NCBI GenBank assembly: GCA_013286485.1
Contig: JABDFN010000007.1
Coordinates: 1 to 40,129, forward strand
Reading direction: 5' to 3'
DNA from: Bacteroidota bacterium
GTDB lineage: Bacteria; Bacteroidota; Bacteroidia; Chitinophagales; Chitinophagaceae
DNA: 40,129 nt
Shown here: positions 1-40,129 of the stretch, one piece after another
Position numbering within the stretch: position 1 is the first letter of the stretch
Layout: each line of letters begins with the position of its first letter
The notes under the pieces: generated by a model
Seen by the model: only the letters and a program-made list of their open reading frames with translations
Databases searched by the model: none
Told to the model about the DNA's origin: nothing
Program-made: the position numbers and the translations under genes

Positions 1-2
1 TT

Positions 3-746
3 GTAAAAGGGAATATGGCAGTTAATTACAGAAAAGCTGATATTGCCATACAAACATTCAAAGAGGGATCTGCGATCAACGATTTTAACAAATTTCCACT
101 GTTTGAATATCAATTTGGATGTGCTTATTTTTTTAAGATGGATGCAGCGTGTATTGATCATTTTAAGGTATTCCTAAATAAGTACCAGGGAAAACTATAT
201 GTAAAAGATACCTGGTATAAAATGGCATTGTTCTATTATATAGAGGGAAATATGCAGCAGGCTAATTACTGCCGTGAACAAATTACAAAGCGAGGAAATA
301 CCATAATGGATGCAGACAGAACTGCCGGGCGTTTTGGCGAGCACGACCGTTGGCCAAATATAAATTTACTGAGAGCGCATTTATTAATTGATGGCGGGTA
401 TTATAAACAGGCGTATGATATTTTGAACGCTGTGAATGAACAAAGCCTGCAATCTATTTCTGATAAGCTGGAATATAATTTCAGAATGGGTAGAGTGTGT
501 GATGAACTGGGAGAGAAAGAAAGAGCGTTGTCTCTTTATCAGAAAACATTGAATATGGGGCGGAATGAACGAGATTATTTTGCTGCACGGTCTGCATTGC
601 AAATGGCATTTATTTATGAAAAAGCAGGAGACAATAAAAATGCACTTGCAAAGTATAATGAATGCTTAGGAATACATCATCATGATTTTCAAAGCGCCAT
701 TGATCAGCAGGCAAAAGCAGGGGTAAACAGGCTGACTGTAAAATAA
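3..746 (+). CDS. TPR-repeat protein, 5' end outside window
   Basis: The frame is open from the window edge, with no stop before the first ATG at 15, so the gene most likely begins upstream and this is its C-terminal part (about 247 codons). The sequence is almost wholly alpha-helical, with TPR-like pairs: one around the YKMALFYYIEGNMQQA stretch, one around LLIDGGYYKQAYDIL, and two near the end (YNFRMGRVCDELGEKERAL and ALQMAFIYEKAGDNKNALAKY). Such repeats normally act as protein-binding scaffolds; no catalytic motif is visible. The function is unknown. The fbp gene follows 33 bases later on the same strand. Confidence is high for a TPR-type coding region and low for any role. Confidence 0.8.
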   Translation, partial: VKGNMAVNYRKADIAIQTFKEGSAINDFNKFPLFEYQFGCAYFFKMDAACIDHFKVFLNKYQGKLYVKDTWYKMALFYYIEGNMQQANYCREQITKRGNTIMDADRTAGRFGEHDRWPNINLLRAHLLIDGGYYKQAYDILNAVNEQSLQSISDKLEYNFRMGRVCDELGEKERALSLYQKTLNMGRNERDYFAARSALQMAFIYEKAGDNKNALAKYNECLGIHHHDFQSAIDQQAKAGVNRLTVK

Positions 747-779
747 TTAACTTTGTGGTAATATAATATAGAATTGAAT

Positions 780-1802
780 ATGGCATCCAGAAAATTGATA
801 ACCCTCGATGAGTTTACAATAGAAGAAACCCGCAAGTTCCCGAAAGCAACCGGCGAATTGTCAGCTTTGCTCAGAGATATAAGCCTTGCAAGTAAAATGA
901 TCAATAAGCAGGTACGCAAAGCAGGGCTGGTAGATATTTTAGGAAAACATGGTGCTACCAATGTTCAGGGAGAGGAACAAATGAAACTGGATGTGTACTC
1001 TAATGATACATTGATCAGTGTGTTAAAGAATAGTGCAGACTGTGCAGGTGTTGCATCTGAAGAGAATGATAATGAGCTGTGCTTTGACGATTCTTTTTCT
1101 CATGATTCTAAATACGTGGTACTCTTCGATCCCCTTGATGGCTCTTCGAATATAGATGTGAACGCACCAATAGGTACCATATTTGCCATATACCGTCGTG
1201 TGAGCCCATTGGGTAAACCGGTAACCAAAGAAGATTTTTTACAACCCGGTAATAAGCTGATGGCTGCAGGATATGTTATTTATGGCTCCAGCACTATGAT
1301 GGTATATGCTACAAGGATCGGGGTAAATGGATTTACATTGGAACCATCTATCGGTGAGTTTTGCTTATCTCATCCTGATATAAAATGCCCTGAAAAGGGG
1401 AAAATATATTCAGTAAACCAGGGCAATAGCGCTAAATATGATGATCGTCTTCTTGCTTACCTGGGTTATTGCATGGAAAATAAAAAAGAAGAAGGCCGCC
1501 CCTATTCGCATAGGTATATAGGGTCTATGGTAGCAGATATGCATCGTACCTTAATAAAAGGTGGCATATTTATGTATCCGGCTGATAGCAGTTCACCAAA
1601 AGGAAAGCTGCGCTTGCAATATGAATGTAACCCCATGGCGTTTTTAATTGAAGCTGCCGGAGGTGTTGCCTCTGATGGCAAAGGAAATATACTGGATATT
1701 ATTCCAACAGAATTACATCAGCGTACACCTATATTTATTGGCTCAAAAAGTATGGTGAATAAGGCTTTAGAATTTGTTGCCAATAAAGAAACGGTAGTAT
1801 AA
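780..1802 (+). CDS. fbp: Fructose-1,6-bisphosphatase, class I
   Basis: A 340-residue protein hydrolysing fructose 1,6-bisphosphate to fructose 6-phosphate, the committed step of gluconeogenesis, in the cytoplasm. The class I metal and phosphate site DPLDGSSN is at about residues 117-124, preceded by the [12 protein letters not shown] and SEEND segments that supply acidic metal ligands; the C-terminal [14 protein letters not shown] block is also typical. Length fits the family (about 330-345). I chose ATG at 780 rather than an in-frame TTG six bases earlier, because family members begin close to this point and ATG is preferred. A TAACTTTG box at 748-755 resembles a Bacteroidota -7 element, but no matching -33 box was found. 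A rho-independent terminator follows the stop. Confidence 0.96.
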
Positions 1803-1821
1803 AGCATATTATTTTTCTTAC

Positions 1822-1850
1822 ATCCTCTGCATTGCGGAGGATTTTCTATT
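1822..1850 (+). terminator. Rho-independent terminator after fbp
   Basis: Inverted arms ATCCTCTGC (1822-1830) and GCGGAGGAT (1834-1842) form a nine-pair stem with one T-G wobble and a three-base loop, followed by TTTCTATTT. Placed 20 bases after the fbp stop, it separates fbp from the sdpR-sdpI unit. Confidence 0.8.
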
Positions 1851-1857
1851 TGGAAAA

Positions 1858-1889
1858 TTTGGAAGTTTAATAAATTATTTAGATATTTG
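1858..1889 (+). promoter_or_regulatory. Probable promoter of sdpR-sdpI
   Basis: TTTG at 1858-1861, a 20-base spacer, and GATATTTG at 1882-1889, which matches the Bacteroidota -7 consensus TAnnTTTG at every fixed base except the first. The predicted transcript would start about 15 bases before the ATG at 1912. The -7 box lies inside the palindromic operator described separately. Confidence 0.55.
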
Positions 1890-1897
1890 TCTAAATA
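1876..1897. promoter_or_regulatory. Palindromic operator for the ArsR-type repressor
   Basis: Perfect eight-base inverted arms TATTTAGA (1876-1883) and TCTAAATA (1890-1897) are separated by TATTTG. A/T-rich imperfect palindromes of this size just upstream of an ArsR/SmtB-family gene are the usual binding sites of that family. It overlaps the predicted -7 box, so occupancy would block the promoter; autorepression is inferred. Confidence 0.65.
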
Positions 1898-1911
1898 TTT
1901 AATTACTGAAA

Positions 1912-2169
1912 ATGAATTCTTTGTTTAAAGCGCTGAATGATGAGACGCGAAGGGAAATACTGGAGATGCTGAAAAAAAAGGATCTGACAGCGGGGGAAAT
2001 AGCAGATCATTTTAATATTACCAAGCCCAGTATCTCTCATCACCTCGACCTTTTGAAACAGGCAGGATTGGTAGAAGCAAGTAAACAGGGGCAATTCATT
2101 TATTATTCATTAAATACTTCTGTAGTTGATGAAATACTAAAATGGTTCATGCAATTCAAATCCAAATAA
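1912..2169 (+). CDS. SdpR-like ArsR-family autorepressor
   Basis: An 85-residue winged-helix DNA-binding protein. Residues about 1-20 (LFKALNDETRREILEML) and 26-50 (LTAGEIADHFNITKPSISHHLDLLKQAGLV) give the ArsR helix-turn-helix, followed by a beta wing (GQFIYYSLN). It lacks the cysteine pairs of metal-sensing ArsR/SmtB proteins, and its shortness and the adjacent sdpI-like gene match the Bacillus subtilis SdpR/SdpI arrangement. There, SdpR represses its own operon and is sequestered at the membrane by SdpI when the toxin is present. The downstream gene begins 7 bases after the stop, so the two are co-transcribed. Sequestration in this organism is an inference from the pair. Confidence 0.88.
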   Translation: MNSLFKALNDETRREILEMLKKKDLTAGEIADHFNITKPSISHHLDLLKQAGLVEASKQGQFIYYSLNTSVVDEILKWFMQFKSK

Positions 2170-2176
2170 ATTTTTT

Positions 2177-2848
2177 ATGAATAAAACAATAAAACACATA
2201 CTCTTCACGATCATAACGCTTTTACCGCTATTATACTTATTGATTATCTGGAACAGTATACCGGGCACAGTGCCATTGCACTTTAGCGGAAGCGGCCATT
2301 TACATCCGAACAGGTTTGGTAGCAAAAACGAACTATTTATAGATTGCCTGGTAATGGCTGTTATTTCCATTTTGGTTTATTTTTTGATGCAGTATATCCA
2401 CTATATAGATCCAAAAAGAAGAGGGCAGCGGGTATCTAAGGTTTTCGACAAACTATCTGTATTGATAGTCATATTTATTACGGCCATGAACCTACTGATT
2501 ATTATTGCTGCTACTAAAAACGCAGATATTATTAATTACGTATTAATGCCTATGATGGGGTTATTATTTACTTTCTTAGGTAATTTGATGTACAGCCTTA
2601 AGCCCAATTACTTTGCCGGTATAAGAACACCATGGGCGCTGAGCGATGATGATAACTGGCGAAAAACACACCAGTTGGGTGGTAGCTTGTTTTTTGGGTG
2701 GGGCGTTGCATTTACTATTTTATCGTTGTTATTACCATTACATATTATCAACTATATACTTGAAATTAGCCTGGTAGCACTTGTAATAATAGTGTACGGG
2801 TATTCATTTTTATTATTTAAAAGAGCTGGTAAAAAGGCTGGCCGGTAA
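2177..2848 (+). CDS. SdpI-family membrane protein (DUF1648 + SdpI domains)
   Basis: A 223-residue polytopic membrane protein with about six predicted membrane segments (near residues 7-25, 58-76, 92-112, 118-137, 168-188 and 192-214). The first loop contains the DUF1648 signature IWNSIPGTVPLHFSGSG. Residues about 150-167 carry the SdpI signature NYFAGIRTPWALSDDDNW followed by RKTHQLGG. In Bacillus subtilis SdpI is both immunity protein and signal transducer for the SDP peptide toxin. No toxin gene (sdpC-like) is visible here, so this may be immunity against competitors or a general membrane-stress responder. It lies 7 bases after the repressor gene and 12 bases before an exported hydrolase, so all three may form one operon. 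Confidence 0.88.
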   Translation: MNKTIKHILFTIITLLPLLYLLIIWNSIPGTVPLHFSGSGHLHPNRFGSKNELFIDCLVMAVISILVYFLMQYIHYIDPKRRGQRVSKVFDKLSVLIVIFITAMNLLIIIAATKNADIINYVLMPMMGLLFTFLGNLMYSLKPNYFAGIRTPWALSDDDNWRKTHQLGGSLFFGWGVAFTILSLLLPLHIINYILEISLVALVIIVYGYSFLLFKRAGKKAGR

Positions 2849-2860
2849 TATATTTACAGT

Positions 2861-4279
2861 ATGAAAAGAATTTCTTTGTTTTTTGTTTTGTTTGCTATTG
2901 CCGCTGTATCATTTGCACAGGCACAATTTGTAGGTAATTGGGAAGGAAGCGTGAATGTGGGAAAGAAACTAAGGCTTGTATTCCATATTAAACAGGACGG
3001 GGATAGCCTGCTTACAACCATGGATAGCCCCGACCAGGGTGTTACAGGTATCTCTTGCCAGCATACGGTTACAGATCATGATAGTATGATAGTGGATATG
3101 AGTAATATAGGGATTGTATATGAAGGCAAATTGCTGGGCGATACCATACAAGGATTGTGGCACCAGGGAGGTATGAATGTTGCTATCACATTTGTGAAAA
3201 CAACAAAACCCAGTGAGCTATATAGGCCACAAACTCCTAAACCACCTTTTGATTATATAAGCGAAGATGTGATCTATTATAATAAGGATAAGTCTATCCG
3301 TTTTGGAGCGACTATTACAAAACCAAAAGGTAACGGTCCGTTCCCCACAGTATTGTTGATAACTGGTTCGGGGCAGCAGAACAGGGACGAGGAATTATTC
3401 GGGCATAAACCTTTTGCTGTGATCGCTGATTACCTCACCAAAGATGGTTACCTGGTGATGCGTGTGGATGACAGGGGTATGGGGCAAACCACCGGTGATG
3501 CAATAAATGCAACCACTGCTGATTTTGCAGGAGATGTGATGCAGGGCGTCAATTACCTGGAAACAAGAAAAGATGTGAATGCGAAAAGAATTGTTTTGAT
3601 AGGGCATAGCGAGGGTGGTATCATTGCTCCTATGGTGGCTGTTCAAAGGAAGGATATTTATGCAATAGTAATGATGGCCGGGGCGGGCGTGAAAATTCCT
3701 GAACTTATGGAAGAACAAAGCGCCGCGATAATTGAAAGTGCTTCTCCTAATAAGGGTATGATAGAACAGTATAAAAAGCTATATCGTTCTATGGAGGATG
3801 CAGTACTTGCAGCATCCGACAGTAATGATGTAAGAAACCGCGCTACACTTGCCATGGATACCTGGATGAGAAACACGGTACCTGATATGATAAAAGCGGC
3901 AGGAATGGGCGATGAAGATGCGCGGGAACAATACATCAACTCTTTCGTGACTGTTTATAAAAGTAAATGGTTCAATTATTTCCTGCGCATAGATCCTATA
4001 AACTATTTACCGAAACTGACTTGTAAAGTATTAGCTATAAACGGAGAAAAAGATATACAGGTAATAGCCAAAACAAATCTGCAGGGCATGAAAGATGCAT
4101 TAATGAAAAGCAAGGCTAAGGAATATGAGCTAAAAGAGCTTCCGGGATTGAACCATTTGTTTCAGCAATGTAATACCTGCACATCAGATGAATATGGCAC
4201 ACTTACAGAAACAATATCACCCTCGGCTTTGTCTGTAATGGGTGTGTGGCTGGATGAAAATGTAAAGAATAGTAAGTAA
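2861..4279 (+). CDS. Exported alpha/beta hydrolase (EstD-like esterase)
   Basis: A 472-residue protein with an N-terminal signal peptide (hydrophobic core at about residues 5-19, ending FAQAQ). An N-terminal beta domain (about 22-115) precedes an alpha/beta-hydrolase domain. The nucleophile elbow GHSEGG places the catalytic serine at residue 250; D398 in INGEKD and H432 in GLNHLF complete a plausible triad. Motifs LLITGSGQQNRDE and VMRVDDRGMGQT resemble the EstD esterase group. It probably hydrolyses esters in the periplasm; the substrate is unknown. The start lies 12 bases after the sdpI-like gene, so co-transcription is likely. It converges on the ABC exporter gene with only five bases between the stops, leaving no room for a separate terminator. 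Confidence 0.88.
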   Translation: MKRISLFFVLFAIAAVSFAQAQFVGNWEGSVNVGKKLRLVFHIKQDGDSLLTTMDSPDQGVTGISCQHTVTDHDSMIVDMSNIGIVYEGKLLGDTIQGLWHQGGMNVAITFVKTTKPSELYRPQTPKPPFDYISEDVIYYNKDKSIRFGATITKPKGNGPFPTVLLITGSGQQNRDEELFGHKPFAVIADYLTKDGYLVMRVDDRGMGQTTGDAINATTADFAGDVMQGVNYLETRKDVNAKRIVLIGHSEGGIIAPMVAVQRKDIYAIVMMAGAGVKIPELMEEQSAAIIESASPNKGMIEQYKKLYRSMEDAVLAASDSNDVRNRATLAMDTWMRNTVPDMIKAAGMGDEDAREQYINSFVTVYKSKWFNYFLRIDPINYLPKLTCKVLAINGEKDIQVIAKTNLQGMKDALMKSKAKEYELKELPGLNHLFQQCNTCTSDEYGTLTETISPSALSVMGVWLDENVKNSK

Positions 4280-4284
4280 TATTA

Positions 4285-6075
4285 TTACAGAACTTCTACA
4301 TTTTGCTTTTCCACTTGCTTTTCTACAGCAGTGTATAGATCGTAATAGGTGCCTTTTTTACTAATAAGAGAAGAATGGCTGCCACTTTCAATTATCTGTC
4401 CTTGTTCCATAACTATTATCCGGTCTGCCTTACGGATAGTAGACAGTCGATGGGCAATAACAACAGATGTGCGGCCTTTTATCAAAGTATCAATAGCGTG
4501 CTGTATCAATTGTTCGCTTTCGCTGTCTACAGATGAGGTTGCTTCATCTAAAATAAGAATAGAAGGATCGTACAACAGCGCACGTGCAAAAGATAATAAT
4601 TGTCTTTGCCCCTGCGATAAAGTAGCGCCGCGCTCCATTACATTAAAGTTATAATCTCCGGGCAATCGCATAATAAAATCGTGAATGCCCAGCATCTTAG
4701 CTACTTCCTGCACTTTGCTGAGTGGAATATCAGTATTGCGAAGCGTAATGTTCTCGTATATAGTACCTGAGAACAGAAATACATCCTGCAATACAATGCC
4801 TACGTGTTCACGAAGACTATACATATCATATTCGTTCAGGTCGCGGTTATCTATTAATATGCTGCCTTCCTGTATCTCGTATAGTCTGTTGAGTATGCTA
4901 ATTATAGATGTTTTACCTGCTCCCGTATGCCCTACAACAGCCATTGTTTTCCCGTGTTCCAGTTTGAAGGAAATGCCTTTTAATACAGGAACGCCGGGTT
5001 TATAACTGAAGTGTACATTTTTAAATTCTACATCACCAATAATACGCTGCGGTTGGTAGCTGCCATTATTGTGCAGGTATTCTTTACTATCAAGTATGGT
5101 AAAAATACGGTCGCCTGCTATCATGCCCATTTGCAGTGTATTGAATTTATCTGCCATCATACGAAGCGGACGAAACAGCAGGTTTAAATACATCACAAAC
5201 GAAATGATAACACCGGCTGTCATGTGTGTAGATTGATAATTCAACATGCTTTTAGCACCAAACCAAACCAATAACCCAAGCGAAATAGCCAAAATGATCT
5301 CAACGATCGGGAAGAACACTGAGTAAGCAAAGATGCCTTTGATATTTGCATCACGATGTTCCTTATTTATTTCATCAAATTTTCCGGCTTCACGTTTCTC
5401 TGCAGCAAATGCCTGAACTAAGTACATGCCTGTAAGATGCTCCTGGGCAAATGCATTGAGATGAGCGACCGCATTGCGCACTCGCTGAAATGATTTATTA
5501 ACACTCTCTTTGAACCAATAGGTGGCTATAACAAGTAATGGAAAGGGTATAAGGCATATTAAAGTAAGCTTCCAATTGATGATGATCATTGTAATAATTA
5601 TTGCAATGATGGTAAGCAGATCTGCAGTGATAGAAATAATACCCTCTGAGAAGATATCATTCACCGCTTCTATATCATTTATAGTACGGGTTGTTAATAT
5701 ACCGATAGGAGTTCTATCGTAGAAGGATAGATGTTGATGCAGGATCTTACGAAACACTTCTTTACGCATATCATTTACACTGGTTTGCCCCAGCCAGTTG
5801 GCACGGTAAGCAAACCAAAAGCGTAAAGCGCTTTCTAAAAGCAAGGCAGCTAATTGCAACACACACATCCATATCAACCCGGTTAAAAGATGCTTTTGAA
5901 TGTACGTATCAACTGATGTTTGAATCAACAAGGGACGCAAAACAGATAGCCCGGCTAAAGCTACTGAGAGCGCCATAGTTGTGTACAGCGTTTTCTTATA
6001 TGGTTTTGTAAAACTGAAAATGCGTTTTAGCAAACCCATGTCAAATACCTTTTTTATGGAAGTGTCTTTTGCCAA
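4285..6075 (-). CDS. MsbA-type ABC exporter (fused permease and ATPase)
   Basis: A 596-residue half-transporter that should work as a homodimer in the inner membrane, exporting lipids or drugs with ATP. The six-helix permease domain covers about residues 28-320. The nucleotide-binding domain has Walker A GHTGAGKTS (382-390), signature LSQGQ (486-490), Walker B ILILDE (506-511) and an H-loop in VIAHRLST. The chosen start is TTG at 6075, directly abutting the prfB stop codon in the same frame. It is supported by AGGA seven bases upstream inside prfB and by an N-terminus of the MAK...FD..LLKR type, which I recall from related exporters. The alternative is the ATG at 6039 (residue 13). The substrate cannot be told from sequence. 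Confidence 0.92.
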   Translation of the reverse strand: MAKDTSIKKVFDMGLLKRIFSFTKPYKKTLYTTMALSVALAGLSVLRPLLIQTSVDTYIQKHLLTGLIWMCVLQLAALLLESALRFWFAYRANWLGQTSVNDMRKEVFRKILHQHLSFYDRTPIGILTTRTINDIEAVNDIFSEGIISITADLLTIIAIIITMIIINWKLTLICLIPFPLLVIATYWFKESVNKSFQRVRNAVAHLNAFAQEHLTGMYLVQAFAAEKREAGKFDEINKEHRDANIKGIFAYSVFFPIVEIILAISLGLLVWFGAKSMLNYQSTHMTAGVIISFVMYLNLLFRPLRMMADKFNTLQMGMIAGDRIFTILDSKEYLHNNGSYQPQRIIGDVEFKNVHFSYKPGVPVLKGISFKLEHGKTMAVVGHTGAGKTSIISILNRLYEIQEGSILIDNRDLNEYDMYSLREHVGIVLQDVFLFSGTIYENITLRNTDIPLSKVQEVAKMLGIHDFIMRLPGDYNFNVMERGATLSQGQRQLLSFARALLYDPSILILDEATSSVDSESEQLIQHAIDTLIKGRTSVVIAHRLSTIRKADRIIVMEQGQIIESGSHSSLISKKGTYYDLYTAVEKQVEKQNVEVL

Positions 6076-7164
6076 TTATTGTTCCTCTTTTTCCATCATT
6101 AAATATGCCTTTATAAAATCGTCCAGCTCACCATCCATTACAGGTCCTACATTGCCTACTTCATAATCGGTGCGATGGTCTTTTATCATTTTGTAAGGAT
6201 GAAATACATAAGAGCGTATTTGTGATCCCCATTCTATTTTCTTTTTAGACGCATTTTTAGCATTTTTCAATTCCTGGCGTTTGCGCAATTCTTCTTCATA
6301 CAGGCGGCTCTTCAGCATCTTCAAAGCTTTCTCACGGTTCTCGCCCTGTGTGCGCGCCTGCTGGCACTCTACAATAATACCTGTAGGGGTATGTTTGAGT
6401 CTTACTGCTGTTTCCACCTTATTTACATTCTGTCCGCCTTTGCCGCCTGAACGATAGAATTCCCATTCCAGGTCTGCGGGACTAACTTCTACCTCTATTG
6501 TATCATCCACCAGCGGATATACGAACACAGATGCAAAAGAAGTATGCCTGCGTGCATTAGAATCAAAAGGGGATATGCGCACCAGGCGGTGCACCCCGCT
6601 TTCTGCTTTTAATAATCCGTATGCAAATGCGCCGTCAAATTCTATAGATGCTTGTTTTATGCCGGCACCATCGCCGTATTGCACGTCTATCTCGCTTACT
6701 TTCCATCCTTGCTTTTCACCATACATACGGTACATGCGCAGCAACATTTCTGCCCAATCCTGGCTTTCGGTACCACCTGCACCAGAGTTGATGACCATGA
6801 CAGACGGCATTTCATCTTCAGGTTCATTCAAAGTGCTCTTAAATTCCAGTTCATCAATTTCTTTCAGTGCATTTTCGTAGGAACGTTTTACCTCGTCCTC
6901 GTCTGCCTCACCGGCTTTCCAAAAATCAAATAGCACTGCAAAATCTTCTACTGCTGAGCTTACTTTGGTATAGAGGTCTGTCCAGAATTTATTGATCTTA
7001 ATTTCTTTCAAAATACCGGTAGCGCGGGCATTGTCGTTCCAAAACCCCGGGGACAGCGTTAACTGTTTATCATTTTCAGATTTTGCCAGCCTGTCGTCTA
7101 CCCGTAAAAAGCGATATAAATTTTGCACACGTTCACGCAATTCTTTCAAGTTTTCTGCGGTCAT
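6076..7164 (-). CDS. prfB: Peptide chain release factor 2
   Basis: A 362-residue class I release factor that recognises UGA and UAA and triggers peptide release on the ribosome. The stop-codon recognition tripeptide SPF is at 198-200 ([11 protein letters not shown]) and the catalytic GGQ at 243-245 (GGKGGQN). The reading frame is continuous from [13 protein letters not shown] through the N-terminal helices. The programmed +1 frameshift with an internal UGA near codon 25, present in many bacterial prfB genes, is absent: the corresponding stretch reads YRFLRVDD with no stop. The gene is followed without spacing by the ABC exporter, so the two are probably co-transcribed. A TAnnTTTG box (CAAAGGTA on the plus strand, 7173-7180) lies just upstream. 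Confidence 0.96.
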
Positions 7165-7185
7165 AACGGATGCAAAGGTAACTTG

Positions 7186-7217
7186 ATTAGCTGATATGCT
7201 AATTAGCCAATATGCTA
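7186..7217. repeat. Tandem 16-bp repeat upstream of prfB
   Basis: Two adjacent copies, ATTAGCTGATATGCTA (7186-7201) and ATTAGCCAATATGCTA (7202-7217), differ at two positions. Each copy contains a TAGC/GCTA inverted pair, so it could also form a small hairpin. It sits 22-53 bases upstream of the prfB start and could be a regulatory site or a small intergenic repeat. Confidence 0.6.
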
Positions 7218-7248
7218 ATGTTATTAAAAGATTCTCAAATGTTTAGGC

Positions 7249-9054
7249 CTATAATTTCTGCAGCGGTATTTTGGCTTTTACATTGCCATTTTTATCGGTG
7301 ATGCGCAGAATATATATACCTATTGCCAAGGGCGCGGTGTTGAAAATATTATTGCCATCTGTAGTTGCAGTCCATGTCGCCATTTTTCTTCCCAACTCAT
7401 CGTACACCATTATTTGATCATTCATATTGATATTAGAAATGGTCAGTTCGTTTTTAACGGGGTTGGGGTAAGTTGTGATATTATTTTCATGTTGCAATGA
7501 GATAACGCCAGTATAGTTAGGATCTAAGACAACCCATATGTTTGAAAAAACAGTATCAGGACAACCGAATATAGTTGAAACTATAGCGGCTGAAATGGTA
7601 TCATTGCCGGCAAGTTTTGTAAAAGATATATTATTAGCTGGTGTGGTACCTAAATAGACTCCATTAATAGTCCAAACAATATTATAAGTGGAAGGTGAAT
7701 TTATTAATGATGCAATCATATTCACAGTCAGGCCGGTTTTTTTCAATATAGGACCTGTTATAATAATAGAGGACGAAGAAGATATTGGTCTAGGGGCAAG
7801 TATCATAGTGGTTGTATCGGGTCTTATAATACACTGCGATGATGTGCCGATAGCTTTAACAATAATTGTAGAAGTGCCAAGTGGATAAACGTTTACAGAA
7901 GTTCCGGTAGTGGGCGTAATGGTATTGCCGGTAGGTGAATACCATGTCCATTGATCATAAGAGATATTGGTAACAGAAAGTGTAATAGGTCCGCCGGAAG
8001 CGCAAAACAATACAGTATCTCCTGATCTATGTGTATTGGAATCTACAGATGCTGCCCAGGTGGTTGTAGGAATAGCAAAAAAAGAAGCTGCATCTGTTTC
8101 TTTAAAAATATATGCGTAAGAGAAAGTTAAACTATCGCCGGCAATAAGCGTGTCGAGACTAAAAATAATACCAACACCTTCATCAGCGTTAGATGAATCA
8201 TATCGTACACTACTTGCTGTTCCTGCATACATACTTGCCATGGTAGCAACAGGTGCAAGACCTCCTGTTAATACGAATGCTTTAGCGCGACAGTTGATCG
8301 TACCTAATTCACAAAATGCTTTTGGATAGTGTAACCCCCAGGTACTAACTGATACTATATTATTGGCATTGGGTAGTTGTTGGCAAACATTGCGGGTAGC
8401 ATAATCTCCCGACTGTTTTTCATCATCATCCGCGTCAAAAGTGCGCATGTAGTATATTTTTCTTACAGTATTAGTGCCTGTATTTTTTAAGGTAATGTGG
8501 GCAACTGCATATAAAGAGTTGGCATCTATGCTGATGTTCTGTGTAATACTAAGTTCTGAAGCCGCAGATAATGTATATGTACCTGACCAAGTACTGGAAA
8601 CAGAACTGCCGGTACTTGTATATGAAACATTTTGTCCGGTTAAAGTAGTTTTGGAAAAGCCTGAAGCGCCATTGGTTTGCAAATTAGGATCGTACGCATT
8701 AGCCTCAGAATCGTTCATGCCAATAGCCCAACCTTCTTGGGGAACTCCCGGAAGAAAATAATCTCCGTAATAGGCCGGGCTACCTACTGTCCACCCGTCT
8801 TTATCTGGATCTGCTATAAAGCCAAGGCTGAGCCTGTTATTTGAAAAAGTGAGACCTGTATCACAGGGGTTATAAAAGCTTTGAGTGACATTGGGATAAT
8901 AACCTGTTGGTGCATCGCATGTTGACCCAAAACAACCGTTTGGAGCTATTCCTACCTGCACATAATTTCCTTTTAAAAACACATTGCAGGTATCAAACTG
9001 AGCAATAGCCTGCAGGCTGCATAGCAGGAAAAGAGTAAAAATAAGGGTTCTCAT
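7249..9054 (-). CDS. Secreted protein with T9SS type A sorting domain (paralog 1)
   Basis: A 601-residue exported protein. It has an N-terminal signal peptide (about 1-18, ending AIAQ) and a first domain opening FDTCNVFLKGNYVQVGI that is shared with its upstream neighbour. Then comes a stretch with Ig/PKD-like features (about 330-500) and a C-terminal sorting domain (about 525-601: TYPNPVKNELTI, MVYDELGRK, GIYILRI, ending KAKIPLQKL). The sorting domain directs export through the type IX secretion system and surface attachment or release. The function of the N-terminal domain is unknown. Its last 28 codon-region bases (7253-7280) are identical to those of the neighbouring paralog (9168-9195), showing duplication or gene conversion. 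Confidence 0.88.
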   Translation of the reverse strand: MRTLIFTLFLLCSLQAIAQFDTCNVFLKGNYVQVGIAPNGCFGSTCDAPTGYYPNVTQSFYNPCDTGLTFSNNRLSLGFIADPDKDGWTVGSPAYYGDYFLPGVPQEGWAIGMNDSEANAYDPNLQTNGASGFSKTTLTGQNVSYTSTGSSVSSTWSGTYTLSAASELSITQNISIDANSLYAVAHITLKNTGTNTVRKIYYMRTFDADDDEKQSGDYATRNVCQQLPNANNIVSVSTWGLHYPKAFCELGTINCRAKAFVLTGGLAPVATMASMYAGTASSVRYDSSNADEGVGIIFSLDTLIAGDSLTFSYAYIFKETDAASFFAIPTTTWAASVDSNTHRSGDTVLFCASGGPITLSVTNISYDQWTWYSPTGNTITPTTGTSVNVYPLGTSTIIVKAIGTSSQCIIRPDTTTMILAPRPISSSSSIIITGPILKKTGLTVNMIASLINSPSTYNIVWTINGVYLGTTPANNISFTKLAGNDTISAAIVSTIFGCPDTVFSNIWVVLDPNYTGVISLQHENNITTYPNPVKNELTISNINMNDQIMVYDELGRKMATWTATTDGNNIFNTAPLAIGIYILRITDKNGNVKAKIPLQKL

Positions 9055-9118
9055 GTGGTTAGATTTGATTTAAAATTAATCATACTTACCTAAGACGCAA
9101 TATACCGGTGTTAGGTTG

Positions 9119-9154
9119 AAATGAAGAAGACCGTCAATATAGCCTCCTTCATTT
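9119..9154 (-). terminator. Weak hairpin between the two T9SS genes
   Basis: Arms AAATGAAG (9119-9126) and CTTCATTT (9147-9154) flank a 20-base loop with two further pairs beyond a mismatch. On the minus strand it follows the stop of the upstream gene, but only a short T run follows, so termination is uncertain. Confidence 0.35.
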
Positions 9155-9163
9155 TATAAAAAC

Positions 9164-10558
9164 TTACAATTTCTGCAGCGGTATTTTGGCTTTTATGTTG
9201 CCACTCACATCTATCACACGAAGTATATACATGCCGGGTGTGAGGTTAGTAGTGCTGAATGAATTATTGCTGCTGCTGGTTATTATTAAATTTTCAACTT
9301 CTCTCCCCATCATATCAAATACAGTTACTTGATCAGAAGCATTTAGGCCCGATATGGTCATACCATCTCTAACCGGGTTGGGGTAGATGTTGATGTTTTT
9401 ATTTTGATTATTTAGATTATTTACAGCTGTATGATGATGTGAGGTATCATTCGGATTGCCGGAAGTATCTGTATACGAAAAAGTTGTTTTGAGAGCTGAA
9501 TCTAGGTCAATACCCCTTCTGAAGGCATATGCGTAAGAAACCACTATTGTGTCTACGGGTGCTAAGTCGCCGATCTTATAAATAAGGCCAATACCAACAT
9601 CTTGTTGTAAAGAATCATTTTGATGCATTAAAGTATTTGCAGTATCTCCTCCGCCGACAGTACTATATGGATAAGCATTGAATAAAGAATCTATTTTTTC
9701 ACCTGTCGGAGGGTATAAACCGGATTTCATGATATAACATTTCGCGTTAGAATCCATCGTGCCAAGCCCCAGATAATTTGATGAAATTACCGACCCTGTA
9801 GGCGTAAGCCCCCACGTAGAAACCAGCACTTTATGAGCTGTATCCGGTAATTGATATTCTATTATATTCTTGGTGGCAAAATTACCTGTTTCAGGTTCCG
9901 AATTATCCGGATCAACAGTACGTTGGTAATAAACATTATGGCGCGTAGTAGAGCTCATATTTTTTACTGTCACTTTTGTTGTAAAAAAAGTTTGAGATGT
10001 ATCAAGAGTTGTGGTCTGTGTTATAAGCAGGCTATCCCACATACCCTGCCACACAGCTGTAATAATTGCTTCTGAAGTAGAATAAGAAGTATTGCTTCCG
10101 CCCCCTGTATGTCCAAAGGCGTCTGTATCGGAACAAATACCACAAATATTGCCTGTGCAACCATTTCCATTAAAATTATCAGCCTGTATTCCGTCAGCCT
10201 CTATGCTCCAGCCTTCCTGTGGTGTGCCGGGGAGAAAATAATCGCCATAGTAAATATAAGGGCTACCAACTGTCCAGCCATCTTTATCAGGATCAGCAAC
10301 AAAGCCAAGTCCAACCCCATATGGGGGGCAACCACTGCCACAGGCTATAGAATTGCCAACAGAAGAAGCTCCTTGTGCGTGATATCCTCTTCCGCAATAT
10401 CCTGTGGTGGGTGTCGGAACACTACTACCATATGCTCCATTCCAGTTAATGCCTACCTCTACATAGTAACCTTGTAGAAAGACGTTACAACTATCCAGTT
10501 GGGCAAATGTTTGTCCTGCAGATAGCAGGATCAATAAAGCAAGTAAAGATGATTTCAT
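9164..10558 (-). CDS. Secreted protein with T9SS type A sorting domain (paralog 2)
   Basis: A 464-residue exported protein paralogous to the one downstream. It has a signal peptide (about 1-19, ending TFAQ) and the shared opening LDSCNVFLQGYYVEVGI. Shared motifs follow, such as GFVADPDKDGWTVGSP, YGDYFLPGTPQEGW and a YYQRTVDPDN segment, then a C-terminal T9SS type A domain (about 390-464: IYPNPVRDGMTI, TVFDMMGRE, GMYILRV, KAKIPLQKL). It lacks the Ig/PKD-like middle part of its paralog, which explains the shorter length. It is cell-surface or secreted; no enzymatic motif was recognised. The 109-base gap to the next gene suggests separate or weakly coupled expression. Confidence 0.88.
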   Translation of the reverse strand: MKSSLLALLILLSAGQTFAQLDSCNVFLQGYYVEVGINWNGAYGSSVPTPTTGYCGRGYHAQGASSVGNSIACGSGCPPYGVGLGFVADPDKDGWTVGSPYIYYGDYFLPGTPQEGWSIEADGIQADNFNGNGCTGNICGICSDTDAFGHTGGGSNTSYSTSEAIITAVWQGMWDSLLITQTTTLDTSQTFFTTKVTVKNMSSTTRHNVYYQRTVDPDNSEPETGNFATKNIIEYQLPDTAHKVLVSTWGLTPTGSVISSNYLGLGTMDSNAKCYIMKSGLYPPTGEKIDSLFNAYPYSTVGGGDTANTLMHQNDSLQQDVGIGLIYKIGDLAPVDTIVVSYAYAFRRGIDLDSALKTTFSYTDTSGNPNDTSHHHTAVNNLNNQNKNINIYPNPVRDGMTISGLNASDQVTVFDMMGREVENLIITSSSNNSFSTTNLTPGMYILRVIDVSGNIKAKIPLQKL

Positions 10559-10715
10559 ATAGTGTATTTTATAGTTTTTAAAAACAGGGATGTAAAAGAT
10601 CCTGGAATGGTTAAAAATTATTTTCTATCGTAAGTTGTCATTTATCTTTTGTTGATTCTAATAGGTTCATGGTCAGGATATTGCAGTTTAATCGGGTTTT
10701 TTAAATATTTCAATA

Positions 10716-11150
10716 TTAATTACAATGAATACCATTCTCGCTTACCGGCAACACATATGATTGTGCCGCCTGGTTTGATACGGTAAATGGAATACCTCCT
10801 GTCACCTGCTGAAATAGAGAAGTATCGCAGCCTCTGCCATAAAAATAATAATTACCGTTCTTTAAGCCGGGGAAAAGCGCCGTTTGCATCGTGTCTGCGT
10901 CTGTGGCTGTAACTGAGTCATCATATACTCCATTCGAAGGTGCATCACTAGTATTGTACTTTACATATACAGTGCACTTTATAAGATTATGTGCTACGCT
11001 GTGATGTTTCAGGTCCATCGTTACATTAGCACTACCACCTTTGCCGGCTGTTGAATCTGTATTGGGATTATTACCCGGCTTACTGCAACTAAATGTGCAT
11101 GTAAGAATAATGATGATCAGAACAAGGGTAGATAGTTGTAAGCTGCGCAT
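10716..11150 (-). CDS. Small putative lipoprotein
   Basis: A 144-residue protein starting at ATG 11150, preferred over a TTG two codons upstream. A hydrophobic N-terminal segment (LSTLVLIIIILTC) ends in TFSC, a plausible lipobox, so the mature protein would be lipid-anchored at that cysteine. A Gly/Asn/Thr-rich linker leads into a beta-rich domain (VTMDLKHHSV, CTVYVKYNT, YYFYGRGCDTS) carrying several cysteines. I recognise no family. It is divergent from the M1 peptidase gene, whose start is 123 bases away, so the two may share a control region. Confidence 0.72.
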   Translation of the reverse strand: MRSLQLSTLVLIIIILTCTFSCSKPGNNPNTDSTAGKGGSANVTMDLKHHSVAHNLIKCTVYVKYNTSDAPSNGVYDDSVTATDADTMQTALFPGLKNGNYYFYGRGCDTSLFQQVTGGIPFTVSNQAAQSYVLPVSENGIHCN

Positions 11151-11273
11151 ATACAATTGTTTTACAAATTGTTGGGTGTTGCAGGTAATTCACGATTATA
11201 AATATAGTAAAAAAACAGGAATATCGTGAAAAACAGAACGTTTTTTGCTGCATCTTTTTAATTTTAACCTCGT

Positions 11274-14200
11274 ATGAAAGCAAATTGCACAGCTATAGTA
11301 TTCGTATTCTTATCGTTAAGTGCATGGGCGCAAAATGATAATAGCTACAGAAATAAAAACAATCCTTTATACTGGCAAAACAGGAAACCTTATACTGGTT
11401 ATTGGCAGCAGGATGTGCAGTATAAAATTGACGCCCGTATAGATGAGACAGAAAATAAAATAGATGGCAAAGAAGAATTGACTTATTGGAACAACTCTCC
11501 TGACACACTTCACTTTGTATATTTTCATTTATTCCAGAATGCTTTTGTAAAAGGTTCTCACTTGCACGACCTGGAAAAGATGAATAAGGTAAAAGCAAAA
11601 ATGGGTAAAAAAGAGGCACAGGGATTAGGCACAGTACTCACCCATGTAAAAGCAGGTAATGATGAAGCCAAAATGGAATTGGATAATACAATACTCAAAG
11701 TGTATTTGAACAAGCCGCTGTATCCCGGCAGTAGTACCACCTTCAGTATGGATTTTACAACCTACTATGATAATGGTAGTACAAGGCGTCGTATGCAAAT
11801 GTGGGATGCCTGGGGTACTATGCACTATAATGGTACGCAGTGGTTTCCTAAATTATCAGTGTACGATCATAAATTCGGCTGGGACACCTATCAGCATTTG
11901 AATAAAGAATTTTATGGCGATTTTGGTTCTTATGATGTGAATTTAGATTTCGCTTCTAATTATGTAGTAGAGGCAACCGGTGTATTACAAAACAGGGATG
12001 AAGTTTTGCCCAAAGAACTTCGTGATAAACTGGATATTAAAAACTTTGCAACCAAAAAGTGGGATGAAACTCCTTCGATCATAACACCATATGTGAAAGG
12101 TGAGCGTAAAGTGTGGAAATACCATGCTGATAATGTACATGATTTTGCTTTTACTGCAGATCCTTCATACCGTATAGGTACAGCATACTGGAACGGTATA
12201 GAATGTGTCGCACTGGTGCAGGAACCTCATGCAAGCGGCTGGCAAAATGCACCTGGGTATATAGCCACAATAATAAAAACATTTTCTGAAGACATAGGCA
12301 TGTATGCATACCCTAAAATGGTAGCTGCCGATGCGCAGGATGGAATGGAGTATCCTATGTTAACATTGGATGGAGGTAGAGAACCGGGATATAGAGGGCT
12401 CTTTGTACACGAAATAGGACACAATTGGTTTTATGGTATGGTGGGCAATAACGAAACATATCGCGCAGCTATGGATGAAGGGTTTACACAGTTTCTTACG
12501 GCATGGGGTTTGCGAAAAATAGATGGTAATAACATGGTGACGGGCGTTCCTGCATCTAAGTACAGGAGAAAACATATGGAACCTGCAGACGCTTTAGATA
12601 GAAATGTGCTAACCCCATATACACTTGATGCGCTCAATCAGGATGAAGTGCAAATAAATACCTGGTCAGATGATTTTAACAATGGTCTTAATCATGGCGG
12701 CGGCTACAGAGAAGTGTATTTTAAAACAGCCAGCATGTTATATAACCTGCAGTATGTGTTGGGTGATTCATTGTTCCTCGCAGCTATGAAACATTATTTC
12801 GGTCAATGGAAATTTGCGCATCCCTATTTTGAAGATTTCAGGGAATCTGTAATTGGTTTTACACATACGGACCTCAATTGGTTTTTTGATGAATGGTTCG
12901 AAACAACCAAGCGTTTGGATTATGGCATCGCATGCATTCATAAAATACATGGGCAAGATAGCTTTGCCATAGGCTTTAAACGTACAGGCGAAATGCAAAT
13001 GCCGATAGATTTTACAGTTACTGCTAAAAATGGTAATAAATACAGCTATTACATACCTAATACATGGGATGAAAAAAGTACCAATGCAACCGTACTGCCT
13101 GAATGGTATGGATGGGGCAAGTTTGCAAATACATACATTGCTCGGGTGCTTATACCTTCCGGCATTAGGCATGTTCAAATAGATACTACCAATCGTTTGG
13201 CAGACAGGGATATGGAAGATAATTATCGTAACAAGAGCAATATAATTCATCCTGCTGGCTGGAACGTACGTTGGGATGATGGTCTGGCCAAAGCCACTGA
13301 CAGGAGAAAATATAGGGGTTATGTACGGCCCGATATATGGTGGAACGAGGTGGATGGTATAAAAGCAGGTATCCACTTCGAAGGGGGCTATATGAATCTT
13401 ATGCACAAAACAGATGCAACTGTTTGGCTGAACACACACGTGCTCCAAAGCACAAAATATAGCACTACAGGCGACCAGGCGATGTTTGATAAATATGTAC
13501 CTGTTAATTACACATTCAACTACATTTCTCCGATTAGTAGAAACTATCCAAAGCTGGAATTGCAAATTGGCAGCAGGTTGTTGGATGGATTAAACGATCA
13601 CAGCCTCGGTTTTATATGGAACATGAGCCCGCAAAACACTATACAAGCATATGGACGTACTCTATGGCGCCAAATGAACTATGATCTGGATTATCTTATT
13701 TATCCTTTGGAATGGAGCAGTACACAAAACAATGTAAATGCTTCCGTAAACCTGGCTTGGGCGCATAATTACAGCTATTTCCGTGGCAACGGGAAATATA
13801 CATTTAGCCTGCGCTCACCTTTTTATTTAGGTGGCAGCGGGTTTGATTATTCTTATGGTCAGCTAGAGGCAATTAATAACAACACATTGGGAAAGTTGAT
13901 CTTAAAAACAAGGTTATTCGCGCGCTATGGTGGTGGAAACAATATACCGCATGAGAGCGCATTGTTTTTGGCGGGCGCCAACTCCGAACAATTAATGGAT
14001 AATAAATATACGCGTAGTGTGGGCTTTGTTCCTGATGACTGGGGCGGTATATCCAGGTATGATGTAAATCATTTTCAGGAAGGCGGCGGGTTGAACCTGC
14101 GTGGGTATGCCGGGTATTTTGCTGAAGATCAGAGAAATGGTAATAGCTATGTTGCTTATAAAGGCCGTAGTGGCGCATCTGTAAGTGTAGAAGCAGATAT

Positions 14201-14525
14201 AGAGAACTATATCTCATTAAAACCAGGTTTCACAAAGAATTGGCTGCATATAGATGTGTACTTTTTTGGAGACGCGGGAATAATGGAATTGAGCCAATAT
14301 GCTATGCCTGATTATTGGCAAACACAACCAACCAATTTATGGAGCGATATCCGTTTTGATGGTGGTGTGGGTTTTGCTTTCACTATTAAGAAATGGCCGG
14401 TTATAGATAAAGCCAGGCCGCTTACTATACGTATAGATATACCTGTATTCATAAACAGGCCACCATATGCAAATTCACAATACACTACATTCAGGTACGT
14501 TGTTGGGGTGAGTAGAACTTTTTAA
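11274..14525 (+). CDS. M1-family metallopeptidase fused to a predicted outer-membrane beta barrel
   Basis: A 1083-residue exported protein with a signal peptide at about 1-20 (ending SAWAQ). The N-terminal half is an M1 gluzincin aminopeptidase: zinc ligands H379 and H383 in HEIGHN, third ligand E402 in MDEGF (the HExxH-18-E spacing), and a substrate-binding GMEYP at 357-361 in place of GAMEN. Family enzymes remove N-terminal residues from peptides. After about residue 670 the sequence becomes alternating, aromatic-rich beta strands. It contains GGGLNLRGYAGYF (LRGY at 942-945, like the [VL]RG[FY] motif of Omp85 barrels), FFGDAG, and a terminal phenylalanine typical of outer-membrane proteins. 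The barrel is my inference. The gene overlaps the convergent nucleotidyltransferase gene by four bases. Confidence 0.88.
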   Translation: MKANCTAIVFVFLSLSAWAQNDNSYRNKNNPLYWQNRKPYTGYWQQDVQYKIDARIDETENKIDGKEELTYWNNSPDTLHFVYFHLFQNAFVKGSHLHDLEKMNKVKAKMGKKEAQGLGTVLTHVKAGNDEAKMELDNTILKVYLNKPLYPGSSTTFSMDFTTYYDNGSTRRRMQMWDAWGTMHYNGTQWFPKLSVYDHKFGWDTYQHLNKEFYGDFGSYDVNLDFASNYVVEATGVLQNRDEVLPKELRDKLDIKNFATKKWDETPSIITPYVKGERKVWKYHADNVHDFAFTADPSYRIGTAYWNGIECVALVQEPHASGWQNAPGYIATIIKTFSEDIGMYAYPKMVAADAQDGMEYPMLTLDGGREPGYRGLFVHEIGHNWFYGMVGNNETYRAAMDEGFTQFLTAWGLRKIDGNNMVTGVPASKYRRKHMEPADALDRNVLTPYTLDALNQDEVQINTWSDDFNNGLNHGGGYREVYFKTASMLYNLQYVLGDSLFLAAMKHYFGQWKFAHPYFEDFRESVIGFTHTDLNWFFDEWFETTKRLDYGIACIHKIHGQDSFAIGFKRTGEMQMPIDFTVTAKNGNKYSYYIPNTWDEKSTNATVLPEWYGWGKFANTYIARVLIPSGIRHVQIDTTNRLADRDMEDNYRNKSNIIHPAGWNVRWDDGLAKATDRRKYRGYVRPDIWWNEVDGIKAGIHFEGGYMNLMHKTDATVWLNTHVLQSTKYSTTGDQAMFDKYVPVNYTFNYISPISRNYPKLELQIGSRLLDGLNDHSLGFIWNMSPQNTIQAYGRTLWRQMNYDLDYLIYPLEWSSTQNNVNASVNLAWAHNYSYFRGNGKYTFSLRSPFYLGGSGFDYSYGQLEAINNNTLGKLILKTRLFARYGGGNNIPHESALFLAGANSEQLMDNKYTRSVGFVPDDWGGISRYDVNHFQEGGGLNLRGYAGYFAEDQRNGNSYVAYKGRSGASVSVEADIENYISLKPGFTKNWLHIDVYFFGDAGIMELSQYAMPDYWQTQPTNLWSDIRFDGGVGFAFTIKKWPVIDKARPLTIRIDIPVFINRPPYANSQYTTFRYVVGVSRTF

Positions 14526-15448
14526 CGTAAATCAAAACCGGCTTCAGATAATTTCTTCATGATCCATTTTTGGCGGTCGGCTCTATGGTTTTTTGAAACA
14601 TGCAAACTTGTATTGAATGCAAGATGATACTGCTCGGCAGGAAGATTATTTTTCTGCCATTTTTTTCGTCTCCGCTTATCAATTATTTGCATCAATTTTT
14701 CATTCAGCCGGGTAGGCCAAAATAAATTGATTATAGTTTCCAGGGCACTTTTTATAATAGCTTTCTTATCGTTTACTATATCAACTTTTTTAAATTTCAC
14801 ATAAGTATTCGGTAAGTAATTTACGGTCCATTTGTTGGCATTTATTAGTTGCTTATAGGTCACACTATCATGCAGCGGAATAAGGCTGGCTAATTCTATA
14901 GCAATGAATATATTTTGCTGGTCAAGAGATAAATTAGAAGTATCAACAAAATAATTCATGCAAAAATTGTGCTGCAAACCAAAAAGAAAGGTCATCTTCT
15001 TGAATAAGTGCAATAAAGTATAAGATATCCAAAGCCTGTTCGTTTCTGTTACAATAAAAAAATCAAAATCATCTTTTTCTCCAACATTCCCTTTAGACAG
15101 GGAGCCTGAGATACCAACAAATTTTACAAATGGAAACCATGAAATGATCTTGCCGGATATTCTTGCACTTTTTTCTTTTTCAAGGGCAAGGATATACCCC
15201 TTTTCTCTGCGTTCTATAAGTTCTTTTATGTTATTTTGTTGACTGTAGTACTCGCCGCAATTATATATTTTATTCGCATCGTAAAGGTTGTTAAGTGCGG
15301 TTATTATTGCCGGAAAGCTGCAATATTTTGAACAACTGCCATGTATTTCATTAGCATTCAGCGGATGATTGAACATCGCATAGTAATGCAATACTCTTAT
15401 CACAGCTTCCTGTACACCTAAATCAGCATCTGTGGTCAGTTCAAACAT
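14522..15448 (-). CDS. Nucleotidyltransferase-fold protein
   Basis: A 308-residue protein. An N-terminal helical, winged-helix-like part (about 1-75) precedes a polymerase-beta-type nucleotidyltransferase core (about 105-140). The core contains GISGSLSKGN and, 14 residues after the GS, DDFDFFIVTE: the GS...DxD signature that binds nucleotide and two metal ions. The C-terminal part is basic (residues about 225-308, with RRRKKW), suggesting a nucleic-acid or phosphate-rich substrate. Members of this group transfer nucleotides to small molecules, proteins or RNA; the acceptor here is unknown. It lies at the edge of the biosynthetic region and is separated from the next gene by 345 bases, so membership in that pathway is only suggested by position. 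Confidence 0.75.
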   Translation of the reverse strand: MFELTTDADLGVQEAVIRVLHYYAMFNHPLNANEIHGSCSKYCSFPAIITALNNLYDANKIYNCGEYYSQQNNIKELIERREKGYILALEKEKSARISGKIISWFPFVKFVGISGSLSKGNVGEKDDFDFFIVTETNRLWISYTLLHLFKKMTFLFGLQHNFCMNYFVDTSNLSLDQQNIFIAIELASLIPLHDSVTYKQLINANKWTVNYLPNTYVKFKKVDIVNDKKAIIKSALETIINLFWPTRLNEKLMQIIDKRRRKKWQKNNLPAEQYHLAFNTSLHVSKNHRADRQKWIMKKLSEAGFDLR

Positions 15449-15793
15449 GTGTTACGATAAAATAGTTTAATAAATTTGTTGCATATCACTCAGTCATTAC
15501 ATACTTTTCACAATAGGGGGAGATAAATTAATAGTCATTCCATGTTTGTAGTGTATTTATAAGACGGGTATAAAATTAAAAAAGGCAGTTATTATGTCAC
15601 AATATTGACTAAAAATGGACAAAATGGTATTTTTTATGGATAGAATATGAAAAATAATTGCTGGAATTGAATAACAATGAGATACAAATTATATATAGAT
15701 AGTTTTATTTTTTTTGATAAATTTACACAATAGTATTACCCGCATTACAAACTTTATTTTTATTCGAATAAATAAATTGTTAGAAACAAAGAC
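15449..15793. other. 345-base intergenic region between divergent genes
   Basis: Very A/T-rich spacer holding the upstream regions of the nucleotidyltransferase gene (minus strand) and the Wzz-like gene (plus strand). It contains a 14-base perfect palindrome TTTATTCGAATAAA at 15759-15772, 22 bases before the plus-strand start, which could be a regulator site. No open frame, tRNA or clear TAnnTTTG promoter pair was found. Confidence 0.5.
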
Positions 15794-16654
15794 ATGACAC
15801 CAAATAATGATCTTGAGGGATTTTCTTTTTTCATATTGAGTCTTTTAAAAAAGATTGCTCAATACACGGTCCACGCTATCAGAAAAAATCTTATTGTTAT
15901 CGCTGTTATTTTTTTACTGATTTGTTCATTTAAGATTTCTAACAAATACGCTGAAAGTAGTTATTACAAGGCTGCTATGGGGTGTTATTTATACACACTT
16001 AACTATAAAATATATGGTGAAATGGCAGAAGGATTAAACACCTTAGCTGCTAACCGCTCCTATGATGATTTAGCTAAATCTTTGAACATATCTGCAGAAC
16101 AAGCAAAAAATATTTTGAGTATCACTGCTACCAATACACAAGGTATTCCGTTAAAAGATGATTTTTCGGAAGATAAAGGCCCTATGGTCTTTACAGTAAT
16201 AAGCAATAACAAAAATATTTACGCTCCATTACAACTCGGCTTGCTGAATTATTTAAAAGATAATCCAATCAATACAAAAATGAGAGATATTGATACGCCG
16301 AGAATGAACAAAAAAATAGCCTACCTCGACCAGGACATAAACATCACTGATTCAATTATCAAGACGTACATTGTTAATTCAAGAATGGCGTACTTAATTA
16401 AAGATACCGGTAAGGGAAATGTTGATATTATTTCATGGCTTTCTTATAAAGATCAATTAGAGGACAAGCGATTACAACAGGAGAACAGGAGAAATGATAT
16501 TGTAAGGTCAGTAGAAATAGCTTATGGATTTGCCCCTGCAAAAAATCCATTTTTTACTATGAGCGAACTATTTTATTTGCTATTGAAGACGCTCTTCATT
16601 TCTTGTGCGTGTGGAGTGGTTGTGAAAATAATTACTGATATATTCCGGCATTAA
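15794..16654 (+). CDS. Membrane protein with Wzz-like topology
   Basis: A 286-residue protein with one membrane helix near the N-terminus (about 33-47, NLIVIAVIFLLICSF) and one at the C-terminus (about 262-280, LFYLLLKTLFISCACGVVV). Between them lies a roughly 200-residue, helix-rich region that would face the periplasm. This two-helix hairpin layout is that of polysaccharide co-polymerases (Wzz/chain-length determinants), but I do not see the usual proline-rich motif before the second helix, so the call is by topology only. It stands alone on the plus strand, convergent with the SPASM radical SAM gene (7 bases between the stops). Neighbouring glycosyltransferases and the flippase-like ABC protein make a role in glycan assembly plausible. 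Confidence 0.6.
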   Translation: MTPNNDLEGFSFFILSLLKKIAQYTVHAIRKNLIVIAVIFLLICSFKISNKYAESSYYKAAMGCYLYTLNYKIYGEMAEGLNTLAANRSYDDLAKSLNISAEQAKNILSITATNTQGIPLKDDFSEDKGPMVFTVISNNKNIYAPLQLGLLNYLKDNPINTKMRDIDTPRMNKKIAYLDQDINITDSIIKTYIVNSRMAYLIKDTGKGNVDIISWLSYKDQLEDKRLQQENRRNDIVRSVEIAYGFAPAKNPFFTMSELFYLLLKTLFISCACGVVVKIITDIFRH

Positions 16655-16661
16655 GATTATA

Positions 16662-17702
16662 TCACAAATTCGATAAGAGGGCTAAATGCAGATAACAAAC
16701 GCATTTTTTACAGGTTTCATCATTTGCCATATCTAATCCTTTTCGGAAAAGAATATTTTCCTTACTGTTTAAAATATCACCTAGCTCATTATCTCTGATA
16801 TTGCCCATTGCTTTATGAAAAAAACATGGTCTTACTGTGCCGTCAGCCTCGATTACAGTAGATACCCATGGTGCATTGCACTTCTTATATGGGAAATCGT
16901 TCATTCCCCACAAAGCTGAATAATAGGTATATATCTTTCTGATTTTTTCCGTTGATTCAGCTATGAATCCATTTGCAAAATCTTCTTTGTAATGAGAAAT
17001 AATACGATCAATTATTTCAAGAAGTTCGGGTAATTCCTCCCTGGAGATCATAATTTCTGATTGCCTCGAAAAATCCCATGGCATTTCTCTGTTAAAGGCG
17101 TGGCTGCTTACATCGGCGGGTAAAAAGCTTACTCCGTCCAATCCAATATTTTTAGCAGCATCTATAATTTTTGGCCATACCTTATAATTAAGCCGGTGTA
17201 TAACCGTTCTGGATGTAATAGGATAATTTGGGGTTAAAGACCTTATTGCTGTTATTCCTTCTTTTATTTTGGCAAATGCTCCCGGAATATTCCTTATAGC
17301 GTCGTGTGTGGGTTCATCCCCATCAAGCGAAACAATAACATCATGCACATATTTAATGATAAGTTCGGCATTCTTTTTTAAGGTTAAACCTGTTGAAAGG
17401 AGTGTAACGTATATGCCTTGTTCATTCAATATTTCGCAAAACTTAAAAAAATTTGTATTCAGCAATGCCTCTCCGCCACTCATCAATACTTGCTGTGTAC
17501 CAAATTTCTTTAAGGTTGTCATAAGGCCTTTTATATCTTCTTCTGCTAACTGCTTCAGATTTTTATTGTCTTTCCATATATCGCACATTACGCAACGGCA
17601 ATTGCAGGCACTGTGAGGCATTAAGATCACTATAGGCAGTGCAGAAATTTTGTGAGTCTGTAAAGTTCTGTAACGTTTATATATCTGTAAGGGTGATTGC
17701 AA
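16662..17702 (-). CDS. Radical SAM protein with C-terminal SPASM-like cysteines
   Basis: A 346-residue cytoplasmic enzyme. The radical SAM [4Fe-4S] motif CxxxCxxC is C33-C37-C40 (CNCRCVMC), followed by the GGE motif (SGGEALL) that binds SAM. The C-terminus carries cysteines in KKCNAPW, RPCFF and CKKCVC, as in SPASM/twitch proteins that hold an auxiliary iron-sulfur cluster. No candidate precursor peptide was found nearby, so peptide maturation is not favoured; other members act on small molecules or lipids. The start is TTG at 17702: an in-frame stop lies three codons upstream and the next ATG is residue 28, just before the cluster motif. It follows the B12-type radical SAM gene by 11 bases, so they form an operon. 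Confidence 0.88.
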   Translation of the reverse strand: MQSPLQIYKRYRTLQTHKISALPIVILMPHSACNCRCVMCDIWKDNKNLKQLAEEDIKGLMTTLKKFGTQQVLMSGGEALLNTNFFKFCEILNEQGIYVTLLSTGLTLKKNAELIIKYVHDVIVSLDGDEPTHDAIRNIPGAFAKIKEGITAIRSLTPNYPITSRTVIHRLNYKVWPKIIDAAKNIGLDGVSFLPADVSSHAFNREMPWDFSRQSEIMISREELPELLEIIDRIISHYKEDFANGFIAESTEKIRKIYTYYSALWGMNDFPYKKCNAPWVSTVIEADGTVRPCFFHKAMGNIRDNELGDILNSKENILFRKGLDMANDETCKKCVCYLHLALLSNL

Positions 17703-17713
17703 TATCGTTTATT

Positions 17714-19213
17714 TTAAAAACCTTCTATTTCAGGTTGCCTGTATTTCCATATGACCTGTAAGGCTTTTAATTCGTATGGTTTCCAGTAAAAATTGGCTTT
17801 ATACCGTATGCCCGAAACCACGCGCATAATGCTGCGTTTTAAATTATTCAATCGTATATCAGATACTGTAGGATAATAACTATTCAGTACCACCTCAAAG
17901 TTTCTTATTTTTTCCCGCATCTCATCGGTAAGCCATGGGGTCATACCATTCTTTCTCAGATCAAAGTTTTCCCATTCTGCACCTATCCAATCTTCTAAAT
18001 TTTTTGGGTACCTGAATCCCGAATCCATTACTTGCTCAAACATTTCAGAACCTTCTGTAGGTACCGGGCTATAAGTATAAATAATGATCTCTGTTTTGGG
18101 ATTTATTTTTTTTATCTCTTTAATGAACCGTATATCAAAATCAATATTGGCCATTACATCAGCAGCAGTATCGGCCGGGGTTCCTAATACAAAAGAATAT
18201 TCCGGTATAATATCAAACTTTGCCATACGCGCTGCAAATTCTTTTAGCTGAGCTCCGGTTTGGGTGCCACCTTTATCCATTTGTGCCAATACTTTGTCAT
18301 TACCACTTTCGGCTCCAAAGAATATCATTTTACAGCCCGATCTGCGCATCAATGCCAGGGTTTCATCAGAATACTTATTAATAGTATCTATCCTTCCCCA
18401 TGCCCACCATATCATCTTTTCAGGTTCTATTAGCTTTGCGAAATCTATAGTCCTCTTTTCAGAAACAAAAAAATTATTGTCATGAAACTCTATTGCATTG
18501 CCACCATATTTTTCTTTCAGGTATTTAATGTCTTTGTACACATTTTCAGCCGATTTTCCTTTCCACCTGGCATTGTATATGGGTACTACTGCACAAAAAG
18601 AACAGGTAAAAGGACAACCTATACTTGAATGATATGCAATTGTTTTTGTGCCTAAGCACGATTTGCCAAGATACCTATGTAAAGGGTAGAAACTATTTAG
18701 TTTTTCGTATGGCAGATTCGGCAGTGAATCCTGGTCATACAGTTCATCTTTTCTTGTCTTAATAATATTATCGCCGGATCTGTATATCAGGTTGCTGATA
18801 AGTTCATAAGGCTTGTTATTTTCAAGAGTATCTACTAATGCCGGGAAAGACTTTTCGCCCGGACCATTAACTATAAAGTCAACATATCCCGAAAGTAGTA
18901 CCACCTTCGGTTGTCCGGCAGGGAAGTACCCCCCCCATATTATTTTTATTTCAGGAAATAGTTCGCGCGTTTTCTTTGAGATTGGTATGGCCTGTTTCAA
19001 CTGGGGCCCCGGCATACAGGTAAGGCCAAAATACTTATATTCTCCTGTTTTGAAATAATTAAATATTTTCTCGGCAGGGTTTGTTTCCATATTGCCATCT
19101 ACTATCACATACTCATATTTACCATCAATAGATCCGGCAATGGATAAGATGGAATTAGGTATACGTGGCTTAAATTTTAAACTTCTTGGATTGAATAATA
19201 ATACTTTATTCAT
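17714..19213 (-). CDS. B12-binding-type radical SAM enzyme
   Basis: A 499-residue protein with the BchE-like two-domain layout. An N-terminal Rossmann-like, cobalamin-binding-type region (about 1-135, with VLLFNPR, YFGLTCMPGP, IIWGGYFPAG, VDFIVNGPGE) precedes a radical SAM domain with CxxxCxxC at C200-C204-C207 (IGCPFTCSFCAV). The KYGGNAIEFHDNNFF stretch follows, as in this class. The base-on cobalamin motif DxHxxG is not evident. Known relatives carry out methylations, cyclisations or C-C bond changes on unactivated carbons, including in hopanoid, bacteriochlorophyll and antibiotic pathways; the substrate here is unknown. It is followed by the SPASM radical SAM gene 11 bases downstream; together they form a two-gene operon. 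Confidence 0.88.
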   Translation of the reverse strand: MNKVLLFNPRSLKFKPRIPNSILSIAGSIDGKYEYVIVDGNMETNPAEKIFNYFKTGEYKYFGLTCMPGPQLKQAIPISKKTRELFPEIKIIWGGYFPAGQPKVVLLSGYVDFIVNGPGEKSFPALVDTLENNKPYELISNLIYRSGDNIIKTRKDELYDQDSLPNLPYEKLNSFYPLHRYLGKSCLGTKTIAYHSSIGCPFTCSFCAVVPIYNARWKGKSAENVYKDIKYLKEKYGGNAIEFHDNNFFVSEKRTIDFAKLIEPEKMIWWAWGRIDTINKYSDETLALMRRSGCKMIFFGAESGNDKVLAQMDKGGTQTGAQLKEFAARMAKFDIIPEYSFVLGTPADTAADVMANIDFDIRFIKEIKKINPKTEIIIYTYSPVPTEGSEMFEQVMDSGFRYPKNLEDWIGAEWENFDLRKNGMTPWLTDEMREKIRNFEVVLNSYYPTVSDIRLNNLKRSIMRVVSGIRYKANFYWKPYELKALQVIWKYRQPEIEGF

Positions 19214-19349
19214 AGTTCACTAAAGTTAGGCATTTATCATATTAGACGAGCAAAAGAAACCTGAAACGGTATATTTATACACTATGCCTTTGAAATAAGG
19301 TGCTGAATCAATAGTAGTACAACATCCCTTATAAATTCTATTGTCTGAA

Positions 19350-20315
19350 TTATCTCAATAAATATTCTGATTTTATTCCGTTCTTATCCCTCCATGTAGC
19401 ATAGCATTTATGTATATGTGCCAATGCATGTTTATTGTCTGCTATTTTTTTGGTATTAGTAATTTTAAAAAACATGAACTTATGGATGCCATGTGCAAAT
19501 GATGATAATAATTCAAGTTCTTTATATTCAATCAAACCTTTAGGTAGAGGTAAATTGTACAGCTCAGAATGCCCATCAATAAAATCAAAATTTTCTTTAG
19601 CAACTAATTCCTTCATGTGGTTTTTACCTAAGCTATATACTTTTATATAGTTAGAGGAATGAATGTCTGATATTAATATCTTCTTATTTTCTTCAACTTG
19701 CGAACATGCTTTTCCGCCAATACGCAATGATATTATATAGTATCCGTTAATCATTCCATGTAGATCGGTAGGGAAAATATTATATTTTTCATCGCTCCCA
19801 ACTGTTATAAGACATACTTTTCTAGGGAGTGAATAAACAACCTGAACAGTTTTATATACTCTGTTTGTAAGATAGATATTCCCCTTTTTTTTATTGAAAA
19901 GAACATTGTGAAGATCAAAAATAAGTTGGTGAAAACTATTTGTAAATTTATGTTCACCTTTAACAGCTTCGTAGTAACTGATATGCAGATCATCAATTAT
20001 AAATTGATGTATCTTTTTTAGTAATAGCGTAGCTAATTCTTTTTTATTGTTTATTATTTCACCCGGCAAATAACTTTCATTGGCAAATGACATATGAGTA
20101 TATGCATTAGGATTATAGGTCCCGTAATCCCAGAAAGCCGCAATGCTATAGCCTATAATTAAATGCTCAAAACTAATTTCTTTTAAAATTTTCTTTTGCG
20201 GGGTTACTAGGTATACGTGAAGTGGATTTTGCATATCACCTTTTGAAAGGCATAAAAATTCCTGTATATAATTGAGGCCGTTGATTTTGTGAAATATTTT
20301 ATTAGCAAGCTTCAT
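19350..20315 (-). CDS. Putative flavin-reductase-like (FMN-binding split barrel) protein
   Basis: A 321-residue protein. The first 155 residues match nothing I recognise. The second half resembles flavin reductase/flavoredoxin proteins: SLPRKVCLITVGSDEKYNIF at about 165-185, TDLHGMINGYYIISLRIGG, then ILISDIHSS, and near the end LIEYKELELL...AHGIHKFMFFKITNTK. The last piece corresponds to the family's pattern in which a strand precedes a GDH-type loop. If right, it would bind FMN and supply or use reducing equivalents. The gene is divergent from the first GT4 gene (97 bases apart) and 136 bases upstream of the B12-type radical SAM gene. It may supply electrons to the radical SAM enzymes, which is inference. 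Confidence in the coding region is high, in the family moderate. Confidence 0.6.
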   Translation of the reverse strand: MKLANKIFHKINGLNYIQEFLCLSKGDMQNPLHVYLVTPQKKILKEISFEHLIIGYSIAAFWDYGTYNPNAYTHMSFANESYLPGEIINNKKELATLLLKKIHQFIIDDLHISYYEAVKGEHKFTNSFHQLIFDLHNVLFNKKKGNIYLTNRVYKTVQVVYSLPRKVCLITVGSDEKYNIFPTDLHGMINGYYIISLRIGGKACSQVEENKKILISDIHSSNYIKVYSLGKNHMKELVAKENFDFIDGHSELYNLPLPKGLIEYKELELLSSFAHGIHKFMFFKITNTKKIADNKHALAHIHKCYATWRDKNGIKSEYLLR

Positions 20316-20412
20316 CTGTTGTGTTGATCTAACAATATTTTTAAGGATATTTACAAATATATATGAATTGTCAAATTGTTTATTGTGAAAGCAGCGAAAT
20401 TAATCTTGTAAA

Positions 20413-21525
20413 ATGATAAAACTTATTGATTTATCCTTTTATGCTTATACTGATCATGCTAGATTTTCGCAGGTATTGAAATCGCTAAGACAATCTTTAG
20501 GGTATGCTAAATTTTTAAATAACAACATAAATACACAATTTGTAAAGCACTTTGACAGTAATAGCTATGAAACGATTGATGGTATTCGGTATGCAGGGTT
20601 TAAAAGCCGTAATAAATTCTGGTATATACCATTTAACACTTTACGATATATAAAAAGAGAAAAACCTGACATTATATTGGTGCAGGGGCTAAAATTTCCA
20701 ATTCAAACCATTGCTCTCAGGTTATTTGTCGGTAAAAGACCAAAGATTATAGTGCAGCATCATGGCGAATTACCATTGAAAGGACTAAAACACCCTTTTT
20801 CTAAATTAGCTGATATGGCTGTAGATGCATATATTTTTACTTCGCGGGGAAATTTCAAGCTATGGGAAAAGAATAATAATATCAGGAAGAACAGGCCTTG
20901 CTTCGAGGTACTTGAAGCTTCTACAAATTTTCAAAAACAAGATAATAAACTGTCTAAAAATAAATTAGGCATAAAAACTGATAACAATTTTTTGTGGGTA
21001 GGAAGGCTTGATGATAATAAAGATCCGCTAACTGTACTAAACGGGTTTGAGCAATATTTGACAATTGAGCCCGACGCAAAACTACATATGATTTATCAAT
21101 ATGATGGCTTATTAGGCAAAGTGAAGAACACCATTAATAATAGCACTTTATTAAAAAATGCCGTACGTCTTGTTGGTAAAGTTGCGCACGATGAATTGGT
21201 TTTTTGGTTTAGCGCTTGCGAATTCTTTATACTGGGCAGCCACAAAGAAGGTTCCGGATATGCGTTAATAGAGGCTATGGCATGCGGATGTATTCCGGTT
21301 GTTACTGATATCCCATCTTTTAATAAAATAACTAGCGATGGCCGTTATGGTTTTTTATATGAAGTAGGCAATACAGGCAGCTTATTTAGTGTGCTGAAAA
21401 ACTTGCACGCAATAGATAAGACAGAAATGTCAGAGAAAATTGTTGAGCATTTTTCTGAAGAGTTATCATTTAAAAAAATAGCTGACAACTTATATGGTAT
21501 TTTCAGGAAGCTGGTAACCGAATAA
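20413..21525 (+). CDS. Family 4-like glycosyltransferase
   Basis: A 370-residue GT-B glycosyltransferase. The N-terminal Rossmann half includes KPDIILVQGLKFP and KIIVQHHGEL. The C-terminal half begins with NFLWVGRLDDNKDPLTVLNG and carries the donor-binding EX7E element in KEGSGYALIEAMACGC, followed by PVVTDIPSF, as in GT4 retaining enzymes that use nucleotide-sugar donors. No membrane segment is seen, so it is cytoplasmic or peripheral. Its last 36 bases overlap the end of the convergent second glycosyltransferase gene, which is unusual. The acceptor is unknown. It is the only plus-strand gene between two minus-strand operons and may be expressed separately. Confidence 0.88.
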   Translation: MIKLIDLSFYAYTDHARFSQVLKSLRQSLGYAKFLNNNINTQFVKHFDSNSYETIDGIRYAGFKSRNKFWYIPFNTLRYIKREKPDIILVQGLKFPIQTIALRLFVGKRPKIIVQHHGELPLKGLKHPFSKLADMAVDAYIFTSRGNFKLWEKNNNIRKNRPCFEVLEASTNFQKQDNKLSKNKLGIKTDNNFLWVGRLDDNKDPLTVLNGFEQYLTIEPDAKLHMIYQYDGLLGKVKNTINNSTLLKNAVRLVGKVAHDELVFWFSACEFFILGSHKEGSGYALIEAMACGCIPVVTDIPSFNKITSDGRYGFLYEVGNTGSLFSVLKNLHAIDKTEMSEKIVEHFSEELSFKKIADNLYGIFRKLVTE

Positions 21526-22563
21526 GTTCAGCACATTTTGTGCAATATCATCCATTTTATAAACTTCAATAGGCTGATATTTTGTATGAGGATCATTAAG
21601 AAGTTTATATGCTTTCGCTGCCATTTCTTCTTTTGTTGCTACTATATGCCAATTTTGTATTTCGCTATGCATGGGCTTGCAAAAGCTTATCACATGTGCG
21701 CCCGCATACAAGGCTTCCAGGCATACTGTGCTAAATCCCTCATAAGATGATGGATGAAGAAATACCTTTGATCGCTGCATGAGTTTTAGAACTTCTGTAT
21801 GTTGTTTTTCATTCGTTATTTCTATGCTATCTTCTAATTGCAGGATAGCTACTTGATTTCGTAATGCTTTTTCTTCAGGTCCCTTACCACACAATATGCT
21901 TTTTATCCCGGGTAACTGTTTTGAAACAGCATTTACAACATCAACGAATATTGAATATTGCTTTAATGGTATTAGCGATCCCGCGCCCATTATATCTATA
22001 TCTTTGTTCGGGTTCGTATTATCAAACAATGTTTTGTCAATGCCATTTGGAAGTATACGGGAAGGCATTACACCGTAATTCTTATAAAACTCATTTGCCA
22101 GGAAGTCAGACATGGCTACCAGTTCATATGGTTGGGTTTGCATCAATCTTGCAAAAACATTACCCTTTTTAACATCCTGGCCTATTAACCAACATATGCT
22201 TTTCTTATGGTGCCTTATCGCAAACCTTTTAGCTATCAATGCATGTTCTCCTATCCACAGACTCATAGTCCCAACTACATTATATTCTTTATTGAGTTTG
22301 CTTAATACTCGCCAAAGCATTATCAATTCAAATGGTTTTCTTAAAATTCCCTTTTTTGCATACAAGCTAATTACTTTATTCCCATACCATGTATAAGTTG
22401 ATCTGGTATGAGGGTATTGATATGCTATTATTACAATATTCCAATCAGGAAATTTTTTGTTCAATGCTTTTATCAGCAGTTGAAGAAATGGCAAATTCGT
22501 GGTGTCTTCCTCATTTATAGCAAACCCGGGGCTTATTAGTACCAGTGTTTTATTGCTGTTCAT
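21490..22563 (-). CDS. Family 4-like glycosyltransferase (operon member)
   Basis: A 357-residue GT-B glycosyltransferase. Features include LVLISPGFAINEEDTTNLPF at the N-terminus, KSICWLIGQDV, the mid-protein PNGIDKTLF, IMGAGSLIPLKQYSIFVDVV opening the second Rossmann half, and the EX7E-type YEGFSTVCLEALYAGAHV. It should transfer a sugar from a nucleotide donor to an unknown acceptor. The start ATG at 22563 overlaps the end of the ABC transporter gene by 14 bases, so translation is likely coupled. It is the last gene of the six-gene operon that begins at 28373, and its 3' end overlaps the convergent GT4 gene by 36 bases. Confidence 0.88.
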   Translation of the reverse strand: MNSNKTLVLISPGFAINEEDTTNLPFLQLLIKALNKKFPDWNIVIIAYQYPHTRSTYTWYGNKVISLYAKKGILRKPFELIMLWRVLSKLNKEYNVVGTMSLWIGEHALIAKRFAIRHHKKSICWLIGQDVKKGNVFARLMQTQPYELVAMSDFLANEFYKNYGVMPSRILPNGIDKTLFDNTNPNKDIDIMGAGSLIPLKQYSIFVDVVNAVSKQLPGIKSILCGKGPEEKALRNQVAILQLEDSIEITNEKQHTEVLKLMQRSKVFLHPSSYEGFSTVCLEALYAGAHVISFCKPMHSEIQNWHIVATKEEMAAKAYKLLNDPHTKYQPIEVYKMDDIAQNVLNLFGYQLPENTI

Positions 22564-24211
22564 CTAACGAGATTATTTTATTGCATACAGACATATTATT
22601 CATATTATGCGATATAAGTAGTATCATTTTTCCTTGTTGGGCAAGCGATTTAAAATGTTCCAACAAAAGGAGCTCTGAAGTTTTATCCAGTTCATTAAAA
22701 GGCTCATCTAAAATTATCAGGTTCGAATCTTTATACAAAGCCCTTGCTATTGCTATTCTTTGCCTTTGCCCGCCGCTTATGTTCTTGCCATTGTCTGTAA
22801 TAAGCGTTTCTAATTCAGTTTGATGATTTTTGATCAGGTTATCTAAGCCACTGGCCTCTATTGCAGCTTGCAACCTGTCATTGTCCGGCTGTTCTTCAAA
22901 ACTGATGTTTTTCAGCAAAGTATCATGAACAAGAAACGTTTGTTGTTTTACATAAGAAATATCATTCCAGTACTGCTGTATATTATTTGCGGCTACAGGT
23001 TTATTATTTATGAATATAGTCCCTTCATCTGCTTGTAAAAATCCTAGTAATAGGTTAACAATTGTAGTTTTCCCTTTTCCTGAAGGCCCAGATATGCCTA
23101 TAATATCTCCGGGTACTATTTTTAGATTAATGTTGTTTATAGATGCCTTTTCCGAATGAAAATATGATACATGCGACAGTTCTATAGAAGTTATTTTATT
23201 TTCAGATAACTTATTGCCGGATGAGTTTGCCTCGTGAATGATATTATTCAGTGTGAATTCATGAGTTTTTATGTGTGCAGCAATATTTGATATTTTCACT
23301 ATCCCCGGTATTAATTTATAGGCCGCTATCATAAATACGCCTATACTAATTATTTCTCCCGGTAAGGATGTTGTCATTTCCCTATTGGCGATTATTAAAA
23401 CAGACAATCCTAAAACAGCAAAAATTTCTATGAGCCTGGTGGGTAATCCCTGTGTTACTTGTATATCAGATAAGTACTTGTTTAGTTTTTTTTGTTGCCC
23501 CGAATACCTGTTAATGAAGAAAGTATGTTTATCATAAATGTTACTCTCAATATATCCTGCTAAGGCTTCATGTAAATATTGTAATGTTAACTCAGACGTG
23601 GTTTTGGCGTGTTCCCTCGCTTCTTTGAGTTTGCGCCTGGAAAAGTAGGTAACAATAAAAATAGGTGGCAGTAATACTATAAGCAATAATAAGAACAGCC
23701 CCGGTTTATATATAAGTATGCCTATAACAGTAAAGCATATTAAAGCAATTTCAGTTGCCATTTGCTGTATCCCAAGTAAAATATATTGTGCAAATTGTAT
23801 GGGATGATCGCTTATTTGCCTGATATAAGTTGATGGTGGTATATGAATGTAGTTGCTATGTTTGCCTTCTAAATAATGCAGCAGGTTGTTGGCAGATATT
23901 CTTGATGCCACCCGGTACATAAACCCATACTGTTTGTGATAATGGATATATCCTGCAACGCTTTTGATGGTAAACAGGATGCTGAATAGTAGTATTAATG
24001 TAAACGAATTTTTATCGGATATCCATTGAGGTAAAAAAGTAAATTGTTTACTTGTATTGTTTTGTGTATAGAATGCAATTACAAATAATAACAATGCCAG
24101 AAATGCAACATCACCTATGCTCACAATAAAATTTAATACCATGGAAGAATAGAATTTTTTCTTTTCCTCAGGGGTGAGTATTAAATGTATTTTATGCAGT
24201 AGTTGTTTCAA
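22550..24211 (-). CDS. ABC transporter resembling PglK lipid-linked glycan flippases
   Basis: A 553-residue half-transporter. The permease domain (about 20-320) has six predicted helices and ends EIISIGVFMIAAYKLIPGI, close to the corresponding part of Campylobacter PglK. The N-terminus HLILTPEEKKKFYSSM is likewise similar in layout. The ATPase domain has Walker A GPSGKGKT (375-382), signature ISGGQ (478-482) and Walker B LIILDE (498-503). PglK flips undecaprenyl-diphosphate oligosaccharides across the inner membrane; a similar lipid-linked cargo here is inferred from sequence and from the adjacent glycosyltransferase. The start is TTG at 24211, since residues 1-23 belong to the conserved N-terminus and the next ATG is residue 24. 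It lies 12 bases after the amidohydrolase gene. Confidence 0.85.
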   Translation of the reverse strand: MKQLLHKIHLILTPEEKKKFYSSMVLNFIVSIGDVAFLALLLFVIAFYTQNNTSKQFTFLPQWISDKNSFTLILLFSILFTIKSVAGYIHYHKQYGFMYRVASRISANNLLHYLEGKHSNYIHIPPSTYIRQISDHPIQFAQYILLGIQQMATEIALICFTVIGILIYKPGLFLLLLIVLLPPIFIVTYFSRRKLKEAREHAKTTSELTLQYLHEALAGYIESNIYDKHTFFINRYSGQQKKLNKYLSDIQVTQGLPTRLIEIFAVLGLSVLIIANREMTTSLPGEIISIGVFMIAAYKLIPGIVKISNIAAHIKTHEFTLNNIIHEANSSGNKLSENKITSIELSHVSYFHSEKASINNINLKIVPGDIIGISGPSGKGKTTIVNLLLGFLQADEGTIFINNKPVAANNIQQYWNDISYVKQQTFLVHDTLLKNISFEEQPDNDRLQAAIEASGLDNLIKNHQTELETLITDNGKNISGGQRQRIAIARALYKDSNLIILDEPFNELDKTSELLLLEHFKSLAQQGKMILLISHNMNNMSVCNKIISLDEQQ

Positions 24212-24223
24212 CAGTATAGTGTA

Positions 24224-25363
24224 TTAGTGTATTGGTATCGCTGCTTTTGTTGAATAGGATTTTATTTTTTGTATTAAACCCGGTAGGTCACCTTCTACAA
24301 ATTTGCTTTTGCCATTAATAGTTATTTTACTGAAATTACTAAACTTATTACTCGCAACTTGTTTTTGTAAGGTTTCGTCATATAACCTTACATTGCCTTT
24401 ATGCATCACTAGTAGTATATCCTCTGGGTTTATGTTATAAAACGACTCTGATATTGTAGCACCATTTTTAATATTAGCAATAACAATATCAGCATTATAA
24501 CCTGCTTTTAAAGAACCTGTATCTTGTAGTCGGCAAGCGTTTGCGGCATTTGTAGTTAGACTGTTATACAACTCTTCATTAGTTAGCATCTTTTCTGTTC
24601 TTCCCTTGCGTATATGTTCCCATATATTCCAATGGGCCGTTAGTGTCGAGTCTGTTCCGAAAAGAATGGTTGTATGTTGTTTTAGTTTATCAATTGGAGC
24701 AGTAGCACCAACAAGGAAGTAGTTAGAATCCGGGCACCAGGCCAAAGCATGAAAACCATGAGCCTGTTCACTGTCCATTGCAATGCCATGAATAGCAATT
24801 ATTTTTTTCTTAATAAAGTTCCACTTCAGCAGATCCGTTATTTCCTTATGAGACACAGCATCTGTCCCTTCTCCAACATGAACCTGTATAAGGCTATTTG
24901 TTAAGGGATTATTCAATTTTAAAAATATGCTTTTCTCAAATCCTACAGAATGCAATGCTTTTATTTTTTGTACTACATTGATCAATTCATTATCAATTTG
25001 CAGCTGTGCTCCATGATTTACAACTGTAGTAACTCCGCAGATAAGGTTTTTATAAATACCCCATTGTGTACGTAAGTCTATTGGTATTTTAAGCACATCA
25101 TTAATAATATCCTTATTATGCAGATGAATGTCTGTACCCCATTCCCTGTAATTTTGATAAATGCGGTTGCCTATTTTAGGAAATACGTTAAGTTCTAAAT
25201 GATCGTGCGCATTTATAAGCCCTGGAAATACAATAGCATTATCAAAATGGATACCTGGATCATCAATAGCTGTATCATTTCGGGATATATGGCTTATTTT
25301 CTCACCCGGTATACTAATGTCAATTATCTCATTATGAATGGTGTGGAGATTACGAAGCAGCAT
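24224..25363 (-). CDS. Amidohydrolase-superfamily enzyme (deaminase/chlorohydrolase type)
   Basis: A 379-residue cytosolic metal-dependent hydrolase. Candidate metal ligands follow the cytosine-deaminase/TRZ-ATZ pattern: H53 and H55 in NAHDHLE, H162 with E166 in VHVGEG, H192 in AIHGIAMD, and D238 in FGTDS. The C-terminal GYNADIVIANI block belongs to the small beta domain. Members hydrolyse C-N bonds of amides, nucleobases, triazines or related rings, so the substrate probably contains such a bond. Its ATG at 25363 overlaps the preceding methyltransferase gene by 14 bases, and the flippase gene follows 12 bases later, placing it firmly in the operon. An amidohydrolase in a glycan-export operon is unusual and points to a nitrogen-containing intermediate. 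Confidence 0.88.
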   Translation of the reverse strand: MLLRNLHTIHNEIIDISIPGEKISHISRNDTAIDDPGIHFDNAIVFPGLINAHDHLELNVFPKIGNRIYQNYREWGTDIHLHNKDIINDVLKIPIDLRTQWGIYKNLICGVTTVVNHGAQLQIDNELINVVQKIKALHSVGFEKSIFLKLNNPLTNSLIQVHVGEGTDAVSHKEITDLLKWNFIKKKIIAIHGIAMDSEQAHGFHALAWCPDSNYFLVGATAPIDKLKQHTTILFGTDSTLTAHWNIWEHIRKGRTEKMLTNEELYNSLTTNAANACRLQDTGSLKAGYNADIVIANIKNGATISESFYNINPEDILLVMHKGNVRLYDETLQKQVASNKFSNFSKITINGKSKFVEGDLPGLIQKIKSYSTKAAIPIH

Positions 25364-26096
25364 CTTCTTTTTTTATGTGCATACCGTATATAATAGCGCT
25401 TCCCTTATGCTTTTCGTATACATGCAGGGCGTTTTGTTTGGTATAGTAGTGTTTTAATCTGTCGTCAATAACAATTTCCTCAAAATACAATATTCTTAAA
25501 TGAAGTCGTGATAGTATTTCTTTAATGGTATCAATGCTATGAATATAATTCTTAACTGCTACCGTTTTGCCCCCATATGAAAAAGTTCTTTGCCCACCTT
25601 GAGCAAGATTGGAAGGGTGATAATCAGTAAGTAACATTTCTCCTGTTCTTTTTAAAACCCTGTTCCACTCTGTTATGGCTTCTTCAATATTGTCTATATG
25701 TGCTATAGCAAGAGTAGAGATGATCACGTCGCAAGATTCATTTGCTAAATTAGACAGCTTATTAGAACTGAGTTGAGATACATTGGCATCAGGATACTTT
25801 AATTGTAATTTATGTAGCATCTCAATAGATACATCATAACCATACACCTGCTTGGGTTCCTGTTTACTTATTTTCCCCCAATGCCTGCCTGTTCCGCAAC
25901 CCACGTCTGCAACAACTTTACCTTTTAAGTTTGTATTGCCCAGCAGCTTTGAAAATAATTGTTCATCCAATGCAAGTATCAGGTTATCCGGCTGTGAATC
26001 GTATGTTTGGGCCCATAGGTCATAAGCCTCTGCAGCTTCGGTTTCTCTTATTGTATTAGGTAGTAATATGCGTTTTATTTTATCAAGCAGGGCCAT
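25350..26096 (-). CDS. Class I SAM-dependent methyltransferase (second in operon)
   Basis: A 248-residue methyltransferase. SAM-binding motif I VVADVGCGTGR is at about 61-71, the acidic-loop GYDVSIEML about 15-25 residues further, then CDVIISTLAIAHIDNIEEAI and the post-motif NRVLKRTGEMLLTDYHP, the usual layout of the UbiE/COQ5-like group. It transfers a methyl group to O, N or C of a small molecule; the acceptor is unknown. It starts 4 bases after the stop of the other methyltransferase gene and its 3' end overlaps the amidohydrolase gene by 14 bases. The two adjacent methyltransferases share little sequence outside the SAM fold, so they probably act at different positions. Confidence 0.88.
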   Translation of the reverse strand: MALLDKIKRILLPNTIRETEAAEAYDLWAQTYDSQPDNLILALDEQLFSKLLGNTNLKGKVVADVGCGTGRHWGKISKQEPKQVYGYDVSIEMLHKLQLKYPDANVSQLSSNKLSNLANESCDVIISTLAIAHIDNIEEAITEWNRVLKRTGEMLLTDYHPSNLAQGGQRTFSYGGKTVAVKNYIHSIDTIKEILSRLHLRILYFEEIVIDDRLKHYYTKQNALHVYEKHKGSAIIYGMHIKKEDAAS

Positions 26097-26100
26097 TAGG

Positions 26101-26925
26101 TTATTGTTTTTTTCTCAGGGTAATAATATAATAATCGCCTATGTTTTTCCACGGCCATTTTGTTTTTAATTGCGCTTCCTTTCTTTTTAAAAGATTAAAC
26201 GTGTTAGGATGCTTATCTGCAAAATGTTCAAAATAAGATGGTGGAACGATCGTACAAAGCCCCTCCACACTTACCAATTCAAATTCGTTAGCTGCGGCTT
26301 TAACAACATCAGATGCTTTGTAATACCAGCAGGTAAAGTTTACACCTTCTATATGTGCAGCAGCGCCATTTTTGCTGCCTAGCCTTCGAAAAGCTGATTT
26401 AAAGTTGCCGCGTACTGCCAATGCTAATTCCCATAAGCAAAATGGAGGTAGCAATACCATGGTTACCATTCCCCGGCGTTTTAGTAATACAGGTAATGTT
26501 CTTAATATTTCAGGAAGACGGTCAGTGCAGTTCAATCCTGCAAAATTGGAAAAGATAAGATCGAACGGGCCTTTGTTTTTCAGATCTTGTAATGCAAGAA
26601 AAGAACATTGTTCTACGGATATATTATTTACAAGGCCTTTATCTGCCACCTTGGTTTTTAGTTTTTCCAGCATGCCTGCTGCAATATCTGTAGCATGAAC
26701 AGTATGCCCGCGTTGCGCAAAATAGATACTGTCTTCACCTGTGCCCGCGTTTAATTCTAATATACTACTATGTGCTGTAAGAAATTGTTCTACATGAGCT
26801 CTTACACGCTCTCTTTTATATTGTACGATCTTATTATTGCTATAGATATCATCGAATATTGCAGACTGCTTACTAAAAGCAGCGGCAGCAAGTTGTTCAT
26901 GTATGGTATGTGCTGGATCCGGCAT
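26101..26925 (-). CDS. Class I SAM-dependent methyltransferase (first in operon)
   Basis: A 274-residue methyltransferase. Motif I is ILELNAGTGEDSIYFA, with HATDIAAGMLEKL as the acidic loop and GPFDLIFSNFAGLNC as motif II. I chose ATG at 26925 because it forms a TAATG overlap with the stop of the upstream radical SAM gene and has GAGAAG six bases upstream. An alternative start at 26991 would add 22 residues lying entirely inside the upstream gene. The C-terminal region (VNFTCWYYKASDV, LCTIVPPSYFEHF) is hydrophobic, consistent with a lipid-like acceptor, but this is inference. Coupled translation with the B12-type radical SAM suggests both act on the same molecule. Confidence 0.85.
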   Translation of the reverse strand: MPDPAHTIHEQLAAAAFSKQSAIFDDIYSNNKIVQYKRERVRAHVEQFLTAHSSILELNAGTGEDSIYFAQRGHTVHATDIAAGMLEKLKTKVADKGLVNNISVEQCSFLALQDLKNKGPFDLIFSNFAGLNCTDRLPEILRTLPVLLKRRGMVTMVLLPPFCLWELALAVRGNFKSAFRRLGSKNGAAAHIEGVNFTCWYYKASDVVKAAANEFELVSVEGLCTIVPPSYFEHFADKHPNTFNLLKRKEAQLKTKWPWKNIGDYYIITLRKKQ

Positions 26926-28373
26926 TATATGCTTCTCTCTAATGCTTTTAATCTGTACGATGCTATTATTTGTGAAGGTATATAATAGCACACGGCAACC
27001 ATTTTTCTAAGGCCTTTAATGGGGTCACTGAATATTTTTTGTATACTTTCTATTGCTACGTGCATTCGGTGATTGTTCTGAACATAATGGTGCAGCTGTT
27101 TATAATACTCAGGTTGGTAAGTATTTCGGAACATCAGCTTCAATTCATCACTATCGGTCCAGTTGGCCTTTTCCTTTAGGTCTTGCTTTACTTTCTCATA
27201 AAAGCCTGTCCCTGGTAGTGGGTAAGATACAGATACACCAATGCTGTATGGCATCAGTTGATTGATCATTTTTATGGTCTTCTGTATATCTTCTTTTGTT
27301 TCTCCCAAATAACCAAATTGTATAAAAAAGGAAGGCTTAATACCATTTGCTTTTAATAATCTTGTTGACGCTGCTATCTGCTCTATGGTAGTGCCTTTAT
27401 CCATAGCATCTAATATCTTTTGCGAGCCGCTCTCGGCGCCTATCCACACATTATCGCAGCCTGCACGCGCTAGCGCCTTTATATTGTTTTCCTGCAATAG
27501 CAGGTCTGCACGCGATTGTATCTTAAATTTCAGGTGCAGCTGTTCCTTTTCTACCAGGTCAGCAAACTCATTCACCCAGCCTGGCTTCAAGCCAAATATG
27601 TCATCACAAAACCAAATATGGTCAAACCCATATTTCTCTTTCAGGAATTTTAGTTCATTCACTACATTTTGCGGCGAACGGGTATTATAACGATTACCAT
27701 AAATTGGTTTTGCACACCAGTTGCATTTAAAAGGACAACCGCGCGTAGTGCCCATATTAATAGAAAAATATCCTGAGCTTTTCTGCCATGCTTTCTTGTA
27801 TGGTTCCATATCTACAAGGTCCCATGCCGGTGTTGGTAAACTATCCAGGTCTTTCATCACATTTCGGTGAACGGTCTTTATAGTATTACCATGTTCCCTG
27901 TAAGTAAGCCCCTGTATGTTTGAGAAGTCTGTAGTATTGGTTTTTATTGCATTTGCTGCTTCCAGTAGTGTCATCTCAGCTTCACCCAGTATTACAAGAT
28001 CGGCTCCTGCATCCATGTACATTTCAAAATGATCTGTTGAATCCGAACTGGAGACTACCACTTTGCAACCGCGTTCCTTGGCCATCTTGCTCATTTCAAA
28101 CGCAGCCTCCCGCATATTGGTAAGGCACATTTTAGTGAGGTAGTTAAACCCATCATCATATATCACCAGCAGGTCAGGCTGATACGTTTCTAATATAAGC
28201 AGAATGTCCTTCGCGCTTTCCGCAAACATCACATCGTGTATGCGCACATCATAGCCATGTTCTCGCAGCACTGCGGCAGCATACATGGTCCCCAGTGGAG
28301 CATAAGGTTGCTGTAACGCCCATTGTTTGGGATCGAAACGGAGAAAATAAGAATGAGTGAATAATACACGCAT
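26925..28373 (-). CDS. B12-binding-type radical SAM enzyme (first gene of operon)
   Basis: A 482-residue protein. The N-terminal cobalamin-type Rossmann domain (about 1-145) begins MRVLFTHSYF and includes PYAPLGTMYAAAVLREHG, YDVRIHDVMF, VVVSSSDSTDH and ADLVILGEAEMT. The radical SAM domain has CxxxCxxC at C213-C217-C220 (TRGCPFKCNWCAKP), then IWFCDDIFGL and IGAESGSQKILDAMDKG. The C-terminal helical part carries PYSIGVSVSYPLPGT. It belongs to the BchE/HpnJ-like class that carries out methyl transfer or oxidative cyclisation at unactivated carbon. A good promoter lies 50-81 bases upstream, and five more genes follow with overlaps or gaps of at most 12 bases. Confidence 0.9.
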   Translation of the reverse strand: MRVLFTHSYFLRFDPKQWALQQPYAPLGTMYAAAVLREHGYDVRIHDVMFAESAKDILLILETYQPDLLVIYDDGFNYLTKMCLTNMREAAFEMSKMAKERGCKVVVSSSDSTDHFEMYMDAGADLVILGEAEMTLLEAANAIKTNTTDFSNIQGLTYREHGNTIKTVHRNVMKDLDSLPTPAWDLVDMEPYKKAWQKSSGYFSINMGTTRGCPFKCNWCAKPIYGNRYNTRSPQNVVNELKFLKEKYGFDHIWFCDDIFGLKPGWVNEFADLVEKEQLHLKFKIQSRADLLLQENNIKALARAGCDNVWIGAESGSQKILDAMDKGTTIEQIAASTRLLKANGIKPSFFIQFGYLGETKEDIQKTIKMINQLMPYSIGVSVSYPLPGTGFYEKVKQDLKEKANWTDSDELKLMFRNTYQPEYYKQLHHYVQNNHRMHVAIESIQKIFSDPIKGLRKMVAVCYYIPSQIIASYRLKALERSI

Positions 28374-28422
28374 GATAATAGTATGTTATTAAGTGAAGGG
28401 TAGTAGGCGTGTAATGGGAAAT

Positions 28423-28454
28423 GAAAGATACGCTAAATGCAAAAAACGGACAAA
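28423..28454 (-). promoter_or_regulatory. Promoter of the six-gene biosynthetic operon
   Basis: Read on the minus strand: TTTG (28451-28454), a 20-base spacer, then TATCTTTC (28423-28430). This matches the Bacteroidota -33/-7 consensus TTTG-N19/20-TAnnTTTG except for the last base. It lies about 50 bases before the ATG at 28373, giving a leader of roughly 40 bases. Confidence 0.6.
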
Positions 28455-28500
28455 TAAAATACTATCAACAGGGGATTAAATAGGATGAAGCGAAAGCAAA

Positions 28501-28527
28501 AATCCCCGCTATCAGCGGGGATTTTAT
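28501..28527 (-). terminator. Rho-independent terminator of the atp operon
   Basis: A ten-pair perfect stem AATCCCCGCT (28501-28510) / AGCGGGGATT (28514-28523) with loop ATC, flanked by A and T runs so that it could act on either strand. On the minus strand it lies about 70 bases after the atpA stop. A second imperfect hairpin (CCCCCT..GACAC pairing with GTGTC..GGGGG, 28543-28585) lies between it and atpA. Confidence 0.9.
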
Positions 28528-28592
28528 TATCGTTTACCTTATTCCCCCTTAGACACACCAATTTTTTAATCAGTGTCGAGGGGGATAGGGGG

Positions 28593-30170
28593 TTATTTAA
28601 ACTGTGGTACCAGCTCTTCTGCCAGTTTCGTCATTTTGCGGATACCTTCTTCAGGTAATGCACCTTTCTTGAACTCTGCCAATACATCAGGCAGTTTCAT
28701 TTCCATTTGCTGTAAGAATACTTCTTCAAATGCTTTGATATTCTTAACAGGTACGTCGCGCATCAGGTTGTTAGTGCCCAGGTAAATGATAGCTACTTGT
28801 TTTTCTACAGAGAACGGAGCGTATTGTGCTTGTTTCAGCACTTCCACATTGCGGCTACCTTTATCCAAAATGATCTTGGTTGCAGCATCAAGGTCGCCAC
28901 CGAACTTAGAGAAAGCTTCCATCTCGCGATAGAGCGCCTGGTCCAGTTTCAATGTACCTGCCACTTTTTTCATCGATTTGGTTTGAGCGTTACCACCCAC
29001 ACGGCTTACAGAGATACCTACGTTGATCGCAGGGCGTATACCTGAGTTAAACAAGTTCGACTCAAGGAATATCTGTCCGTCCGTAATAGAGATAACGTTA
29101 GTAGGTATGTATGCAGATACGTCACCGGCCTGTGTTTCAATGATCGGTAATGCAGTTAAAGAACCACCACCTTTCACCATATGACGAATGCTTTCCGGCA
29201 GATCGTTCATCTTCCTGGCAACATCATCGTTACCGATCACTTTTGCTGCACGCTCTAGCAAGCGGCTATGCAAATAGAATACGTCACCGGGATAAGCTTC
29301 GCGTCCCGGAGGGCGGCGGAGCAACAATGACACTTCGCGGTAAGCCACAGCCTGCTTAGACAGATCATCATAAATGATCAATGCAGGACGGCCGGTATCG
29401 CGGAAGAACTCGCCTATAGCAGCGCCCGCAAAAGGAGCGAAGAACTGCTGAGGAGCAGGATCAGATGCAGAAGCCGCAACGATAATAGTATAAGCCATTG
29501 CGCCATTTTCTTCCAGTGTTTTCATAACACCGGCAATGGTAGATGCTTTCTGGCCTATAGCTACATATATACAGTAAACAGTTTTTCCTGCATCAAAAAA
29601 TTCTTTTTGGTTGATGATGGTATCTATACAGATAGCAGTTTTACCTGTCTGGCGGTCGCCGATTACCAATTCACGCTGTCCGCGGCCAATAGGGATCATC
29701 GCGTCTATCGCTTTGATACCTGTTTGCAGTGGTTCTTTCACCGGTTCGCGGTAGATAACACCCGGAGCTTTACGTTCCAGCGGCATTTCATACAGGTCGC
29801 CTTTCAGCGGGCCTTTACCATCTATCGGTTCGCCGAGTGTGTTTAATACACGGCCCACCATGCTCTCACCTACTTTTATAGATGCGATCTGGCCGGTGCG
29901 GCGCACTTTGTCACCTTCTTTTATATCTCCGCTATCACCCATCAATACCACACCCACATTATCTTCTTCCAGGTTTAGCGCGATCGCTTTTACACCATTT
30001 TCAAAAGATACCAGTTCACCGGAACGAACACCGTTCAATCCATAAACGCGCGCAATACCGTCGCCTATTTGCAATACAGTACCTACTTCTTCTAAGTTAG
30101 CGCCTCCGTCAAAGTTGCTTAACTGTTGGCGAAGTATCGCCGAGATCTCGTCAGGTTTTATTTCAACCAT
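28593..30170 (-). CDS. atpA: F-type ATP synthase subunit alpha
   Basis: A 525-residue subunit of the F1 head. The P-loop GDRQTGKT is at 171-178, followed by [10 protein letters not shown]. The GYPGDVFY-like segment appears as [20 protein letters not shown], and the alpha signature region [16 protein letters not shown] is present. Alpha subunits carry the non-catalytic nucleotide sites and form the alpha3beta3 hexamer with beta on the cytoplasmic side of the inner membrane. It is last in the local operon. The gamma subunit gene atpG, which usually follows, is absent and a strong terminator stands there instead. Confidence 0.98.
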
Positions 30171-30203
30171 AATTTAATATTTAAATTCTAATTTTTAAAT
30201 TCA

Positions 30204-30221
30204 TCCCGATAGCTATTGGGA
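30204..30221. repeat. 18-base palindrome between atpH and atpA
   Basis: TCCCGATAGCTATTGGGA is an 18-base inverted repeat with one G-T wobble, centred on AGCT. It lies in the 61-base gap between atpH and atpA. It may be an mRNA hairpin or one copy of a dispersed intergenic repeat. Confidence 0.6.
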
Positions 30222-30231
30222 CCCAAAATAT

Positions 30232-30795
30232 TTATCTTAAATTACTTACATAGCTGGTATCTATCAGCTCCCTTCTTATATCATGCAGATCGCGGCGCAC
30301 ACTGGCGTCAAACAATTTGTCTTCCATTTCCAGTACAAAACCACCTATCAGTTCAGGGTTTACTGCAGTTTCCAGCTCTATCGCGTGCTCCTTCATATCT
30401 GCTGCTACTCTGTCGCGTATGGCATTCTTCAACTCGGCATCTACAGCTACTGCAGTGCTAAGCTTTAAAGTTTTTATTTTCTTAGTCGTTTTATATTGTG
30501 TTATGAATGCCTGTGAAATTTCAGGCAGGTAAGCTTCACGTCCTTTGTTGATGAGCAGGTTTACAAAAGCATGCGACAGTGTATGAATGCTGTTCTTTAA
30601 AATAGCATCTACTATATGCAGTTTTTTATCTGCTTTTATTACCGGGCTGCGAAGCATGTTCTCAAAATCACGGCTTTTATGGCAAATGCTGCTCAGCATA
30701 TGCATATCTGCGAGCGTATCTTCAAGGCTGTTCTTTTCAACAGCCAGGCCGAAGAGTGACTTTGCATATCGTGTTGCGAGACGTGGATTTTGCAT
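30232..30795 (-). CDS. atpH: F-type ATP synthase subunit delta
   Basis: A 187-residue peripheral-stalk subunit that links the b subunits to the top of the alpha3beta3 head. It has the all-helical N-terminal domain (ATRYAKSLFGLAVEKNSLEDTLADM) and the C-terminal TAVNPELIGGFVLEMEDKLFDASVRRDL block typical of delta/OSCP proteins. Position between atpF and atpA is the standard order. The start is 3 bases after the atpF stop. Length is normal for the family. Confidence 0.96.
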   Translation of the reverse strand: MQNPRLATRYAKSLFGLAVEKNSLEDTLADMHMLSSICHKSRDFENMLRSPVIKADKKLHIVDAILKNSIHTLSHAFVNLLINKGREAYLPEISQAFITQYKTTKKIKTLKLSTAVAVDAELKNAIRDRVAADMKEHAIELETAVNPELIGGFVLEMEDKLFDASVRRDLHDIRRELIDTSYVSNLR

Positions 30796-30798
30796 GTG

Positions 30799-31293
30799 TT
30801 AGTTCATTTTTATTTCTTCACTCAGCATATTAATGTAGCTGCTCTGATCTTCTGTTGTAGCCAGCTTGCTGCGCAATATTTTTTCCGCAACAGTTATAGC
30901 CAGCGAGCCTATCTCGTTCTTCACTTCTGTAAGTGCTGCCATTTTCTGCTGTTCTATTTGCTGCATGGCGTCAGTTATCATTTTATCAGCTATCAGCTTG
31001 GTATCTTCTTTTGCTTTTGTAACTATCTGTTCGCTCATTTTGCGGGCTTCGCTCAGCATTTGTGTGCGTTCTTCACGCGCCTGCGCCATTATCTTTTCAT
31101 TTTCAGCTTTCAGCTGGCCCATTTCCTGCTTTATTTTATCAGCAGAGGCTATGCTTTCGGCAATACCTTTTTCACGTTCTCCGAGAGAATTCAAAATGGG
31201 TTTCCATGCATACTTTTTCAGTATAAAGAAAACTGTAAGAAACGCTACCAGTGTCCAGAAGAATAAACCGAATTCGGGTGTGAGCAGATCCAT
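30799..31293 (-). CDS. atpF: F-type ATP synthase subunit b
   Basis: A 164-residue subunit with one N-terminal membrane helix (about 8-27, FGLFFWTLVAFLTVFFILKK) followed by a long charged helix (about 35-150) rich in Glu, Lys, Gln and Ala that dimerises as the peripheral stalk. The sequence WKPILNSLGEREKGIAESI after the membrane segment is characteristic. It contacts subunit a in the membrane and delta at the head. It follows atpE after 93 bases that contain a hairpin, and precedes atpH by 3 bases. Confidence 0.97.
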   Translation of the reverse strand: MDLLTPEFGLFFWTLVAFLTVFFILKKYAWKPILNSLGEREKGIAESIASADKIKQEMGQLKAENEKIMAQAREERTQMLSEARKMSEQIVTKAKEDTKLIADKMITDAMQQIEQQKMAALTEVKNEIGSLAITVAEKILRSKLATTEDQSSYINMLSEEIKMN

Positions 31294-31334
31294 AAAATAT
31301 ATTATTTGGTATTTTACTTTTTCAATTTTTTAAA

Positions 31335-31371
31335 TAACTGCACCTTCGGCCCTGTGCGTCAGGTGCAGTTA
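31335..31371 (-). promoter_or_regulatory. Hairpin between atpE and atpF
   Basis: An 11-pair perfect stem, TAACTGCACCT (31335-31345) with AGGTGCAGTTA (31361-31371), and a 15-base loop. On the minus strand it lies about 16 bases after the atpE stop and is followed by TTTAAAAAATTG, not a clean U run. It could be a partial terminator or an mRNA 3'-end stabiliser that raises atpE expression relative to atpF. Confidence 0.7.
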
Positions 31372-31386
31372 AGATGTTTGTACTGA

Positions 31387-31653
<267 letters not shown>

Positions 31654-31664
31654 TTAAAAAATTA

Positions 31665-32789
31665 CTAAGCTATTATTTCGTTCTCAGATACGTGATAGTC
31701 CTGACCGGTTGTATGGTCAGGTTCATGGCTATGATCACCTTCTATTGCCTGTCCTATAAATACTGCTGTCAGGTTGGCAAATATGAACGCCTGTATAGCG
31801 CCCACCAGCAACTCCAGCAAAAACATCACTATATTAAATGCAAATGATACCGGTATAAAACCAATACCCGCTACTTTGTTCAGCATACCGAAGATGAATA
31901 TCATGCACACCAGGCTCAGTATCACTATGTGCCCTGCCAGTATATTGGCAAACAATCGTATCATCAATGCTGCAGGCTTAATGAACAGCGATACTATTTC
32001 TATAGGCACCAGCAACAGCTTTACACCAAGCGGAATATTAGGCGGGTTCAGTAAGTGGCCCCAGAAATGTTTATTGCTGCTCGCAAGAATAATAATAAAT
32101 GAAACCAGCGCCAGGCAACCTGTTACGGCTATGTTGCCGGTAAAGTTGGCACCACCCGGTAATAAACCTAATAAGTTATTGATCCAGATAAAGAAAAATA
32201 CCGTGAGTAATAAAGGCAAATATGTTTTGTACTTATGCCCCAGGTAAGGTTTGGCAACATCGTCACGTATAAATATAATAATGGCCTCCAATGCATTTTG
32301 CATGCCGCTGGGTGCTTTCATATGCCCGTTGGTCAAATATTTTTTTGCAGCGCCCAGCATCAGCCATAACAATAATGCTATGGAGATAAGCATAGAAAAA
32401 ACATTCTTGGTAATGGAAATATCTTTGATGTTCGCGCCGTCTTCAGAAACTATCTTTTCCTTCATATCCCCTTTTACAAGGCGAAAGCCCTGGTAAGATT
32501 CGCCCTCTGCTATTTTAGAAGAAGAGAAAAAGAAAAAGCCTTTTTCAGGATGGTAAATAATAACGGGGAGGGGTATAGATACATGAGTGGGCTCCGCGCC
32601 TTCGTGTGTTATCGTAAACAAATGCCATTCATGTGCGTCGGCTACGTGGCCAAAAATGATATGGGCAATATCCATACCTTTCTTTTCTTCTTTTTTAGGT
32701 GCTTCCTCAGATTTTGCAAAAGCTGAAAAACTACAGCCAAAAAGCGCTGAAACTATTAATAATACTGAAAGAATACGATTAAAACTCAT
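31665..32789 (-). CDS. atpB: F-type ATP synthase subunit a
   Basis: A 374-residue membrane subunit forming the proton half-channels. The essential arginine is R278 in RLFANILAGH, and a second conserved stretch is INNLLGLLPGG. The protein is longer than the usual 240-280 residues because of an N-terminal signal-like segment (about 1-26) and a roughly 100-residue polar domain, a layout common in Bacteroidota a subunits. It is the first gene of the operon atpB-E-F-H-A, with an excellent promoter 22-52 bases upstream. The N-terminal LFGC could be mistaken for a lipobox, but Phe at -2 is poor and cleavage after SAFA looks more likely. Confidence 0.96.
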   Translation of the reverse strand: MSFNRILSVLLIVSALFGCSFSAFAKSEEAPKKEEKKGMDIAHIIFGHVADAHEWHLFTITHEGAEPTHVSIPLPVIIYHPEKGFFFFSSSKIAEGESYQGFRLVKGDMKEKIVSEDGANIKDISITKNVFSMLISIALLLWLMLGAAKKYLTNGHMKAPSGMQNALEAIIIFIRDDVAKPYLGHKYKTYLPLLLTVFFFIWINNLLGLLPGGANFTGNIAVTGCLALVSFIIILASSNKHFWGHLLNPPNIPLGVKLLLVPIEIVSLFIKPAALMIRLFANILAGHIVILSLVCMIFIFGMLNKVAGIGFIPVSFAFNIVMFLLELLVGAIQAFIFANLTAVFIGQAIEGDHSHEPDHTTGQDYHVSENEIIA

Positions 32790-32810
32790 TAACGACCCCT
32801 AAATTTTGCG

Positions 32811-32841
32811 CAAAGATACCTTTGCAAAGTCAAAATTCAAA
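32811..32841 (-). promoter_or_regulatory. Promoter of the atp operon
   Basis: Read on the minus strand: TTTG (32838-32841), a 19-base spacer, and TATCTTTG (32811-32818), an exact match to the Bacteroidota consensus TTTG-N19-TAnnTTTG. The -7 box ends 21 bases before the atpB ATG, giving a leader of roughly 15 bases. Confidence 0.85.
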
Positions 32842-32969
32842 AGTAAAAACCCTGATTTGTGGGATTTAAAAGATTGATATGTGATAGGATTTTGCAGGTC
32901 ATTTATAGTAGTAATTGATTATGTATAAATGATCATAATTGAAGAAATTATAAAATATATAATATAAGA

Positions 32970-33170
32970 CTAGACAATCCGACTCAAAATAATATCCAAC
33001 ATTTCCGCGGGTCTGTCTCTATGGGTATATCTGAATGAGTTTTCAGCAATATATTTTGGTAAGTGCTTTTCGCTAACGTGAATGTGTGTTCCTTTAATCA
33101 TACGTTTTAACGTACTCCAATAATTTTCCAGTGCATTAGTTGAAAAATCCCCCCTCGTCCTCGTTTGCAA
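32970..33170 (-). pseudogene. IS1595/ISXO2-type transposase C-terminal remnant
   Basis: About 66 codons whose residues 12-55 match the C-terminus of ISXO2-like DDE transposases: TNALENYWSTLKRMIKGTHI, with the catalytic-region Asn-Glu, then HVSEKHLPKYIAENSFRYTHRDR and MLDIILSR at the end. The full protein is normally around 250-330 residues, so the N-terminal zinc-ribbon and the first two catalytic acids are missing. Upstream, homology stops at about 33140-33170, exactly where a hairpin (33157-33177) begins. No terminal inverted repeats were identified. The remnant cannot encode an active transposase. It lies between the atp operon promoter and the CPBP protease gene. Confidence 0.75.
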
Positions 33171-33177
33171 CGAGGAT
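33157..33177. repeat. Small hairpin at the broken end of the transposase remnant
   Basis: Arms TCCTCGTT (33158-33165) and AACGAGGA (33169-33176) pair perfectly around the loop TGC, with an extra G-T pair outside. The short G/C-rich hairpin resembles REP-like intergenic elements; the link is not proven. Confidence 0.65.
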
Positions 33178-33201
33178 GCTATGGAAAAGCGTTTGTAAGC
33201 A

Positions 33202-33235
33202 CACTTGACAAGTCTTTATTTTGACTTGTCAAGTG
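33202..33235. repeat. 13-bp perfect inverted repeat
   Basis: CACTTGACAAGTC (33202-33214) and GACTTGTCAAGTG (33223-33235) pair without mismatch around the loop TTTATTTT. Each arm is itself nearly palindromic (ACTTGACAAGT). It lies 73 bases before the CPBP protease start and 31 bases beyond the transposase remnant. Possible roles are a terminator-like structure, a protein-binding site or a mobile-element relic. Confidence 0.75.
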
Positions 33236-33307
33236 ACCCTCAATTCACCCCTCAAATTCACCTATCCTTTTATTATAGCAGTTTGTATCTTTCATAAAAC
33301 ACCTCCG

Positions 33308-34177
33308 ATGAATAGTATCAGATCTGCCTTGTTAAGGCACAAAAGCTATATAGTTTCATATCCGTTTACTTGCCTGCTTATATTGATTGCCTGCGGCATT
33401 ATATTATATACAAGTATGCAGGATAAAACTATTGTTCATGCACTGGCATATATTGGTGCTGTATGGTTATGCGCATTCATTACTGATATAATAGTCATAG
33501 CCCGCCCGCGAACATCAACCGGTTTCCCTATACGCAAGCCATTAAAAAAAGAATTGCTCACTATCATCATCTGTGTGTTGCTGGGATCAGCATTTCTTAT
33601 CATTCGTTTTTTTACAGACTGGCAGCGCCTTCCTAATATTGTGCGCCTTGCAGCAATACCGCTTGTGCTATTTACATTCCAGGCAGTGCAGGCGATCATA
33701 TACCTGTTCGTATTCAAATACAAATTCAAAGAGCTGGGTGTTAATCTCAATTATTGGTATCTGCCTATTATACTACATATAGTTTGGGGTGGTATCACGC
33801 TTTGGCTGGCGCCTAATGAATCTCACTGGCAGGAAGCATATAAAGAATATGGTATTTTCGGTTCACTGTTCACAGGTATTATTTCTGCTGCGCTGCCTGA
33901 AGAATTTATGCGACTATTATTTCAAACAAGAATTGGTAAGGCTCTAACCAGCCCTGCTATGGGTCTTTTTATTGCTACTGCTATTTGGGGTGCTATGCAC
34001 ATACCAATCGGTCATAGCCAAAATCATGAGCGGGTTACATTATGGCATGCCACTGTAGGTATAGCATACCTCACGCCAATAGGAATGTTCTGGGGCTATC
34101 TTACGCAACGAACCAAAAGCTTATTCCCGGCAGTAATGATGCATGGATTGAATTTGTGGGGACTACAGAATTTTTAA
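33308..34177 (+). CDS. CPBP-family intramembrane metalloprotease
   Basis: A 289-residue polytopic membrane protein. The conserved CPBP (CAAX protease and bacteriocin-processing) motifs are EE at 198-199 with R202 (LPEEFMRLLF), H231 in GAMHIPIG, and H279 in MMHGLNLW, which together form the buried metal-dependent active site. About eight hydrophobic segments are seen. Bacterial members process or protect against peptides, including bacteriocins; the substrate here is unknown. I chose ATG at 33308; a longer frame from 33221 would start at TTG inside the perfect inverted repeat and adds no conserved sequence. It stands alone, convergent with the minus-strand secreted-protein genes. Confidence 0.88.
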   Translation: MNSIRSALLRHKSYIVSYPFTCLLILIACGIILYTSMQDKTIVHALAYIGAVWLCAFITDIIVIARPRTSTGFPIRKPLKKELLTIIICVLLGSAFLIIRFFTDWQRLPNIVRLAAIPLVLFTFQAVQAIIYLFVFKYKFKELGVNLNYWYLPIILHIVWGGITLWLAPNESHWQEAYKEYGIFGSLFTGIISAALPEEFMRLLFQTRIGKALTSPAMGLFIATAIWGAMHIPIGHSQNHERVTLWHATVGIAYLTPIGMFWGYLTQRTKSLFPAVMMHGLNLWGLQNF

Positions 34178-34198
34178 GAAGCAAGCTGTTTCTACTTC

Positions 34199-34233
34199 AA
34201 AAAAAACCGGCACCCGCTATTGCAAGTGCCGGT
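34199..34233 (-). terminator. Rho-independent terminator of the small secreted-protein genes
   Basis: Arms ACCGGCAC (34206-34213) and GTGCCGGT (34226-34233) form an eight-pair G/C-rich stem. On the minus strand it is followed by eight T residues (complement of the A run ending at 34206), and it begins 20 bases after the stop at 34253. Confidence 0.85.
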
Positions 34234-34252
34234 GAGTAACAGGGAGGAGCTG

Positions 34253-34687
34253 TTAATTAAAATCGAGAGTAGCAGAGCCGCCGCCGGTATTGGTCCAAGT
34301 AGCGGTGATAGTAGTACCAGGACATGGTGGAATAGCCGAAACCCATGAATAGGTAAAGGAAATAACACATGGTCCAGAAGGTGCAGGACATAGCCAAGTG
34401 CAATAGTTACCTACTCCATAATAATAGCATGTGGAGCAAGCATCACCAACAGTTGCGAAGTCCCAAGCCCCTGAAGGAATAGAAAGGGTGGGATAGACTG
34501 TACCACCACCGGCAATTGTCATTAAGCCATAGTTTGCGTCAGGCAAAGTACATAGTCCACCTGCTGAGTAATTAGCTATGAAATTAATAGACTCGCACGT
34601 ATTGTTTGTTACTGTAAGAGTTATTTGTGCTTTAACACTTGAAACAGCAAATAAAGCGAGCAATAAAATAAAACTGATTTTTTTCAT
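34253..34687 (-). CDS. Small exported cysteine-rich protein (family member A)
   Basis: A 144-residue protein with a clear signal peptide (about 1-20, ending VKAQ). The mature part opens LTVTNNTCESINF, has a central glycine patch (IAGGGTVYPTLSIPSG), several cysteines (CSTCYY, GNYCTWLC, GPCV) and ends in a beta-rich GGGSATLDF. The opening TVxNN..C, the GGG turn and the G[DN]xC element recur in three neighbouring genes, so these form one family by sequence. There is no T9SS sorting domain. I recognise no known family; the protein is probably periplasmic or secreted, with disulfides. It is the last gene before a strong terminator; the gap to the preceding gene is 61 bases. Confidence 0.75.
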   Translation of the reverse strand: MKKISFILLLALFAVSSVKAQITLTVTNNTCESINFIANYSAGGLCTLPDANYGLMTIAGGGTVYPTLSIPSGAWDFATVGDACSTCYYYGVGNYCTWLCPAPSGPCVISFTYSWVSAIPPCPGTTITATWTNTGGGSATLDFN

Positions 34688-34748
34688 AGAATTGATTTTA
34701 TTGTGGTTAATAATAGATGTTTAAAATGATAAGGTTTGCAGGGAAATA

Positions 34749-35186
34749 TTAGTTGATATCAACTGTTACAGCGCCTCCGGGAGCTCTTGTCCAGGTAACA
34801 TTAATAGTAGCGCCTGCGCAACCGCCACAACATTGTGTATAGCTATTAGTTGTAAAAGCCCCGCAATAATCGCCTACTGTAGTATAGCAACGACCTCCTA
34901 ACGGTAGTACACATGTATCAAGCACCTGTACATTCTCCCATGTAGAACCGGGAGGGGGCGCAGAGCCTGCCCAGATAAAGGGGTTTGCTATATCAAGCAC
35001 AATTGAGCCACCGCCAGCAATATAATTTGGCGTAGTAACATAATAAAGCCCAGTGCAGACAGGAGAAGCTTCGGCTGTACCTATAATGTGAAAGGCACAA
35101 GTGAGGTGGTTATTAACTGTAACCGTTTGAGCTTTTACAATTGCAAAGGCAAATAGTGCAGCAGTAATAAGAATGATCTTTTTCAT
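34749..35186 (-). CDS. Small exported cysteine-rich protein (family member B)
   Basis: A 145-residue protein with signal peptide (about 1-19, ending VKAQ). The mature part begins TVTVNNHLTCAFHII and contains IAGGGSIVLDI, APPPGSTWENVQVLDTC, VGDYCGAF and a cysteine cluster QCCGGC, then ends in ATINVTWTRAPGG. It shares the NN..C opening, GGG turn, PP..W segment, VLD and G-D-x-C motif with the two 138-residue paralogs at 35255 and 37494, and the C-terminal TxTxTWT strand with member A. The eight or so cysteines suggest disulfides. The function is unknown. It sits 68 bases after the preceding member. Confidence 0.75.
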   Translation of the reverse strand: MKKIILITAALFAFAIVKAQTVTVNNHLTCAFHIIGTAEASPVCTGLYYVTTPNYIAGGGSIVLDIANPFIWAGSAPPPGSTWENVQVLDTCVLPLGGRCYTTVGDYCGAFTTNSYTQCCGGCAGATINVTWTRAPGGAVTVDIN

Positions 35187-35254
35187 AGATTGATTTTTTA
35201 TTGTTAATAGAATGATTAGCTATTATTCGACTGTTACAAATTTGGTAGCACCAG

Positions 35255-35671
35255 TTAACCTCCGCTTGGCCATATGATTATTATATTATCCAGGGCATCG
35301 TCTACAGAATAGCTGGCAGTTTCTGATGAGCCGCAACCGGAAGTAAGGTTCACACTCGATGGAAATCCGGCACATACGTCACCTGTAAATCTCATTTGAC
35401 CGTCGTCTAATACTGTAATGCCCGACCATACTGCATTTATAGGTGGTGCGGCACCCGACCATGAAAGGTCGTTCACGCTATTGTAGGTTGCTATACCACC
35501 GGCAGCAAGCGTTATTGTTTGCGAAGTAAATGCAGCATCGCAGGTATTAGGGTTGGATACAACAACAGAAAAAGAAAAGCTGCAACTGGTATTGTTGTTG
35601 ACCGTGAATGTTTGTGCCCGCGCAATACTGCATGCGCTTAGCAGGGCAAGAATGAAAAAGAGTCGTTTCAT
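35255..35671 (-). CDS. Small exported protein (family member C1)
   Basis: A 138-residue exported protein, signal peptide about 1-19 (ending ARAQ). The mature sequence TFTVNNNTSCSFSFSV, NPNTCDAAFTS, ITLAAGG, LSWSGAAPPINAVW, TVLDDGQMRFTGDVCAGF and SGCGSSETASY is about three-quarters identical by eye to the protein at 37494, and shares its four cysteines. Stretches of DNA are identical too (for example 35299-35335 with 37538-37574). No catalytic residues or sorting domain are apparent. It is separated from its twin by a T9SS gene in the same orientation, which is consistent with a local duplication. Confidence 0.78.
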   Translation of the reverse strand: MKRLFFILALLSACSIARAQTFTVNNNTSCSFSFSVVVSNPNTCDAAFTSQTITLAAGGIATYNSVNDLSWSGAAPPINAVWSGITVLDDGQMRFTGDVCAGFPSSVNLTSGCGSSETASYSVDDALDNIIIIWPSGG

Positions 35672-35732
35672 AAAATTTAATTTAGATTAAAGACTATTAT
35701 TGTTTTATCTTAAAATAATTATGTTCAAAAGA

Positions 35733-37442
35733 TCAGTTTTTTGTAAACTTTCCTCCAAATACAGATCCATCAGCGCTTTCGAGATTCACCTGGTAAACTC
35801 CATTTGCTAATTGGGATATATCCACCTGTTCAACATTAAGGCCGTCGCTCACTTGTATACGCTGCACCAACCTTCCCATGTTATCATATATTTTTAAAAT
35901 GCCGCCCTTAAGTTTCTCATTAATCAAACTAACATTGATCTCGTTATCTGCAGGATTGGGAGCGATAGTAAGTGCAGAAGTTATATTCGGGTTTGCTGCT
36001 ATTATATGAGGGGCAGGTTTGCTTGAGGGAGGATTTTTTCCGCAGTCTGTATTTTCGTTACGCGGCAGGTCGTAAGCGTATACAATATCATTTACTTGTG
36101 TTAAATAGGCATCGTCAGGTGCTATGTATACAGTTGCGAAACCAGGAACATTAGCATTGCTGGGAGTGTCATTGCCAGGGCAATCGTATCCCCAGTCATC
36201 CTTTATGACAAAGGTGTTTGTATAAGTGCCATAGCAACCCGAAAATGTTGGGAAAGAGCTTGCTGTATTATAAGTAATAGAGAGTCCGGATTCTGCATCC
36301 GGAGCAGGGAAATTTGTATAACGAGTTAAAACTCCTGAATAATTTGTTTCGGCATATATTGCGCCGTTACCCATATCTAAGCCGCTAACACAAAGTTTAT
36401 TCCTGCCTTGGTCAACAGTTATTCCCATGCCTTGTGATATAGTACCGCTGTTCAGATAGTATTTTAAAAACGGGAAAGCAAGTGTATAAGGATTTATTTT
36501 CCCTATCATTATTTGCTCGTTTGTGAACCCTGTATATAATGTGCATGGCTTGCCTGATATACCGGTTATGCCTAAATCACCATCACCTACGTCTACCAGG
36601 CTATTGCCAAATAAAGTGGCGTTTGATGCATACACATTAAGTTGCACATCCTGGTAGTAAGAGCCTGCATCATCAAATACATATAACATCATGTTTGACC
36701 ACATACCGTCTGTAGCATTGCCAATAACAGCGTATCTTCCCTGGTAAGGAACAACTTGCTGAAAGTAAGCGCCAATGCCAATAAATGGACGATATGGTGA
36801 TATGCCGACTACTTGTTTAGCCCATATCAGGTTGCCATTTCCGTCTACAGAAAATATAAGAGCCATGTTTGGTGCACTCCATGGGCCTCCATCCAGGTAA
36901 CCGCATGTAATAAAATTACCCGTAGAAGTTTCAGCTATGCTGTATAGCATTCCTTTATTGTCAAACCTTCTATACCAGCTTACATTACCGCTGCCATCTG
37001 TTTTAAGCAGAAACATATCGTCGTAAACAATAGAAGGGTTACAATTGTTATTGCTTGTTTCACCATCGCGTCTCACGCCGCCGCAAATAATATAACCGCC
37101 ATCTGATGTATGCAGTGCATATTGGCATGTGAAGTAATCTGCAAGATTAGTGCAGTTTATTTCATCAATGTCAACATAGGTTTTTAGCCATTGAGAATTA
37201 AGAAAGTGGTCTATCTTCTCCAGTTGAATTCTTTGTAATATAAAACCACCTGCGGCCTGGTTGTTCAGACCTCCTATAAATGCTGGAAGCGTATTACCGG
37301 ATAAGATGTAAGCATTAGATGAGGGAACATAGTCGATGCCTTTATTTATAACATCGGGGAAATGCCTGTCCATGTTCTGGGCATTGCAGGTAAAAGCACA
37401 TATCAGAACTGCAGAAATGATCGAAAGGAGTATTTTTTTCAT
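35733..37442 (-). CDS. Secreted protein with T9SS type A sorting domain
   Basis: A 569-residue exported protein. It has a signal peptide (about 1-21, ending TCNAQ) and a large domain with repeated blade-like units (TSDGGYIICGG, DMFLLKTDGSGNVSWYRRF, TGNFITCGY, MALIFSVDGNGNLIWAKQV), suggesting a beta-propeller. The C-terminal T9SS type A domain (about 490-569) includes IAPNPADNEINV, KIYDNMGRLVQRI, LANGVYQVNLE and ends GGKFTKN. It is exported by the type IX system to the surface or medium. The substrate or partner is unknown. It is flanked by two nearly identical small secreted-protein genes, and may have been inserted or kept between them. Confidence 0.88.
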   Translation of the reverse strand: MKKILLSIISAVLICAFTCNAQNMDRHFPDVINKGIDYVPSSNAYILSGNTLPAFIGGLNNQAAGGFILQRIQLEKIDHFLNSQWLKTYVDIDEINCTNLADYFTCQYALHTSDGGYIICGGVRRDGETSNNNCNPSIVYDDMFLLKTDGSGNVSWYRRFDNKGMLYSIAETSTGNFITCGYLDGGPWSAPNMALIFSVDGNGNLIWAKQVVGISPYRPFIGIGAYFQQVVPYQGRYAVIGNATDGMWSNMMLYVFDDAGSYYQDVQLNVYASNATLFGNSLVDVGDGDLGITGISGKPCTLYTGFTNEQIMIGKINPYTLAFPFLKYYLNSGTISQGMGITVDQGRNKLCVSGLDMGNGAIYAETNYSGVLTRYTNFPAPDAESGLSITYNTASSFPTFSGCYGTYTNTFVIKDDWGYDCPGNDTPSNANVPGFATVYIAPDDAYLTQVNDIVYAYDLPRNENTDCGKNPPSSKPAPHIIAANPNITSALTIAPNPADNEINVSLINEKLKGGILKIYDNMGRLVQRIQVSDGLNVEQVDISQLANGVYQVNLESADGSVFGGKFTKN

Positions 37443-37493
37443 GAATTTTGTTTTTGATGGTTAAGAAAAAAGTAACTGAAATGAAAAATAATC

Positions 37494-37910
37494 TTAGCTA
37501 CCTGATGGCCAGACTATGACAATGTCATTTGAGTGGTCGTCTACAGAATAGCTGGCAGTTTCTGATGAGCCGCAGTTGGAGGTAAGATTTGCACTGGCTG
37601 TAAATCCGGCACATGCATCGCCGGTAAATCTCAATTGGCCATCATCAAGAACGGAAATGCCGGACCAAACTGCATTTATCGGTGGTGTGGCACCCGACCA
37701 TGATAGGTCATTCACAGTAGTGTAAGTGGCTATATCGCCTGCAGCTAAAGTCACAGTGTGTGATGTGTATGCGGCATCACAAGTATTTGGATTTGATGCG
37801 ATTACAGAGAATGAAAAGTTACAGCCGGTAGTGTTGTTAACTGTAAATGTTTGTGCCTGTGTTGATGTAAATACCCCGATTAGGGCAGCAATAAGAAAGA
37901 TCTTTTTCAT
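37494..37910 (-). CDS. Small exported protein (family member C2)
   Basis: A 138-residue exported protein, signal peptide about 1-19 (ending STQAQ). The mature part TFTVNNTTGCNFSFSV, NPNTCDAAYTS, VTLAAGD, LSWSGATPPINAVW, SVLDDGQLRFTGDACAGF and NCGSSETASY is a close paralog of the protein at 35255. Substitutions are mostly conservative, so both copies look functional. It is the first of the five minus-strand secreted-protein genes after the two-component system. A TAGCTTTG box (complement at 37946-37953) upstream resembles a -7 element, but no -33 partner was found. Confidence 0.78.
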   Translation of the reverse strand: MKKIFLIAALIGVFTSTQAQTFTVNNTTGCNFSFSVIASNPNTCDAAYTSHTVTLAAGDIATYTTVNDLSWSGATPPINAVWSGISVLDDGQLRFTGDACAGFTASANLTSNCGSSETASYSVDDHSNDIVIVWPSGS

Positions 37911-38085
37911 AAAATTGTTTTTTTTGAAATAGTTGATTGTAAAGTCAAAGCTATACTGCTATGCCATTGCTTTTTTGTAGAATGCGTTTGTAACTGAAAA
38001 TTTCAGGTAAGCGTAGTGGATAAATGGGTGAGCGTAAAAAGCATGCCCCCCGGTGAGAGTACAACTGTAATGCTATTCCGTTTTC

Positions 38086-38823
38086 TTAGTGTTTTAGTCT
38101 ATGAAAGAATTCTTCTTTCTTTCTGAAAGAGATGGGTAATTCATCATTATTGCACATAATTACTGAAGAGTCTAGCTTAGCTACTTTTTCTATGCAATCC
38201 ATATTAATAAGGTAGGATTTGTGAATGCGGAAAAAATTATTTGATTGTAATAAGTCTTCATATTCTTTTAAAAGCCTCGATACAAGATAATGCTTACCAT
38301 TTTGCAAATAAAAATGTGTATAATTATCTTCAGCTTTGCAGTAGATAATGTCTTTGATCCTTACAGGATAATAGCCTTCCATCGTAGATAATACAATTCT
38401 ATTAAAAGGAGCGTTGGGTTGTAAAGAATCTTTAAGAAAATGATAATGATCTATTGGAGGAGTTACTTGTTGTTTTATTTTTTGCACACATGCTTGCAGC
38501 TCTGCTATCTTTACAGGTTTCAATAAATAATCCAGTGCGGAAAATTTGATAGCTTTTAGTGCATATTCTTCATATGCTGTTACAAAAACGATCTTAAAAT
38601 TAATATCGTTCAGTTCTTCCAACAGATTAAACCCGTCGCCGCCCGGCATTTCTATATCCAGGAACACTGCATCAGGTTGTTTTTGTCGTATCATACTGGC
38701 GGCATCCATAATATTTGTGGCAGTGCCTTCTACTACAACATCGGTGCAATATTTTTTTAGTAGCTGCTGCATTGCCACTATACCTCTTTCTTCGTCATCG
38801 ACGATAATAACTCTCGTATCCAT
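38086..38823 (-). CDS. LytTR-family response regulator
   Basis: A 245-residue DNA-binding regulator. The receiver domain (about 1-120) has the acidic pocket D9-D10-E11, phospho-acceptor D56 in FLDIEMPGG, T82 and K102 (LLKPV). The LytTR DNA-binding domain covers about 145-245 (VRIKDIIYCKAEDNYTHFYL, LVSRLLKEYEDLL, FFRIHKSYLINMDCIEKV). Phosphorylation by the adjacent kinase should increase binding to LytTR sites, which are usually pairs of short direct repeats. It follows the kinase gene with one base between stop and start, so the two are co-expressed. It is likely to control genes for secreted or surface products, perhaps those just downstream; this is inference from position. Confidence 0.93.
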   Translation of the reverse strand: MDTRVIIVDDEERGIVAMQQLLKKYCTDVVVEGTATNIMDAASMIRQKQPDAVFLDIEMPGGDGFNLLEELNDINFKIVFVTAYEEYALKAIKFSALDYLLKPVKIAELQACVQKIKQQVTPPIDHYHFLKDSLQPNAPFNRIVLSTMEGYYPVRIKDIIYCKAEDNYTHFYLQNGKHYLVSRLLKEYEDLLQSNNFFRIHKSYLINMDCIEKVAKLDSSVIMCNNDELPISFRKKEEFFHRLKH

Positions 38824-38824
38824 A

Positions 38825-40129
38825 TTAGGTAAGTATTGGGATTAATATCTGAATAATAGTTCCGTTGTCAATAGGGTTTATTTGTTTTTTATCAATAATG
38901 GTTATGCTCCCTGCTTCGCCTTTTTCTGTGGTTATTAATTTTAAACGTTCCTCAAGCACCTTCAAAGCAGTAGATTCTTTTTTTTGGGTACCGTATTTCT
39001 TATCAGTATTTGAAAAGATACCTACACCATTGTCTTCTATTGTTGCTTTCAGAAGATCGCGCTGCCTTTCCATTGTAAAGGATACCTTCCCATCTTTTAC
39101 ATTAGATATGCCATGTTTGATCGCATTTTCCAACAAAGGTTGAAAAAGAGCAGGGACGATTTTTATTTCATCATCTAATAGCAACTTGTCAACATTTATT
39201 ATATATTCAAACTTGTTATTGAATCTTGTTTTTTCAAGCTGTAAATAATTTTTCAGAAAATCTATTTCCTCGTTAAGCGTTATATATGGCTTTCTGGAAT
39301 TCTCCAGCATTTTCCGCATAAGCATTGCAAAGTCATTAAGATAATTAAGGCCCTGCTCCTGTTTTTCGATCAGCATAAATTGCTGGATCGTATTGAGGGA
39401 GTTAAAAATAAAATGAGGGTTCATCTGGTATGCAAGGGATTTACTTTCTAATTCTGTTATCTTCTGGTAAAGAATGTTTCGCTGGTCTGCGCGTTTATGA
39501 ATTACCTTGATGCGGATATGCAACATATAATAGACTGTAAATACTAATATAATGGTCAACAATATATAAAACCATATAGCCTGGTACCAGTGCGGATTTA
39601 CAATTATTGTTAATAACGCGGGTTTGCTCCACGAACTATTGTATTTTTTTGCCCGGAACAGAAGGTTATGAATACCCGGTGAAAGATCTGATAATGATAT
39701 GTCTGTAGCTTTTGTATCATGCCAATCCGCATTATTTTCAAACCGATATTGGTACTGAACATCTGCAGGAGACTGATAAGTAATTGCTGTAAAATAGATG
39801 TTGATAAATCCTTTGAAGTAGTTAAAAATAACTGTGTCTCCAGGGTCAGTAATAGATTTGTTTTCCTTCCGAAAGTTTGTAATATATACTTTAGGAGGTG
39901 CTGAACTGCCCATTACATCATTCAATTTGAAAATGTCTGTTCCGTCTGCAGTGGCGGCATAAACATATGCGTCATCGGTAGTGATATTTTTTATGTCATC
40001 AGAAGTAAGGCCGATGTTAGATGTTACGTTATAGTATAGGTCTCCAGTGTTTCTGTTTAAAACAGAAATGCCGTGATTGGTAGCCAGCCATATGTAGTTT
40101 TTTTTGTCGTCATACAGTTTTTGACAAAC
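38825..40129 (-). CDS. Beta-propeller sensor histidine kinase (LytS type), 5' end outside window
   Basis: The frame is open to the window edge (434 codons seen), so the N-terminus is missing. The visible order is: the end of a two-component-regulator propeller (blades IWLATNHGISVLN and YVYAATADGTDIF, first 68 residues), a Y_Y_Y domain (YQYRFENNADWHDT, DLSPGIHNLLFRAK), a membrane helix (WFYILLTIILVFTVYYMLHI), and a His_kinase domain with the phospho-acceptor in YQMNPHFIFNSLN. A GHKL ATPase domain with N-box LLENAIKHGISN and DNGVGIF follows. It would sense a periplasmic ligand and phosphorylate the LytTR regulator encoded one base downstream. The ligand is unknown; relatives often sense glycans. 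The internal TTG at 39925 is not a true start. Confidence 0.93.
   Translation of the reverse strand, partial: VCQKLYDDKKNYIWLATNHGISVLNRNTGDLYYNVTSNIGLTSDDIKNITTDDAYVYAATADGTDIFKLNDVMGSSAPPKVYITNFRKENKSITDPGDTVIFNYFKGFINIYFTAITYQSPADVQYQYRFENNADWHDTKATDISLSDLSPGIHNLLFRAKKYNSSWSKPALLTIIVNPHWYQAIWFYILLTIILVFTVYYMLHIRIKVIHKRADQRNILYQKITELESKSLAYQMNPHFIFNSLNTIQQFMLIEKQEQGLNYLNDFAMLMRKMLENSRKPYITLNEEIDFLKNYLQLEKTRFNNKFEYIINVDKLLLDDEIKIVPALFQPLLENAIKHGISNVKDGKVSFTMERQRDLLKATIEDNGVGIFSNTDKKYGTQKKESTALKVLEERLKLITTEKGEAGSITIIDKKQINPIDNGTIIQILIPILT

Follow-up and report, generated by a model that had tools for sequence, protein, structure and literature searches.

An open reading frame on the forward strand of the window (the whole 40,129-nucleotide stretch of contig JABDFN010000007.1 analysed here) encodes a 1083-residue protein in which an M1 peptidase is followed by an Omp85-type outer-membrane barrel (11,274–14,525; open reading frame with translation, and AlphaFold2 model). 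By computational analysis of fold, motifs and conservation, the two parts are fused in a single polypeptide, and we consider the product to be, most likely, a secreted M1 zinc aminopeptidase that is carried by a POTRA-less Omp85 barrel, held at the outer membrane facing the periplasm, and engaged in trimming peptides. The gene lies in a 1.9-Mb assembly that is 60% complete, and Taibaiella and Flavipsychrobacter (Chitinophagaceae, Bacteroidota) are the closest named relatives that carry it. A first-pass annotation, made from the sequence alone, had proposed an M1 peptidase fused to an Omp85-like barrel; this proposal is now backed by fold prediction, structure search, profile comparison with controls, motif conservation, and recurrence in many genomes. 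The positions it gave for the reading frame and its length, H379, H383 and E402, LRGY at 942–945, GDAG at 999–1002, and the C-terminal Phe are all correct.

The M1 peptidase module and its active site

The protein starts with a probable Sec signal peptide that has no lipobox (residues 1–19, MKANCTAIVFVFLSLSAWA; 11,274–11,330), identified by reading the sequence; the AlphaFold2 model has a helix at residues 2–18 and low pLDDT at 19–21. The M1 module follows at residues 25–640 (11,346–13,193), as delimited by PF01433, Foldseek, and DSSP of the model. PF01433 was the sole domain that Pfam recognised in the 1083 residues (377–541; 42.6 bits against a cut-off of 27.7), and NCBIfam gave a weak M1 match and nothing else. 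A Foldseek search of the PDB with the full-length model returned the M1 aminopeptidases IRAP, ERAP1 and ERAP2 as best matches (E~1e-21). According to DSSP of the model, the module comprises a beta-rich N domain, a catalytic domain (~311–545) and a beta-sandwich (~546–640), and it has no helical domain IV.

Conservation was assessed in alignment A1, which holds 77 full-length sequences at 41–69% identity, including that of the window. The zinc-binding HExxH motif, here HEIGH (residues 379–383; 12,408–12,422), and the third zinc ligand of the HExxH-x18-E site, E402 (12,477–12,479), are present in all 77, so that the complete zinc site recognised at first pass is kept throughout: H379, E380, H383 and E402 are invariant, as are E359, Y478, Y482 and K484. 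Y482 (12,717–12,719) falls, in the alignment with Escherichia coli PepN, on the Tyr in VYEKGAEV, which is the catalytic Tyr of that enzyme. The sequence GMEYP (residues 357–361; 12,342–12,356) is what we take to be the equivalent of the GxMEN exopeptidase motif of M1 enzymes; all 77 sequences retain its Glu and have Tyr in place of its Asn, with G357, E359, Y360 and P361 invariant and M358 changed to Val in three. The module therefore shares with characterised M1 aminopeptidases (PepN, ColAP, LTA4H, ERAP/IRAP) the HExxH-x18-E site, the catalytic Tyr and the enzyme fold, but differs from them in having GMEYP instead of GxMEN, and a barrel where they have helical domain IV. Judging by these residues, the enzyme should be active, and exopeptidase specificity is likely.

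A 16-strand barrel of the Omp85 type

The M1 module is connected by a junction (residues 641–679; 13,194–13,310), the region in which soluble M1 paralogues stop, to a 16-strand outer-membrane barrel at residues 680–1083 (13,311–14,522), assigned by AlphaFold2, Foldseek and hhalign. The first-pass annotation had placed the barrel in the last 400 or so residues, which agrees with these limits; residues 546–640 still belong to the M1 beta-sandwich. The full-length AlphaFold2 model, built on A1, has a mean pLDDT of 88.6 and a pTM of 0.84, and consists of the M1 enzyme (~40–640) and then the barrel. Its strands 1–6 span residues 680–691, 695–706, 710–720, 744–755, 758–770 and 773–782, and strands 7–11 span 788–799, 822–835, 838–849, 860–872 and 875–887; a 79-residue loop bearing LRGY comes next, after which strands 12–15 run at 967–975, 991–1010, 1013–1038 (with a break) and 1050–1060, followed by the C-terminal strand 16. 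Because M1 structures swamped the Foldseek output for the full-length model, the barrel was also folded separately on alignment A2 (53 sequences), again giving 16 strands with LRGY in loop L6 (pLDDT 89.8, pTM 0.86). Structure prediction thus returned a 16-strand barrel containing LRGY, as anticipated at first pass, and placed the motif in the strand 11–12 loop; the soluble, barrel-free domain named there as the contrary outcome appears in none of the AlphaFold2 models of the C-terminal region.

In the Omp85 plan, loop 6 bears an (L/V)RG(F/Y) motif. Here the long loop L6 joins strands 11 and 12 in DSSP of the models (residues 888–966; 13,935–14,171), and its LRGY (residues 942–945; 14,097–14,108) is placed by hhalign onto the LRGF/RGY of Omp85 proteins. 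R943 is invariant in A1, and L942, G944 and Y945 are kept in 72, 74 and 76 of the 77 sequences. GDAG (residues 999–1002; 14,268–14,279) takes the form xDAG in the family, with D1000 invariant, and the protein ends in an invariant Phe, F1083 (14,520–14,522), as in a BAM-type beta-signal; G938, G939, G1031, G1033, R1053, D1055 and P1057 are likewise found in 77/77. Since these residues are invariant or nearly so across 77 relatives at 41–69% identity, the motifs are not due to chance. LRGY also occurs in the BamA of Flavobacterium johnsoniae (PMC12611786).

With the separately folded barrel as query, the best 50 Foldseek matches in the PDB were all BamA or TamA (E 1e-9 to 4e-7, probability 1.00), and BFVD gave a single match with E below 0.001 (2.4e-5), to an unnamed protein. 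The TM-scores to BamA and TamA are moderate (0.34–0.57), the TamA barrel 4n74 scoring 0.57 by target length. At the sequence level, Pfam Omp85 (PF01103) matched none of 53 barrels, that of the window's protein included, and neither phmmer nor the A2 and A3 profiles found a barrel match among PDB sequences; the similarity is too remote for sequence search, and structure and profile–profile comparison were therefore used. One may postulate from the missing Pfam match and the modest TM-scores that the region is a barrel of some other family, of the FadL, porin or TonB-receptor type, that has come to resemble Omp85 by convergence. The composition of the 50 best structural matches speaks against this, as does hhalign: the barrel alignment matched a pool of Omp85 barrels from Bacteroidota, made up of BamA-type and TamL-type sequences and a single PF01103 plus POTRA protein, at P 94% and E 2e-7, while P stayed below 2% for reversed Omp85 sets and at about 2% or less for FadL-type/PorV-like, PF03349-like and TonB-receptor-type barrels of the same bacteria. 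LRGY in the strand 11–12 loop, xDAG, GxG and the C-terminal Phe moreover align in order; in the comparison with L116, GGGLNLRGY falls over GGANSLRGF, DAG over DAG, and final Phe over final Phe. We consequently regard convergence as very improbable. The profile match lies mostly in the C-terminal half of the barrel, and it was not significant against BamA alone (P 0.3%) and about 50% against TamL alone, so that the sequence link depends on the pooled profile, which the structural evidence does not. The profile search suggested at first pass thus gave a match to the pooled Omp85 profile and none to PF01103.

No POTRA domain was found by Pfam, and the AlphaFold2 model has no beta-alpha-alpha-beta-beta unit at residues 640–680; Omp85 members without POTRA ('noNterm') are on record (PMC4104836). 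The C-terminal region accordingly combines the 16 strands, the L6 motif and the profile homology of Omp85/TpsB proteins, and lacks their POTRA. Its likeness to the barrel domains of TamA and BamA, its best structural matches, consists in the fold, the position of the L6 motif and the aromatic C-terminal ending; those proteins differ in carrying POTRA domains and share no context with the gene studied here, and an insertase function is not implied.

Distribution and evolution of the fusion

Among the genomes of 150 relatives, 57 encode the barrel, nearly always in one place, and in 53 of these 57 the reading frame is at least 1014 residues long. The same full-length frame in many independent genomes rules out an assembly artefact or read-through between genes, and the fusion of M1 and barrel in one polypeptide is old and real. 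A phylum-wide draw gave matches in 68 of 396 genomes, including barrel-only proteins and distant M1 proteins of ~1000–1120 residues. Rather than being confined to the window, the fusion belongs to a conserved, mostly single-copy family, and divergent relatives of this family occur in other parts of the phylum.

Two of the more distant groups are informative. In group B (L194, L214, L215) the barrel is clearly homologous to that of the window (hhalign E 9e-34). Group C (L196–L213, L026; ~930–1055 residues) has a homologous C-terminal region (hhalign E 7e-7 over 323 columns) without a conserved LRGY, and from this homology we infer that the region is a barrel as well. Group C proteins occur in 44 of 248 genomes overall, with one copy in each of the 27 genomes sampled from family f25; a cultured and genetically tractable carrier is therefore likely, which would make the function directly testable.

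The relatives also encode soluble M1 paralogues (L024, L025, L027–L030; 617–698 residues) that have the M1 module in common with the window's protein, at 32–35% identity. The paralogues have no barrel and stop at the M1/barrel junction; they end in IDPSxRLADVNRxNN or close variants, corresponding to residues ~636–652 of the window's protein, so that the barrel is not needed to complete the M1 module. There was no barrel gene within a few kb around them. A tree built from the M1 domains recovers group A and group C each as a clade (100/100) and joins the soluble paralogues to two of the three group B sequences (100/100), with modest support for their nesting inside B (85–86/61–63). Going by this topology, the barrel has probably been lost in some lineages, although independent gains of barrels may be an alternative to loss.

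Barrel homologues that stand alone were found in families f42 and f44 (L147–L175, L176–L195). They are ~400–470 residues long with a signal peptide, have (L/I)RGY in those read and no Pfam match, and their genes are often flanked by NUDIX-like and acetate-kinase-like genes. We considered whether they might be paired with a separate M1 gene; there was no M1 gene within about 7 kb in the loci inspected.

Pairwise distances in the M1 and barrel domains are correlated (r 0.90). This joint evolution of enzyme and barrel, which also speaks for the anchored enzyme that we favour, would fit a scenario in which the barrel itself works as a pore or translocase in concert with the enzyme, handling peptides or unfolded proteins that are cut at the periplasmic mouth; the strict conservation of L6 and LRGY, as in functioning Omp85 proteins, points the same way, and the barrel-only homologues of other families suggest that the barrel may have a function of its own. 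Against this, there is no POTRA domain to receive substrates, and group C keeps a barrel homologue without conserved LRGY, suggesting that anchoring may suffice. On balance we judge a coupled pore unlikely. Gene context offers no hint of a substrate, since no conserved partner gene was present in 79 loci, apart from ordinary housekeeping neighbours in 13 of them.

Sidedness and relation to known enzyme–Omp85 fusions

The likeliest reading is that the barrel anchors its own catalytic domain on the periplasmic side. Sec would carry the protein across the inner membrane and the BAM complex would insert the barrel into the outer membrane, where the barrel would stand in place of the usual C-terminal helical domain of M1 enzymes and keep the enzyme beside the barrel mouth, on its periplasmic side. 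There it might trim peptides that enter through the outer membrane, or fragments or N-termini of envelope proteins. The even number of strands and the long loops at odd strand connections suggest that the ends of the barrel, and with them the N-terminal enzyme, are periplasmic.

To our knowledge, nearly all functions established for Omp85 proteins are those of insertases or translocases; work on PlpD has reportedly established that an Omp85 scaffold can carry an enzyme. PlpD of Pseudomonas aeruginosa resembles the protein described here in that a single polypeptide comprises a signal peptide, an N-terminal soluble enzyme and, at the C-terminus, a 16-strand Omp85 barrel, but PlpD has a lipolytic patatin domain and one POTRA, whereas ours has an M1 zinc peptidase and no POTRA; PlpD is in addition known to dimerise. 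Pfam found PF01433 only, and no patatin domain, in the window's protein. The first-pass analogy with PlpD thus stands as far as an enzyme–Omp85 fusion is concerned, with the qualification that the patatin domain of PlpD is not on the surface; it is located only in the periplasm (PMC11116518). This bears on a further alternative, in which the M1 domain would pass outward through the barrel, as the type Vd model first put forward for PlpD would have it, to act as a surface exopeptidase for peptide feeding. Surface display was first proposed for enzyme–Omp85 fusions (PMC4104836), and a peptidase on the cell surface would befit an organism that degrades polymers; the location of PlpD's own enzyme argues against it, and a folded enzyme of ~600 residues would need to cross a barrel that retains L6 and LRGY and whose even-stranded topology keeps the N-terminus periplasmic. 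We regard surface display as improbable and, like the coupled pore, as less likely than periplasmic anchoring. A broader scenario may also be imagined, namely that barrel of the Omp85 type and M1 enzyme together constitute, across the phylum, single outer-membrane machines of Bacteroidota that import or receive peptides and cut them at the periplasmic mouth, the barrel replacing the helical domain in the active-site chamber; this is speculative, and we would not expect it to prove correct. We also considered an M1 subunit in the BAM complex of F. johnsoniae, but the text of its published description lists no peptidase subunit (PMC12611786).

Heinz and Lithgow (2014) distinguished ten Omp85/TpsB subfamilies, among them an 'Omp85-metalloprotease' (Metallo) group that carries PF00149 (PMC4104836). 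In Pfam, PF00149 is the calcineurin-like phosphoesterase, and the subfamily name appears to be wrong. Two Omp85 proteins of this kind from relatives (L217 and L219; ~1130–1230 residues, PF00149 N-terminal) match both PF00149 and PF01103. They share with the M1 fusion a soluble metallo-enzyme N-terminal to an Omp85 barrel, and occur in the same bacteria; the window's protein differs in having PF01433, no PF00149 by Pfam, and a barrel unmatched by PF01103. The M1–barrel protein is therefore a different architecture, an actual metallopeptidase–Omp85 fusion as opposed to the phosphoesterase of the so-called metalloprotease subfamily.

The literature searched, which left subscription papers mostly outside, holds no description of an M1–Omp85 fusion and no experiment on any member. 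The fusion adds to the known enzyme–Omp85 proteins a peptidase with a complete and conserved active site, on a barrel that lies outside every described family; Pfam sees only the M1 part. Because the same unannotated design recurs across Bacteroidota, the protein seems to represent a widespread type of peptidase tethered to the outer membrane, one overlooked by domain databases.

Several other genes of the window may be recorded. Just upstream of the M1–barrel gene, two adjacent reverse-strand genes (7249–9054 and 9164–10,558) encode proteins that begin alike (AQxDxCNVFLxGxYVxVGI) and that each carry a type IX secretion sorting domain (PF18962) at the C-terminus. Radical SAM proteins are encoded on the reverse strand at 16,662–19,213 and 26,925–28,373; a Pfam scan of the first two identified SPASM at 16,662–17,702 and a B12-binding domain at 17,714–19,213. 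The cluster also encodes a protein resembling amidohydrolases, and what appear to be a methyltransferase and a transporter; it may be a small locus for a natural product or for surface modification. Nearly in tandem on the reverse strand, at 34,253–35,671 and 37,494–37,910, lie the genes of four small secreted proteins (138–145 residues) whose starts are similar (MKK...AQ...VNN...C), the series being interrupted by a 569-residue reading frame (35,733–37,442); the array looks like a local duplication.

Follow-up and report, generated by a model that had tools for sequence, protein, structure and literature searches.

A radical SAM-rich gene cluster of Bacteroidota that probably makes a decorated surface polysaccharide

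About a dozen clustered genes (14522-28373) in a 40,129-nucleotide stretch of DNA from a member of the Chitinophagaceae, hereafter the window, probably make a surface sugar polymer that is decorated by three radical enzymes. We hold it to be rather likely that the locus is one of Bacteroidota surface- or exopolysaccharide assembly (O-antigen/EPS type) carrying radical-SAM tailoring genes that are conserved as a set. Its assembly machinery belongs to a known type, whereas this tailoring set seems to be undescribed. It is directly established that the genes are conserved and coupled, that two modules exclude each other and that the window is a hybrid.

Results

Twelve genes in the window

The window is the entire contig C7 of an assembly of 132 contigs that is about 60% complete. 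A sequence-only reading had described six minus-strand genes, from rSAM1 to GT4a, as one operon behind a near-consensus promoter. The six open reading frames are present (Table 1), as are the TAATG overlap at 26925, the 14-base overlaps at 25350 and 22550 and the gaps of 4 and 12 bases. The families assigned to them also hold: a B12-binding radical SAM protein, two class I methyltransferases, an amidohydrolase, an ABC transporter and a GT4 glycosyltransferase. For MTA, the start is the ATG at 26925; the mechanical open reading frame begins at a GTG at 26991. The six genes are part of a larger set, to which rSAM2, a SPASM radical SAM protein, GT4b, orf321a, NT and a Wzz-like protein (14522-21525) also belong. 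GT4b is convergent with GT4a, the 3' ends of the two genes overlap, and the pair is adjacent in 29 loci.

The promoter ahead of the operon was not recovered. A sigma-70 scan gave 34 sites against 38.8 in shuffles, i.e. no excess; the nearest such site upstream of 28373 overlaps the start codon, and a TAnnTTTG box is absent from 28374-28592. A terminator-like hairpin forms the boundary between ATP synthase genes and the cluster.

Table 1. Features of the cluster and the evidence by which each was assigned
Feature	Position	Strand	Evidence
rSAM1, B12-binding/radical SAM protein, CxxxCxxC	26925..28373	-	Pfam PF04055 2.5e-24, PF02310 3.3e-8
MTA, class I SAM methyltransferase	26101..26925	-	family search; ATG of the TAATG shared with rSAM1
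MTB, class I SAM methyltransferase, half of module A	25350..26096	-	family search; always accompanied by AH (54 loci with long enough flanks)
AH, amidohydrolase-superfamily enzyme, HxH/HxxE/H/D set	24224..25363	-	PF01979 8.7e-15
ABC, flippase-like exporter, half-transporter	22550..24211	-	PF00005 1.6e-31; TTG start
GT4a, GT4-type glycosyltransferase	21490..22563	-	PF00534 3.2e-22
GT4b, second GT4-type glycosyltransferase	20413..21525	+	PF00534 2e-18
orf321a, flavin-reductase-like (FMN split barrel), lineage B marker	19350..20315	-	PF01613 in family; structure model
rSAM2, second B12-binding/radical SAM protein	17714..19213	-	family search; type-B part of rSAM2 tree
SPASM radical SAM protein	16662..17702	-	PF04055 1.3e-16, PF13186 1e-12
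Wzz-like two-TM protein	15794..16654	+	profile and topology
NT, nucleotidyltransferase (pol-beta type), winged-helix-like N-terminus	14522..15448	-	GS...DxD motif; PF18765/PF01909
Terminator-like hairpin	28499..28525	.	G+C-rich, 12 pairs, T-run also in minus direction

The gene set recurs across Bacteroidota

Searching 84,980 species genomes for rSAM1 yielded at least 539 coding matches, close and remote together. The 80 best are 62-71% identical and all are Bacteroidota by title (one is titled just 'bacterium'), including Chitinophagaceae, Mucilaginibacter, Niastella, Terrimonas and Puia. The majority of the sufficiently long loci among these 80 repeat the gene set. We clustered all of their open reading frames together with those of the window and of L007-L009, loci from three other genera of the family, making 84 loci in all. 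Present in about 30-83 of the 84 were rSAM1, MTA, NT, rSAM2, SPASM, MTC, GT4a, GT4b, AH, MTB, WZY, PGT, ABC and others; MTC is a third methyltransferase family of the related loci and is absent from the window. L007-L009 share the gene set with order and orientation shuffled, Wzz-like and flavin-reductase-like genes are missing in some of them, and protein identity is 33-67% over five aligned families. Identity of rSAM1 to three relatives is 60-64%.

In an even sample of the phylum (396 genomes), rSAM1 was found in 27 and AH in 10, every AH-positive genome also being rSAM1-positive. With the window's own genome left out, all nine AH-positive genomes fall among the 26 rSAM1-positive ones of 395 (p=5e-12, uncorrected for kinship). 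The families therefore co-occur across Bacteroidota, and the neighbourhood comparison removes the sequence-only reading's own ground for doubt, that the genes might not be conserved together in relatives. No rSAM2 was found in viral contigs, and the search for rSAM1 on plasmids gave a single remote match, from Rhizobium (28%).

Among more distantly related Bacteroidota, no recurring unit is smaller than NT-rSAM1, and MTA mostly accompanies it. In loci that hold more genes, the radical enzymes are interspersed with further glycosyltransferases: one reads NT-rSAM1-MTA-GT87-GT9-rSAM2 with overlaps (L145); another has NT-rSAM1-MTA-rSAM2-MTB-AH-MTC-SPASM on the same strand (L149), and here MTA is joined to a domain whose match to GT29 is weak and under the curated cut-off. 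Some distant loci hold only NT-rSAM1(-MTA) and have few glycan genes nearby, so this kernel may serve a purpose other than polysaccharide formation, which weakens a purely polysaccharide role for it.

Conserved pairs, interchangeable modules and a hybrid window

rSAM1 and MTA are coupled in 78 loci with a median gap of -4, and overlapping or nearly touching pairs are MTB-AH (38 loci), MTC-SPASM (48) and ABC-GT4a (24). Because these pairs are conserved but the MTA/MTB and AH/ABC junctions occur in the window alone among the 84 loci, the six-gene operon is three conserved pairs joined locally and not, as first read, a unit in itself.

We compared modules in the 54 loci whose flanks were long enough. 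Of these, 35 have both AH and MTB and 19 have neither, and MTB is never found without AH. A different, MTS-type methyltransferase (c17) is present in 19/19 loci lacking AH and MTB and in 0/35 loci that have them; GT2 (c19) and orf321a mainly accompany c17. Since the loci are related by descent, Fisher tests on these counts exaggerate how independent they are, and repeated changes on a tree are better evidence for modules; on the rSAM2 tree the module label needs five changes, at least four of which are forced by well-supported branches.

The window carries AH and MTB, yet it also has orf321a. Its rSAM2 groups with the c17 lineage (77% to that of L021), and constraining it to the AH lineage was rejected (AU p 0.007). 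As AH and MTB are thus found beside an rSAM2 of the c17 lineage, the window is most simply explained as a natural hybrid that arose by exchange of a module.

Radical SAM enzymes

Both rSAM1 and rSAM2 combine a B12-binding domain with a radical SAM CxxxCxxC motif whose cysteines are invariant. This core, the B12-binding domain and the best family matches liken the window proteins to the BchE/HpnJ/PhpK/AprD4 group, but scores lie far under the curated cut-offs (BchE, 146 vs 481), and for rSAM1 this is true of every NCBIfam equivalog. A hopanoid locus, named by the sequence-only reading as a possible home for the genes, does not fit: HpnJ scores 138.7 bits vs a cut-off of 577.6, and hopanoid genes are absent among the neighbours scanned. 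TIGR04295 'B12_rSAM_oligo', a B12-radical SAM family whose link to oligosaccharides is suggested by its name alone, reaches 102 bits vs 400, so the window protein is not a member. The nearest named families, which include AprD4, BchE, HpnJ and OxsB, are distant and mixed, as are the solved ones, and so point to no particular substrate. Given the precedent of B12-radical-SAM enzymes, rSAM1 and rSAM2 may transfer a methyl group to carbon; relatives in the class also perform other chemistry. The radical enzymes would act on a sugar, a cyclitol or a lipid-linked glycan.

The best PDB matches of the SPASM protein are BlsE and SkfB. SPASM-type radical SAM enzymes commonly act in peptide maturation, which would suit a RiPP, a peptide matured by the three radical SAM enzymes. 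We consider this very improbable because a conserved small precursor peptide was not found among 1187 intergenic candidates from the 84 loci, where the largest family is confined to 5 loci and is not part of the core.

Amidohydrolase and nucleotidyltransferase

The deaminase-type ligands proposed earlier for AH (H53, H55, H162, H192 and D238) are invariant in 29 sequences, as is E165, which joins them to complete the HxH, HxxE, H, D metal/catalytic set of deaminase-type amidohydrolases. This set and its best family matches resemble the 5'-deoxyadenosine / MTA-SAH / guanine deaminase group. AH differs from that group in scoring 45 bits at best vs a cut-off of 617, without a full-length profile match, and in carrying an invariant W209 within a WCPxSN motif. 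The enzyme would hydrolyse a C-N bond. A role confined to clearing 5'-deoxyadenosine or SAH from radical SAM or methyl transfer reactions is less likely, as type B loci with comparable sets of such enzymes lack AH. The nitrogen-containing product suggested earlier is not supported: AH is the sole basis for that suggestion and is optional among loci.

The active-site motif GS...DxD of NT is intact, with S114-S116, D127 and D129 invariant. PF18765 was found in 25/26 family members and PF01909 in 24/26; a fold search gave partial matches alone, to the minimal nucleotidyltransferase fold. In the libraries searched, no named family at its cut-off covers rSAM1, rSAM2, AH or NT beyond the superfamily level.

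Several of these likenesses could also suggest a specialised metabolite resembling an aminoglycoside or nucleoside, either secreted or bound to the cell. It would be made from sugars with methylation and deamination steps, the ABC protein would export it, and the polysaccharide genes would be neighbours by chance. BlsE, the best solved relative of the SPASM protein, is a nucleoside-antibiotic enzyme, both B12-radical SAM proteins match AprD4 of apramycin, the AH superfamily is rich in deaminases and the NT fold is weakly like that of aminoglycoside enzymes. We regard such a product as unlikely: none of the BlsE, AprD4, AH and NT matches is close, the set is repeatedly accompanied by PGT, Wzy and Wzz-like genes across several genera, and no recurrent resistance or regulator family was present among the annotated clustered neighbours.

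Neighbouring genes point to polysaccharide assembly

Wherever it recurs, the set mostly lies close to a sugar-1-phosphate transferase (PGT), a polymerase resembling O-antigen ligases (WZY) or additional glycosyltransferases. The families that recur around the set are PGT, WZY, c11 and c14 (GT4-type), c15, c19 and c20 (GT2), c18 (Wzx-type) and c21 (polysaccharide deacetylase), and PF02397 and PF04932 were confirmed in neighbour genes. An initiating sugar-1-phosphate transferase (PF02397) adjoins the set in relatives; the copy in the window's genome lies on contig C66 (294 bits), together with c11 and c14, and contig C12 holds c15, c16, c18 and a Wzy-like gene. Both PGT and Wzy are thus outside the window itself. 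L007-L009 have the sugar-phosphate transferase and two of the three a Wzy-like gene; Wzy_C was identified in L008, and the WZY cluster is present in 24/54 loci.

The Wzz-like protein of the window, recognised by profile and topology only, has two hydrophobic segments (about 25-52 and 258-285) and is a probable chain-length regulator. Its family profile also finds a protein near the Wzy-like gene of L009 and another that adjoins WZY in L138. For orf321a, PF01613 was found in 17/22 family members, and the structure model (pLDDT 86) matches flavin reductases (Foldseek E 2.8e-10).

These shared neighbours give good support to the glycosylation and lipid-linked transfer expected from the sequence-only reading. 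They point away from a separate small lipid-linked metabolite, since a sugar-phosphate transferase, a Wzy/ligase, a Wzz-like protein, Wzx and several glycosyltransferases indicate a polysaccharide assembly locus. In many loci, PF02397, GT4/GT2, Wzy_C, Wzz-like and Wzx genes surround the set much as in Wzy-dependent O-antigen/exopolysaccharide loci. The difference is that three radical SAM proteins, two or three methyltransferases, an amidohydrolase and NT stand where nucleotide-sugar genes are usual, and that an ABC flippase is found alongside Wzx or replaces it.

The description of the ABC protein as PglK-like stands for its architecture, PglK being the best full-length solved-structure match among those listed, but not for equivalence (183.1 bits vs an NCBIfam cut-off of 1000). 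The full-length match of the half-transporter recalls flipping of lipid-linked oligosaccharide by PglK in Campylobacter pgl; here, however, no oligosaccharyltransferase was seen nearby. We therefore also weighed protein O-glycosylation or another lipid-anchored oligosaccharide without a polymer, in which a short unit would be built by glycosyltransferases, flipped by the PglK-like protein and transferred by a ligase-like enzyme. Beyond the match to PglK, the presence of just two glycosyltransferases regularly nearby would agree with this, and the 'WZY' proteins might be ligases. A polymer is in better agreement with the adjacent Wzz-like proteins and with the additional glycosyltransferases and Wzx of many loci, and we judge a non-polymeric product distinctly unlikely.

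Discussion

Surface polysaccharide assembly with a radical-SAM tailoring set suggests the following pathway, its first four steps drawn from protein families and gene context. A small sugar-1-phosphate transferase, encoded on another contig, would load the first sugar onto undecaprenyl phosphate; GT4a and GT4b would extend the lipid-linked sugar; the PglK-like ABC protein would flip the unit; and the Wzy/ligase with its Wzz-like partner would polymerise or attach it. The radical SAM set would make or modify a building block of the glycan. The kernel of NT, rSAM1 and MTA, joined by rSAM2 and SPASM, could introduce carbon-centred changes into a sugar or cyclitol, for example a C-methyl group or a rearrangement, as well as O- or N-methylation. 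Lineage-specific decoration would be set by the swappable module, either AH and MTB or the other methyltransferase, often with GT2 and the flavoprotein.

A more far-reaching proposal, which we make tentatively and hold to be less likely than not, is that these loci specify a widespread undescribed class of bacterial glycan. Radical SAM enzymes would build its new skeleton, a sugar or cyclitol that is C-methylated, rearranged or decarboxylated, a dedicated nucleotidyltransferase would activate this skeleton, and interchangeable end-modules (amidohydrolase and methyltransferase, or another methyltransferase) would diversify the polymer between strains. The open-access papers searched contain no description of radical SAM tailoring combined with a polysaccharide locus; most subscription journals lie outside this coverage, which makes it weak evidence of novelty.

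The swappable modules offer a ready genetic test of which enzymes are assigned to which decoration. If the locus does make a surface polysaccharide tailored in this way, some 7% of sampled Bacteroidota genomes (the 27/396 with rSAM1) hold a B12-radical surface-glycan pathway or its kernel. New sugar structures would be added, and vitamin B12 supply would be linked to the make-up of the cell surface.

Other genes of the window

Por_Secre_tail sorting domains were found in three proteins of the window, which points to type IX secretion. One tagged protein is flanked by four small, secreted-looking proteins of 138-145 aa that are related to one another (the two most similar share 73% identity, the others about 32%); a Pfam search with three of the four returned no match. 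Outside the radical-SAM cluster, the window encodes a second ABC exporter half-transporter, in which the ABC_membrane domain is complete.

Coordinates of the features described
Feature	Sequence	Positions
ABC exporter half-transporter	Window	4285-6075
Por_Secre_tail proteins	Window	7249-10558; 35733-37442
Small secreted-looking proteins	Window	34253-37910
Tagged protein between small proteins	Window	35733-37442
c16 example	L015	9690-11324
Cytidine deaminase and the genes that follow it	L149	16885-19251

Related loci

In four Niastella loci (L062, L071, L085 and L082), the B12-binding/radical SAM protein rSAM1 is present in two copies, one on each side of the methyltransferase MTA. Many loci carry a c16 family protein (~551 aa) between GT2 and Wzx; one member had no match in a Pfam search. 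In the distant genome carrying L149, a cytidine deaminase gene followed by thymidine kinase-like and NupC-type nucleoside transporter-like genes comes immediately after the eight-gene set. These are either chance neighbours or a hint of a link to pyrimidine nucleotides.

What the first reader, a model, noticed from the sequence alone, without database searches (positions are those of the whole stretch)
34253..37910. Unrecognised family of small exported cysteine proteins with a shared G[DN]xC motif
Four adjacent genes encode 138-145-residue exported proteins that share a TVxNN..C opening, a central G-rich turn and G-D/N-x-C (GNYC, GDYC, GDVC, GDAC), yet lack sorting domains. Local expansion with diversification, next to a sensor kinase, suggests an environmental or interbacterial role.
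Basis: seen in the sequence. Interest (0 to 1): 0.55.

Follow-up and report, generated by a model that had tools for sequence, protein, structure and literature searches.

The report
Secreted protein family beside T9SS cargo
Four small exported cysteine-containing proteins belong to an apparently undescribed bacterial protein family whose genes lie beside those of large surface proteins and of a gene-switching system more often than control genes do; what the proteins do is not yet known.

Summary
Four proteins with signal-peptide-like starts (34253-37910, minus strand) are homologous: a profile from 38 members of other genomes, signal peptides removed, finds all four (E 1.9e-22 to 3.2e-7; next of 166 window ORFs 0.38). 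They are not four adjacent genes: a 569-aa type IX secretion (T9SS) cargo lies between the first and second. Literal G[DN]xC occurs in only 8 of 106 members; the hallmarks are four cysteines, an Asn and a Gly. No known Pfam or NCBIfam family or solved structure matches by sequence. The family is found in 41 of 294 genomes of its taxonomic family, some hits partial, with 14-gene arrays in Taibaiella helva and T. koreensis. A confident model (pLDDT 96.6) is all-beta and resembles aegerolysins and thaumatin-like proteins only loosely (Z under 8). Two neighbours exceed hand-picked controls: a T9SS type A protein within 300 bp (15 of 50 loci; 27 of 506 control genes) and a LytTR regulator within 2 kb (8 of 50; 7 of 506). 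Paralogues are old and under purifying selection. Best reading: LytTR-linked, disulfide-stapled modules acting with T9SS surface proteins. Function untested.

The parts
37494..37910 (-). Family member 1, 138 aa, signal-peptide-like start then about 119 aa; Cys 30, 44, 100, 113; TGDAC. First small gene after the LytTR regulator
   Evidence: all-beta model pLDDT 76
35733..37442 (-). 569-aa exported protein with a C-terminal T9SS type A sorting domain, 51 bp after member 1
   Evidence: Por_Secre_tail 7.6e-12, TIGR04183 5.6e-10
35255..35671 (-). Family member 2, 138 aa, closest paralogue of member 1 (72% identity, 78% over the mature part); TGDVC
34749..35186 (-). Family member 3, 145 aa, 8 Cys, VGDYC
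34253..34687 (-). Family member 4, 144 aa, 8 Cys, VGDAC and VGNYC; the most divergent of the four
38086..38823 (-). Response regulator with LytTR DNA-binding domain, 175 bp upstream of member 1, same strand
   Evidence: LytTR 6.1e-22, Response_reg 1.2e-21
38825..40129 (-). Sensor histidine kinase, N-terminus cut off by the contig end
   Evidence: His_kinase 6.2e-22
37946..37953 (-). TAGCTTTG, fits TAnnTTTG (Bacteroidota -7 element; consensus recalled), 43 bp before the start codon of member 1; the only sense match in the 3833-bp region 34253-38085
   Evidence: a pattern match whose chance rate was not computed
34206..34233 (-). Intrinsic-terminator-like hairpin (12 pairs, 8 G-C, then 7 T) just after member 4
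   Evidence: strongest of 6 terminator-like sites in 34000-38900; shuffles give 3.9 on average

Best explanation
The four genes and the T9SS cargo form one five-gene transcription unit whose first gene follows a LytTR two-component system. The small proteins are exported by Sec, fold into compact all-beta modules stapled by two to four disulfides, and work in the periplasm or, more likely, at the cell surface or outside as non-enzymatic binding modules that act together with the large T9SS-exported surface proteins made with them (partner, ligand-binding subunit or co-effector). Shown: homology, export-signal-like starts, absence of known domains, linkage to T9SS cargo and to LytTR regulators beyond the controls used, purifying selection. 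Inferred: co-transcription, disulfides (from co-occurrence of cysteines), regulation by LytTR, location beyond the periplasm, binding rather than catalysis, and physical partnership with the cargo.
For: T9SS type A neighbour within 300 bp at 15 of 50 family loci, against 27 of 506 control genes (Fisher p 4e-7) and 4 of 77 small exported-looking control genes (p 2e-4), with a sorting-domain profile trained on control loci only. At these 15 loci the cargo is directly downstream on the same strand in 8, divergent in 5, upstream on the same strand in 1 and convergent in 1 (in the window it is also directly upstream of member 2); they fall in 8 genera by the handles. Ten of these neighbours, chosen because my profile marked them, were scanned and all 10 carry Por_Secre_tail above Pfam's cut-off. 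Outside the own taxonomic family, without a control set, 5 of 15 loci have a neighbour with a Pfam sorting domain (L174, L175, L176 and, at 353 bp, L181, same strand downstream; L184 divergent), and L173 has a directly downstream DUF7948 protein cut off at the contig end. LytTR within 2 kb at 8 of 50 loci against 7 of 506 control genes (p 1e-5), upstream of the small gene in 7 of 8, in 5 genera. Window: gaps of 51-68 bp, the only TAnnTTTG before the first gene, a terminator-like hairpin after the last. Even number of cysteines after residue 18 in 90 of 106 proteins; Cys 30 co-occurs with Cys 113 (p 0.003) and Cys 44 with Cys 100 (p 1e-6). Confident all-beta model of a T. helva member, pLDDT 96.6.
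Against: 35 of 50 loci have no T9SS type A neighbour within 300 bp, and 42 of 50 have no LytTR within 2 kb, so neither partner is obligatory. The 14-gene Taibaiella arrays have no adjacent cargo (nearest 2607 and 883 bp away). The cargo proteins vary (SBBP/DUF7948, NHL, PKD, CBM96, FG-GAP), which a one-to-one partnership does not predict. A close homologue of the window's cargo in another genome (L166:2186-3892, E 6e-82) has no family member seen beside it. T9SS proteins are common in these genomes anyway: 20 of 40 control stretches hold one, against 35 of 50 family loci. Loci from related genomes are not independent, the control stretches were chosen by hand and not at random, the cysteine tests ignore relatedness (one pair not proposed, 44 with 113, also gives p 0.04), and the window kinase shows no sensor domain in Pfam. 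No experiment.
Confidence: 0.4

Rival explanations
1. Autonomous secreted effectors: small membrane- or glycan-binding beta-rich proteins that work like aegerolysins or thaumatin-like proteins, used against other microbes and switched on by LytTR systems.
For: The best structural resemblances of both models include aegerolysins (OlyA/PlyA up to Z 7.5, rmsd 4.0, 100 residues aligned, and Z 7.0, rmsd 3.6, 95 residues), with Cry34Ab1, MoHrip2, thaumatin-like proteins and CDC membrane-binding domains lower down; tandem arrays.
Against: Z under 8 is within the range of common arrangements; Foldseek's best E is 0.02, for another protein. No Pfam aegerolysin or thaumatin match; hhalign with one Bacteroidota aegerolysin gives probability 2.2%, E 0.022 over 41 columns. 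No recurrent immunity-like gene among ORFs of 110 aa or more, and purifying rather than diversifying selection.
Confidence: 0.25
2. Periplasmic or surface ligand-binding proteins that feed the neighbouring sensor kinase.
For: The kinases beside the T. chishuiensis array (L072) and beside L180 have Reg_prop domains, L180 also Y_Y_Y; LytTR linkage.
Against: 42 of 50 loci have no LytTR within 2 kb, including both 14-gene arrays; two LytTR neighbours (L107, L109) have no receiver domain in Pfam. A sensing subunit would hardly need up to 14 paralogues (inference).
Confidence: 0.12
3. Structural or matrix proteins without specific partners (envelope coat or biofilm filler), placed near cargo genes only because exported-protein genes cluster.
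For: Small, Gly/Ser/Thr-rich sequences and high copy number.
Against: The T9SS link persists against small exported-looking control genes (15 of 50 against 4 of 77), and the cargo is mostly downstream on the same strand or divergent (13 of 15 loci).
Confidence: 0.15

Closest known systems
Aegerolysins (PF06355)
   Same: Small (about 135 aa) beta-sandwich proteins, some acting with a larger partner (PMC9505663, passages); among the best structural resemblances of both models (up to Z 7.5)
   Different: No sequence match (hhalign probability 2.2%); this family has a signal-peptide-like start and paired cysteines, whereas the words cysteine and disulfide do not occur in the main text of that review (term search)
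Thaumatin-like proteins (PF00314)
   Same: Secreted, disulfide-rich beta proteins (recalled); TLXI and Act d 2 at Z 6.2-6.4
   Different: Chains mostly larger (151-222 residues), no sequence match, low structural score
SprF/PorP-like shuttle genes beside type B T9SS cargo
   Same: A second exported protein encoded next to a T9SS cargo: 9 of 12 type B cargo genes in F. johnsoniae adjoin a SprF-like gene (PMC12618676, passage)
   Different: SprF/PorP are larger outer-membrane proteins (recalled); here the neighbour is a small Cys protein and the cargo counted is type A in the own family, type A or B outside it
DUF6759 (PF20545)
   Same: Weak matches to a few members (best E 0.0019, 0.029)
   Different: Far from general: 2 of 43 and 1 of 43 members; none of 10 members scanned singly

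Membership tests
Aegerolysin (PF06355) | Match to the Pfam profile | tested here: not met
   Not among matches at E up to 10 for the four, nor among families listed for two 43-row sets (the sets share members)
Aegerolysin (PF06355) | Profile similarity to a Bacteroidota aegerolysin | tested here: not met
   hhalign probability 2.2%, E 0.022, 41 columns, against a single sequence
Aegerolysin (PF06355) | Aegerolysin beta-sandwich fold | tested here: inconclusive
   Z up to 7.5, within 1 of unrelated folds such as the Vps13 adaptor-binding domain and NttC
Aegerolysin (PF06355) | Sphingolipid or membrane binding | not testable with these tools
   needs protein
Thaumatin (PF00314) | Match to the Pfam profile | tested here: not met
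   No match. (0 of 148 genomes) is uninformative, as nothing rang in its controls
Thaumatin (PF00314) | Thaumatin-like fold | tested here: inconclusive
   Z 4.4-6.4
T9SS cargo | C-terminal sorting domain (Por_Secre_tail or CHU_C) | tested here: not met
   None in the four small proteins; present in the 569-aa neighbour
SprF/PorP-like shuttle | Pfam or NCBIfam match to that family | tested here: not met
   No such match listed
Bacteriocin or polymorphic toxin with immunity | Recurrent adjacent immunity gene | tested here: inconclusive
   Among the clusters of 1418 ORFs found at four or more family loci none looks like an immunity partner, but ORFs under 110 aa and rarer clusters were not examined

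The most novel reading that the evidence does not exclude
An undescribed class of cargo-linked partner proteins: small Sec-exported, disulfide-stapled beta-rich proteins that assemble with, stabilise or arm large T9SS-exported propeller-type proteins on the cell surface, made as sets under LytTR control, with arrays giving one bacterium a repertoire of interchangeable surface modules.
Probability: 0.3. Interest if true: 0.75.

Novelty: new variant of a known kind. Interest (0 to 1): 0.5.

Why it matters
It would give a profile and a structural hypothesis to an unannotated secreted family that reaches high copy number in some environmental Bacteroidota, and a testable link between LytTR signalling and T9SS surface proteins. 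If the partner reading holds, T9SS surface displays have small interchangeable subunits that carry no T9SS signal themselves, which raises the question how they cross the outer membrane.

Tried and rejected
Rejected: membership of aegerolysins, thaumatins or DUF6759 (profiles not met). Rejected: recent diversifying selection (dN/dS 0.07-0.27 in the 14 best T. helva / T. koreensis pairs, 11 of them reciprocal; dS 0.74-1.54, so rough). Rejected: fusion of the domain to large proteins; the long-frame hits L088, L089 and L091 match the profile that includes signal peptides but not the one without; other long-frame hits were not examined. Led nowhere: genome-contig scan with A1 (26 stretches, no relative confirmed); PDB sequence searches (best E 1.1); viral structure library (best E 0.025); Rfam (no match over 33000-40129); aegerolysin in 1 of 148 and thaumatin in 0 of 148 phylum genomes. 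Paper searches: no title or abstract beginning among the rows shown described such a family; only the best rows of long lists were shown, three papers were opened and only for passages, and subscription journals are largely missing, so this does not show that the family is unpublished.

Limits of the counts: the 50 loci are the window, nine earlier loci (L028-L031, L034, L071-L074) and the 40 stretches; weaker or redundant hits and the short contigs L032 and L033 were left out. The 40 control stretches were picked by hand from the same genomes, on the same or other contigs; one (L163) is the window's own first half. In one search at most 13 candidates per genome were scored, so copy numbers there are lower bounds, and some of the 41 genomes have only partial N-terminal hits that may rest on the signal peptide. 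The first LytTR and sorting-domain profiles used seeds from family loci. The sorting-domain count was repeated with seeds from control loci only, the LytTR count with seeds from control loci and other contigs of the window's genome. The first sorting-domain profiles, which included type B, gave 16 of 50 against 30 of 416. One search counted 10 of 50 loci with LytTR anywhere in the stretch against 2 of 40 control stretches. In one search the cluster of all response regulators is in 10 family and 5 control loci, a weaker contrast. The 15 loci of other taxonomic families come from 9 genomes, have no control set and were fetched after the pattern had been noticed.
Full report
What is there. The window is a whole contig (G000:C7) of a 60% complete genome. 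On the minus strand, in transcription order, lie a histidine kinase cut off at the contig end (38825-40129), a LytTR response regulator (38086-38823), small protein 1 (37494-37910), a 569-aa protein with a T9SS type A sorting domain (35733-37442), and small proteins 2, 3 and 4 (35255-35671, 34749-35186, 34253-34687). Gaps inside the set are 51 to 68 bp. The only sense match to TAnnTTTG (Bacteroidota -7 element, consensus recalled; chance rate not computed) in the 3833-bp region lies 43 bp before the first small gene, and the strongest of six terminator-like hairpins follows the last (shuffles give 3.9 such sites). One transcription unit is therefore likely but not shown.

Is the family real. 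The four-sequence alignment has 54% mean column identity, signal peptides included. A profile built from 38 members of other genomes, without signal peptides, finds all four among 166 window ORFs at E 1.9e-22, 1.2e-20, 2e-12 and 3.2e-7, the next ORF being 0.38; since those members were recruited by searches begun from the window proteins, these values are optimistic. Weaker tests are less kind to the fourth: E 1 from the other three window proteins and 0.057 from a Taibaiella-only profile. Two more members lie on contig C29 of the same genome.

Where it occurs. With a 22-row profile, 41 of 294 genomes of the same taxonomic family (the own genome included; some hits partial) and 2 of 296 of a phylum sample match at E 0.001, the latter two being the own genome and one of its family. 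With a 43-row profile, 18 of 298 order genomes (6 of them of the own family) and 16 of 295 class genomes (2 of the own family) match at E 1e-4, several weakly, in part or in long frames. The only named holders are Taibaiella helva (14-gene array, L070), T. koreensis (14, L071) and T. chishuiensis (five in L072, more in L073 and L074).

Known families. The four have no Pfam or NCBIfam match above cut-off; matches listed at E up to 10 are few, best E 0.039, and far below the cut-offs. Two 43-row sets that share members, and ten Taibaiella members singly, give only scattered matches (best E 0.0019, DUF6759, in 2 of 43). PDB sequence searches give nothing under E 1.

Structure. The T. helva member L070:10058-10441 gives a very confident all-beta model (pLDDT 96.6, pTM 0.89); window member 1 gives a weaker all-beta model (76, 0.70). 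The best solved structures by VIA-align are OlyA/PlyA aegerolysins (Z 7.5 and 7.1; rmsd 4.0 and 3.5; 100 and 94 residues) for the first, and a Vps13 adaptor-binding domain (7.9) then ostreolysin A (7.0) for the second; NttC, Cry34Ab1, thaumatin-like proteins, MoHrip2, VHL and CDC domains lie lower in one list or both. This is a loose resemblance and shows no function. Cysteines after residue 18 are even in number in 90 of 106 proteins, and co-occurrence fits pairs 30-113 (p 0.003) and 44-100 (p 1e-6), plus a third pair in some members (p 4e-12); the pair 44-113, not proposed, also gives p 0.04. Relatedness was not corrected for.

Neighbours. I compared 50 family loci with 40 hand-picked stretches of the same genomes. 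A T9SS type A protein lies within 300 bp of a family gene at 15 of 50 loci, against 27 of 506 control genes and 4 of 77 small exported-looking control genes, with a sorting-domain profile trained on control loci only; for the 33 single-gene loci it is 12. The cargo is downstream on the same strand at 8 loci, divergent at 5, upstream on the same strand at 1 and convergent at 1. Ten of these neighbours were scanned and all have Por_Secre_tail, several also SBBP, DUF7948, NHL, PKD or CBM96. Among 15 loci from other taxonomic families, examined without controls, 5 have a neighbouring protein with a Pfam sorting domain (one of them at 353 bp) and one an adjacent DUF7948 protein cut off by the contig end; two more (L178, L186) have large downstream frames without a Pfam match. 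LytTR regulators lie within 2 kb at 8 of 50 loci against 7 of 506 control genes, upstream in 7 of 8; 5 of the 17 multi-gene loci are among them. These 8 loci come from 5 genera and the 15 cargo loci from 8 genera, by the handles. One of the 15 outside loci (L180) has a LytTR regulator 3 kb away with a Reg_prop/Y_Y_Y kinase between. No immunity-like gene was seen to recur among ORFs of 110 aa or more.

Evolution. The 37494/35255 pair is a local duplicate (support 1.0) but not a fresh one (dS 1.48); the other two are deep, weakly placed branches within a clade of seven that holds all four (support 0.75). Best pairs between the T. helva and T. koreensis arrays have dN/dS 0.07 to 0.27, with 11 of 14 reciprocal. 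The copies are kept under purifying selection rather than being diversified now.

Interpretation. The reading best supported is a LytTR-linked exported set in which small disulfide-stapled beta-rich modules act with a T9SS surface protein. Linkage is statistical and far from universal, the largest arrays have no adjacent cargo, and a homologue of the window's cargo elsewhere has no small neighbour. A precedent for a gene pair beside T9SS cargo is SprF-like shuttles, next to 9 of 12 type B cargo genes in F. johnsoniae (passage of PMC12618676); a PorP-like anchoring role is discussed in PMC9143113 (passage).

Noticed in passing
L029:8288-15159 / L070:7094-13965 and L071:8035-14964: Fourteen consecutive small-protein genes in Taibaiella helva and in T. 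koreensis; 11 of 14 best pairs are reciprocal and largely in the same order.
   Followed up: partly
L034:7785-8227 (G011:C57): A family gene that appears broken into two overlapping frames; left as it is.
   Followed up: no
L173, L174, L181, L099, L127: DUF7948 recurs among the large neighbours, with SBBP repeats or sorting domains in most of them; no paper in the library holds the term DUF7948.
   Followed up: partly
window 32970-33170: A 66-aa minus-strand ORF (TTG start) that looks like a remnant of an IS1595-like transposase (recalled resemblance, not searched).
   Followed up: no
L166:2186-3892: Close homologue of the window's 569-aa T9SS cargo in another genome without an adjacent small family gene.
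   Followed up: yes
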